Shown here: positions 1-64,000 of the stretch, piece after piece
Position numbering within the stretch: the stretch's first letter is position 1
Layout of the letters: every line of letters begins with the position of its first letter
Assembly (NCBI GenBank): GCA_003255025.1
Contig: QANY01000091.1
Coordinates: forward strand, 560,215 to 624,214
Direction of reading: 5' to 3'
From: Datisca glomerata
Lineage: Eukaryota > Streptophyta > Magnoliopsida > Cucurbitales > Datiscaceae
Length of the DNA: 64,000 nucleotides
Notes under the pieces: generated by a model
What the model saw: only the letters and a program-made list of their open reading frames with translations
Databases searched by the model: none
What the model was told of the DNA's origin: nothing
Translations under genes and position numbers: made by a program

Positions 1-365
1 CAAAAGAACTTAAAAAGTAAAAAGGAAAAAGAAAAATTATCATAACCCATCATCAGCATAATCCCTGTTCATTCTTATATCGCATCGTTTATTGTGAAAA
101 TCTAAAACTCATTTGGCAAATGTAACATAATCCTAGGCCTGTAAAATTTTACTTGTGCCAAGTTGCCATGATACAAAACATTAACATATAGTTGAAAGAC
201 AGTGAGGAATCGAGTCATTTGTATAAGAAAAGATACATCTACAATAAGTTGCATCATCGTCCCCCACCCCATTTGAATATTCAATTGTGGGTTTCTTTTA
301 GACTACAGAGTAAGAGAAGATAATTGGTTCACCGTGACATCTTCAAGCACACAGACATAACTAAC
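1..365 (-). other. Final visible intron of the Pumilio gene (continues off the window)
   Basis: The donor GT lies at 364-365 (plus-strand 'ac') immediately after the exon that ends at 366. The remaining bases to the window edge contain no reading frame resembling the eighth Pumilio repeat, so the last exon or exons must lie to the left of base 1. The sequence is AT-rich and otherwise featureless. Confidence 0.75.
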
Positions 366-3300
366 CTGAAGAGGTTCATTCTCATCAGTAGTGCCAAGCA
401 TCTCATTCACGAGTATCTGACGCTCTGCTGGACCACTGAAAGTCAAGCACTTCTCAACAACATTAGAGGCAAACTTCTGCTGACTCATTTGAACTATCCT
501 CCCAGCTAATTCCTTAATGATAGCAGAACGCTCATGAGGTTTTCCATGCTCTAGCACATGCTGTTAGAAACAATGAATGTAAGCATTCATATTGAACAAT
601 AAACCAAAGGACAATGTAATCAAAAGGAAAACTCAGAAACATACAAGATGTGGATGATACCAGGCTAAAAGGACATTTGTTAGTTTAACACTAACAATGG
701 CAATATTAAAAGCCAGTCAGTAGATTGAATTATCTCATACGAATCTCTTTCAACAGCACAAAACATAAATGCAGAATAAAAAGCATATAATGTGGCTTGT
801 AGACTATCACAACAATCAGTCCTGTGTCAGGTTTGAGGCATATGTAAGCTACACTTTGTGAGAAGTTTGGTAAAAGTCATGAACCTGAACGACATAATTT
901 CCATACTGATCTTGGGCCAACATGCTAACAGCTCCTAAAATCTCATCCATAACTTTACTCTGTGTTTTGGGGTCCTGACAGTGCTCTAGAACTCTCTGCC
1001 ACAAGAGAAACATATCATTGTAGATGATATATAACTTGTTTGTTCAAGACAAGCCCTCAAATTAAATTTTCATGGAAAAAAATGCTAAAATTCTCAAAAC
1101 CTGTATCACACGACACCCGTATGGATGTGTTGAAAGAGTCACAACTTGGTCAAAGAATGTTGAGACTATGAAGTGAATTGCGTCTTCAGGTACACACTCT
1201 ATGCACTTCTGGATAACATGATTCCCATTCTGATCACGTACACAACGCATGATATGACCATCAAGCTCTTCAACCATCTTGATCTTCTGGTCTAGATCAA
1301 CAACTTCTATTGCCTGAAAAGTTTGAATGGAATTATCAATTAATTATAATCCTCAGTAGAAAAACTTATACAAGAAACTAGCAATTGCTTCGAAAGCAAA
1401 TCTGTGATGACCAAAGCATAATTCGATGTGTAATCATACAGGCGTTCGGCATAAGAAGCGTAAGCTTTTCAAGCGTGATCGACACATATTTATGAATTCA
1501 GATATGGATGTATTAAGGGTGACTGTCAAAATAAAATGTATTCACCTCTCCCAACAATTGACAAATGCTCTTAAGGTTAAAATAAAAAAAGGCAAAAGAA
1601 AGAGGTTTAGTAGCTGGTGCACAAAGGATAAAAACCAATATGCAAAGAAACAGAAAATACACAATCTGCAGTTAGTTCAGCTATATAGGTATAAATGATA
1701 CCAATACCTTCTGGATCACCCGGCAACCATACATTTGAAGGCTCAGTGTTAGTACATGATTGAAAAGCTTATTGGCCAACTCTCTTCTCTGTGATGGCAG
1801 TCCATGCTCAAAAAACTGTACGGAAATACCAGGTAGTACTTGCGTGAGATCCATCTAGAAAATATAAAACTACTATTTGACAGGAAATAATACAGAAAAC
1901 AATCAAACAACTTTCCCAGTAAATACAAGGAAAAACAGTTACCTTCTGGATAACATAATTACCAAAAACATCAGTCATCAAAGCAAGGGCTTGAGGCATA
2001 ATCTCTTGATAAACCATGTTTTTCTCCTCTGTTGTCGCTGTTTCAAGTTTTTGTTGAATGAACCGGCTTCCATATTGATCCGCACTGTTTGTTTAAAGAT
2101 TCAAGAAGATGATCAATGAAGACAAAAAAAATTGACAAGCAATAATCAATGAAGACAAAAAAAATTGACAAGCAATGCATACCTGAACTCAACTACGTGA
2201 CCAGCAATTTCAGAAAGTTCAAAACACTTTGTTTTATTGCTTTTAAACTCTTCTAATAGAGAGGAAGCAAAGCCTCCATCAATGTTGCATCCTGCATTTT
2301 GGTGCCAAGGTCCCATAACACCCCCGGCTAAATTCCTCATACTGGAAGGAAAACGCATATTTAGCTCATTTTGCCTGATAGGACTACCAGGTCCAACAGG
2401 AGAGTTAGAAAGAACTGGACTTCCAGGATAAGGCAGGCCAACACCAAATGAAGGATTTCCATAGAAACCATGATGATTAGACCCAGCAGATTTACCACCC
2501 AGAGGGACACCATACTGTGACTTCTGAGGTGATAAGAGAGCTCCGAGATAAGCTTTCTGGAGTTCAAGTACATTCATATACGAATTGCCCATATAGTTCC
2601 TATCCAAAGAAGTATCATTCAGAGCTGCGTGCTGCGCAGCAGCATACTCAGGGGTCCTCAAGTACTGAAGATACATTGGATCTGCCAAAGGTCCATGAAG
2701 AGTGTTACCTCCTATTTGACTTCCCATTCTACTGAGATTTTGGGATTCAGATGCAATAGCTGCAAGATTATGTGCAGAAGCCAAACCTCCTAGTACCCGT
2801 GAGTCCAGTCCATGGCCCCCCAAAGCCGATGCTGCGGCAACATTTTCATATAACTGCGGCAAATTGCCAGTGCCAATTTGGCCAGTCATCATGGATGCTA
2901 ATGCTGGATTTAAAGAGTACCCACTTAATCCATAATTAGAAAACGATGTATTAGTACCGTCTATATGTTGATATTGGGTTCCACCATTAAGCATGGACGT
3001 AGGTGATCCTTTCAAGTAAGAGTTAGTATGCTGGACAGGTTGTTGAAGATCAAAATGTCTATCTGCAGATGAGTTGGTCAGATCTGATGCATCCCCATTG
3101 CTCTTACCAAAATCTGAGTATGAAGCTTTTGTTGACAACAGAACTGAAGACCTGTTTACCTGACCAGATTCAGATTTCTTTACAAATGTAGGTTGCTTGA
3201 TATGATGCTGATTACCTTGCAGGCCAAAAAGATAATTCTGGTAATTATCAACATCCTGTTCAATCTGTGATGATAAGTGGCTATCATCACCTATATCACC

Positions 3301-5455
3301 ATTAGTTGACAAATTCATTCCTGACAAAGCAGCTACAACATCTACAGGTTCATTAATGCTAGATGTGACACTGTTAAATGAATTTGGACTGGCGACGCCT
3401 CTCTTTTCAGATTTATTGGTTCTCCCACCTCCAATAGGTGTAGGACACGGACTAGGAGCCCTAGCAATAAGCTGTGGATCAGGAGTGTTGCTCCTTGACA
3501 AGGAAGCACCTAGAGCTGCCGCATACGAGTACGAAGAAGGTTGACCAATACTTTGGACTGCAGATGAAGTTGCTAAGTCATTGTTTAAATTAACAATCTC
3601 AGATTCAGAAAGACCTACAATCTCAACATTTTCATCAAGAGCATTACAACTGGCAGGACGAGAAGGAATCCCATTAACAGGAGTTGTGCGACCCAAGTCA
3701 TCCTGCATAAATAATAACACCTAAGAATCTCTGCTTCATTTTGGGAATATTAATCAAGCAAACCCCATGATAACACAAATGTCATTATTAAGAACAACTA
3801 TTCAAACATCGGCATATTGGTAAACAATAAAAAATAAAAAGAACATAAAGGAATGCTTTGATGCTACCTATGATGGAAACTTAATAAAACTAGAGTATAT
3901 TAAACAAAAATGGCATGGTAAATACATGAGAACTGGAAATTTTCAACAAACACATGGTCAATGACAATGAATGATGGATTTGCAAAGTACTTGACAATCT
4001 CAAGTATAAGAAAAGCCAAAGAGATAGGCACCCATGTATTTATGTACATGTATGCATCGAACGCTGGAAAAATCATAAGAACTAAGATGAGAGATCATGT
4101 AAATACGTTTTTACATTCATTAACCAAAACTCTTACTGATCAGCCCGGACAACCATAACTTTGTAATAGTACAGATTAGGTATACCTTAATTGCTTTTAC
4201 CTTGATCTTGATTCAAAATCTAGGATTTCAACATGTCTTAAAAATGAATTGTACTAGTCATCAAACCAAAAGGCCAATTCTGATCAACTATATCTTAGTA
4301 ATCAATCCAGGATACGAACATATAACAACTAAAAGTCATAATTACTTCAATAAAAGATTGACTCTCGAATCATAGAAATTTTTACTGTCAGCTAGAAAAA
4401 CAAACAGATTGAGAATCATGTTCTTGTTTCAATCTAGTTGAACATACTTGTTCAAAAGACTTCGCCTAAACATACAAAATCTTTTTTTGACCATAATAGT
4501 ATTTGATTCAACATACAAAATCTAGAATGTTGTATCTTTGTTAAAAGAATACATACATATATTAGCATATTCGACGAGTAAACTTTGACCTAGTTAAAGC
4601 ATGCTCTCATTGAAAAAGATGTAAGATAATACAAGTATTCTCGTTTAGGCGAAGTCTATCCCAGGAAGAGTGACTACAAACGATTAGGATAACGATAGTT
4701 TGAGGATCAAAATATCAACAAATAAAGTACACAGCTCTCAAAAGCAACGACCTTGGCTTGATAATAGATGGATTAAAACCTAAACATCAAGAACATTAAA
4801 GAAGTAAAATTACCTGAAAGATATCGGCAAGACTCTTTTGCTTGCTTCCAAGCCCTAAACCAGGCAGACCAATCAGTCCATCCCCACCCCACTCCAATGA
4901 GCCACGGGTTTTCTCCGACTCCGCCTCAATCTCTTGCTTCCGTGAATTAAAACCTGGAGGCATTAAGAATAATGATCTAGCACCACCATCTTCTACCTTA
5001 TTAACTTTTCTTCTATCACCAATTCCGCCCAATACTGAAGCCCCTCCTTTCAATCTTTGTGCGAACCTCCAATCCTCCTTAGAAAGCAGTGGAGGCGGGA
5101 GCCGAGGATTTAGATTAACATTGGAGTAATAGTACGATAAATAAGCCGGATCAGACCTTAACTCCTCTTCAGAAACAAACCCGTTTCCATTATTAGCTCC
5201 AGAAAACTCCAAAAAGGAAGTATTGCCGCCGCCGGCGGCACCACCACCACCAAACATTCCTCCGACTGCACTTAATGAACCCTCAACAGTCGGTGGCGCT
5301 GAGCCACTTCTATACAAATTGAGCTCGCGCTCACGATCATCAGCATCTTGACGTCGCTGTTCACGGAGCAACATCCCTATTTCTTTCTCCAACTCTTCCC
5401 CAAACGATCCTTCGTTGCCGCCAAGCATCGGTCTTCTACCCAATTCAGATAACAT
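366..5455 (-). CDS. PUM: Pumilio (PUF) RNA-binding protein, 7 coding exons, 3' end missing
   Basis: Binds UGUA-type sites in mRNA 3' UTRs and represses translation or stability, mainly in the cytoplasm (family knowledge). Coding exons read from the minus strand: 4814-5455, 2183-3702, 1943-2084, 1708-1815, 1101-1313, 885-995 and 366-560. All junctions are GT-AG, and the sum is 2931 nt, or 977 codons, in phase. I start at the ATG at 5453-5455 ([10 protein letters not shown]), matching the plant APUM N-terminus; the in-frame extension to 5491 begins with TTG. Residues 1 to about 690 form the plant NABP-type region ([31 protein letters not shown]). The PUF domain starts near residue 695. Repeat recognition residues are SRxxQ, NYxxQ, CRxxQ, NHxxQ, CRxxQ, NYxxQ and SNxxE for R1-R7. 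R8 is beyond the window. Which APUM1-6 paralogue it is cannot be decided. Confidence 0.95.
2112..2177. repeat. 33-bp tandem duplication in Pumilio intron 2
   Basis: Two perfect or near-perfect copies of a 33-bp unit starting ATCAATGAAGAC lie head to tail at 2112-2144 and 2145-2177. The second runs almost to the splice donor at 2181-2182. It does not touch coding sequence. Confidence 0.85.
4457..4657. repeat. 15-bp perfect inverted repeat in Pumilio intron 1
   Basis: AGACTTCGCCTAAAC at 4457-4471 recurs as its reverse complement at 4643-4657, enclosing about 170 bp of AT-rich sequence. It may be the ends of a degraded MITE. No target duplication was recognised. Confidence 0.4.
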
Positions 5456-6010
5456 TCTCAAAGTCAAAACTTGATCATTTACCTTCAACAACTCAGACTG
5501 ATCATCAACCCCTTAACAGCTCGAACTTATATCTTTCCGCGAGGTAACAATTACAACCCCAAACCCTTCGAACAATACCAAAAATCTAAGCTTTCATGCC
5601 AAAACACCTAAACAGCAATACCCATTAACCACAACTTCAAATTGCTTCCTCTAAACCAATCAAGACTTGAAAATTTTCCATCTTACCAGCTTCCCTGAAA
5701 CTTTCACACCTCAAAAAATGAACAACCGCACTACATAACTTATCTTCTCCGAAGCGTGTCTCGTCTATTTTAAACAAATATAACGTTTAGCAGCAACAAC
5801 AACAGCAGTAGCAGTACTAATTATTGTCCTGAAAGTGTAGCGATAACGCAAAAGCGAAGCAGTTTTCAGCTAGCAAAACTAATAATATTAAGAACAAGGG
5901 AGCAAAGCAAGACGCGGTTAAAGACAGAGGGAAAGATAGAGCGAACGGTTGAGATCAACCAGGCGGCGATTGCTTCTTACAAGAACCCTTCTTAGGGTTT
6001 TGTTCCAAAG
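5456..6010 (-). promoter_or_regulatory. Pumilio leader and proximal promoter with a telo-box
   Basis: Reading the minus strand, this stretch has the CT-rich, stop-containing character of a 5' leader. AAACCCTA (telo-box, plus-strand 5993-6000) lies about 540 bp upstream of the chosen ATG. Telo-boxes are common in promoters of plant translation and RNA-handling genes. The transcription start is not visible with certainty and a leader intron is possible. Confidence 0.5.
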
Positions 6011-7020
6011 CCAAGGAGGGACAGTGAAGGGATTAAATACAGTGAAAGCCAAAAGATTAAACAATAAAATCCAGGATTTCTTTTTCTTTTTTATCAGAAA
6101 ATAAATATTAACATTAGTTTCCTAAGAATCAGGGGCTCATTGACCAAGTGCAAGTGGTAACCGATTATTGCATGAGACTGAAACAATTTTCAATTAATGA
6201 AAACGAGAAAGAATTTCAATAAGTCGAAAAGAAATTAATAGCTCTAGAAAATCGAGTTTAAAGTTAAATTATATTTATTAAAATAATTTGATAAAAATAT
6301 CATATAAATATTTAAATTAAAATTAAGTGAATTTTAATAAACTTAAAGTTACGATAAAATTGTAAAAGAAAAAAGAAACAGAAGAAAGAATGTGTAACTG
6401 ACACGTCAGCTACTAAGATTTGCACCTTGAAGGAGAAAATGGTGTGGGCAGGTAGGTTACAGGTAAATTGAAGTAAAATCACTGATCTGCCACCCTATTT
6501 GATATTTATTATATTTGGTTTTATTCCCCAAAGAACTGAAGTAGATATGTTTTGGATTTGTTTCCTTCTTCCCTCACATTGTCAATGGGTATTTTTAGAA
6601 ATTACTTTTCCATTTTGGTACGTTTCTAATGAGAAAATATTATGATCTTACTGAGATTTCAATTAACTTTTTATTTATTTAATAATATATCAATTATGTG
6701 TATGTTATAATTATTTACATTTTAATGAGTATTGAATATTAACTTATAAATAATTATAACATACACATTGTGTCAATAAAATTCAGTTTAGATTTGAGTC
6801 ATTTTTTATTAACTGCTCAAATTACTAAAAAAAAACACACGCGATCCTACTCTTTTAGTTATTTCTCTAATTTTGAATTCACATACTTTGATAGTAAAGT
6901 TAGGGTGATATAAAAAAAATATGCACTTTGAATGTTTTGTATCACGTTCATACATAATTTATTAGGTAATTTAGTCTCTACACTTTAAAAATTTATTGAG
7001 TAATATAGAATATATTTTTT
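6011..7020. other. AT-rich intergenic region, no gene seen
   Basis: This stretch lies between the Pumilio leader and the 3' end of the LINE remnant. It holds AT-rich sequence with short homopolymer runs. The T-run near 7013-7019 could be the complement of the LINE poly(A) tail. No reading frame, RNA gene or repeat could be supported. Confidence 0.6.
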
Positions 7021-7044
7021 TAAATGATATATGCATTAAGGAAA

Positions 7045-9522
7045 CTACTCCAAGATATAAATGTCATCAATTATGGGAGGAGTGACACCCTCCCAAATAG
7101 AAGAAAATAAATTCGCAACAGCCAAAAGGGCTATCTTGTCGGTAATCGAATTACAAATTCTTGGGGTAAAATTAACAATACAATTTGGATGGAAATTAAG
7201 CTCTATTCTGATGGCTTGGATGATATTCCCACATTCTGAGATCCTAGCATATGAAGAATGTAAAGCTGTGTAAGCTTTGGAGGAGTCCGTCTCCACCACA
7301 TTAATCGCAATGTGAATTGCCCGTGCCAGTTTAAGGCCCTCCAAAATCGATGAAATTTCCGCTGTAAAAATATCAAGTCATGCATCAATGAAGATCGAAC
7401 CAACCAAAACCACTCAGCTCAGGTGGACGTAAGCGTTTACGTTCAACTTCAAAGAACCAGCTTCTGGTCTCGTCCACCTACTCAGAGGACTACCAGAGCT
7501 GCTCCAATTCCTTCAATTTTCCTACAGTCTGAGGATGTAAAATAGATCTCAGTCCTCTAGTAAACCGAGGCCTTTGTGTATCCAAGAATTTCTAGATAAA
7601 CCATATAAACCAACATAAGCAAACAGCAAATGCTAGGTCTTGAGAATGGAGATTAAAAAAATTCCTCTCTAAAGCATCTAAGGGATCCCCTGCATCTATG
7701 AAATCAAAACAATTATTCTCATTTAAGGTGCTGGAAAATTTTCTCCACGCCCTTTTAATTCGAGAGCACAAGAAACTGGCATGCACCACAGTTTCTAGTT
7801 TCCCACAAAACACATAGTGACTCCTACTCTCTATCCCTCTCCTTGCTAAATTGAGGAAAGTAGGAAGAAAGTTTTTTGAGACCTTCCAAAGGAATACTTT
7901 AATCTTAAGGGGAATGTGTAGATTCCACATTTTTTCCACCAACTCAGAGGACTACCAGAGTTGCACCCACAAGACTCATCCTTATTTAAAGCCAATTTTA
8001 ACTGTATATACCCCATTAGGATCAAAATGCTAAATCAACTTGTCTTTACAAAATGGCCCTGCGAGTGGAATTGATGCAATCAGATTTGCATCCTCTTTAT
8101 CAAAGAAATTCTCCAATCTGGCTCTCACCCATCTGTTTCCTTCTATAAAATCTGCCACTTTCTTATCCGGGGGAATCGATAATTTGCATAGAGGTTTAAA
8201 TGAGTGTGACTTAGGGATCCAAGCATCAGAGCCCACTTTAATGGCCTCTCCAGTTCCCATACACCATCTGAGGCCCTTACTCAAAACGTCCCTTCCCCAT
8301 AAAATGCGCCTCCAAACCATGGAAGCATTACCCTTACATTTGGCTTCAAGAAAAGAGCTATTCCAAAAATACTACCCTCTAAACACTTTGCTCATTAAAG
8401 TGGAAGGGTTCTAGATTACTCTTCACCCTTGGTTTGCAAGAAGGGCTTGATTAAAATGTCATATTCCTAAAGCCCATTCCACCCTCCGATTTAGGCTTAC
8501 ATAGAGCCTTCTAAGAAAGCCAATGCATTTTAGGGCCATTATCATTAAATTCTCACCAAAATTTGGCCATGGATTTTTTAATATCCTTGCAAACACACAT
8601 AGGAATGGGAAAACAATTCATAACATACACCGGTAAAGCTTGACCACAACCTTTTAGGAGAATCTCCTTTTCCCCATGGAGAATTTTTTTTCCTCCATCT
8701 TATGAGTAACTTGTACATTTTTTTCTTTTATATACCCAAACATGGCTTTCTTTGAACGACCCATGAATGCCAATAAAATCTAGGTAAGACTCAATCTGCA
8801 AGGCTACGGGGATATTTAGCACATAAGTAAGCATTGACTTCACCTCAGAGGTTGTGTCAGGGGAAAAGAAACTACAGACTTGGAGAAATTGATACATTGC
8901 CTAGATGTCTTAGTCAAAAACTATTTGAGGGAAATACATACCCTTTCCGTACCATTAAAAAAGAGGAGGCAATTACCAGTGAAGAGTAAGTGTGAAATAA
9001 TAGGCCCTCTCCTTCCAATTTTAGGACATTGAACTAAACCTGCCTCAACCGCCTTGCCTAACAGCCGATAAGCCTTCTGTACAAATCACATATAAATATG
9101 GGGATAATGGGTCTCCATGTCTAATACCCCTCATTGGATCAAAGGATGATGAGGGCTTCTCATTAATGAGAATTGCCATCCAGGTCGAGGTAACACATCT
9201 CATAAGATTTTTTTATAAATTTTTCATGAAATTCAAGGGCCTCCATAATCTTTTGCAAATAAATCCACTTCATTCTATCATACGCCTTACTCATGTCAAG
9301 TTTAGCTGCCACCAAGCTCCTATTTCCTCTTTTACGGATTGACATCGAATAGAGGATCTCAAAATCCGTCAAAACATTATCCATGATTAAACGATTTTTA
9401 ATGAAAGCACATTGATTTTCACACACAATAATCGGGAGGATAACTTTTAATCTACACGCAATTACTTTTGAGATAATTTTATAGAGAACATTGCATAAGT
9501 TAATAGGTTTAAAACCCGCCAC
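7045..9522 (-). pseudogene. LINE ORF2 remnant: reverse transcriptase, zf-RVT, RNase H
   Basis: The order along the minus strand is reverse transcriptase (9163-9522: INLCNVLYKIISKVIACRL, AAKLDMSKAYDRMKW), then a connecting segment (8030-8320: WRRILWGRDVLSKGLRWCMG). After these come a zinc-binding RT domain (7592-7942: IPLKIKVFLWKVSKNFLPT) and an RNase H-like tail (7045-7344). The pieces lie in different frames with stops between them, so this is a decayed copy. The catalytic FADD-type box was not found in frame. The upstream endonuclease is absent. All motifs are those of plant L1-clade LINEs. Confidence 0.85.
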
Positions 9523-9528
9523 ACAAAC

Positions 9529-9732
9529 TTAGCAAAATAATTGCGAGCACGGAGTCCGAGATCTGGAACCCGTTGTTGAAGAATTTGAATCTGAAACATT
9601 ATTTTCATTATACCTCCCTCTCTCAACCGACTCCGATGCTAAGAATGAGGATCTCCGTTTAGCCTTTATCTTTGATTGACTCTCCAAAGACACTGCATTT
9701 CTGCCACAATTAAGTCTGCTATGTTTTCTCAT
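9529..9732 (-). pseudogene. C-terminal fragment of LINE ORF1
   Basis: The 67-residue frame (KHSRLNCGRNAVSLESQSK, then a Ser/Arg-rich tail) resembles the basic, low-complexity C-terminus of DUF4283/zinc-knuckle LINE ORF1 proteins. It is followed directly by the RT fragment, without the endonuclease that should separate them. Its upstream part is cut off by the copia LTR at 9781. Confidence 0.5.
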
Positions 9733-9780
9733 CGAGGCAATGGTCTGTTTCTCATGGATATTTCTTTTTCTTCTTTTTTT

Positions 9781-11873
9781 TGTTGATCATCGCAGCGCGT
9801 GCGTGGTGGAACCGTGTGGCGTGCGGCAATTTAAACAATTAAAACTTTTCATAAAAAATCAAATCTTTTGGTAAAACAAAATCGCACAACGCTACGATTA
9901 TCAAATTTTTTTTTATTGAAAACTCTTTTCAATTAGTCAGGATCCATTATATATTTATATATTAAATTAACAACATATAATGATAGAAATCATATACCTC
10001 TTGTAGTCTAAATTAAGCATCCTCGCAAAATCAATCGATTCTCCGTTCCCACGAAATCATTCCAATGATCAGCAGACTCCGAGATCCACACCAAAATCTT
10101 TCAAGTCAATCCTCAACACACTAGGACCTATGTAGGCACGTAGAATATAACGATATCATTTTTCTGCCTCTAGATGTACTCAACACATGAAATTTAGGAA
10201 TTTTACTAAGAAGAACTTTTGTAAGATGATTCTCCAAAAGAACGTAACGATGATTTTTTTATAGATTTGATTAACTCTTAATCGTAGAAAAATCACTCCT
10301 TGAGAACTGTGTTCTTCTCTCAACTCTTGATTGATGAACAAATTCTCTAATTCATTATCTTAGGCGATCAGAATAATATATATATATATATTCTTTGATA
10401 ATGACGTATAAGATAATATGGGGTAATTGAAATAAATATTTAATTATAAAATTATCGATAGCAGTGGGACACACTGCTATTATGCACAACTACAGTGCCA
10501 CATGGCACTACAGTGTGTCGTGAGGCAGCACAGTGCCTCACGACACCACTGTAGTGCCATGTGGCAATTACAACGTATTAAATATTTATTTTAAATAAAT
10601 TAAATATCTATATATTTGTTAATTCAAAATTAACATATCTGACAATCTCTATCAACTAGATTATCTGTTATGTCATAAATAACAGATTTAGTTTATCCAA
10701 ATTATTATTTAATAATAATTTAATTATCTAATTTCATAAAATAGATATTTTATTTCACTTATCGATAATTTTTTATATATATTAATTCTAAAAATTACAT
10801 TTATATATATATAAATAATTCAATTAATTAATCACACATAATTATCTCATAATTATGTACTTACCCTAGAATAATTTTTTTTACAACTTAGTACATTTCT
10901 TATGTCCTGAAATATTCATACCATAGACTTCGTAGTATATAAATTACTTGGGGACCATGAACCTATGATCCTAAGCTCCAATAAATCAAATTATTAATCT
11001 AAACTCTTTAATTAAATAATCTTATTTATTTATTCAATTATTACTGTACTATAATTATGAAATTACATTCTTAGAGATTACATATTGTATTTACAGAGTA
11101 TTATTATGTAGTCCACTGGTCAAAATTATCATTTTACCCTTTTAATTACCTCTTGATCATTAAGTATCATTAATCCACTAGTGAATGGCTAATTTATAGT
11201 CTTATTATAAATTTGAACTCAATAACCATTCAGTTTCAGAATTAACACTTAGGAAGCCAATATACGATCACATAAGAAAGTTTAGATTCTAAATCTTGTA
11301 AGATCATGTTCCCAACCATCCATATCACTAAATCTCCAAAACAAAAGTCACTAGCATGTTTTCCAAACAAACCTTAATGAGTGAATCAAAAGATCCAATA
11401 GAGATGCATAGGAGTTCATGAGTACTCAGGATTCAGATTGATCTACATATGATTATCGAATTGATGTGTATTAAATTTTTATGATAAACTACATGTTGAT
11501 AAATATATTAATTTACATCGGTTCAGTCATATATAATCTCATTATATAAAGCACATTCACTAAGATATCTATCCACATCAATGATCCAGATCTAGATCAC
11601 ATGCATTCATAATGTTTTGTGAACCATACTAGCAATCATTCATTAAATATTTCATACTTTAATATGTTGCTGGCAATTTTATTCATTATCTATGATCGTA
11701 ATCCTCTCGTACTAATACAAGATCATAGTCTTATTAATGAATATGGAATTTTCAGATATTTATATAAATTATTCAACAATAATTTAAAAGAACAATTATA
11801 AGAAAAATGTAATCCTTATTAAATTGCATATCAAAATGTCAATACACATAGTTTGAGGGTGTAACCCCCAACA
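9781..11873 (-). repeat. 3' LTR of the large copia element (2.09 kb)
   Basis: It aligns along its length with 23710-25594. It begins TGTTGATCATCGCAGCGCG and ends GGTGTAACCCCCAACA on the plus strand. It contains many small differences and a 120-bp GC-richer palindromic segment that the other LTR largely lacks, so the element is old or recombined. Confidence 0.88.
10497..10565. repeat. 31-bp near-perfect hairpin inside the 3' LTR
   Basis: The arms 10497-10527 and 10534-10565 are reverse complements apart from one extra base, with the six-base loop GCACAG. The corresponding part of the other LTR (about 24130-24215) keeps only fragments, so the hairpin is polymorphic between the two LTRs. Confidence 0.85.
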
Positions 11874-11890
11874 ATCTCCCACTTGCCCTA
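11874..11890 (-). other. Polypurine tract of the large copia element
   Basis: Read on the minus strand, the bases directly before the LTR are GGGCAAGTGGGAGAT. This is the expected position and composition of the plus-strand primer for reverse transcription. Confidence 0.65.
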
Positions 11891-12009
11891 AAGCAAATGT
11901 CGCATTTCTCTCAATCTCATGTTTCACACATGACCCTCAAACATCTTCCTAGGAAGTGTTTCAGTAAATGGGCCAGCCATGTTATGATCCAATGTTATCT
12001 TTATAACAG

Positions 12010-14480
12010 TCAGATCACATCGGTGTATGACCTGAACGTCGACTTTCGACTATCCTTATCTAATTCATAATCAGTATATTCAGTGCGATTCAGGTCTCCA
12101 CCTGAAGAAACAAGCATATAGTTTCTCATTCTCCTAAGATACTTGAGAATATACTTTACTGCAATCCAATGTTCCAAACCTAGATTCGATTGATAACGAC
12201 TGACAATTCTCACTGCATAACAGATGTCTGATCTTGTACACAACATGACATATGTGAAACTTCCAACTGCTAAAGCATAAGGAACTTTTCTCATATCATC
12301 TTCCTCCTGAGGTGTCTTAGGACATTGTTCCTTGAAAAGCACAATTCCATGTATGATCGGTAGTTGACCTTTCTTAGAATTCTGCATAAAGAATCTCTCC
12401 AACACCTTATCAATATAAGATGCATGAGAAAGTGCTAAGAGCTTGTTCTTTCTATCCAGTAGGATTTGGATGCCTAGAACATAACTCGCAACTCCCTAAT
12501 CTTGTATTTGGAATTTCTCAACTAACAACTTCTTTACCTTTGACAGAGTTTCTACATCATTCTCAATGAGCAGAATATCGTTAACATAAAGAACTAAGAA
12601 AACTACTATCTTATATTTGTTTGATATATTTATAAACATAGGCTTCGTCAACATTTTACTCGAAGCCATAATACTTCATAATCTCGTCAAATGTAAGATT
12701 CAAAGATCTAAGATGCTTGTTTTAATCCATGAATGGATTTAAGCAATTTGCATACTTTCTGATCTTGCCCCTTTTATATGAACCATTTTGGTTGCATCAT
12801 ATAGATGCTTTCTTCAGGAGAGACATTTAAAAAATATTTATTGACGTCCATTTTTCATATCTCATAGTTTAAACTAGCAGCTATGGACAAAAGGATGCGA
12901 ATGGATTTCAGCATGGCCATAGGGGAGAATGTCTCTTCATAATTGACTCACTCCCTTTGTGTATAGCCCTTGGCTACTAACCGTACTTTGAAAGTCTAAC
13001 TTTCCCATCTGCACCTCTTTTCATCTTGAAGATTCATTTACATCCAATGGGTCTGACATCTTCTGGTGGATCAACAAGTCCTAGACAAAATCAGAATACA
13101 TAGATTTCATTTCCATGTTCATGGCACCTTTTCATTTCTCCTTTTCAGGATCATCCATTGCTTCTTCATAAGATAATGGATCGTCATTATCAGTGTCTAA
13201 CACTAGAACACGTGCTTCTAGTTCGTAGCAAACTGATTGTCTCACTACCCTTCCACTACGACGTAGCACCGGAGTTTCCTTTGTAGGAACAATGGTTTCT
13301 CTAGTTTGTCGTTTATTAGTAAAAATTGAAGGTGGTTTGATCTCATCAGCCACTAATTCCTCGAGAACTACTTTACTATGAGGTTTGTGGTTTTACAAAT
13401 AACCATGATCGAGGAAGGTTGTATTTGTCGACACAAACACTTTTTGATCGTTATGACTATAAAAATACCCGCCTCTAGCCTCTAGAGCATGGCCTACGAA
13501 TAAGCATACTTCATACCATGAGTCTAACTTTCTGGTCTTGGGTCAAAGAACGTGAGCAAGAGACTCTTATATACAGAAATAACGCAAACTAGGTTTGGAG
13601 TCATTCCATAACTCTAAAGGCATCTTGCTTACAGACTTAGATGGCACTACATTCAAAATGTAAGTTATCGTGTGTAGTGTATATCCCCAAAATGTAAGTG
13701 ACAATGATGAGTAGCTTAACGTCGACCTAACCATATCCAATAAGGTTCGGTTTATTCTATCTACAACACCATTTTGTTGTGGTGTTACAGGTGTTGTGAG
13801 TTGGGATAGGATTCCACACTCCAGCAAATAATCCATGAATTCTAAATCTAAGTATTGACCACCTCGATCGGATCGAAGGGTTTTCAATGATTTATCAAAT
13901 TATTTTTCAGCTTCAGCCTTGAAGTCTTTAAACTTTCCAAAAGTTTCAGACTTTCTATGCATTAGGTAAGTATAATCATATCTTGAGTAATCGTCCGTAA
14001 AAGTGACAAAAATACTCATACCTACCTCTAGCTTGTACATTGATCGGTCCACATACATCACTATGTACTAGCTCAAGTGGTTCATTGGCTCTTTGGCCCT
14101 TTCCTGTGAAAGGTTTGGTCATTTTACCCTCCAGACAGCATTCACAAACAAGAAGAGTTCCAACTTTTAGTTCTCTCAAAGTATCATGCTTTGTTAATCT
14201 GTTTAACCTATCTAGATTAATATGTCACAACCTAAGATGCCAAAGATATGTGTTATCATCATCGTGAGAAACTCTTTGTCATTTGTTACTTTGAGGTTTT
14301 GCTACTTTAAATAATTCAGAATTATTTAAAGCGCGTTTAGTTGGTTTAAGCATATATAGTCCATTTATAACTTTTGCATGATAAATATTGAATTCATTCT
14401 TAAAAATAATAAATTCTTTATTAATAAACGAAATTTTGAATAATTGTTCTTGCAAAATTGAAAAAGAAATGAAATTTCTC
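12010..14480 (-). pseudogene. Copia pol remnant: integrase, reverse transcriptase, RNase H
   Basis: Along the minus strand: a pre-integrase remnant and integrase start (13976-14179: CCLEGKMTKPFTGKGQRA, LVHSDVCGP) and the integrase core (13567-13887: LRSDRGGQY, TPQQNGVVDRINRTLLDMVR). Then a linker (13132-13353), a broken RT with YVNDILL in place of YVDD (about 12560-12600), and the RT end with the start of RNase H (12010-12405: MLCTRSDICYAVRIVSRYQS, DKDSRKST). Frameshifts and stops separate the pieces. The mutated RT active-site box and the broken frames indicate it cannot encode a working polyprotein. Confidence 0.88.
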
Positions 14481-14539
14481 AAAAATCCAGGAACATAATA
14501 AAAATCGTCAAAACTAAATAATTATATCCAAAAAGTAAA

Positions 14540-15335
14540 CAGACTATCCCTAATGCTTTAGCTGACACGAGCGCACCACTACCAATTCTCAAAACGACAT
14601 CATCATCATCTAGTTTCCTTGGCGAATCAAGCATATGCAAAGAATAACATACATGGTTAGTGGCTCATGAATCAAGTATCTAGGATGACAAATCATATTC
14701 CACTAAACAAGCTTCAAGTACAAGTAAATCATATTTATCTTTCTTTTTCAGCTAGGAGAGATACTTGTTACATTTTCTCTTCCATTGACCTTCAACCCTA
14801 CAATGGAAATATTTTTCTTTATGCTTGTTGTCTTTCTTATTCTTCTTGGCTTTTAGTGATGTCTTGGCTTTCTTCACTTTCTTGTTCTTACTTTTGCATT
14901 TCCATTGATCTTCTTCCTCTTGTTACTATTAACAATGGAAGTAGGCTTTTGCTCGACAACATTTATCTCACCCTCATAGATCATTCTAAGGTTGAGTGAC
15001 TCAAAAATCTGCAATTCATTCAACAATTGGGTCGTGTTGAATTGCAACTTGTTACATGGTTGGTTGTGAACGCAGAAAAAGTTGGTGTGAGCGACTCGAG
15101 TATAATGGTAACTTGAGTCATCTCATCAATGGTCGCCTCATGTATTTCTACCTCATGCAATATATTGATCATGTTCAAAACTCCTAGTGGCCTCATAACG
15201 ACTTTGATCAGACAACTGCCTAAACATCGCCTGTAGAGGTTCCATAATCTCATAGGCAGTCTCCATGCGTTCATGCTCGGTTCTCAGAACATCATTCGTG
15301 AGTTGATCCGAGGGAGGCTGATGGTTCATCATCAT
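14540..15335 (-). pseudogene. gag-protease module A (most degraded)
   Basis: This module is the one continuous with pol. Its gag part (15020-15335) contains NDVLRTEHERMETAYEIM. The zinc knuckle has lost its first Cys (Tyr) and its His (Gln). The protease region reads DS-stop-ATNHVC, keeping the ancestral ATN. Modules B-D carry VIN here, so A separated from them first. A 65-bp box (15299-15362) links it to the microsatellite tract. Confidence 0.75.
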
Positions 15336-15362
15336 TTTTTAATCTCATTATAACATCCTCCC

Positions 15363-15720
15363 TCAAACTCACGTTCTTTCTCTCCCTCTCTCCTCTATCT
15401 CTTTCATGCTATCTATCTCTATCTCTCTCTCACTCCACATCCCCCATCTCTCCCCCACCCCCTCACTTTCTCACACACACACACACACTCCCATTTCTCT
15501 TCCTCTCTCTCCCCCTCTTTCTCCCCCCCTCTCCCTCCCCACTCTATATCTCTATCTCTTTTATCTCTTGTTCTCACTCTCTTTCTCCCTCTTCATCTCT
15601 CTCCCCCCTCTATATGTTTATCTCTCTCACACACACATACACATGCACACATAGGCATACACAGAGAGAGCGCGCACACACACACACACACACACTCTCT
15701 CTATCTCTCTCTCTCTCTTG
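15363..15720. repeat. (TC)n/(CA)n microsatellite tract 1
   Basis: This is about 360 bp of almost pure pyrimidine on the plus strand, with (CA)n blocks near 15473-15487 and 15676-15695. In the element's sense strand it is a polypurine and GT tract. It lies between modules A and B, and a frame from module B reads straight into it. Confidence 0.92.
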
Positions 15721-16625
15721 CAAAATGAAAGAGAAATAAAAATTCTTAAGAATCTAGGAATATAATAAACATAATTTAAAACTAAATAATTATATCTAAA
15801 AAGTAAACGAACTATCCCTATTACTTTAGCTGACACGAGCGTACCACTACCAACTCTCAAAATGACCTCGCCATCATCCAACTTCCTTAGCAAATCAAGC
15901 ATTTGTAATGAATAACATACATGGTTAATGACTCCTGAATCAAGTATCCATGATGAAAAATCATATTCCACTAAACAAGCTTCAAGTACAAGTAAATCAT
16001 ATTTACCTTTGTTTTTCAACTCGGAATGATACTTGTTACAGTTTTTCTTCCAATGACTTTCAAACCCACAATGGAAACATTTTCCTTTGGGCTTGTTGTC
16101 TTTCTTGTTCTTCTTGGCTTTTGGTAATGCCTCAGTTGTCTTCCCTTTCTTATTCTTACTTTTATCCTTTCCATTGATCTTCTTCCTCTTATTACTATTA
16201 ATAGTGGAAGAAGATTTTTGCACAACAACATTTGTCTCTCCCTCTTTGGTCATTCTAAGGTTGAGTGATTCAAAGATCTACAGTTCATTTAACTTGAGTC
16301 TGCTCATCAATGGTTGCCCCATGTACTTCTTCCTCATGCATTATATTGATCATGTTCAAAACATGTTCTTGCACAAAAGTACCATTTCTCATCTTAGTTG
16401 CCATATAGCTCCTAGTGATCAGACTGCTGCCCAAACATCATGTGCAGAGATTCCATAATCTCATAGGCAGTCTCCATACTTTCATGCTTAGTTCTCAGAA
16501 CATCATTCATGGTCACAAGTATGTAGCACTTCGCCTGGTTATTTGATATGATCCAGAACATATTTGTCCCTCACATTCTTAGAGGCATTAGTAGGGGTCT
16601 CATCAGGACATTACTCAGTAAGAAC
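15720..16625 (-). pseudogene. gag-protease module B
   Basis: An open frame of about 208 codons (15627-16253, minus) holds a basic stretch rich in KKxK, then an intact CX2CX4HX4C zinc knuckle (CFHCGFESHWKKNC). The protease start follows as WILDSGVINHVC, where family members normally have DSGA. The gag part upstream (16253-16625) is broken by stops. The frame ends by running into microsatellite-coded Val-Cys and Arg-Glu repeats. Confidence 0.85.
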
Positions 16626-16640
16626 GAACTTATGGTTCTA

Positions 16641-17021
16641 ATATAGATCTTGAAGTCATATTGAAGCTATTTTGAAGATATTTTGAAGCTATCTTGAAGC
16701 CATCATGCAACTGTCACGAACACATCTTGAAACCAGCTCACTTGAGCACATTTGAAGCTTCAAGATGGTTTCAAGATGGCTTAAAGATGGTTTCAAGATG
16801 GCTTCAACATGTCTACAAGATGACTTAAAGATGGTTTCACAATGTGTCAATTGGTTCAAGAAATGGTTAATTTATGTGGCATGGCATTTAGTTTCATACC
16901 ATTTGTTTCTTACCAGAATAGAATATTCATCATCAAAATAACTAAATCAAATACAACATTAATAGCCTCAAGAGTAAATGCCATGCTACATGAATTAACC
17001 ATTTCTTGAACCAATTGGTAA
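16641..17021. repeat. Fold-back palindrome block 1
   Basis: Direct repeats of (C/T)TTGAAGCCAT on the left are mirrored by CTTCAAGATGGC-type repeats on the right, centred near 16750. A second inverted pair of about 43 bp (from 16851 and ending near 17020, sharing CAATTGGTTCAAGAAATGG) encloses about 70 bp. A near copy lies at 19399-19862. Confidence 0.85.
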
Positions 17022-17165
17022 TTGTGTCAGCTGAAGAACGAGAAAAATGAGGCAAAGGTCGAGTTTTCGTGGGGTTCAGAAATTGACTGGAATTACATGA
17101 AGGTGTCCAGCAAGCACTATTGGAATTTTGAAAATATAAAAATGTGTATATTTAACTTGAGATTT
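17022..17165 (+). other. Conserved extra reading frame, copy 1 (unknown)
   Basis: It is open on the plus strand, antisense to the element, for about 48 codons including SWGSEIDWNYMKVS. The same frame is open in the second copy at 19863-20010, with both silent and replacement differences. It is not a recognised copia protein; a captured host exon is one possibility. I do not recognise the family. Confidence 0.4.
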
Positions 17166-17167
17166 AA

Positions 17168-17445
17168 CATCTCCTCTCTCTCTCCCTCGCTCGCTCTTTC
17201 TCCCTCTTACTATCTACTATCTCCACGTCTTTACTCTCTCTCCCAATCTCTCCCTCCCCCTCTATCTCTTTGTCTGTCTCACTCCCTCTTCGATGAGTTA
17301 ATCCAAGGGAGGCTGATGGTTCATCATCGTTTTTTAATCTCATTATAACATCCCCCCTCAAACTCACTTCTCTTTCTCCCTCTCTCCTATCTCTCTATCT
17401 CTCACACCACATCCCCTCTCTCTCTCTCCCACCCCCTCACTTTCT

Positions 17446-17484
<39 letters not shown>

Positions 17485-17655
17485 CCATTTCTCTTTCTCT
17501 CTCTTTCTCCCTCTTCATCTCTTTCTCCCCTCTCTCTATATATCTATCTATATCTCTCTCCCACACACACACACGCACACACACACACACACACACACTC
17601 TCTCTCTCTCACACAGACACACTCTCTCTCTCACCCTCCTCTCTCTCTCTATCAC
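17168..17655. repeat. Microsatellite tracts 2 and 3 with the 65-bp box between
   Basis: (TC)n-rich 17168-17290 and (TC)n/(CA)n 17365-17655 flank a 65-bp non-repetitive box (17293-17358, starting GATGAGTTAATCC). The same box stands at 15299-15362 and 20131-20197. The (CA)n run at 17450-17482 is the longest pure run in the window. Confidence 0.92.
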
Positions 17656-18680
17656 AAAATGAAAGGGAAATAAAATTTCTTAAAATTTCTTAGAATACAA
17701 TAAACATCATTTAAAACTACATAATTATATCCAAAAAGTAAACAAACTGTCCTTAATGCTTTAGCTGACACGAGCGTACTACTGCCAACTCTCAAAACTA
17801 CCACACCATCAGCCAGCTTCCTTAGCAAATTAAGCATCTGTAATGAATAACATACATGGTTAATGACTCCTGAATCAAGTATCCAGGATGACAAATCATA
17901 TTCCATTAAGCAAGCTTCAAGTACAAGTAAATCATATTTACCTTTATTTTTTAACTCAGAATGATACTTGTTACAGTTTTTTTTCCAATGACTTTCAACC
18001 CCACAGTGGAAACATTTTCCTTTGGGCTTGTTGTCTTTCTTGTTCTTCTTGGCTTTTGGTAATGTCTTGGTTGTCTTCCCTTCCTTATTCTCACTTTTGT
18101 CCTTTCCATTGATCTTCTTCCTCTTGTTACTATTAATAGTGGAAGAAGACTTTTGCACAACAACATTTGCCTCCCCCTCTTTGGTCATTCTAAGGTTGAG
18201 TGATTCAAAAATCTACAGTTCATTTAATAATTGGGTCATGTTGAATTGCAACTTGTTCATAACATAGTTGGTTGTGAAGGTAGAAAAAGTTGATGTGAGC
18301 GACTCAAGTAAAGTGCTAACTTGAGTATGCTCATCAATGGTTGCCCCATGTACTTCTTCCTTATGCATTATATTGATCATGTTCAAAACATGTTCTTGCA
18401 CAAAAGCATCATTTCTCATCTTAGTTGTCATATAGCTCCGAGTGATCAGACTGCTGCCCAAACATCGCATGCAGAGATTCCATAACCTCATAGGCAGTCT
18501 CCATGCTTTCATGCTCGGTTCTCAGAACATCATTCATGATCACAAGCATGTAGCACTTCGCCTTGTTATTTGATATGATCCAAGCATCATATTTGTCCCT
18601 AAGAATCTTAGAGGCATTAATAGGGGTCTACTCAGAACATTACTCAGTAAGAATGAACTTATGGTTCTCATAAATCAACA
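17655..18680 (-). pseudogene. gag-protease module C
   Basis: The open frame at 17652-18188 is nearly identical to module B. It starts MTKEGEANVVVQKSSS and has an intact CX2CX4HX4C knuckle (CFHCGVESHWKKNC) and DSGVINHVC at the protease start. An upstream gag fragment at 18213-18512 is in another frame. The DSGV-for-DSGA change, shared with B and D, groups the three copies. Confidence 0.85.
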
Positions 18681-19398
18681 TTAACCTCATGTTTGCCCAT
18701 GGTAGACATAATAATGATAACTAAAATTTAAAATATATAAGATTCAATATAATTGATAAATATCTAGAATTTGAAATGTGATGCACGAATACAACATAAT
18801 AAACATTAACATTTACTAATCACGCTAAACAATTCAACGATTAATGTGCTGCCTTAGGGTCAATCAGATTAACCTTAGACTATCTATGAGACATTCTCAT
18901 CCTTATTAATTAAAACTTAAAATATCTCATATTTTCTCTTTTAACGATAAGATATCACTTATTTGGTCAAGTCACAACTATCCACATGAAAGCTTAATTG
19001 TGACTTTGTGAGTGTAACTCATTATTTTAGATTTCATGACTTGATTTAGAATATGCCGCCTTAAGGTTGGTCAAAACTAAACTACATCATTTCCTCCTAT
19101 CTTATTAAGAAGTCTAACGTTGGTATTGGTACAGCTCGAAACCTTTCTTAAGGGGATGAAAACAAAGTCATCTCGAGGCCTTCGCTGTACCTCACGGTGT
19201 TGTACTAATAATGAATATAGTAGGTTACATTGACATGTCAACCAAAAATTAAAAGATCAAAACTACCCAATAATCACTATACATTTAACGATCAATTATT
19301 TTTCATACATTCAAAAAACATATATCTTTGTGAATTGATCCGACAAAGGGTTTACAAGGTGAGCTCACATGAAGGTAGAGAGAGGGAGTCAAATGAAA
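18680..19398 (-). repeat. Duplicated element leader belonging to module C
   Basis: 18690-19215 matches 21720-22270, including the TTAATTAAAACTTAAAATATC segment. Around 19252-19318 it then jumps to sequence that otherwise stands next to the 5' LTR at 23562-23607. It is thus a copy of the element leader with about 1.3 kb deleted. Confidence 0.75.
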
Positions 19399-19862
19399 AT
19401 GACTTCAAGATATATTCAAGATGAACTTAATATAGATCTTGAAGTCATATTGAAGCCATTTTGAAGCTATCTTGAAGTCGTCATGAAACTGTCATGAACA
19501 CATCTTGAAGCCATCTTGAAGTCGTCATGAAACTGTCATGAACATATCTTGAAGCCATCTTGAAGACCACTTGAGCACATTTGAAGCTTCAAGATGATTT
19601 CAAGATGGCTTAAAGATGGTTTTAAGATGGCTTCAACATGTCTTCAAGATGGCTTAAAGATGGTTTTAAGATGGCTTCACACTTGTCAATTGGTTCAAGA
19701 AATGGTTAATTTATGTGGCATGGCATTTAGTTTCATATAATTTTTTCTTTTACCAGAATAGAATATTCATCATCAAAGTAACTAAATCAAATACAACATT
19801 AATAGCCTCAAGAGTAAATGCCATGCTACATGAATTAACCATTTCTTGAACCAATTGGCATA
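19399..19862. repeat. Fold-back palindrome block 2
   Basis: It has the same architecture as 16641-17021. An extra tandem copy of the segment CATCTTGAAGCCATC...ATGAAACTGTCATGAAC makes the left arm longer. The inner 43-bp inverted pair lies at about 19687-19729 and 19815-19858. Confidence 0.85.
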
Positions 19863-20010
19863 TTGTGTGAGCTGAAGAAAGAGAGAAATGAGGCGGAGGT
19901 CGAGCTTTCATGGGGTTCTGAAATTGACTGGAATTATATGAAGGTGTCCCGCAAGCATTATTGGAATTTTGAAGATATAAAAATGTGTATATTTAACTTG
20001 AGATTTAACA
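19863..20010 (+). other. Conserved extra reading frame, copy 2 (unknown)
   Basis: An open frame of about 49 codons (ELKKERNEAEVELSWGSE, then IDWNYMKVSRKHYWNFE) parallels the copy at 17022-17165 and then enters pyrimidine-rich sequence. Its function is unknown. Confidence 0.4.
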
Positions 20011-20655
20011 TCTCCTTTTTCTCTCCATCGCTCGTTCTTTCTCCCACTCACTTTCTACTATCTCCACGTCTTTACTCATTCTCCCACCCTCTCCCCCCCT
20101 CTATCTCTTTGTCTGTCTCACTCCCTCTTCGATGAGTTGATCCGAGGGAGGCTGATGGTTCATCATCATTTTTTTATCTCATTATAACATCCCTCCTAAA
20201 CTCACTTTCTCTCTCTCTTTCTCTCCCTCCCTCTCTCCTCTATCTTTCTCACGCTATCTATCTCTATCTCTATCTCAGTCCACATCCCCCCCTCTCTCCC
20301 ACCCCTTCACTTTTTCACACACACAAACTCACGTTCTCTCTCTCTTTCTCTCCCTCCCTCTCTCCTCTATCTTTCTCACGCTATCTATCTCTATCTCAGT
20401 CCACATCCCCCCTCTCTCCCACCCCTTCACTTTTTCACACACACACTCTCTCTCCCATTTCTCTTCCTTTCTCTCCCCCTCTTTCTCCCTCTCTCCCCCT
20501 CCCCACTCTATATCTTCATCTCTCTTTCTCTTGTTCTCTCTCTCTTTCTCCCTCTTCATCTATCTCTCCCCCCTCTCCATATATATATCTCTCTCTCACA
20601 CACACACACACACACTCTCTCTCTCACCCACACTCTCTCTCTCTCACCCTCATTT
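20010..20655. repeat. Microsatellite tracts 4 and 5 with the 65-bp box
   Basis: Pyrimidine tract 20010-20130, box 20131-20197, then (TC)n/(CA)n 20200-20655. The last tract includes a head-to-tail duplication of about 120 bp (roughly 20209-20327 and 20328-20447) that carries both TC-rich and CACACA parts. Confidence 0.9.
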
Positions 20656-21844
20656 TAAAACTAAATAATTATATCCAAAAAGTAAACGAACTGTCCCTAA
20701 TGTTTTAGCTGACACTAGCGTACCACTGCCAACTCTCACAACGACCTCGCCATCAGCCAACTTCCTCAGCAAATCAAACATCTGTAATGAATAACATACA
20801 TGGTTAATGACTCCTGAATCAAGTATCCAGGATGACAAATCATATTCCACTGAACAAGCTTCAAGTATAAGTAAATCATATTTACCTTTATTTTTCAACT
20901 CGGAATGATACTTGTTACAGTTTTTCTTCCAATGACTTTCAACCCCACAGTGGAAACATTTTCCTTTAAGCTTGTTGTCTTTCTTGTTCTTCTTGGCTTT
21001 TGGTAATGTCTTGGTTGTCTTCCCTTTCTTATTCTTACTTTTGTCCTTTCCATTGATCTTCTTCCTCTTGTTACTATTAATAGTGGAAGAAGACTTTTGC
21101 ACTACAACATTTGCCTCGCCCTCTTTGGTCATTCTAAAATTGAGTGATTCAAAGATCTACAGTTCATTTAACAATTGGGTTGCAACTTGTTCATAACATA
21201 GTTGGTTGTGAAGGCAGAAAAAGTTGATATGAGCAACTCAAGTATAATGCTAACTTGAGTCTGCTCATCAATGGTTGCCCCATGTACTTCTTCCTCATGC
21301 TTTATATTGATCACGTTCAAAACATGTTCTTACGTAAAAGTATAATTTCTCATCTTAGTTGTCATATAGCTCCTAGTGATCAGACTGCTACCCAAACATT
21401 GCGTGCAGAGATTCCATAATCTCATAGGCAGTCTCCATGCTTTCATGCTCGGTTCTTAGAACATCATTCATGGTCACAAGCATGTAGCACTTCGCCTTGT
21501 TATTTGATATGATCCAAGCATCATATTTTTCTCTAACATTCTTAGGAGCATTAGCAAGGGTCTCCTTAGGACATTGTTTAGTAGAGAATGAACTTATGGT
21601 TCTCAAAAATCAGCATTAAATCCATATTCGATTCCCAAAGTATAAAATTATCACCATTCAATTTCTCAAACGCAAGTAAAACTGTAACAGGGTTGCCCGT
21701 GATAGACAGGGTTACCCATGGTAGACATAATAATGATAACTGAAATTTAAAACATATAAGATTCAATATAATTGATAAATTTCTAGAATTTGAAAAGTAA
21801 ACGTGATGCATGAATGCAAGATAATAAACACACAAAATTAACAT
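20655..21844 (-). pseudogene. gag-protease module D (5'-most, with gag N-terminus)
   Basis: Minus-strand frames are 21578-21844 (gag start: LAFEKLNGDNFILWESNMDL), 21388-21606 (gag middle: NDVLRTEHESMETAYEIMES) and 20650-21132 (basic region, CX2CX4HX4C knuckle, DSGVINHVC protease start). It stands next to the leader and 5' LTR, so it occupies the original gag position. Frameshifts separate the three frames. Confidence 0.85.
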
Positions 21845-23709
21845 TAGTCACGATAAAATAACCCAACGATTAACGTGTTGCCTTAGAGTTAGCCAGATTA
21901 ACCTCGGACTGTCTATGAGACATTCTCATCCTTATTAATTAAAACTTAAAATATCTCATGTTTTCTCTTTTAACAATAAGGTATCGCTTGTTTGGTGAAG
22001 TCACAACTATTCACATGAAAACTTAATTTTGACTTTGTGAGTGTAACCCATTATTTCGGATTCTATAACTTGATTTAGAATATGTCACCTTAGGGTCGGT
22101 CAAAATTAAATTACATCACTTCCTCCTATCTTCTTAAGAAGTCCAACGTTGGAATTGGTAGCCCTCAAAACCTTCCTTAGGGGGATGAAAATAAAGCCAT
22201 CTCGAGGCTCTCACTGTACCTCACAGTGTTGTACTAATAATGGAGATCGTAGGTTACGTTGACATGTCAACATTCTCTCACTCACTATTTTAGGATTATG
22301 TGTTTCCATTTTAACTAATTAATTAATTTTAAATTAATTACTAGTTAAAATAATAACTCTATGAATATTTACTTATTAGTTATATCAATCTCATTGGTCT
22401 AAGTTCATTTAACCTTCTAAAACGCCTAAGTCATAATTAGATGAGCTTAGATTGATAATTAAGTATATTTATCAAACTTTAACAAAACTCTTTTACTAAA
22501 GCCGGTTATCCTAAATGTTAGTATAGCCCTTACTGTGGTGTGATTACCAAGTTTTAACTAATTAAAATCTAGCAATTTACATGCATTTGATTTCATAAAA
22601 CAATACGTATAAACATATTAGGACAATCCTAATAAATCATATTTCTACCGATAAGATGCATGATTATATAAAACTTTGTGGGATTTTCATGTATGACATA
22701 CGATCGACTAATGCATGGACATGTTATCAGACATAATAATTTAAATAATTATTTAATAAAATAATAATGGGCTGAGTGACTATTGAGTATTTCTAAATTA
22801 CAACCCTTGAAATAACGAAATAAAATTACAAAGTAGATTTCAAGAATACAAATTTTTCAAATATTGCCTTCTCCCCTGATCTTCATCTCATAATCTCCAA
22901 GCTTTGAACACAATTTTATTTAATTAAAAACAAATTTTCTTAATTCAAAATAATTTTTATAATTATCTCTTTTAAAATAGTTGACTTTAACGTAATCAAA
23001 TAAACACTTTATTTGATTTGGTCAAACTTGGATCAAATTCAAACAACCTATTAATTTCTAATTTTCATAAAATTAAAAATTAATTTATATTTTTCATAAA
23101 ATTAAAAATTAAAAATTAACTTTAAAATTACATTAATTTCAAAATTTAAAAAGATAATTTATAGATTGAGGGTTAACATCAAACCATATGATGATAGGTT
23201 AATGGTATCAGGGTTTGTACGAAACTTTCCTAAAAGTGACAACAGTTGCCGCCAACAACAAGACTCTCCTATCGTCGTCCCATCATCGCCAGCCACCACT
23301 GCTGACGCCAGTCCCACTGCCGGCGGCCGTCGACCACCGCCGCCGGAACAATATTTTCTAACCTGAACAATAAATTTTCCGTGAACAATAAATTTTCATT
23401 GTGAACAGTAAATTCCGTCGCTCATCTCGTGCGTTTTTCTTTTTCTCACATTCGGAATAATTACAATAATATTCAAAATTAATTACAAAAATTTCTACGC
23501 CTTAAAACGGCTTACACAAGATCTAAGAAATATTAAAATATCAAAATCTAACATAGTAATCACCATACAATTAACGATCAATTATTTTTCATACATTCAA
23601 AAAACATAACCATCCATTGATTCATATTTATCACATATCATATGAACAATGCAAGAAAATCCAAACATGATTTAACATATAAATATATAAAGACCACAAT
23701 GATATCACT
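21845..23709 (-). other. Leader of the large copia element, with degenerate primer-binding site
   Basis: This is non-coding AT-rich sequence between gag and the 5' LTR, with one GC-rich island at 23270-23345 (CCGGCGGCCGTCG...). Directly inside the LTR, at 23696-23708 read on the minus strand, stands GTGATATCATTG. It resembles the GTGGTATCAGAG-type copia primer site for initiator-Met tRNA with a few changes. Confidence 0.6.
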
Positions 23710-24434
23710 TGTTAGTTGTCGCGGCGCATGCACGGTGGAAGCGTGTGGCGCATGGCCATTTAAAAAAATTATACTTTTCATAAAAAAAATTGAATCTTTT
23801 GCTAAAATAAAATTGCGCAACGTTACGATAACCAAATTTTTTTTATTGTCATTATATATTATATATTAAATTAATAACATACAATGTTAGGAATCATATG
23901 CCTCTTGTAAACTAAATCCATTTTTCACACACTTAGCAATTTGATTAACTCTTAATAGTAGAAAAATCACTCCTTAAGAATTGTGTTCTTCTCTCAACTC
24001 TTGATTGATGAACTAATTTTTTGATTCATTATCTTAAACCATCAGAATAATATCTATATATTTTTTTTGATAATGACGTATTAGATATTTTCGGATAATT
24101 GAAATAATATTTAATTATAAAATTGTCAATAGTGGTGGGACACACTGCTATTGTGCACGTGGCATTACAGTAGTTCATGTCAATCTTTTTGATACACAAT
24201 CAATGACTGACACCTGACAATTACTATGTATTAAATATTTATTTTAATCAAATTAAAAATCAAGATATTTGTTAATTTTAAATTAACATATTTGATTATC
24301 CATATTAACTAAATTATCTGTTATTTCATAAATAACATATTTAGTTGATCCAAATTATTATCTAATAATAATTTAATTATCTAATTTCATAAATTAGATA
24401 TTTTATCTCACTTGTTGATAATTAAAAAAATCGA

Positions 24435-24469
<35 letters not shown>

Positions 24470-25594
24470 CAATTAATTAATTTTTAACTAATTAATCACA
24501 CATAATTATCTCATAATTATATACTTGCCTTAGAATAAAAATTTCATAGCAAGAAAGTCATTTTCTCATGTCCTGAAATATTCACATCCTAGACTGTATA
24601 GTACAAAGTTGACTTGGGGACCATGGACCTATAATCCTAAGCTCCAATAGACCATATTATTAATTAAACTTTTTAATTAAATAATCTTATTTATTAATTT
24701 CATTATTACTCCACTATAAATATGGAATTGCTCTCTTAGAGATTACATATTATATTTACAGAGTACACTCATGTAGTCCAATGATATAATAATTTCACAT
24801 AGTTATGTTCTCCAATTATTGGTTCGTAATTTAGAACTGATCAAAATTATCGTTTTATCCTTCTAATTACCTCTTGATCCTTAAGTACCATAAATCCACT
24901 AGTGAATAGTTAATTTATAATCTTATTATAAATTTGAGCTCAATAACCATTCAATTCCAAAATTAATACTTAAGGGAACCAATATATGATCTGTTAGAAA
25001 AACTTGGATTATAAATCTTATATGATCATGTTCTTAACCATCTATATCACTGAATGTCCAAAATAAAAGTCACTAACCTATTTTCCAAACAACCTTAACG
25101 AGTGAATCAAAAGATCCACTAAACATGCATAAGAGTTCCTGACTACTTAAGATTCAGCTTGATCTACATATGATCATCGAATTGATGTGTATTAAATCTT
25201 TATGATAAACGACATGTTGATAAATATATTAATTCACATCGTTACAGCATATATAATCTCATTATATAAAGCACTTTCACTAAAATGTCTATCCAAATGA
25301 ATGATTCGAATCTAGATCACATGCATTCATAATGGTTAGTGAACTGTACTAGCAACCATTTGTTAAAGATTTCACACTTTAATATGTTGCTAACAATTTT
25401 ATTTATTATCTATGATCTTAATTCTCTTGTACTAATACAAGATCATAGTCTCATTAATGAATATATAATTTTTAGATATTTATATAAATTATTCAACAAT
25501 AATTTAAAAGAATAATGATAAGAAAAATGTAATTCTTATTAAAGTTCATATCAAAATGCCAATACACATAGTTTGAGGGTGTAACCCCCCAACA
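23710..25594 (-). repeat. 5' LTR of the large copia element (1.89 kb)
   Basis: It aligns with 9781-11873 and has the same TGTT and AACA ends. It is about 200 bp shorter, partly through loss of the hairpin segment. It carries a (TA)n run near 24440-24467. Confidence 0.88.
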
Positions 25595-25599
25595 CCATA

Positions 25600-26295
25600 C
25601 TGGAAGTCAACCCAAATTGCTTCTGGGTTTAGAGGTATCTTGAGTTTTAAGCCCTGAGACAGTGGAAAATCAATATTGAGACATACCCTAGTTCGAAGAC
25701 ACCTTCTCCAGCATACACCATCAGGTCCTTCATCTATATCAATAAATTTACCGATTCAATCTCCTATTCGGCGAGTAGGGTTCTCCTCCATGTGGTGCAC
25801 TCCCGCTTCTTCATACCCGGAATAAGTTTGAGCAAGCTGAAGCTCCTGTTCAAGGGAAGGGTTCCAAACCAGCCTTTACCCATCTCCTTCGTCGTGCATA
25901 GAATAGGGAGATCAAACTTGCACCCAAAAACTCACTTCATTTAGGACTACTTCAGATGGTTGTATATACCCGTTTATTTCCCCCAACAAAATAAGAGTCT
26001 TATCAAAACACCATGGATCATTTCTCACAACCCTAATTTTATCAACTGGATGGCTGAAAATGGCTAAGAACATGTTCTGGCCAATCTCCTTAACACTTAC
26101 ATTCTTTGTCGTATTCCATATCTTCAGTATCGCATTATAAAAAGCATTTTTGTTCACTGTTTTTTGCGTCAAGATCTTAATTACCAGACACATAGAGGGG
26201 TCTATCACTTCCCCCACAGAATCATCAATCTCCAACACTGTTTCCTCCATCTCTGTTAGAGATAGGGATTGCCACTGTTTTGAGATATTCTCCAT
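25600..26295 (-). pseudogene. LINE ORF1 N-terminal part (DUF4283)
   Basis: I start at the ATG at 26293-26295 (MENISKQWQSLSLTEMEE), the usual plant LINE ORF1 opening; the longer frame to 26394 adds an untypical N-terminus. DUF4283 motifs follow: NVSVKEIGQNMFLAIFSHP and RVVRNDPWCFDKTLILL. After a stop near 25912 the remaining frames still encode GVCWRRCLRTRV and NPEAIWVDFQYG. The sequence stops at the copia LTR just before the expected zinc knuckle. The ORF1 product normally binds nucleic acid. Confidence 0.85.
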
Positions 26296-26470
26296 TACTA
26301 ATGGGACAGAAAGAAAAGAAGCCACTAGGCTAAAGAATCTCACCGAAGGCAGAGGTAAGTACTCATAGATGAGAGAGAGAGAGAGAACTCTCATGTAGAG
26401 AGAAGACTAAAGCGCCAGTGTTGAGAATGTTAACCTGTGAGAGAGAACTTTGTTTCTGCATAGAATCTGT

Positions 26471-28480
26471 TAGTTTTGGAGCATTTCACCCATTATAAAT
26501 ATGTTTTACCTATAACAATCATTTAATACAAATCCCTCAAGAAAATTTTAAGTTAGTGATCACAAATTGAAAATTGAAAAGTTATCAGTTACATACTCGA
26601 TTTATCAATAAATACACTAAACTAACGCATTTTTGTGCAAATGGGGCTCAATTGCAGACTTTAGAAGTGCAATGACGAAACGCTGTCTAATAAAAACATG
26701 CAAACGATATCTATTACAAAACAGTTAAAAATATTGTGGATGTTTTTTTTTTCAAATATTGAAATTAAAAAACAATGGGGTTGTATGAGTGCATGGTTGA
26801 TACAACAAGAATAATATCACTTACAAACATAATATGAGTATGGGTTTGATTGCGGAAAGAAACGATGCCAAAACATAATATATAACAAAATTCATTTAAG
26901 TGTTTATTATGATGTTGTCTAAAATTTAAGTACATGATAAATATAAAACCATATAATTAAATAAACACTTCGTTTGATTTCTAGAAACGTGTTAAAAATA
27001 AGTTCATACAATATCAGTCTTTACATTTTCTTTATTTACTTCACTAATCCTCAATATACTTGAGACATTATATACATATTTAGAAATGTGTTTGATTGGG
27101 TACAAGTTACTCTCATATTACAAATCGTCAATAAACAAAGAAAATCCTCTACTTCAACTATAATTGCTTAATTTATATATTTTTCAAAAAGTAGGACAAA
27201 TTACTTAGTTATTCTTGAAATTAAAATTTCAAGTAATGTTGATTCATCATCAAACTATGAGATAGATTTAGCTTACAAAACTAATATTTAAATCATTATA
27301 TAAAAGAGACTTAAATCAAATTGCAATTTTATAGATAAAACTTTTAATGACATAATCATATAATATTGTAAAGGTACAATATTCCATTCTTTCCATATGT
27401 TTTTACTGAATTAGATACATAATATTACAAGGTTTTAAGCTTTTTCATCTAAAATTGAATACGAATTTTACATTTTTTTTGTTTTTATAAAGTACTAGTC
27501 ATACTTAGAAATTTTCTTCTTTTAATTGGATATTTACAACTTTACTTAATATTTTCTATGATTTGAATTGTATGAATTAATATTTGGGAACAGCAACATG
27601 AAAGTTATATATCATAAGTTACTTTTGCATATTTATTATACTACATTCAACTAAAGAGTAGAAAAAATGAACAACTATTTATATGATGACAAAAAAATAA
27701 AGAGTAGAACAAACAATATCTTGACATATTTTAAGTTATATTTATAAACATTGAGATACAGTAAATTTCAATCAAGATAACTCATTTTATTGATGATAAC
27801 TTTTCAATATCTGATAGCAAATAAAAATTTAACGCGTGTAGAGTATATGATTATTCACTAGAATATATAAATAGAGTTAGAGGGGAATAGATTTTTTCGG
27901 ATATTTTTGTCCAACCAATATATATCTTTCTAATTTACCCTAATAACATTAAAAATAGTAATTATTTTTTCAAAATTATACAGTTGTGATTTCACAATTT
28001 CATTCATACTATTTCAGTTTTACTTTAGCATTTCATTTGGATGGTTTGCCAAACAAAGTTATATATAATTCCATATTAACCATACAACATTGAAGAATAA
28101 TATCTAGTTCGTTGAACCATACAGAATGTGACAAAAATTTAGCGCCCCGCATGGGATGGAACGAAAGGGTAAAAATAAAAAATATACATCTTGTAGTGAA
28201 TTTGATTACACATAGATTCATATTAACATAAAAGGCATCGTTTTGCTTGAGCATAGCAAAACAACGTCGTGTGGAGGAGGCCTAGTGAGGTCCATTCACA
28301 GTAGAAACCCGAACGCATGTATTTCAACTAAATAAAGTTATGACTTGACTACTAATTATAATTTTAGTTCAACGAGAAGCGTTTGATCATACAATTGAAA
28401 TCAGAGACTGTTGGTAGGTGGATCAACATCCTGACATGTGACGAAGGCTTAGTAGGGCCGAGCCAACTTTTTGAAAACCC
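26471..28480. other. AT-rich intergenic region, nothing recognised
   Basis: Very AT-rich sequence with short ORFs only. The 73-codon frame at 28033-28254 (minus) has no recognisable motif and I do not support it as a gene. No terminal repeats or RNA genes were seen. Confidence 0.55.
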
Positions 28481-28629
28481 CTAGTAAAACGAGTATTAGA
28501 ATAAATTATCTTTTAAGCCTTTTCATTCTTCCTCACAGTCACAATATGATTGCAGTATATATTTATAATGCAAGACCAAATCAGTAAAAGACCAGCCTAA
28601 ATAATTTATTCTAATACTCGTTTTACTAG
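28481..28629. mobile_element. 149-bp MITE-like hairpin with perfect 29-bp inverted repeats
   Basis: 28481-28509 and 28601-28629 are exact reverse complements over 29 bp (arm starts CTAGTAAAACGAG). They enclose 91 bp with no coding potential. No unambiguous target duplication was found, so the superfamily is unknown. Confidence 0.65.
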
Positions 28630-30996
28630 CTCAATCAAATTGTAAAAATAGTCGGAAAACTCGTTCTTTTGACAAAAATGGTTAAAAATGACAAAAGTAA
28701 ATAACTTATTTAAAAAATTATTTATGTAAACAAATAGTTTACATTATTCCAGTCATTTTGTAAAAAGAAAGTTTTCCGGTCATTTTTACTATCTCAACTA
28801 GAAAGTTAATCATTTTATAATTCTACAAAAAAAAACCTAGCTCAAATCAGTTGAAAAAAAGGCCGAATCAGCCTCAAAAGTAGCATATCATGACTATTTG
28901 TCCGTGGCTCACATTTTTCTTTCTTCTCGCGAAATGGAAAGGGACAAGAAAGTCTTGTCCCCTTTAATCGAGACAGGATAAAAAATCAAATACAGTCCTG
29001 AACCTTTCCATATTGTGAGGGATTGTTTCCATGGCAAAATTCTAAATGTTACGGTGATTCGAAATAAAACACTCCAGCTCAAAAACCACATAAATGTAAG
29101 AGTGGAGTACGAAGACGACGTTTCAACATTGTAAAATGTGAAAGTAAAGAACAAAAAACAGTAAGAGGAATTACGAGTAGTACAAGTCATTCCTACTATT
29201 ATCATTTTCTCCATTCGAATGCCCGCAAACAATAGAAATAGTCTGTCATAATTTCTTTAATTTTGCTTAGAAATTCCCGACTTCCAAACAGATATGATAA
29301 GTTCATGAGAAAAACACAACTTAATTAGTTGCATGTTCTAATCTCATCAATTTTGTTAGGTAATAATTAACATTATTGGGTTGGTCCATCCACTAGTTCC
29401 CAACTTGACACTCTTTCGGCCTAAAATAGTTAGAATCAACCTAACTTGCAATTAAGAAAATACTTCCATCATCAAGTTTTAGTTACCATCTCATTAATCA
29501 TATCATCTCCATTAGTAGAGAAGTACCATTTTCCCCGCATCAAGATGATTAATTAACATATATTATCTTATAGAAAACACATGATTAAAGAAAAAAATGA
29601 CAAATATGATTGCCACGACATAAGTAGTTAAAAACGATGTCTAGTCTGATTGGTTATTACTTGAGGCACACAAAAGCATTTAGAGATAGTTTCATATATG
29701 TCTTTTGTTTAGGTTTAGAAATAAATGCCATTGGCGTTTGTGAGGCCACAAGTGTCTATTTAATTAGGACAAAAAATCAAGACCGGAAGCTATATGTATA
29801 CTAAATATTGTGCCTCGCATTAATTAATGAAACAATTGCATTCATATATCATCATGCCAATTATTATCCATTGATCGATGGAAACATATATTCTATCATG
29901 TTTTGTTAAAGATGAAAATTGTTGTCTAATCTTGTGCGTTTAATTGTTTTTTATTCCACATCACTCGAAACGAGCAGTTATATTTATCTAAATGAATAAA
30001 AATTATAAATATGGGTCATACTTGAACATGAGAGAATCTATATCTTGATCTAAGTTATCCCAAACAATGTTTGTTAGAGAAAAGAAGGTAAATAGTGGAA
30101 TTCAATATAACATGCTCATAAATTAGCAAGTTGCCTCATTAAACAATATTTACAACATTATTAATATATCCAATAATGGACACCAAATAAATAGATCAAA
30201 TATTGTTAGCAATGAAAACATCCAGAGTTGATGATGCAATTAGTGTAAGATCATATGTACACACATGTATCATCTCATTTTAAAATTGACATGAAACATG
30301 TAGTACGTTATTTCGCATTGTGATGCTAATTATAATTTTTCGGTTTGATCGATCCAGCCAACAAGTTTCTCAATTAGACTAAAATTAAATTTAAGAAAAA
30401 AAGAATTAATGGGTATTTTTCTCCTCGTTTGGTTGTGGTTAATATAAAATTCATGATTGTAAAGAACATAGCTAATTAGTTGAGCTTTTGGATGTGATAA
30501 TTGTTATTTTATTTCTATTTATCTTCTCACTAGATATTATTTTGAATTTATTTACCCAGAAAAAAATGAAGGGGAGCTCAGTCGTTGTAGCAAAAAAACA
30601 AAATGATAAATATTCTGTTAAGGAATTCATTATGATACAAATAAGTACCCACGTCATGAGAAAACAATAAGTGCATTTGTTTTCGATTTTTCGCGTGGTG
30701 AAATTCATGGTAAATTTATTTTTTAACACTTCTTATGTTTGTTATAAATATTTTCATTTGTCATGATAAAATTTTTTAACCTGATAAAATAACAATCTAA
30801 TCTTACTTTCCTTACCACTTTCTCATAAAAATCCATTTTACCAAATAATTTTCCCATTTTATAACACATTTTATTTTTCAAAATAACTTACTTTCTCAAA
30901 TCTTCATAAAAATATCATTATTTGTTTCAATTATTCCTACTTGATTTTGATATTTTATTTTCTTCAAGACAAAATCCTCACAAAAGTGTCGTATGC
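28630..30996. other. AT-rich intergenic region, nothing recognised
   Basis: No supportable gene. The 107-codon frame 28909-29232 (minus) and the frames near 30470-30730 lack motifs, codon bias or family resemblance. Confidence 0.55.
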
Positions 30997-31004
30997 ATTA
31001 TTAA

Positions 31005-31380
31005 TAGGGGTGTGCAACCGTCCCGAAAAACCAATCATGTCCTGAAAAACCGTCCCGAACCGAGCGGGACGGGACGAGACACATGACAATTTTTTCCCGA
31101 CATGTCTCGCCTCATCCCGATTTTTCATAAATAGCCCAACAATTATATTTTTTAAAAATTTGACCGTTAATTTTTTAATTTAATTTTTAACTTTTTAATC
31201 TTTTGAACTTTAAACCAATTTTAATTTTTAACCTTTAAATTCTTTATCCAAAATACCCTCCCGTCCCGTCCTGCTCGGGATTTCCCCTCAACACGGGATG
31301 AGACGAAACTTAAAAAAAATTGTCCCGTCCCGATCGAGACGGGACAAAAAGGCTCAAAAAATATCCCGTGCACACTCCTA
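31005..31380. mobile_element. 376-bp hAT-type MITE with 8-bp target duplication
   Basis: The ends are TAGGGGTGTGCA and the complement of TAGGAGTGTGCA (11 of 12 matching). The direct repeats ATTATTAA at 30997-31004 and 31381-31388 form a perfect 8-bp target duplication, as made by hAT transposases. Subterminal GGGACGGGAC and GTCCCGTCCC motifs recur in both orientations and could pair. It has no coding capacity. Confidence 0.92.
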
Positions 31381-31388
31381 ATTATTAA

Positions 31389-32930
31389 ATATTTTTATGT
31401 GTTAATATAAATGACGGTTATTAATATTAGATTTATTTTTATATATAAAAGAGGTAAATTATATGATAATTAATTTACAATATCAGAGAAAATTTAATCA
31501 AACACGGCATGTGTTATTAAGACTTTTTGGTAGTTGCAAATAGAGAATCTGTATACAATTTTTATTTTAAATAATTTATCATTGAATTTATTTGTACGGT
31601 GTAAGTAAAAAATTATTTTAGTTTTTGATATAGTAAGAGAAAAATAGTTTATTTAGTTTTATTGATAGATTAATAAAATAATTAATTAATTAATGAGTAA
31701 AAAATAATATATATTATATCTAAAAGACATAGTTTGTATTAGAATCTATAAATAATCATTGACAATAAATTAAAAGTTGATAAAAAAGAAACTATAATTA
31801 ATAAATAATTTTATTACTTTCATATATTTATAAAACTTTCCCAACAACTTTATCAAACTTCCCCACACAACTTTACCCAAGTATCCTACATTAAAATAAG
31901 GGAATCATACTTTCCAATAACTTTTTTTACTTGATTATGTATTACCAAATATGGTAATCTTAATATATTGTCATCTAATTTTACCACTTAAACTTTCCCA
32001 GCAACTTAACTTTTCCAGCATTCTTACTTAACCAGTATCAAACGGCTCCTAAGGGAATCTTTAACAACTTTATACATAGACAAACGAATTTAGTGATAAA
32101 TATTAATTGTTTTAGTAATTTAGAACACAACGCTTGGGTTGAGGTATCTCTTGTCAAGTATATGGTGTCCAGTGGTTAGTATGCAAGAAAGTTTTAACTC
32201 ATGAGTTAGATTTAAGGCTAAGAAGGCATATTACTATCCAATATTAGTATTAGAGTCAAGTTAGGCAACAACTCTATGCTCAATCTGGATAAAGTGGATT
32301 GATGATTATCTGATTGTTGACCCAATATGTGATGAGTGAGATTGTTGATAGTGTTAGCCAACATGTCTGAGTCAAAATCGAGTAGAATGAGTTAATGATT
32401 ATCTGGCCCAAATTTTGATGTCTGACGAAGAAGATTATTAGAGTGATCCTACATCGATTGTGGAAGAGGTTGATGGTTAATTTATAATCATAAAAGAAAC
32501 CCTCACCTCATAAACTATCTATTGGGGTAAAAAATGTCTAATACACCAAAAAATCTTACCATCAATAATGGTATAATCTGAAAATTTTCATAGGACTTAT
32601 CTTAAAGGGAAACTCGTCAACACCTAAATGAGATGGGCTTAGAAGTACAACCCTAACCTCCGAGTAGTGGTTATGAGTGAAAGCTATCTTCTTTACTTTT
32701 GGGTATCGTGTTTCTACCCCCACTATAGCTTACATGAGTTGTTGTACCTTCTCCTCATCTTCTCGTATCAAGGTTGAGCTCATAATGGTTTCTGAGATGA
32801 CTAGGTATAACAAGAGCGTCTTTTGTAACACTACTTTCGATAGTAACGAAGCTTCCATGTACTCCTAGAAGAGTTTTTTCTTACTCCTAGGACCAATCAA
32901 ATGTTAAGTTCTTCTATAACACATTGAAGA
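31389..32930. other. AT-rich region with possible old repeat debris
   Basis: No supportable gene. 32160-32600 has the look of decayed retroelement non-coding sequence (CTACATCGATTGTGGAAGAGG). CAAACGGCTCC near 32040 resembles common plant MITE ends, but no matching partner was found. Confidence 0.4.
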
Positions 32931-32939
32931 AAGGAAAAA

Positions 32940-34114
32940 CTTGTCTCTTGTCTTATACATAAATTTTTTTAGAGTGGGTACTCCCGATAATACATTGCAC
33001 GCCCTTTTGATTAATCATGAATCCCATGAATTTGCTCGAGCTAAACGCGAATGCGCATTTAGCATGATGTTTCATCTTACAATTCCTTGAGGTCATGAAA
33101 GTCTCTTCATGTCAGTGATGTTGTCACCAACCCTCTTGCTTATGACTAACATGTAATCAGCGTAAACTTTCATGTTCTGTGAGATATTCTCTACAAAAAT
33201 CTTATTGACCTACCTATGGTAAGTAACCCCATCATTTTTAAGCATGATGGGCATCACAGTGTCGTAGTATGTTCCCCTATTGGTCATAAAATAGGCTTTC
33301 ACCTATTAAGGCCCGTACATGAGGATTTGTTTACATACTTAGTATGCGTTCATAAAGCTGAGTAGATTATGCCCGACTATTCCATTGACTAGCTAATCTA
33401 TTATTGGTAAGGAAAAGTTGTCTTAGGGCATGCATTGTTCAAGTTTGTGAAATCAACGCCCGCCCTTAATTTCCATTACCTTTTCTGACAAGTACCATAT
33501 TTACTAGCCAGTTTAGGTACTTTACTTCTATGATGAATAATACTTTTAGCAATTTTCCACTTCAATATTGATAGCGTCATCATGATCCTAATTAAAACTC
33601 ATTCTCTTTTGCCTCATAGGTATAAAATTCAGTTCCTCCTATTTTAGCGTTTGCTTTCTATTGAGCAGCAATCTAATTTGTATTATTTTGCTGAATAGAT
33701 CCTCTTTCAACATAATTGATTATAGAGTTTCTACATGTTCTCCTCTTAATTATTCCCCTCGAGCTAAATCAATAGAGGTGATGCATATGCCTACCTTTTA
33801 TTTCCCTTTTAGTGTTATAGAATAACACTCCCTAGAGGTTTTTTGGTCCCCATTCACCGTCCATATTTGAGCTTGAGTTGAGAAGTTTATCGCTAATTGG
33901 TAGGTCAAGGATACAGCCTTGTGTGCGTGATTGGTAGGTCAATGATATAGCCTTGAGTGCGCGGATGGTAGGTCTGCCCAAAATAACATTGTAGATAACA
34001 CTGCATTCTGCCACCATAAATCAGTTAATAAGGCAGCGTGTCATGGAGGTTCTCTTACAGCAACCGCTAGTTCAATCATTCCTTATAGCACAACCTGGTG
34101 TCCCCAAATCATAA
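32940..34114 (-). pseudogene. Ty3/gypsy pol remnant (protease and reverse transcriptase)
   Basis: On the minus strand the protease end (33832-34017: YNVILGRPTIRALKAIS) precedes RT motifs GVDFTNLNNACPK (about 33440-33480), GHNLLSFMNAY, YYDTVMPIMLKNDGVTYHR and KVYADYMLV (about 33150). This order and these motifs match Tat/Athila/Ogre-like gypsy elements. The RT box is YADYM instead of YVDDM, and there are many stops. A 34-bp tandem duplication (33896-33929 and 33930-33963) disrupts the protease end. The element probably continues beyond the insertion at 34115-36650. Confidence 0.75.
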
Positions 34115-34464
34115 TGATGGATCAGATGGTATTGATGGGCCTCGACGCGGTACTCGGGTCAAGTATAACAACGTACAATTACATGACTATGTAGTTAATT
34201 AGTAGTTAAATTATTAGTTGGATTGTTTGGGGAAGTTAATTAGTTTCAGCTAATTGATGAGTGATTGATGTAATCGGATGGCTTAGATGTATTATGGATC
34301 TTTCTTTAGCCTGCTATATAATGCATTACTTTGGTTCGATTATGGGTTAATGAAGGAAGTTTACGAATAGTTCTCTAATGGTCTCTTAACACTATGAGTT
34401 AAGAAACAACGTCTCCTAACACTATGAGTTGGGATATTGTAGTTCGATCGGTAGAGTTTCATCA
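34115..34464 (+). repeat. 5' LTR of the short gypsy element
   Basis: 350 bp, TGATGG...CATCA. It is followed at 34467 by TAGTATCAGAGTAGG, the plant retrotransposon primer-binding site for initiator-Met tRNA with one or two changes. Confidence 0.9.
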
Positions 34465-34880
34465 AATAGTATCAGAGTAGGCGTTGTGTCATGATGAACC
34501 GCTCGATCAACTTGAGGGGGTGATAGTTGAGATTTGAGAAAGTCTTCGCACACTCATCAATTATCAACATCGAATCAGAGAATCAATTCGGTGACTCGTT
34601 ACCCAACTCAGGATAATGTGGTAAAAAAGAAAAGCAAGAAACGCTACTATACGTCAGAATCGGAGAAATCTTCCTCTGATGGCTGATCGAGTTCTTCATC
34701 AAAGAAAATCAAGAATCCCACTAGTCTTATGTAATCTAATGAAAGTAGCAATTCTTCCAATTACGGACATTGAAAAGGGTTCAAGAAGCGATTGTTGCGG
34801 CTTAAGATAGAGTTTTCGAAGTTCTCTGGCATGGAACTGATGGTTTGGTTAGACCGAGTGTGATAATATTTTTTTATTTA

Positions 34881-35340
34881 GGAGATTTCAGGGGCAACAG
34901 AAGGTTCAGTTGGCTTTGTTCCATCTGGAAGCAGACACGAACCAGTGGTGGCAATGATACCTGAGTAATACGCAAAAGAAAGAAGTCACTTGGAAGGTGT
35001 TTGGGAAAGAACTTCTCAAAAGATTTGAACCAACCAATTTTGAGAATATTAACGAGTCTTAATCCAAGATTTGCCAAGGAGGATCATTCAATGACTATTT
35101 ACAGTAATTTGAGAGATTGTCGGACCAAGCAAAATGATGGTCAACTGAAGTATTGATGGGGATGTTCTTAGGTGGATTGAAGGAAGAAATTACTTTTAAG
35201 GTTCAGATGTTTCAACTGAAGAAGCTTTCTCAAGCAATTGATTTAGTGCGACGAGAGAATGGGAAGTTATTACGGACACGAAAGGGCGGCAATGCCAATT
35301 CCATGAAGACGCCTATGAAACCAAGTTACAAATTCCATGG
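34881..35340 (+). pseudogene. gypsy gag remnant
   Basis: Frames with stops encode VQLALFHLEADTNQWWQ and, at 35153-35300, MFLGGLKEEITFKVQMF. These are typical of the Ty3/gypsy gag (retrotrans_gag) domain. Stops at about 34964, 35060 and 35105 show it is dead. Confidence 0.75.
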
Positions 35341-35549
35341 GTTGGGGTATTGCCGAGATACAGTTCGGGTGCAAGTGTGGCGGCGAAGCCTTCGCCATCT
35401 AGTACGGTTATGCATCTTTCATTTGAAGAAATGAAGCAGAGGCGGGCTCAAGACCTTTGCTTTAATTGTGATGAAAAGTTCATTTTGGTCAAGGGCTCAA
35501 GCCATGTTGATCGATGGGATGAGTGAAGAAGAAAAAATTGATCAATAAG

Positions 35550-36210
35550 AGGTAAATATTGATCAAGAAAGTGAATGTATTGAGCAGGAGTCGGAGAACT
35601 CACTCAATGCTATTCCTGGGGTTGTCGGGAAACAGACAATGTGGATGGAAGCAAAGATTGGAAATCAGACCATTAATGTGTTGGTGGATAACGGATCGAG
35701 CCATAACTTTGTTAATGAACAAGTTGATGGGTGCTTATAGTTGGTCGTTACCCCAATCACGCCCTTTGCCATTAAAGTGGCTAGCGGAGATCATATTTGG
35801 TGTCATAGTCTGTATGATGGAATTATTATGATTATCCAAGGGTATGAGTTTTCTACTTCACTTTATTCTTTACCCATTACCGGGTTAGATGTTGGATTGG
35901 GAATTCAGTGGTTAGGGAATCTTGGACCGATTATTTCTGATTACAAGTATATAACGATGGAGTTTACGGTGCGAGTTCCTTCGAAACAAATTCAAAAAGA
36001 ATGGCCAAAAGTAGGTGGGTAGCCTACTTCAAGAATTCAAGAAAGTAATGGAGTTGAAGATCCATCTACTCAATTTCTTTCTTTTTTTCTTGGGTTTAAC
36101 TGGTTATTATCTAAAATTTACGTGTCATTATGGGATCATTGCTTGCCCACTTACTCAGTTGTTAAAGAAAGGGAGATTTATTTGGGATGAAGGTGGGGGA
36201 TTTGCCTAGA
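35550..36210 (+). pseudogene. gypsy protease and fused RT/RNase H scrap
   Basis: The protease region encodes MEAKIGNQTINVLVDNGSSHNF, where the family active site is D-S/T-G; here it is D-N-G. After a stop it continues ITGLDVGLGIQWLGNLGPI. At 36030-36200 it jumps to [16 protein letters not shown] and [15 protein letters not shown], the end of RT. The whole RT core is missing, which indicates an internal deletion. Confidence 0.8.
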
Positions 36211-36299
36211 AGACATGACTTGGGAGCCTATTTCGGTTCTACTTCAACATTTTCCAGATTTGAACATTGGGGACAAGGTTCGTTTCCGACGGGGAGTAT

Positions 36300-36650
36300 T
36301 GATGGATCAAACGGTATTGATAGGCCTCGGCACAGTACTCGGGTCAAGTATAACAACGTATGATTACATGACTATGTGATTAATTAGTAGTTAAATCATC
36401 AGTTGGGTTGTTTGGGGAAGTTAATTAGTTTCGGCTAGTTGATGATATATTGATGTAATCAGATGGCTTAGATGTATTGTGGATCTTTCTTTAGCCTGCT
36501 ATATAACGCAATACTTTGATTCGATTATGGGTTAATGAACGAAGTTTGAGAATAATTCTCTAAGAGTTCTCTTAACACCATGAGTTAAGAAATATCGTCT
36601 CCTAACATTGTGAGTAGGGAAATTGTAGTTCGATCGGAAGAGTTTCATCA
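36300..36650 (+). repeat. 3' LTR of the short gypsy element
   Basis: 351 bp matching 34115-34464. It is preceded by the purine-rich tract CGACGGGGAGTAT (about 36287-36299), in polypurine-tract position. Confidence 0.9.
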
Positions 36651-38888
36651 CATATTAACAGTGATGAGCATAGTTTGAGTTATTTCTTGTCAAGAACCAT
36701 CTAGTGAAATACTTGCAGGCTAAATATCAACTAAGTTGTCGTTGTCTACTAAAGAATGAATCGAGCTCAGTTAAGCTTAGTTTTAATATCGTAACCATTT
36801 TTTACTCCAGTCAACGTTTGAGGAAAGTTGCGTTAGATGTGTTGCAGGTCCATCCACGTACATAAGTTATCTAAGTGTTCTAATGTTTAATCGCATCATA
36901 CAGGGTGATGGACAACATAAAATTTAACAGGCACATCTCTATTGTCACTATCTCTGCTGAGAATGAGGACCCGTTCTGCTGCAACAACGCATCTAAAAAT
37001 GCTCTTCCTAGTTTTTTTCGCTCCTTAAATTGTCCCCTCTCTTCATTCATATCTTTAATTTGTGCCCCAACTCATAACTTTCTGTGTTAGTTTTCACTTA
37101 TTTTGCCACTTAAATTGGTCTGGCAGAACATGCCTCCTTAACATTCTCTTTCTTATGAAGAATCTCCCTAAGTTCGACTTCATTCTTCCTTTCCTTGTAA
37201 TGAGGGGCTGAGGTAAAGGCTTGTCTCATGTTAGATTATGTTGTTTCCTTTGGTTCATGTGTAAGAGATTTTTGAGGGAGTGGAATAACTGCTGAGGCAT
37301 GTTGGATAGTATTTAGGGCTAGGTTTGCAGCTATGGCTTTCACCATTTTGGCCATGATTTCTTCAAATCATGAGTTTCAACCATGTTTAGTAAGGGAAAT
37401 ATGTGTTGATGAGGTTGGGTATCCTTGAAACTAAATTATTCCAATGTAGTTCAAAAGAAAGATTTGGGAGTGGTTTGCTAGCGTTCACGAAAGAGGACGC
37501 CAATTGTTATTGTCTAAATCTAGTACGCACATGCACTTTATGCTGGTGAGTTGATATCCTGCACAGAAAGGAAGATAAAAAGCTCAAGGAAAAATTACAA
37601 TGATTGAGACGTATGAGATGAGTGATTCATTCTCCTTCTATCACGTGGAAAATTCTCTGACACCCCAATGATGATGAAGCTAATGTGTTGAGAACCCCCT
37701 CCCACCCGGTCTACTCAACATGTGGTCCTTTAACAATCTAACTTGAGATCCCACAACTTGTGATTCCTAATATAACCCTACCAAGTTGGGTTCCTACAAT
37801 ATAATTTGGTTGGTCGTCTTGACCAATAATGTATTCTGGACGTGTAAAATACTTGACCAGCTTCGACCTGATTTATCATATGTCACTCATGTGAGAGCTC
37901 TCAGAAAATATCTACAACATTACACATATCATATGAGATGGAGTTTTTTATTAAGATAAATCTTCAACATAATCATAATATACATATTCACATATAAATC
38001 TAGAAAAATTAGAGCTCATTGTTCATGGGTTCTAAGAGAAGCATGACCTTCTTGGATACCTGTGACATGTAATAAGAATGTTCATCGCTCCATTTCTCTC
38101 TCTCCTGTTTCGTTTTCTCTAATTTTAGCTATAGAGAGTGATAGTATGTGGAAGAGGATCCTCTCTATTGTGAGTTATATGTTGTTTGTAGTTTGATCAT
38201 TTTGTGCCGTCCAATCAAATATGGATGCTCTAGATGGCTGAACTAAAAAAATCAATTTCTCTTTTTCAATTTGGCCAAATCTAGGTCATTTAGATATGAT
38301 CTGGCGGCAATCTATGCTCAATTGTCTCTACTGCTACTTTCTCCTACTGCAAACAATTTGAATTCATAGTATGTGGACTTAGAAAGAAAGAAGACTTATG
38401 AAACAATGCAAAACTCTTTTCAAAGATTCTTAAAAAGTATAGAACCTAGCAATTTCAAGTTTAACCTCATGCAAAGAACAATTGAAGTATAGTAAATTTA
38501 AGGTAGGCTATAATACAAGTGATTTGTTATTTTTATTTTGTTTAAGACGAGGGGAAATGTGGAGAACCAACTCGGTAGATAAGGGGTCATTCTTCAATAC
38601 CCGCCACGGGATCATACTAGAGATTTTTGCAGGTATTTGCAACATATTTAATGTGCTTGTAACACATTAGAGGTACGCTACTATTTAATATATTTGAGCT
38701 TAGTAAACGAAAGGTCCTTCTTTGGTACCGGCCATGGCACTATACCGATGTTTATTTTTAAGGTACATGCAACATCATTGTTCAATACATTTGAAGTTTT
38801 TATTATACTTTTGAGTTAGCTTTTACTTCACATTTGAGATACTTGAGATACCGAGGGATATATGAGGAGCATATTTCTCTCCAATCAC
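36651..38888. other. Probable continuation of the older gypsy element, then unassigned sequence
   Basis: 36651-37500 probably continues the minus-strand gypsy remnant toward gag, but no clear motif was found. 38560-38790 holds two diverged copies of a segment of about 70 bp (CTTCAATACCCGCCACGGG versus CTTTGGTACCGGCCATGGC). Nothing else could be supported. Confidence 0.4.
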
Positions 38889-40275
38889 CATTTTTTTCCA
38901 CTAAATATGTACTGGATTCATTAAATATGTACTAAGAGTTCATCAAATATATACTGAGATTCACCAAATATGTACAAATTAATAAATCTTGGAAGGGTTC
39001 ATCAACTACGTATTAGTGTTCACCAAATATAGGAGTTCACCAATTACGTAATAGGGTTCACCAAATATGTATAAATTAATAAATCTTAGAAGAGTTCACC
39101 AAATACGTAGTGGAGTTCACAAAATACATAGTGGGGTATACCAAATACGTAATGAGGTTCACCAAATACATATAAATTAATAATTCTTGGAGAGGTTGAC
39201 TAAATATGTACTGAGATTCACCAAATACGTAGTGGAGTTCACCAAATACGTAATGAGGTTCATCAAATATGTATAAATTAATAATTCTTGGAGGAGTTCA
39301 TCAAATATGTACTGGATTTCACCAATTACGTATTGGGGTTCACCAAATATGTACAAAGTCATTTTGGGTGAACCCTTCTAAGAATTATTAATTTTGTACG
39401 TATTTAGTGAACCTCACTACGTATTTGCTGAACTCCAATACATATTTGGTGAATCCCTCTAAGAAATATTGTTTTGTGCGTATTTGGTGAACCCCGATAC
39501 ATATTTGATGAACCCCAATACATTTTTTGTGAACTCCAATACATTTTTGGTGAACCTCTAAAAAAAGAATTTTTAATTTTTGGTGAACCCCTCAAAATTC
39601 CCATTGTATCCCAGTACGAATTTGTCATTTTACATTAATATGTATTTGTAATTTTTGGTGAACCAACAAAATTTATCATTTTTACACACTATTATGTCTT
39701 ACATTTACCGATTCATATGTTACACATTAATACGTATGGCGTACGATCATATATAGATTATTCAAATATGTTGTTGTACTTTTGTGACAAGTATTAAAAG
39801 ATATGGATTTTCACCATGTATACATATTGGTCGTGATGTAGTCGGTTAATTTTAATTATTTATTTGATGAACAGGTATAACCCCCAAGGTTAGTTTATCC
39901 TTTTATTTTATAATTATAACCTCATAAGAAAGTATCATTGACTATGTTATCGTGATTTTATGACAAATATCGAGTAAAATAATTTTTCACTATTTAAAGA
40001 ACATCTATAACCCCTAAAGTTGAAGATGAACACCTTTAGAAGACTCGTTCTCTTAATGCAAACATTCACCAAATTGAAAAAAAAAATATTCTCCGTATTT
40101 GTCTATTGCATCTAGGCGAAACACCATCACCACATGGTGAAACGCCATGTATTGGGGGTTTAGAGTCTGCTGATGGCATTTGGGTTCCCAAACACCATCT
40201 TCTAAGTGGTGTTTGGGACCCAAATTGCACCCTCTCAGTTGCTAATCACCATTGTTTTGTGATACACTATATCAG
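38889..40275 (+). repeat. Left arm of the fold-back element
   Basis: 38889-39350 carries TTCACCAAATACGTA-type repeats; from 39366 to 39660 the same unit is inverted (TACGTATTTGGTGAAC), so the arm is itself palindromic. Unique sequence 39660-40275 matches the complement of 48262-48960. The 158-codon frame at 40106-40582 lies largely in this repeat and is not supported as a gene. Confidence 0.8.
40174..40228. repeat. Short hairpin with 22-bp arms in the fold-back arm
   Basis: The arm starting GCATTTGGGTTCCC pairs with the following GGGACCCAAATTGC arm with about two mismatches across a loop of about 10 bases. A less perfect form is present in the opposite arm at 48305-48360. Confidence 0.7.
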
Positions 40276-40419
40276 TGGTTTCTCTAACTATATCGGCGGT
40301 TTGTGCAAACTATATCAGCGGTTTTTGGTGATTTTTCTAATTTTCGGCAGTTTTACATTAATGCAATGGTTTTTCGGACCTTTTTACAACGATTTTTCAA
40401 CAAATTTGATTTTCATTCA

Positions 40420-41100
40420 CTTAGTAATTTTTTTAACCCTTTGCAATTTTATGTACCTTTTTTTGTCACTTAGTCATTTTAAATACTTAGCCATTATACA
40501 CTTAACCAATTTAACCATTTTCATACACTTAATCATTTTCACACATTTAACCAATTTCACGTACTTAGTCATGATGTTATAATGACCGGTAAATCTTATC
40601 TATTGGTTTGACGAACATGTATAACCCTTAAGGTCAGATTCTACTGTTAAATCGAACATATCCACTAAAAGTTAGAAATTAAGTATAAAAATTTGAAATG
40701 TAACCTTTTATGTTATAAATTATAATCTCATAAAATTTGAAAAATAACCTATTTACGTTTTAATTTAATAAGAATATAAATTTATTTTGTTAAATCTAAA
40801 ACTAACGCCACTGTGAGTGACGTTTGTGGTCTAAAATGGACCAGTTGGCCCAAACGCCATTCATAAGTTTGGGAATTTAGGTACTCAATACCGCCGCTAA
40901 AGACACTAAATCCATTGCATTAGATACTGAAATCGCCAGTATAGACATAAAAATTGCCGCTGTAGACACTAAACTGCCACTATATACACTAGAATCGCCG
41001 CTATAGACACTAAAATCACCGCTATAGACACGAAAACCGCCGCAATAGACATTAAAGCCACCACAATAGACATAAAAATTGAAAAAATTGCCAGAAACCG
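40420..41100. repeat. Two arrays of short degenerate tandem repeats inside the fold-back element
   Basis: 40425-40565 repeats a unit of about 17 bp (CACTTAACCATTTTCA-like). 40885-41095 repeats a unit of about 20 bp (GCCGCTATAGACACTAAAAT-like) roughly ten times. The sequence in between is AT-rich and non-coding. Confidence 0.75.
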
Positions 41101-42299
41101 TTGGTGTAGGGGTGAAACCGCCGGTATACGTTGCACCAACCGCAAGTATGGGTTAAAGAAACTACCGGTATAGTGTTTTGTTGGAATATGTCCATAAAGT
41201 AACGTGTAATTATTATTTATTTGTATTTAGTTATTTCTCATACATTAGTATTATTGAATTCTTATGAATAAATTGAAAGTTTTATTAAAGTATGTTTATA
41301 AATTACTCAAGTCCTGAAACTTTTTTCAATGAACGAAGAGTGAAGACAGAGGCGTCTCCAGACAAACTCTTTTGAGAAAGTTCAGAACAATATTCGTAGT
41401 TTTAGGATTGACTGAGAAAATGAATCCGATTACGTCTGTTAGGTTGAATCAATGAATGTCAGTCTCGGGGCATGTGAGTGTAGACTTAAACAGTTAACTT
41501 AGACATGTATGAACATGTTGAATAGATCGATAACAAATTAGTTTAGAGCCCAAAACCATTTACTTAGCTCTAAATCTAATTGTTACACCTTAGTTATTTT
41601 CATAATTCCTTTAATCATGAGGTGAATATGTAGCTTAACTTAGTTAGTTGCAATATTTGATATGTCAAATGAATGAGTTCGAATTGACGGATAATACCTC
41701 GGTTGTTGGGATTGTAATTTAATTAAGTTGTAGTTATGTGATTCATAGATATGAAAATTCGTGGTTGGATTGCGAAAGCAGTAATATCACCTTATGCTTT
41801 ATTGATGAGTGTGTCAATAAATTAACTTGGCCAGGTATTTAATGAATTGAGTCATTGATTAAGACTTTTGAATTGTACGAGACAATTCACTGTCATGTCT
41901 TTTTTATTCACAGTCAATAAATGAGTTAATAAAATAATAACAAGAGGGGTAAAATGATAATTTTACATTCCACTCTTGTTACTGATACTCACGATGAGTA
42001 TTACGTTAAAATATTATATGGACCGTGAAAATAAAAAGGGTTTATTTATACCAACAGAAAACGTAGCGTGCATGCACTACTACAAAAAAGGGTTTAGATG
42101 ACATTATGGTGTTAGATTTTATGACAGCTTTCTTAAACCTGTCATATAAAAAAAGGCTATGGAGTGTAAAAAAGTTGATATTTAGCTAACATGACAAGTT
42201 TTATATTAACTGTCATAAATATTGTACCTCACTGTCATTAAAATTTCTTTAATGACAACCACTAAAATAACTAACATAATTATACATCCAAAAAGTTCT

Positions 42300-43010
42300 T
42301 TAATTACAAAAAATTGCCATTATATATACTCCCCTAAAATCCCTAATCCTTTCGTCTCTCAAACTCGCGAGTCCAGCTTTCTCACACTCTCTCGAATTCC
42401 TCGACTCCATTTCAATCTCCCTTCCTCCTCGTCACTAACCATCGTCGCCTCTACCCCCTCTCTCTCTCTCTCTCTCTCTGTTTTTGGGCTCTATAACCTT
42501 TATTGCTCAATGTTAAAAGCATTTCACATTTTTCTTTGTTTTTCTTGCTAATATTCTAGAAATTTATGATTCAGACATAGCTTTTCTTGCATCTGTCCCA
42601 GTTTAGGTTAGTGTTTTCAATCTATTTCATCGTTTCTTCTCATGAATTTGTTTAAGATTCTTTGTTTCTTGTTTTTGTAGGGTTTGGTTCAATTTGGTGC
42701 TGGTTCGTCTTTGTTTATGTGTGGGGGGCCTTTTTATTAAAGCTAGATAGTTCGTGGTTTGGGTTTTGTTCTTGTGTGCGTAGTAGCTTTTTTTAGATTT
42801 AGGATTTTTTTCATATGGTATTCGTCTCATCTCCTTCTATTTATCTTTATCAGATCTTTTTTTCACGGAGAATCTAAGATGATCGTAGATGCCTCTCGAT
42901 ATTTCTTAGAAGTTGTGGCATTTCTGAGGTATATTTTGGCTTGGATGATTTTTTCCTTTTTTCCTACTTCGTTTGTGGATGAGTTTTGTAGCGTTTAGGA
43001 TTTGAGGATC
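42300..43010 (+). other. Gene-like 5' region captured in the CACTA element
   Basis: TATATATACTCC near 42322 is followed by a CT-rich, exon-like stretch (42345-42480, ending in a (TC)n run). Alternating T-rich and short GC-richer segments with AG and GT boundaries follow. This looks like the leader and first intron of a host gene. Later exon-like pieces may lie at 45565-45620 (KVSSSGASSVSAAPINQ before a GT) and 45955-45995 (FPNKKPGLAERLLSS after an AG). The source gene is not recognised. Confidence 0.4.
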
Positions 43011-46000
43011 TAGACATGGTTTTTTGAACGGCTCTGATTGAGGTTAGTTTGTTATTTTTTCATGTTTCAGACTTCTGAGATTGATAGGTTGTGCGGTGTA
43101 AATCTGTAACAGCAAGGAAATCTGGCTATTTGATTTAATCTTAAAAAAGCTTACCACTTGGTGTGTGTCATTTTAGTGATCTGAAACTCTGGTTATTTCT
43201 TTAAAATTTCACTGATCCACAGACAGACTCATGCCATGTTTGTAATTTACGTCGTGATTCAAATACTTTGTGATAACATATGATCAAAGTGTTTTCTTCT
43301 GCTATGCACATGTTTATGGTGCATTTTTCTTTTTATTCTTTATTGCATTCTTAGGTCTTGAAAAAAATAGTGGAGAAAATGAGTAAGAATCTGAGAAAAT
43401 GTTAATGAATGTATGGTGATTCCCATCTTTACAACTTCTTACTCAACTTTCGTGGATGTTAGTACTAGCCTAAATTCTGATAGTTGAGTTAGCTTCATCT
43501 ACATCCTGTTTGAAGGATGACAAAATACTCAATCCTGGTTGCTTTTTCCTATATATCATTATGCACTCAAATCCCAAATATGCATTGGTTGGTTTATCAA
43601 TTGAATTTCATATTTGTACAATTGTACTCATATTAGCCTATACTTGCTATTTTTAGTTACCGATAAAAAAAATGTTATTTTTAGTTGTATTCGAAATATG
43701 AAGTTAGTTAATTGTGGTGCTTGAACTTCTTGAGTCCAATGGGCAGCATTATTCAAATGACATTAATACATGTGTTTGAATTTGGATTTGTAGTTTGTTG
43801 CAAAACAGTTTTATGCATTTCTAGACTGTAGTGCATTGTTTTGTAGTGTAGAATCCACATTATACGTTTGAAAGATTGGTGAACTTATATGATATCTGTT
43901 ATACTTGTTTGACAAGGAGAGATGGATAATGTATCATTTTTTGGTACATTAATGTGGACCAATTTGGTATCTATAATATGAGGCTCGATTGGAATGTTGA
44001 AACCTCACCTCAGTCCATTTCATCTAAGTAACTGATTTTGACATTGAAGATATTAAACTGAATTTATAAGATTTTCTCCTTTGTGAATATGTCATTATAA
44101 ATGAAAGATTCTTAATAGACCTTTCTACCATTCTTAGTGTAAGTCTGATTTCACACCCATCCCCACTTATGGGTCTCATCATATGGTTACCTTTTCACTT
44201 ATATATTCATTTGTCTATTGTTTGGTTCTTTATTAATTGGCAAGATATGAAGCTTATTCAATCTTTTTTTTTAATTTTGCATTTTAATCATTCCCTGCAT
44301 GGAAGGGCCTCTGAAAAAGGAATACTTTGTAAGAGTTAGGCATATAGAAATTATCTTTTCATCACAGAATGTCTATGTTGCTGCAGATGGTATAAATGTT
44401 GTTATAGGCTAATATATTATTGATGAAAGTCATATAGATTTCCATCAATTTGGAAAGCCAAATGAAGAGTATTCTGCTTGGATTCTTGACTCATAGAAGT
44501 TTGATTACTTTTATTGACGGGGGATTGTTAAATGAAAAAAGTTTTGGTTGTGGGTTTGTTCTGAAAAGATGGTCACTGATGCATGATAATCTTTTGTTAT
44601 ACTTTTTTCTTTCATGTTTGTAAAATGGAATAATTGTGGAATTTAAGGAATATAGTATTAATTTTTCATATTTTCTTTATTCAATTCTCTCCATACTTAA
44701 GCTCTCTTAGTTTAGGTTATATATTATTAATTTTAAGGTTATGAATTTAGTAAGAATCTCTAATGAGATCTTATTTTGCTCTAGTTGGGAGAACGCGTGT
44801 GGCATGTGGTTACTCTCTTTCACGTCTTTAAGGAGGAGCTAGATTTAGACCATCAATCATGGTGCATTAACATTTCTCTAGCCTTTAATTCTCTATGATG
44901 TAAATATATTGCAATGATGATTACTTGTCATTAATCATTGAGAATGTATAAGTATGTTACTTGTATTATCTTTGATAATTCTCTATGATGTAAATATACC
45001 GCAGTGATGATTACTTGCTCTTATTCATTGAGAATGTAGAAGTATGTTACTTGTATTATCTTTGATTATTCATTTAAATAATAGCTCTAATGATTTATAA
45101 ACGTGAAATGGTTGTTCTTTTGAGATTTGAGCTTTATTTTTTCTTCTTTTTGATCATTTGAGAGCACTTAGTACCACTTATATAAATATTTTTAGGCTAT
45201 TGATTCTGATAGTTTTGGCTTGGGAGGGGGTGATCGATGACCTTTTTGATTGACTAGTTTTGGCTTAGTTCTTAAGGATTCAACAACATTGGAAGAAAAA
45301 AAAGTTGTTGGAAATTGTTTTATTGTCATCATGTTAACTGAGGTAAGTTGGGTTACTTCATGTAGGATGTCTATCGTAAATGTTTTTCCTAACATTTTGA
45401 TCCGTTGTTCTTTTTCCTTTTATTCCCTTTGCAATTGCTATTTTGGTTTTTTTTCCTAGTTCTGTACTTAACAAATTTTGGGCAACAATAAGGGCTCGTA
45501 TCATTTTTAATTTCATTCCAGAATTATTATAGGGTGTTTGTTTCAACTACTAATATGCACAATGTAGAATAAGGTCTCATCAAGTGGAGCATCAAGTGTG
45601 TCCGCTGCACCTATAAATCAGGTAGCATAAAAAGATATATATTATGCTATTCTTGATTGTTGTGATTTGTATTAACCTTATTGTACTAGTTTCTTTCAGT
45701 GCCTTCTTAATGCTTTATGTATTAGGTAATCCATTATCATTGAAACGTGCACTTGTAGGTAAAAGTTGTGATTTGTAATAACTTTTAATCAACAACTAAT
45801 GAACTAATATGTTATTTTGTTTCTTTGTTCTTCCATCTTCATATCATTTTCTTTTTCTAGATTACCTGTCTTGGTCATTTTTTTTCTAACATGTTAATGC
45901 TTCGTCCAATCCTGACCTTGATATATTGGAATTTATTCCTTCCAGTTTCCGAATAAGAAACCTGGTTTGGCAGAAAGGCTGCTTTCTTCATGTTGTGATA

Positions 46001-46799
46001 TGAGTATTATCAGTTGTATATTATTGATAAATAATTTTAGTTATATATATATATACATTCACTTACTTGTTTGGATGTGATGCTAAAAAGTTTTTCTTCC
46101 TCCGATAAGTTATTTTATTTAAACTCATTTGGAAGTTGTGTGTATCTTTTAAAGTTCAAGTTTTTATTTGGCTATTAATTATAGGGAAGGTATACTTTTG
46201 ATGTAATTTAATAAAAGAATCATATTATGTGTTAGCATCCCTAGCGGTGTGTGTTGTGTAAAAGTGGAAGAAAGCTCTGCTGATTTATTCTTGATTGTTG
46301 TTGATAATTATTGTGAAAGAAATTATTAGAAAATTGTATGTTGAGACGTTTTCCATTTTAAAATATATCTTTTAGAATCATAATCATTATAATTTTTGTT
46401 CTATTTTTATTGTATAATACGATGATTTTCTCTATCATAACCAACTTCATCTATACCTGCTAATAACAAGTAGCGCCTTCTAATTTGATGTTTTTAGAGG
46501 TTTCAATTATATGATTTTCCTATCAATTTTACTACAGTTTTGCAATGAATTTGATTCTGTACTATATATTTCACTAAAGTAGTATTTTGATCCAAGGTTC
46601 TAGATTAAACTGAATGAAAATTAGAATGAGTTAGTGTATTGGATTCTGTTAGTTGATGAAAAGTTGGAAGAAGAAACCCGGGATGGCTATTTTTCTGTAC
46701 ATTTTCTGATAAAAAATTTGTTAATTTTAAAAGGGAAAACATCTTCTATTTGCCAAACTTTTATTTAATTAAATAAATAATTTCTTTTCTTTTCTTTTC

Positions 46800-47230
46800 T
46801 TGAACATTAGATGACGGGGATTCACCGTCATCCAAAATCTATGTGGAGTAGCTTTAGATGACGGAGAATCCCCGTCATCTATATGCTTTTTGCGGCGACT
46901 AAGATGATGTGAATTTCTCATCATTTATCTACTTTTCGCGCTACATAAGATGACGGGGATAAAGCCTATATGGAGTAACTTTAAATGACGCAGAATCCTC
47001 GTCATCTATATACTTTTTACGGCGACCAAGATTACGAGGAATCCCCGTCATCTATTTACTTTTTACGTTACTTAAGATGACATGGATTCCCCATCATTGT
47101 AACTCGTTATAATGATGGTTTTTTTAAATGACTAAAGAAGACAGCCCGGTAGATGACAGTCAGTCAACCGTCAATGTAGGGTTATAATGACAGGTTTTAC
47201 CCGTCATCTAACCCCATTTTTGTAATAGTG
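46800..47230. repeat. CACTA subterminal repeats
   Basis: GATGACGG(G) and its complement CCGTCATC alternate about ten times, with spacers such as TATACTTTTTGCGGCGAC recurring about every 100 bp. Such clusters are the usual transposase-binding region of CACTA elements. Confidence 0.85.
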
Positions 47231-48261
47231 ATGAATCGAGATTTGATTCGACATCGAACCTATAGCGGAGTCATATGATGTCAGGATTAAATAGGTCGGG
47301 AATTTATGAAGATAAATTCATCAGATATTTGAATCCTTAACTTTGTTCATGTGGATCTATTTAGTCTCAGAAATGGCTAACGAGAATATGAATAGAGAAA
47401 TGAAGTAAATTAGATCAAAATATGTTTTGGAAAATACATATTTCCTACACCTATATGTGATGGGTGATGTCACTTAATTAGTTTAATGTGATTATGTGTA
47501 TTAAAATTATTTAGTTTATTATTTTTAACTATTGAATAATTAATAAATAAAAATAAATAAATTAGTTAATAGTGATCAACTAAATATATCAGTTGGATTG
47601 ATGAATCTTGATACAACTCAAACTCTAGGGAATATTGTAATTTTTGACAATTATGAATATATGAGGTGAATTGCCAGAAATTTAAAAATATATGGATATG
47701 TTTATAAATATAAAAAATTACATTTTATCAATATCTAATAGCAATCTAATTGCAGATATATCTTGGATTGGATAAAGTTTCTTGTTAACAAAGCAAGAGA
47801 AAAAAACGTTTTCCCCTCCCTCCCTGTTGTCGCCGAAAATTATATTGAAGGAGAAAATTTTCAATTTTTATTCTTTAATAGTTTTGAGAGTTCACACTCA
47901 AATTCTTACATGAAATTCTCGTGATATATATTTATGAAATTAATGAGTGGTTGTTGGTTGACGAAATTCACAAATCATTCTTAGAGTTCAAGTGCGTGAT
48001 TCGGATCCCGAAGCTTGAAGAACACGAAGAACGCTCGAAAGAATTCCATCAGTTCAGAAATTCTCCGATACAAGGTATAGATGAAAAAATTGTTTCTAAC
48101 TTTATCTTCTCGTTTAATGTAGTATATGCATAGTCGCACGTTGTTAGGTTTTAAGTTATTTATATTGATTAAATTAGTTAATTGGAAATTTTTTTGATAT
48201 TCCGCCCACGAACCGTTCGTGGTTCAAACTTGTTTTTAATTAATTTTAAAACTAACCGTTC

Positions 48262-49765
48262 CTATCATGTATTGCAAAAAATGGTGATTAGCCATTGGGA
48301 AGGTGCCATTTGGGTCCCAAACGCCACTGAAAATATAGTGTTTGGGAGCTAAACGCCATCAGCAGCCTCTAAATGCCATCAACACATGGCGTTTTACCAT
48401 GTAGTGGTGGCATTTTGTCATGTAGTGATGGCGTTTCGCCATGTGGTGATGGTGTTTGGCCTTGCAATATTCAAATATGGGGAATATGTTTTTTTTTTAA
48501 ATTTGGTGAATGTTTGCATTTAGAGAACGAGTCTTCTAAATGTGTTCACCTCTAACCTTAGGGGCTGTACATGTTTGTTAAATAGTGAAAAATTATTTTA
48601 CTCGATATTTGTCATAAATCACGACAACATAATCAATGATACGTTCTTATGAGTAATAATTATAGAATAAAAGGTTAAACTAACCTTGAGGGTTATACGT
48701 GTTCGTCAAACCGATAAATAGGATATACAGACTACACCACAACCTATAAGTATACATGGTAAACATTCGTCTCTTCTAATACTTGTCACAAAAGCATAAC
48801 AACATATTTCGTTAATTTGATTAATCAATATATGATAGCGTGACATACATATTAATGTGTGACATATGAATCGATAAATGTAAGACATTATAGTGTGTCA
48901 AATGATAAATTTGTGGGGTTCACCAAAAATTACAAGTATATATTAATGTAAAATAACAAATTCGTAGTGAGGTACAAATGGAATCTTGAGGGGTTCACCA
49001 AAAATTAAAAATTCTTTTTCTAGAGAGGTTCACCCAAAATGTATTGTGATTCACCAAATATGTACTGGGGTTCACCAAATATGTATTATGGTTCATCAAT
49101 TAAATATATATAAATTAATAATTCTTAGAGGGATTCACAAATATGTACTGGGGTTCACCAAATACGTACAAAATTAATGGTGTTCACAAAAAATAATTTT
49201 GTATGTATTTGGTGAACCCTTGTATATATTTGGTGAACCCCAAGAATTATTAATTATACGTATTTGGTGAACCTCATTACGTGTTTGGTGAACCACAGTA
49301 CGCAATTGGTGAATCACAGTACATTGATGAACCTTATTAAGTATTTGGTGAATCCCAGTACGTAATTGGTGAATCCTAGTATATATTTTGTGAATATCTC
49401 CAAGAATTATTAATTTATACGTATTTGGCAAACCTCACTACGTATTTGGTGAACTCAATACATATTTGGTAAACCCAATACATATTGGGTGAACCACTCA
49501 AAGAATTATTAATTTATACGTATTTGATGAACCTCATTACGTACTTGATGATCTCTGCTACGTATTTGATGAATTCCTCCAAGATTTATTAATTTATACG
49601 TATTTGGTGAACCCCATTACGTATTGGGTGAATCTATGTACATATTTGGTGACTACCAATACATATTTGGTGAACCCCTCCAAGATTTATTAATTTGTAC
49701 GTATTTAGTGAACCCCAATACATATTTAATGAACTCTTAATACATATTTGATGATTTTTTTTTAC
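48262..49765 (-). repeat. Right arm of the fold-back element
   Basis: It is the reverse complement of the left arm, with many small differences. The unit array is 'forward' at 48980-49185 and inverted at 49200-49760, so this arm is also internally palindromic. The inner part (48290-48480) repeats the AAACGCCATC motif several times. Confidence 0.8.
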
Positions 49766-50300
49766 AAAATTCCCGGACGTTGTAAAATTTTCCAGATCAT
49801 GGAACATGTGAATTGCAAAACCACTATTTAAAATGTTTTGTTAGCGTTGTGTTGTTCCGCAACACAACATTAATGTGGCCAAAGCCACACTGGCAAGTGA
49901 TGGGTTTGTTATACATTGTTTCAGAAAAATGTTACTAAATTCTAGGCTCTAGCTTAACCCCTTCAAAATCAGAACCATATCCGTTGGCATTGAGTGCCAA
50001 CATCAGAGGATAATTTGAATGGCCCAACTGTGAAGCTCAATATGAGACCTGGATGGTTTGAATGGCCCAACTGTGAAGTGAAAATGGACAGAAAATTATT
50101 AAATTTTCAAAGTCAATGCTAATCGTTGAGATCAGATCTGACGCTCATTAACCAACTTGATTAATATCAGATGAAAATTTTATCACATCTACGCTATTAT
50201 ATTGTACTGTACCTAACAAATCGGTCTCGATACTATATAGGAACCGTGACCGATATGAAGAGTGACCCAAAATTTAAATGTTGGGCAAACTTTTAATTTT
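49766..50300. other. Intergenic region upstream of the SDIR1-like gene
   Basis: No gene. A segment of about 20 bp (TGAATGGCCCAACTGTGAAG) occurs twice, at about 50019 and 50057. Confidence 0.6.
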
Positions 50301-50304
50301 GCAT

Positions 50305-50349
50305 ACGTGTCATGGTGTCATCGATATGGTTGAAAGAAGTTGACGTGTC
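50305..50349 (+). promoter_or_regulatory. Two ABRE-like ACGTGTC motifs before the SDIR1-like leader
   Basis: ACGTGTC occurs at 50305-50311 and 50343-50349, shortly upstream of the CT-rich presumed leader. ACGTG(G/T)C is the core bound by ABA-responsive bZIP factors. That they act on this gene is inference from position and from SDIR1's known role in ABA signalling. Confidence 0.35.
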
Positions 50350-50449
50350 GGACTCCAGCGAATTCCACGCATTTGTAAATTTACATCCAAATTATGATGC
50401 AGAAGCAACTGTTTTGGAGAAGGTTGAGAAGACAGAGTACCAGAATCGT

Positions 50450-51809
50450 CATCCCAAAACAAAGAGAACGCCTGATTCGCATTCGTTTTCTTCTTCTTCT
50501 TCTTCTTCTTTTTTCATTCTGACTTCTGAGGTACACCTAATGTGATTTCATATCGTAGGGTATCGCTTTGAATTGTTATTACCGAGTCAGTCCCTGTATT
50601 CTGCATTTCACTTTGTTTGGTAGCTGCGAAAATAGAGTGGGGAAGTTTAGCAGTTATGACGTTTTAAAAACCGCCCGTAATTGCAAATTCTTCTCTTGCT
50701 TCTTACCGGGTTTACTTTTCTTCGATCCACAAATCGTAAATTTCTCATCTGGATTTCAATATGAAAGTTTTCAATGCGTGTATAGGTTAATGAGTCCCAC
50801 GAGGGTGTGGGGTTTCAATTTTGTCCTTCAAAATGACATTTTCGGTGACGATTCTCGGCTGTTCATGTGTGAATCTGGTCTTTCATAGCTAATATCTGGT
50901 TTCTGTTTTTTCCTCTTTGCGTTTTTCTATTCCTTGTCTTTTTGTTAGTTGCATGCTAATTAGAAGTCATGACTGTTTTTTAGGTTTTTGTTAAGAGATG
51001 GACCAGATGGTGAATACATTAATTAATGTTTAATGTGTGTGCGTCTTTTAATAGTTTTTTAGCTTTTACAGAAGTGAGTGAGACTGAGTAATTTTTAAAA
51101 TATATGCGACTATGGTTCATCTTCCACTCTGGATTCTAAAATCAATTAGTTGAGATAGTTGCATATAGCTTCATGCTTCCTCTATCTTTCGTGTCATGAG
51201 AATTATTTAATAAATAGGGGTATATATGTAGAGATGGAGGGAGGGAGGGAGGGAGGTGTTCAGACTCCCTAATGAAACTTATGAGTTGCATTATGCAAAT
51301 AAATCTAGGCACTTCACAACATTTTGGAGACTTGACATGCCGATGATTGGGTTCCACGACCTCATTCTTGTTCAATATTAAGACGTCAAGGTTATTATAT
51401 TTGAAAATTCAATCAGAGCAGAGAGATTGGCCATCAAGTATTATTCTCTTAGACCATCAGATTGTGTTTTATAATTTTATATTATATTGGCACTTCATCA
51501 CTTTCATTATTTAAGTTGCACTAAATTTTTTGAAAAACATTATAAATCCTGGTGTAATATAATATTTCTTCTATCTTTCGATAATGGTTGGGCTCATGCT
51601 CTGACTGATTTACCATCCCAATTCTGAATTTCAGGAGTAAATATGGTATCCGTTTTTACTTACTCTGCTAACTTAACTTCCGTAGATGGGCTTGTCTTGG
51701 TGAATTCTAATAGATGGTAAATTAGTATATGGCACATGTGTAATTCATAGGTTGCCTTGTCTACTCAGGACTATCTGTAATTCTTGACAACTCCTTAACA
51801 CTTCCAACC
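50450..51809 (+). other. Presumed leader exon and leader intron of the SDIR1-like gene
   Basis: A (TTC)n-rich stretch at 50490-50516 ends in a plausible donor (TTCTGAG-GTACACC, near 50530). A plausible acceptor (TTTCAG-GAGTAAA) stands near 51634, giving a leader intron of about 1.1 kb. The intron contains GGGAGGGAGGGAGGG (51239-51253) on the transcribed sense strand. The frames at 50312 and 50568 overlap this leader and have no recognised product. Confidence 0.45.
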
Positions 51810-54680
51810 ATGAGTTTTGTTTTCCGAGGGACAAGGGGAGACATTGAAAGTGGATACACAGGATTTATTCATGAGCAACCTCCAATGGTATGTTGTTGTT
51901 TGTGTTGGAATGGGCATGCATTCATTGCACTTGGGTTTTTCTGCATGTTTGTTGTAATGGCATATTTTGTTTGTTGAGTTAATCTGTCACATAATGCTGA
52001 TTCTCTTTCCTTTGTTATCAGCGTATCCATACAATTCGATCAGTAAACAACAATTCACTGGCGTTTCTTGTCACAGGTGATGTTATGGTCATTTTTAGTT
52101 AGCTTTCCTAATTGTCTTTAGGCACTCTTTTAATCCATGGTTGCCTGTTTCTTTCTGCAGTTCTTTTGCTGTTTATGATTTTAAACTCTCATCAGATGTC
52201 TTCAAACTTTCTGGTATTTATTTCTGAACCATACGTGTTAGGCTATATTTAAATCTTGGGAATAGTAGGGAAAGGAAAGGAAAATGCGATGGATCGCATT
52301 TCCATTGTTTGGAGTCCTTGGAATATGTAGAGGAAAATAGTTATATAAATGAATTTTACTATATTCATGATTTTCTTCCATTCCTTTTGATTCCATTTAC
52401 TTTTGCACAAAATTTTCTGGTACTAGATGATAATTTCATACTATGTTGCTGTAAGAGGTATCTGACTATGCATTGCAGCTGTGGCTAGTGGTCTGTGTGT
52501 TTTTAATGGGCACAAGCCTTAGGATGTATGCAACTTGTCAACAGCTTCAAGCTCAAGCACAAGCTCACGCTGCAGCTTCCAGTGGCTTGCATGGTCATAC
52601 TGAACTGCGTTTGCACATGCCACCATCAATTGCTTTTGCGACAAGAGGAAGGTTGCAAGGACTAAGACTACAACTTGCACTTCTTGACCGTGAATTTGAT
52701 GACTTAGGTATGGTGTGTTCAGCTCTTGAAAGCTGAAGGTTTGTTTTTTGTTTTTCTTTTTTTGCCGATATTCAAAGCAAAACTAGGGTCACTTTATCTA
52801 GGTAGATTTGAAAGATGGACTCATTTCATTCTACCGCAGATTATGATACTCTGAGAGCACTAGACTCTGAGAATGTGTCCATAACTCCTTCAATGAGTGA
52901 GGAAGAGATAAATGCTTTGCCCGTTCACATGTACAAGGTCATCGGTCAGGAGAGGTAAATCCTTCAATTTCTCAGCCTGTTAATTTCCGACTCTGCTGAA
53001 TTCTATAATTCCTCTTGCATATCTTTCTGTGTGGTTTGCGTGGGGGGATGTGGTGTGACGAGTTTCATTCCTCAACAAGAAAACGAATGTACTATCCAGG
53101 ATAACTGTAGACTGAAGCATCTGTCTGTTTAACTATTTGACGAAATGACTATCACGAGACCTTATCACTAACGAATGGTCTCAGTCTCTCTATCCCCGAG
53201 TAGTAAAATCAAAGGGCCTTTTAGCTGTATTGTTGGAGAGTATTGGTTTTAGAAAATATTGTACTAACGTCAAGGGGTTGCCCCAAGTGGTGAATGCTTT
53301 GGACTTGGAGATTTGCTTCCTTTAAGGTCATAGGCCCGAATCCTCCTAAGTGGAATTAATTCATTGGGCCAGCCAACGGCCTACCCTGACTCGTGTAGGG
53401 AAACTTCTGAGTGTGCAGAGTCTCATGGAATTAGTTAATGTGGGCCTAAGCTGGCATGAACACCTGTGGCTGCCAAAAAAAGGGAAGAGAGAAAAGAATT
53501 AAATATTGTTTTACATGTCTTGTATGTTTTTGAAACACCAAATTCATGTACTTCTAAAAATCCAACATCTAATTGATTTGCTGAGAGACCTCTTTCCCTT
53601 CTATATAAGCACATGAAGGGGAGGTATGACAGCGTCTTTCAGTTTGAAGTTCACTGTTCCTGCTATCTTGCAAAAGTCAACGCAGGCTGCTGGTCTTCAG
53701 TATTGTCATACGTTTGGTGGGGGTAACTGGTGAGGCAAGAAAACACCTGGGATAGGATAAGATGAATTAACTTGCTAGGGGGTAATCTCACGAGTTGTCT
53801 CGATGTCTTCTTATCCTTATCGTTAGTAGATTATCTCAGAATTTCTTGTTAGTGTTTTATAATTCAATCTTGAAATCTCTAATAACATAACAAAACTTGA
53901 AATGCACTTCTCATATTTACAGTGTTGGGCCATCGTTACAAACGGCTTCTTCCTCCTCCATAACCGAGGTAATCTTTTATTCTTTTCTTTCTGTGTATAA
54001 TGTAGAGAACTTTCAATCGTTTTCTTAAGCTGCATTTACAATCATTTAAATCATAAAAGAGAAGTCAAATGAGTGTGTGATATCTTGCTAGTTTTGCAAG
54101 AATGTGAAACAAGAGTCTAAAATGGCAGAGGAGAGCAGGAAGGCTTCAGTAGAAGAAATGACATGCAGCATTTGCTTGGAGCAAGTCAACAAGGGCGAGC
54201 TTTTACGTAGCTTGCCATGTTTGCATCAGGTCTCTTATTTGCCCTCTCTTACCTTTCTGTTTGACAATTCTTTGACTTATCAAATGATCTCTGATCCCAT
54301 GAAACTAAAAATTAATACTCAGAATTTCTCGGCTTAAACTTGAATAAAAATATTCTCTGCTGCGATTTGTGTTTTTCAACATCTACTCAATAGCACATCT
54401 TTTTCGTCGAAATGAAAACAGGATCAGTACTTTATGGAGTCTATAGAATGATCTCTACTCTGTGAAACCCAGAAAAAGCATATTATTTTTTTGTCATTTA
54501 AGTGAATTTCCTATGCTACTTGATTTATATGCTTATCATGCTATATCATCTTATAAAAATTGCAAATCGTATTGGCAGTTTCATGTCAACTGTATCGATC
54601 CATGGTTGCGGCAGCGAGGAACATGTCCGGTGTGTAAATTTAAAGTCAGATCATGTTGGCAAGGAAATCAGAGAGGGTGA
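51810..54680 (+). CDS. SDIR1: SDIR1-type RING-H2 E3 ubiquitin ligase, 8 coding exons
   Basis: Membrane E3 ligase; Arabidopsis SDIR1 promotes ABA and salt-stress signalling by ubiquitinating partners at the ER (family knowledge). Exons: 51810-51887, 52022-52076, 52161-52213, 52479-52707, 52840-52954, 53923-53968, 54101-54229 and 54579-54680. All have GT-AG junctions; the total of 807 nt encodes 268 residues. The start MSFVFRGTRGD is the conserved family N-terminus. Hydrophobic segments at about residues 39-52 and 61-76 match the two membrane helices. QAQAQAHAAASSGL and ATRGRLQGLRLQLALLDREF follow. The RING-H2 ligands are Cys214, 217, 232, His234, His237 and Cys240, 251, 254. The last residues diverge from the family through an apparent one-base frameshift (see findings). 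Confidence 0.95.
53266..53485 (+). mobile_element. tRNA-derived SINE in intron 5 of the SDIR1-like gene
   Basis: TGCCCCAAGTGGTGA (about 53279) resembles a pol III A box and AGGCCCGAATCC (about 53332) a B box, about 50 bp apart. A body of about 120 bp follows, ending GTGGCTGCC and an A-run (53475-53481). The sense is the same as the host gene. AAATATTGT flanks at about 53254 and 53502 may be the target duplication. Confidence 0.65.
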
Positions 54681-55115
54681 CTCGGAAGGTTCGGACGTAG
54701 TTTAGTATTCTCCCAACTTGGATAATCTGTATATGTTATTTTCTGTACAGTCTGATTATCCGATCGGAGTCATGCTTTATTTAACTAACCATCTTTTTCA
54801 CTTGCATTATTATCATAATATATGAAATTTGAAATTCATGAAAGAGTTAAAGACTCTGGACAGTGGAAGTCCTATGTGATGTTCTCAGCACGTCTGAAGC
54901 AAAAAAATAGTGCATTATTTGTGAATTTTTGTTTGAGAAATTTTCGGTCAGGTTTTTATATTGTATATATAATATTTACATTATTAGTATTAGTTTCGAC
55001 AGTTTCTGTTTAAGGAAATATCTTAATTTCGTCATGCTAATCCACGCCTTGCACTAGTAATAATAGTGGGTGGGTTGAACTAGCCAGGTTTTAAGTTTAC
55101 AGTTTGTGTCTTGCT
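54681..55115 (+). other. 3' flank of the SDIR1-like gene, probably including its 3' UTR
   Basis: No further frame is supported. The out-of-frame continuation (GDSEGSDVV then TAG at 54703-54705) looks like the ancestral C-terminus. A poly(A) site could not be fixed. Confidence 0.5.
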
Positions 55116-55509
55116 AAAAATAAAGGGTTAATATGAAAAGACCCTGTACTTTGTCCTAGGTTACCTCTAAATTATTTCTTTTCGTAATTAACCCTCTAAT
55201 TTTCTCCATCCATCAATTTACCCTCTGACTCAAAATTTTGACCTAAACGCCGTTTAGTTGATCACGTGCGTTATGACTCAAAAATAAAGGGTTAATAAAA
55301 AATGCCCCTCTTAAAAATCACCCACCCCTTCCCCATTCTCTCGAGAAGCGCTTCTCCTCCTCCTCCCTCACGAAGCCCTTCCCCCTCCATCGTGATTTTT
55401 GAGTTCATCTCCTTTTCCCTCAAGTTCTCCCATGTCCTCCTCCTCCCTTCCAGTCACCCCCAAACCCTAACTCTTCCTTTTTGAGGTGGTTGATGCTGCT
55501 GTTGGTGTC

Positions 55510-55612
55510 GTTGTGAGGGTGAGAGAGTGCAATTGAAGCTAAATGAAGGAGGAAGAGGATGAGGATGTTGTGAGGTGAGAGTGCAATTGAAGCTAAATGA
55601 AGGAGGAAGAGG
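55510..55612. repeat. Tandem duplication of about 47 bp inside the MULE
   Basis: The segment GAGAGTGCAATTGAAGCTAAATGAAGGAGGAAGAGGAT occurs twice, about 48 bp apart. Confidence 0.8.
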
Positions 55613-55685
55613 ATAATTAGACTAACCCCCTCCCTCCGCCGACCGCAGTCAAGCAGTCCCACTTCCAGACTTCTCATTGTATAAT

Positions 55686-56006
55686 TGTAGAAATGATGAA
55701 CCTGTCTGGTTCTGATCTTTGGGAAGTGATGAGCTTCAGAGATGATGAACCCTTTTTGGTTCTGATCTGTTATTGAAGATAAAAATTATATTTGTTTACA
55801 ATGAGGGATGATGTATATATACAAGTGATTCTAACGGTTGCCTATGATCTCCTATGAATCCAACGGATGCCTACTTGTAGCCTGAAATCGTTTTTTACCA
55901 GAAATGGTTAGACATCTACTGTGTTTGGGAAAGTCTCTGTTCTGCTTCCCTCCTTTGCCTATGATGAAGATTTTCTTCTGAGGCTGTAGCTTTTCCTTCT
56001 TCAACA
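55686..56006 (-). mobile_element. Solo copia LTR nested in the MULE
   Basis: TGTAGAAATG...TTCTTCAACA matches the LTRs at 58328 and 62879. It is flanked by ATAAT on both sides (55681-55685 and 56007-56011), a perfect 5-bp duplication. At 321 bp it is longer than the 287-288 bp relatives because a GATGAACC...GGTTCTGATCT segment is duplicated near its start. Confidence 0.93.
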
Positions 56007-56643
56007 ATAATCTTATTTTTTCCTTCTAATTTTACGCTTTGTTTCTCTCCTCTCTTCCCTCCTCCATTTGATTATTATTTGAAGATTAACTTTTATGTAT
56101 TACAAAAACTTAGAAGTCCTCTCCTGGCAGACAGAAAATTTTGATAGTGCAATGATCATTTGGACTCAAAAATTTCTCTTTTTTTTCCTCCTCTAAAGTT
56201 ACAATATAATTAGAGGGTGACTCGAACTCATTCCTCTTTAAATCACTGAGCCAACCCAAAACTTGTGATAAAAATTGTTGACCATTTAGCATTGCAGCTC
56301 CGACTGTTGCTACTTGCCACTGGCCATATTCCCTTTACTCTATCACAGGACCTTGTGACTGATTTTTGGATAAAAGCCATATTCCACTCTATCATAGGAC
56401 CTTGTGACTGATTTTTAAATAAAAATCATGAAATGGGTAGCTTATAAGGTTGAAAAAATAGATAAAATTAAAAAAAATAGACATGCATCGTGCATGTGAC
56501 CGTTTAACAACCATTTAACGGTAGAGAGGTAAGTTGATAGATGGAAAATGTTAGAGGGTCAATTAGGAAGGGAAAATAATTTAGGGGTAAGTTGATATTA
56601 GAGTAAAGTATATGTGGTTCTATTATATTAACTGAAAAATAAA

Positions 56644-57628
56644 ATATTATAGTTTGTGATACTTATGAGGATTCCTCGTCTCGCAGTCAAATCCTAATGT
56701 TACAATCAACTCTTTTAACGGTTAGGATAATTAGATTAACAAACACTGAATTGGGAACGGAGTAAGGTTATGGGATAATTTTTTTTGATTTTTGGAAGAC
56801 CAATCAGTGTGGCGATGTGCTAAGCTTAGGAGGACATTGATATCATGGACGACTTCATTTGATTGAAGTATTACAATATGCATATATAATAAGGCGCGTT
56901 TAAGCCTTGAAGCTACCTCTTATGAACGCCTTGAAGCTACCTCTTATGTTCCTATGTCTTGTTCTTCCTCCTACCCATCTGCGTAACATCTCTCTATGCA
57001 AATATGATATTGCCTCTTTCATTATTCTATCTACAGACACATGAGTTTATACATCATCATCTAGTACTATATATAGTGCATAAGAAGATGCCAGCTCTTA
57101 ATACAAAATCTTCTACAAGTTATTGCATTACTTTAACACCTGGCGGGAGGCATTTAATACTTTCCATCGGTAACAAATAATCGCTAGGCCGTATCGAGAG
57201 TATCCACCGTTGGATCATGTTATATTACATGGTCAATAATGAAGCATGACCCTTTATAGAGATCGGGTCAGATCACGTTATGTAAAATCTAGTTATCTTA
57301 CCTGGTCAATAATGAAGCATGACCCTTTATAGATATGATAATGGAGTATGACTCTTCGTTCCTTTGGATGTTTAAGCATATCTATATTTGATTTCTTGAG
57401 AAACTATGGTAAATGTAAATCTCCATTCCATTGGGTGTTTATGTTTCTCATTTGTTAGACAAAGATAGTAAATTCATAAATATATTGCGACGCATATATT
57501 TAGTTAAATAGTCAGTAATTCTAAAAGGTTAAGCTGGATTTATATATTTAAACTTAACACTACTCGTTATGCGTAGACCTGTAGTTTCTTTTTTCTTTTT
57601 TTTATACTTCTAACATGTGTATTTATTT
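56644..57628. other. Intergenic region with short duplications
   Basis: No gene supported. CCTTGAAGCTACCTCTTATG occurs twice at about 56906-56950. The segment GGTCAATAATGAAGCATGAC occurs twice near 57232 and 57303. The 73-codon frame at 56959-57180 lacks recognisable features. Confidence 0.5.
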
Positions 57629-58240
57629 CAAGTTAAATGTACTTTTAATCTTAAATTATCATCAACTTACACTTTAAATCTTAAACTTTTAAAAATTATA
57701 ATACGTTCCCTAAGTTATATAGAAGTTTCATTTTGAACTCTCACTTTACAACCATTATTTTCTATTATAAGTCCCCAAATACGGTCGTTTCGAGGCTGCT
57801 CAAAAGTCATCGTATAACTGATTTCACATGCCTAATATATGTCTCCCAATCCTGTTATTCTAATGGCCTTTAAAACCCTAAATCTTTCTTTTTCGTTGTA
57901 GTTGGAGGGAACATATGATAATGCATTAAGATAAATGTGATGGCATGAATGAAGAGTCAAAACGAAAGGCATATGAAGTAGGCCACACTTTTCGGACAAC
58001 GCTGAAACAATTTTATTTTAGGCTAAACATAACGACAAACAAATGGAGATAAACCTAAAGGCATGTGAAATAACTTATAAGACGACATTTTGGTCAACTT
58101 TAAAATAAATACATTCTAAATGGAAGGTAAGATGAAACTTTTAATTACTTTAGGGAGTGAATTATAAATTTTAGAAGTTTAAATACTAAAGTGTAGTTAG
58201 TGATAGCTAATTTGAGGCTGAAAGATGCGTTGAACTTAGA
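57629..58240. mobile_element. MULE-like element with diverged inverted repeats of about 130 bp
   Basis: 57640-57760 (CAACTTACACTTTAAATC...GTTCCCTAAGTTA) is a diverged reverse complement of about 58105-58225 (...CTCCCTAAAGTAATT on the other strand). The spacer of about 350 bp has no open frame. Exact ends and target duplication were not resolved. Confidence 0.5.
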
Positions 58241-58327
58241 ATCTCTCACACACTCTAATATCATATTAAGTGTATTTAATCCCAAAGGTTTAAATTATTG
58301 AGTTAAGATGAATTTCTTCTTTAAAAC

Positions 58328-58615
58328 TGTAGAAATGATGAACTTTTAGTGTTCTGATCTTAAAGAAAGAGGATGAACTTCTTGTTCTGATTTCTTATTG
58401 ATAATACTGATACTTTACAATGAGTAAGTGATGTATATATACATATAATCTCTAACGGTTGCCTATAATCTCCAACGGATGCCTACTGATCGTTTTTTTC
58501 AGAAATGGTTAGACACCCACCGTGTTTGGTGAAAGTCTCTGTTCTACTTCTCTTTTTTGCCTGTGATGAGGATTTTTCTTCTGAGGCAATACTTTCTGTT
58601 TCTCTTTCTTCAACA
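58328..58615 (-). repeat. 3' LTR of the 4.8-kb copia element
   Basis: 288 bp, TGTAGAAATG...CTTCAACA. The C-run at 58616-58623 directly inside it is the complement of a GAGGGGGGGG polypurine tract. Confidence 0.95.
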
Positions 58616-60259
58616 CCCCCCCCTCAAGTTGGGTTCGTATAGGTTGATAGAGCCCAACTTGTTAAGTATTCTTTGGAGGTTATTTTTGTCGAGGGCTTTG
58701 GTGAAGATGTCGGCCAGCTGGTCTTCACTACGTACAAAAGGAATGGTGATTTCTCCCGACTGTACCTTCTCTCTTATGAAGTGACAGTCCACTTCAATGT
58801 GTTTGGTTCTCTCATGGAAAACGAGGTTCATTGCAATATGACGTGCTGCTTGGTTGTCACAGTGCATCTCTATCATTTTTTTTATCTCAACCTTCATGTC
58901 TTGAAGGAGATGTCTAATCCATGTGAGTTCACTAGCAGTGGAGGCCATGGCTCTGTATTCTGCCTCTGCACTTGACCTTATTACAACTGTTTGTTTCTTG
59001 CTCTTCCAGGTTACTAGATTTCCACCTACAAAGACACAGAAGCCAGTTGTAGATTTTCTATCATAACTACCTGCCCAGTCTGCATCAGTGTATCCAACTA
59101 CGGAGTTTGCCCCGGTTCTCTTCATCCATATCCCTTGACCGGGTGTTCCTTTAAGGTATCTGAGTATCCTTTCTGCGGCTGCCTGGTGATTTGTGCAGGG
59201 TGCGTACATGAATTGACTGATAACGCTAACTGCAAAAGTGATATCTGGTCTTGTAACCGTTAGATAAATTAGTTTTCCTACTAGTCTCTGATATTGGCCT
59301 ATATCAATTATTGGTTTGCTATCATTCAGTCCTATTTTCATGTTGGTTTCCATTGGTGTGCTAGCAGGTTTTGCCCCTATCATGCCTGTTTCTTTTAACA
59401 AGTCTAAGATATATTTTCTTTGAGATAGAAACAATCCCTTTTTCGAGTGAGCTATTTCTATCCCTAGGAAGTACTTCAGTTTTCCTAGATCTTTAATATC
59501 AAACTCCCATTTTAGAAATTGTTGAACACTCCATATTTCATCGTGGTTATTTCCGGTGATGATAATGTCATCTACGTAGACTAAAACGATGGTGGTGGAG
59601 TTGTTCGTATGTTTGACGAACATAGATGAGTCAGCAGAGCTTTTGACAAAGTTAATTTTTAAAAGAGACAAGCTTAATTTTCCATAACATGCCCTTGGTG
59701 ACTGTTTCAGGCCGTAGATAGCCTTCTTTAATCTACATACCATGGATGGGTGCGTTGCTTTCTCGTGTCTTGGAGGTAGGGACATATATACTTCTTCTTC
59801 CAGATTTCCTTGGAGGAATGCGTTTTTTACATCCATTTGATATAGTTCCCAACTGAGGTTGGTGGCAACAGATAGTAACACTCGGATCGTGTTCATTCTT
59901 GCCACTGGAGTGAACGTTTCCTGGTAATCCACTCCATATGTCTGAGTAAAGCCCTTGGCAACTAGTCGCGCTTTATATCTTTCGATAGTGCCGTTGCTGT
60001 TGTATTTGGTCTTGTAGACCCATTTACATCCTACAGGTTTCTTTCCGTTGGGTAGTGGGATTATATCCCAAGTGTCATTCTTTTCCAAAGGTAGAAGTTC
60101 TTCATTCATCGCCTTTCTCCATTTGGGGTCGAGTTGGGCTTCTTGATAGGTCTTTGGCTCAACTGTTTCATCAATTTTTTCCAAGTATGCCCTGTGGATG
60201 TTAGAGATTTTATCATAAGATAGGAAATTTTGGATAGGGTATAGAACCTGATGGGACAC
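58616..60259 (-). pseudogene. Copia reverse transcriptase and RNase H (intact frame of a defective element)
   Basis: A frame of about 548 codons without stops. The order is AMNEELLPLEKNDTWDIIPL and GCKWVYKTKYN (RT start), QMDVKNAFLQGNLEEEVYM, the catalytic box YVDDIIITGN (about residue 229), and then RNase H with SSAEAEYRAMASTASELTWI and the C-terminal KHIEVDCHFIREKVQSG. All canonical residues are present. It begins in the integrase-RT linker rather than at an ATG, because it is part of a polyprotein whose upstream portion is broken. Confidence 0.93.
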
Positions 60260-60534
60260 GTAGTCTTTTAATCTTGTTGGAGGTTGAGTTTGCCTTGTTG
60301 ACCTTCTTACGATTACTGCTTCATCAGTGACAGCTGCCTCATCAGTTGCTCCTCCTGAGATAGTTGTCTTAGACGCGGTTGATGCGGTATCCTGTTCCTG
60401 TCTTATGATATCAGAGGAAATAATACTGTTAGGTAGCGAAAACGTTTGGTGGTGGTTATGGTTGTGGTTGTCCTTTGGGTAATAGGATTCTAGTTCTAAA
60501 AATTGTACATCTCGCGAGATGTAGAGTTTATGGT

Positions 60535-61921
60535 TTATTGGGTCGTAGCACTTATACCCATTTTCTCAGCGGAATACCCAAAAAATAGTGTTTTGACTGA
60601 GGTTTTGTCCAATCTATCAAGTCTTGGAATGTGTACGAAGCATGTACATCTGAATACTCGTATATGATCTAGGTTAATTTTCCTACCCTTGAGAATTTCT
60701 AGAGGGCTTTTCAGATGCAATTTTACACTGGGTAACCGATTGATGAGGTAGGTTACTGTGAGTATAGCATCAGACCAGTATCTTTTGGGTACGTTGTTTT
60801 AGAGGAGGAGAGACCTAGTCATTTCAAGAAGGTGTCGGTTTTTGCGTTCTGAGACACCATTTTGTTATGGGGTGTGGATACAGGTGGTTTGATGTCATAT
60901 ACCCTTTTGTTTAAAAAACTCAAAAAAGGTGTTGTTAGTATACTCGGTTCCATTGTCAGACCTAAAGATTTTTATGGTTGTTTCAAATTGAGTTTCAACT
61001 AAATTGTTGAACTCTTGAAAATGACTGAAGACTTCATTTTTTGATATCAAAAGGTATAACCATGTGGTGGAGAGAAATCATCAATAAATGTAACAAAATA
61101 TTTGAATTTATTATATGAATCAACTGGGACGGATCCCCAACATCAGAATGAATTAATTCAAAACATCGTTTTGTCATACTACTAGATAGTGGAAAAGGTA
61201 ACCTAGTTTGTTTTGAGAGTTTGCAGACTGAGCAACTGCTAGAGTCTGAATTACAACCGAGTAATTTGTTTAGGATTTTGTCGGAGGGATGACCGAATCT
61301 CCAGTGTAATATTTTGTCTTTTTGTACTATACTGGAGGTGGAAAGGCATATTTTGTCGGTATCTTCTAAGTAGTACATACCATTTCTAAATTTCCCTTCA
61401 CCAATCTTCCTCCCGGTGACTCGATTCTGAAAAATTACTTTGTCAGGTGAAAAAATAACATTGCAGTTTAAGTCTTTGGTTATTTTACTGACGGATAGGA
61501 GATTGGAGTTAAAATTAGGTAGACAAAGTACGTTGTTAATGGTTTTTGTGAAAAGTGTGGTGGACCCTATGCCAAAAATTGGAACTTTATTTCCATTGGC
61601 TACCGTCACGTGTTGTGGTTTTTCTAATTTAGTGAGACTGTGTAGGTTTTTTGCGTTATGAGTCATGTGGTCTGAGGCACCAGAGTCTATTATCCAGTGT
61701 TCTAAGTTATGACAAAAATTTACAGATTTAGAAAAATAATTGACAATATTGCAGATAGATGAACCTGAGGTATCGCGCAAAAATTCTCCGAATTGTTTGA
61801 GCAATGTAGCCATCTGTGCGTTGTTGTCTGTGTGCAGATCTGCTCTAACGGATCCGGATCTGTCCATTTCCTCCATTCGATCGGGTCGGTACCCATTACC
61901 CGAACCGGGTCTGTCTGTCAT
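60535..61921 (-). pseudogene. Copia protease, pre-integrase and broken integrase
   Basis: 61034-61921 encodes the protease active site WIIDSGASDHMT, the GAG-pre-integrase motif LHWRFGHPSDKILNKLL and the zinc-binding SVCKLSKQTRLPF. It frameshifts after IHSDV. Integrase remnants follow in several frames (about 60840-60990: RSDNGTEYTNN; 60535-60720: PLEILKGRKINLDHIRVFRC). Confidence 0.85.
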
Positions 61922-62103
61922 TGGGCTCTACGGTCTCGGTCGGGTCACGACCCGTAACCCGCTCCGCTGAAACCCTCGGTATAAAGGGGGAATGTTTTCG
62001 CGGAGCCCCCTCGCTCGTCATTCTTCGCGGAGCCCCCTCGCTCGTCATTCCCGCGCTCCTTCTAGAACTTTCTTTGGTTCTGCCGGAGATGAGGGTGCAG
62101 GTT

Positions 62104-62800
62104 CTAGCGCTGGTCGTGGGTGTGCCCCTCATTTCGGCAGTGGCTGCACTTCACCGGCTCGCCTGGCTGTCCGCGATGCCTTCCCCCTTCCCTAAGGTTA
62201 GGGTTTCGGAGGGAGCCGTGGGTCGCCATGGCTAGTGCCTCCACCTTGTCATCTATGGTACTCATCACTCGTCGCCTGGTTTCTTCTCTTTGAACCATGG
62301 CTGAGACCGTGGCAAAAGTTGGCTTCTCCGTCGACATCAAGATCTGAGCCTGGAACACCTCGTAGCTTGAGTCGAGAGCCGTCAAGAAATGGAACACCAT
62401 ATCCTGTTCAGCCCGCTCTTGGAGTTCCTTCATGTTAGTGATCATCGGTCTTAGGGTTTCGAGTTCTTTGAACTTAGATTTTAAAAACCCGGTCAACTCC
62501 GGTACTGATCTATCCCCTTGTTCACAATAATTGCTTCGGATTTCTTTTCAGAGTTCCTGTCATGTTTCACAAAAACAAAAGATTTCACTGAGTTTTGGGT
62601 CTATTGAATTAGTTATCCAGGTCATTACCTGGCTGTCCATGATGTCCCATTCCTCTGAGTTTCGGTCTGGCCTTGGCTTACTGCCGTCCACGAAACCCAG
62701 TCTGCCTCTTCCTTTCAGGCTCATCCAAGCTGCCCTGGCCCACGGTATGTAGTTGTGGCCAGTGAGCAGGATGGAGGTCAGTCTGGGATTGGTGTCGTGG
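62104..62800 (-). pseudogene. Copia gag
   Basis: The 62104-62496 frame has the UBN2/gag motif FHFLTALDSSYEVFQAQILM and the start of a zinc knuckle (CSHCRNEGH). The N-terminal part (to about 62800) encodes GHNYIPWARAAWMSLKG but is interrupted by two TGA codons near 62550-62570. Downstream, a 27-bp head-to-tail duplication (61998-62024 and 62025-62051) sits between gag and protease. Confidence 0.82.
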
Positions 62801-62866
62801 TGGTGAAGCTGGCCGGAGGTTTATGGTTATGCCATACTGTTGTATGTGTTGGTTCTCAGAATCGTT

Positions 62867-62878
62867 GCTATGATACCA
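62867..62878 (-). other. Primer-binding site of the 4.8-kb copia element
   Basis: On the minus strand TGGTATCATAGC directly follows the 5' LTR. It differs by one base from the usual TGGTATCAGAGC complementary to initiator-Met tRNA. Confidence 0.9.
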
Positions 62879-63165
62879 TGTAGAAATGATGAACCTTTAG
62901 TGTTATGATCTTAAAGAAAGAGGATGAACTTCTTGTTCTGATTTCTTATTGATAATACTGATACTTTACAATGAGTAAGTGATATATATATATATATAAT
63001 CTCTAATGGTTGCCTATGATCTCCAACGGATGCTTACTGATCGTTTTTTCCAGAAATGGTTAGACACCCACTGTGTTTGGTGAAAGTCTCTGTTCTGCTT
63101 CCCTTTTTGCCTGTGATGAGGATTTTCCTTCTGAGGCAATACTTTCTGTTTCTCTTTCTTCAACA
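62879..63165 (-). repeat. 5' LTR of the 4.8-kb copia element
   Basis: 287 bp, TGTAGAAATG...CTTCAACA, with a (TA)n run at about 62983-62998 that differs from the other LTR. Confidence 0.95.
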
Positions 63166-63391
63166 AAAACACATTGACATAAACAACCAATGCCATGTAA
63201 TATTGTATTTAAAAGAAGAAAAAAAGAAAAAGAAAACATGACTAGCTACGAGGTCGTGACTACCCAAGTTCCCACCCCAACATCTTTTTGCTGAGTATGT
63301 AGTACAATTTGTAAAGTCAAACATGTACTGCAAACATGAAGATACAAACAACAACTAATAAGACCCTTATAGTTATTATTGTCATTTTTTT

Positions 63392-63400
63392 TATATATAA
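63392..63400 (+). promoter_or_regulatory. Probable TATA box of the ZIP gene
   Basis: TATATATAA lies 93 bp upstream of the ATG at 63493, about 226 bp from the end of the copia LTR. Position and sequence fit a plant TATA box and a leader of about 60 bp. The 63166-63491 interval holds nothing else recognised. Confidence 0.6.
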
Positions 63401-63492
63401 TGAAAAGATCCAACATTTCTTCAAATATCACTAACACGTTTAATCCAACAAAAATAAGAAAAAAACACAGTTCATCAACATCTCTCATATCC

Positions 63493-64000
63493 ATGGCTTC
63501 CATTCCTTTTCTCAAGCCAACCCTCATCATCTTCTCTCTCGTTGTCTTTCTGCAACTCTATGTAACAAAGGGCCATGGTGGATCAGACCATGATGAAGAC
63601 AGCGAAACCGTTACCGTAAACTTAAAATCAAAGGGTCTAATTCTAGTGAAGATATGGTGTTTGATAATACTCCTAGTCACCACCTTTGCTGGTGGTGTTT
63701 CCCCTTACTTCTTTAGGTGGAATGAGAGCTTTCTTTTGTTGGGTACTCAGTTTGCTGGAGGGGTGTTTTTGGGAACTTCTATGATGCATTTCTTGAGTGA
63801 TTCCAACTCTACTTTTGGTGATTTGACCACCAAAACTTACCCTTTTGCTTTCATGTTGGCTTGTGTTGGGTACCTTTTGACTATGTTTGGGGACTGTGTA
63901 GTGATATTTGTTACAAGGAGTAGGGGCAGAGAAGGTAGAGTTGAAGTTGTTGAAGAAGGAAGAGGAAATGAGAATGATGAGGTTATTTTTGAGAAGGATA
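63493..64000 (+). CDS. ZIP-family zinc/metal transporter, 5' part (ZIP2/ZIP11-like)
   Basis: Plasma- or vacuolar-membrane importer of Zn2+ or related divalent cations in the family. The frame is open from the ATG at 63493 to the window edge (169 codons, incomplete). Residues 1-26 look like a signal peptide, followed by an acidic, His-containing segment (HGGSDHDED, 28-36). TM1 is at about 50-74 ([21 protein letters not shown]). TM2 is at about 80-101 ([21 protein letters not shown], with the family His99). TM3 is at about 117-140. The charged loop after TM3 ([18 protein letters not shown]) is the usual variable loop. [14 protein letters not shown] and MMHFLSD are diagnostic of the plant ZIP2/ZIP11 clade; which member is unclear. 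Confidence 0.93.

What the first reader, a model, noticed from the sequence alone, without database searches (positions are those of the whole stretch)
11874..23709. One copia element carrying four gag-protease modules separated by microsatellites
Seen: modules at about 14540-15335, 15720-16625, 17655-18680 and 20655-21844 all encode the same gag/zinc-knuckle/protease-start segment in the same orientation, between a single pair of LTRs and a single pol. Three share the derived protease start DSGVINHVC; the pol-linked one keeps ATNHVC. This suggests B-D multiplied after splitting from A. Each boundary carries (TC)n/(CA)n tracts and a common 65-bp box. Inference: the sense-strand polypurine tracts served as recombination or template-switch points.
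Basis: partly seen in the sequence, partly recalled or inferred. Interest (0 to 1): 0.75.

Follow-up and report, generated by a model that had tools for sequence, protein, structure and literature searches.

The report
Amplified junction of two dead retrotransposons
Four copies of part of a dead plant jumping gene sit in a row, most likely because two old copies were fused and the fused stretch was then duplicated in place, an odd-looking but ordinary kind of genome decay.

Summary
The four gag/protease modules (A-D) are real, same-strand and separated by microsatellite tracts with a shared box. They are probably not a multi-gag mobile element. The repeated unit also contains about 1.3 kb of non-element spacer; its piece 19680-20190 was found near full length only twice in the 678-Mb assembly, both here, and not in the roughly 4-kb stretches around 28 family gag copies. 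B-D form a clade of their own (100/100, 28 family loci), about half as deep as their split from A, so amplification was local and later than insertion. The one mappable breakpoint lies inside gag (C 18594; 0 of 500 permutations), not in a microsatellite. The outer LTRs lack a target-site duplication, while both testable family copies keep one, and their flanks lie about 650-675 bp apart in two related LINEs: probably two insertions, though the LTR tree does not decide. Best account: two copies fused by deletion, then the joint amplified by unequal exchange and trimmed. A second two-module copy exists. A weak synonymous excess among B-D (22 of 48; 14.9-16.3 expected) is unexplained.

The parts
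23710..25594 (-). 5' LTR (LTR5), outer flank TATGG in sense
21620..23709 (-). leader (5' untranslated part) of module D; its part 22272-23709 is matched next to gag, over 151-1026 bp, in 28 of 28 family loci
20650..21619 (-). module D: gag/zinc knuckle/protease start
   Evidence: Pol_BBD
20136..20650 (-). box plus microsatellite between D and the spacer
19323..20135 (-). non-element spacer: 19323-19392 without a listed match elsewhere, 11-bp-repeat foldback 19436-19679, MITE-like hairpin about 19684-19860, then DNA without full-length match elsewhere
18685..19322 (-). leader of module C, lacking the equivalent of about 22272-23527
17655..18684 (-). module C; exchange breakpoint against D at about 18594
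   Evidence: Retrotran_gag_2
16647..17655 (-). second copy of spacer, box and microsatellite
15716..16646 (-). module B, without leader and with a deletion in gag
15302..15718 (-). remnant of the unit: box plus microsatellite
14448..15301 (-). module A, joined to pol; gag start missing, 3 stops in 164 codons
11874..14447 (-). decayed pol (integrase, reverse transcriptase, RNase H remains) and polypurine tract next to LTR3
   Evidence: only a weak integrase match, below the curated cut-off, was found by profile
9781..11873 (-). 3' LTR (LTR3), outer flank AAAAA in sense
9163..9780 (-). LINE flank, reverse-transcriptase side
25595..26406 (-). LINE flank, DUF4283 (ORF1) side

Best explanation
The locus is a dead composite of two copies of one large copia family. 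Step 1 (inferred): copy X (LTR5, leader D, gag) and copy Y (leader C, gag A, pol, LTR3) inserted in the same orientation into one LINE, roughly 650-675 bp apart. Step 2 (inferred): the stretch from X's protease to Y's leader was lost, and about 1.3 kb of non-element DNA ending in a microsatellite came to lie at the joint; where it came from is unknown. Step 3 (local amplification shown; unequal crossing-over inferred): misaligned exchange between gag copies, with one breakpoint about 90 bp into gag, added two [microsatellite-spacer-leader-gag] units at about half the age of the family burst. Step 4 (seen in the sequence): deletions removed B's leader, A's gag start with its leader and spacer, and part of leader C. 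It most likely has no function of its own.
For: Spacer piece 19680-20190 near full length only at C and B of this locus; other listed rows are parts only (48 rows, 40 of 79 candidates scored); no spacer match in the roughly 4-kb stretches of 28 of 28 family loci. B-D clade 100/100 against 28 family loci; B-D 92-93% alike, best of those 28 loci 86%. Spacers B-C K2P 0.091 (0.071 outside the repeats), as young as the modules. C-D change point in gag, 0 of 500 permutations: gag young, leader old (0.149). A, leaders and LTRs all at the between-copy level 0.149-0.170, and A is no closer to B-D (86-87%) than to L051 (87%). No target-site duplication; both testable family copies keep it, L046 5 of 5, L041 4 of 5. 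Flanks about 650-675 bp apart in LINE copies L082 and L083. B and C share one protease/microsatellite joint. Second two-module copy at C201.
Against: LTR5-LTR3 over 759 bp is 0.130, like the true pair of L046 (0.134), and lower than LTR5 to every other row except a 222-bp fragment; the tree holds LTR5 and LTR3 together at 65/48. A joins B-D at 93/92. Leaders C and D held together are not rejected (p-AU 0.369). The spacer has no match in the LINE copies, so two LINE insertions do not explain it. This LINE copy seems to have other deletions. The third LINE copy, L084, gave no match. Upstream of the breakpoint B-C (11 of 76) is not clearly younger than B-D (15 of 76). One search did not list modules A and B of this very locus, so its list is incomplete.
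Confidence: 0.62

Rival explanations
1. One insertion of an already chimeric two-module cDNA made by template switching between co-packaged RNAs; B-D then amplified in place.
For: A, leaders and LTRs stand at one level of divergence (0.149-0.170); LTR5 and LTR3 weakly together (65/48) at 0.130; A with B-D at 93/92.
Against: No target-site duplication while 2 of 2 testable copies keep it; flanks not contiguous in L082 and L083; the spacer is not family sequence. By the criteria of PMC1950507 a template-switch complex keeps the duplication.
Confidence: 0.2
2. A multi-gag element that moved as such, with microsatellites as recombination points.
For: Tracts at all three borders.
Against: No second place with the spacer found; breakpoint in gag; one copied joint, not three independent ones.
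Confidence: 0.05
3. Assembly artefact.
For: Repetitive region; reads were not available.
Against: Modules differ by 7-16% and carry different deletions, and the window has no N, so a collapsed or repeated identical array is unlikely.
Confidence: 0.05
4. The gag-derived frames in B-D were kept by selection.
For: Open frames of 216, 186 and 168 aa (B's runs on into the microsatellite); dN/dS 0.24-0.28 among B-D against a median of 0.57 and 5% quantile of 0.36 in 378 family pairs.
Against: With the actual mutation types 22 of 48 synonymous against 14.9 expected (z 2.25), with methylation context 16.3 (z 1.81); chance of no stop 0.43-0.61 per lineage. Expression was not tested.
Confidence: 0.03

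Closest known systems
Recombinant complex LTR retrotransposons (Sabot and Schulman 2007, PMC1950507, whole text read in two parts; Devos et al. 2002 only as cited there)
   Same: Two same-strand copies of one family joined, outer LTRs diverged, no matching target-site duplication.
   Different: No third, internal LTR; non-element spacer at the joint; the joint was then amplified.
Tandem repeats from centromeric retrotransposons, CRM1TR/CRM4TR (Sharma et al. 2013, PMC3648361; abstract, outline and one section read)
   Same: Proposed path of a deletion-made joint inside or between elements, followed by growth through non-allelic exchange at the locus.
   Different: CRM repeats are LTR-UTR units of gypsy elements; here gag, leader and foreign spacer of copia elements, only a few units. 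They favour gene conversion for growth.
Retrotransposon-derived satellites of Lathyrus sativus (PMC7004042; abstract and outline read)
   Same: Retrotransposon DNA expanding into tandem units.
   Different: Those start from short arrays already inside the elements; here the unit is kilobase-sized and was found at one locus only.

Membership tests
Ty1/copia LTR retrotransposon | gag, protease-linked and integrase/RT domains in copia order between LTRs | tested here: met
   Retrotran_gag_2 (C) and Pol_BBD (B, D over the cut-off, C below) by profile; integrase match weak, RT/RNase H read by eye. Order inferred. Thousands of related candidates in the genome.
Ty1/copia LTR retrotransposon | 5-bp target-site duplication at the outer LTR ends | tested here: not met
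   TATGG against AAAAA; L046 and L041 as controls. The locus is therefore filed as copia-derived, not as one intact insertion.
Recombinant complex LTR retrotransposon | no matching target-site duplication and diverged outer LTRs | tested here: met
   but LTR divergence equals that of a true pair of the same age, so this half is weak
Recombinant complex LTR retrotransposon | internal third LTR | tested here: not met
   It works like a recombinant complex but is not one in the strict published sense.
Template-switching complex | target-site duplication around the complex and near-identical outer LTRs | tested here: not met
Retrotransposon-derived local tandem repeat | units more alike within the locus than to elements elsewhere | tested here: met
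   B-D only, not A: (incomplete list)

The most novel reading that the evidence does not exclude
Modules B, C and D diverged partly under purifying selection: either three active members of a now vanished sublineage were gathered here by serial recombination, or gag-derived zinc-knuckle frames were kept by the host.
Probability: 0.04. Interest if true: 0.65.

Novelty: new member of a known kind. Interest (0 to 1): 0.24.

Why it matters
It is a datable example of two retrotransposon copies fused outside their LTRs, whose joint, with foreign spacer DNA, became a small tandem array. It also warns that several gag modules between two LTRs need not mean a multi-gag element.

Tried and rejected
Microsatellites as exchange points: rejected for the mapped event, because the breakpoint is in gag and B and C share one copied joint. 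LTR fragments between modules: none found. Spacer as part of the family: not in the stretches of 28 of 28 loci. The stop shared by B-D (TAG where A has CAG) as proof of a dead common ancestor: dropped, since TAG stands there in 8 and TAA in 4 of 28 family copies. A TAA that I thought shared by B and C: the column was mis-indexed and I claim nothing from it. Trees to assign leaders and LTRs to X or Y: unresolved. Rfam: no match at the gathering score in the window. L051 as a target-site control: by eye its 3' LTR has no intact end. Structure prediction, promoter scans and the viral, phage and plasmid collections were not used.

Papers: the listings showed no paper describing several gag modules in one copia locus; this covers only the held open-access library and the listed rows. 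LTRtype (PMC5379124) was seen in passages only.

Open: a second gag search, with a piece of B, was sent and never answered, so the absence of close kin of B-D elsewhere rests and the incomplete list.

Full report
Observation. On the minus strand the order is LTR5 25594-23710, leader D 23709-21620, module D 21619-20650, microsatellite and box 20650-20136, spacer 20135-19323, leader C 19322-18685, module C 18684-17655, microsatellite, box and spacer 17655-16647, module B 16646-15716, microsatellite and box 15718-15302, module A 15301-14448, pol to 11874, LTR3 11873-9781.

The repeated unit. The repeat is not gag alone. Spacers 19469-20396 and 16647-17545 match each other; the order spacer, box, microsatellite, protease end is the same at B and C, with the same joint, while D lacks the last part of the protease end. 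Inside the spacer an 11-bp-repeat foldback and a hairpin of about 175 bp have many partial matches in the genome; 19323-19392 has no match among the listed rows (the list was cut), and 19680-20190 has no near-full-length match outside this locus (40 of 79 candidates scored). Of 38 other places listed for gag C (40 of 4548 candidates scored) I received loci for 28. In 0 of 28 was the spacer found in the roughly 4 kb held; 28 of 28 match the leader part that leader C lacks, over 151-1026 bp of 1438 and up to its gag-side end, so leader C has lost it; 26 of 28 match the pol piece after gag.

Ages. K2P: A to B, C, D 0.160-0.165; B-C and B-D 0.088; C-D 0.080; spacers B-C 0.091 (0.071 without the repeat part); leaders C-D 0.149; LTRs 0.170. 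In a tree of 28 family loci and A-D the family is nearly a star with tips near 0.08; B-D form a clade (100/100, stem 0.049), and A joins them at 93/92 with a stem of 0.010, below the tool's star. By raw identity A is 86-87% to B-D and 87% to L051; it shares 4 rare states with all of B-D and 5 with each, against a median of 2 and a top of 19 over 378 family pairs. So B-D come from one module at about half the age of the burst; A, both leaders and both LTRs stand at the between-copy level.

Mechanism. Along C and D the difference drops from 0.139 to 0.064 at C 18594 (support 18611-18569, 0 of 500 permutations). Misaligned exchange between two gag copies predicts this: gag and spacer become young duplicates, leaders stay old. 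B should there side with C against D; the counts lean that way but are too few (B-C 11 of 76, B-D 15 of 76, C-D 15 of 85). Gene conversion could give the break but not the added copies. Deletions explain B's missing leader and A's missing gag start, the latter at an ATGA-like microhomology (read by eye).

One insertion or two. The flanks TATGG and AAAAA do not match. As a control I cut LTR pieces of six family copies (L041, L042, L043, L044, L046, L048; of the first eight L045 and L047 were left out by eye). Only two could be read at both ends, and both keep the duplication: L046 5 of 5, L041 4 of 5. Both flanks are LINE. In LINE copies L082 and L083 the points next to the two LTRs are about 650 and 675 bp apart (left flank matched only as protein, about 40% over 69-71 residues); the third copy, L084, gave no match. 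By the published criteria (PMC1950507) this is a recombinational rather than a template-switching complex, except that no internal LTR remains. Against this: LTR5 and LTR3 fall together, weakly (65/48), and over 759 bp are as far apart (0.130) as the true pair of L046 (0.134), although the LTRs of L041 and of L048 do not pair either (12 rows). The spacer is not LINE, and its origin is open.

Other two-module copies. A scan of the roughly 1.5-kb flanks of the 28 loci flagged three. L051 with L085 has leader, gag and pol start, then a second leader, part of gag, pol and LTR, without an LTR between; its leaders differ by 0.158 and gag starts by 0.146, so it too looks like two family copies. L061 has a 259-bp tandem repeat of gag's end. 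L067 has LTR pieces on both sides and was not followed.

Coding signal. dN/dS among B-D is 0.24-0.28, at the low edge of 378 family pairs (minimum 0.25, 5% quantile 0.36, median 0.57). Allowing for the kinds of mutation, 22 of 48 changes are synonymous against 14.9 expected (z 2.25), or 16.3 with methylation context (z 1.81). Changes among B-D by codon position are 22/6/19, between A and B-D 14/19/16. Open frames in B-D are not surprising (0.43-0.61 each). The signal is weak and unexplained.

Verdict. A decayed composite, probably of two copia copies, whose joint was amplified in place: known processes in an uncommon combination.

Noticed in passing
G000 C201:281200-292900 (L051, L085, L086, L087): Another copy of the family with two leader-gag modules and no LTR between them, made by a different joint and without the spacer.
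   Followed up: partly
codon before IFESL in gag, family-wide: This codon is TAG in 8, TAA in 4 and CAG in 10 of 28 family copies: a recurrent or inherited stop.
   Followed up: no
window 25770-25833: A 64-bp stretch in the LINE flank is 95-100% identical at 11 other places while the LINE around it is at most 80% alike; no Rfam match.
   Followed up: no
window 38899-39556 and 49027-49754: Arrays of a repeat of about 21 bp (CACCAAATACGTA...), in opposite orientations on the two sides of each place, foldback-like.
   Followed up: no
window 58610-62547: A different, better kept copia element with a 651-aa frame holding RVT_2.
   Followed up: no
window 2146-5512: Host gene pieces; the 524-aa frame matches NABP (PF07990, E 7e-162), a nucleic acid binding protein family.
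   Followed up: no
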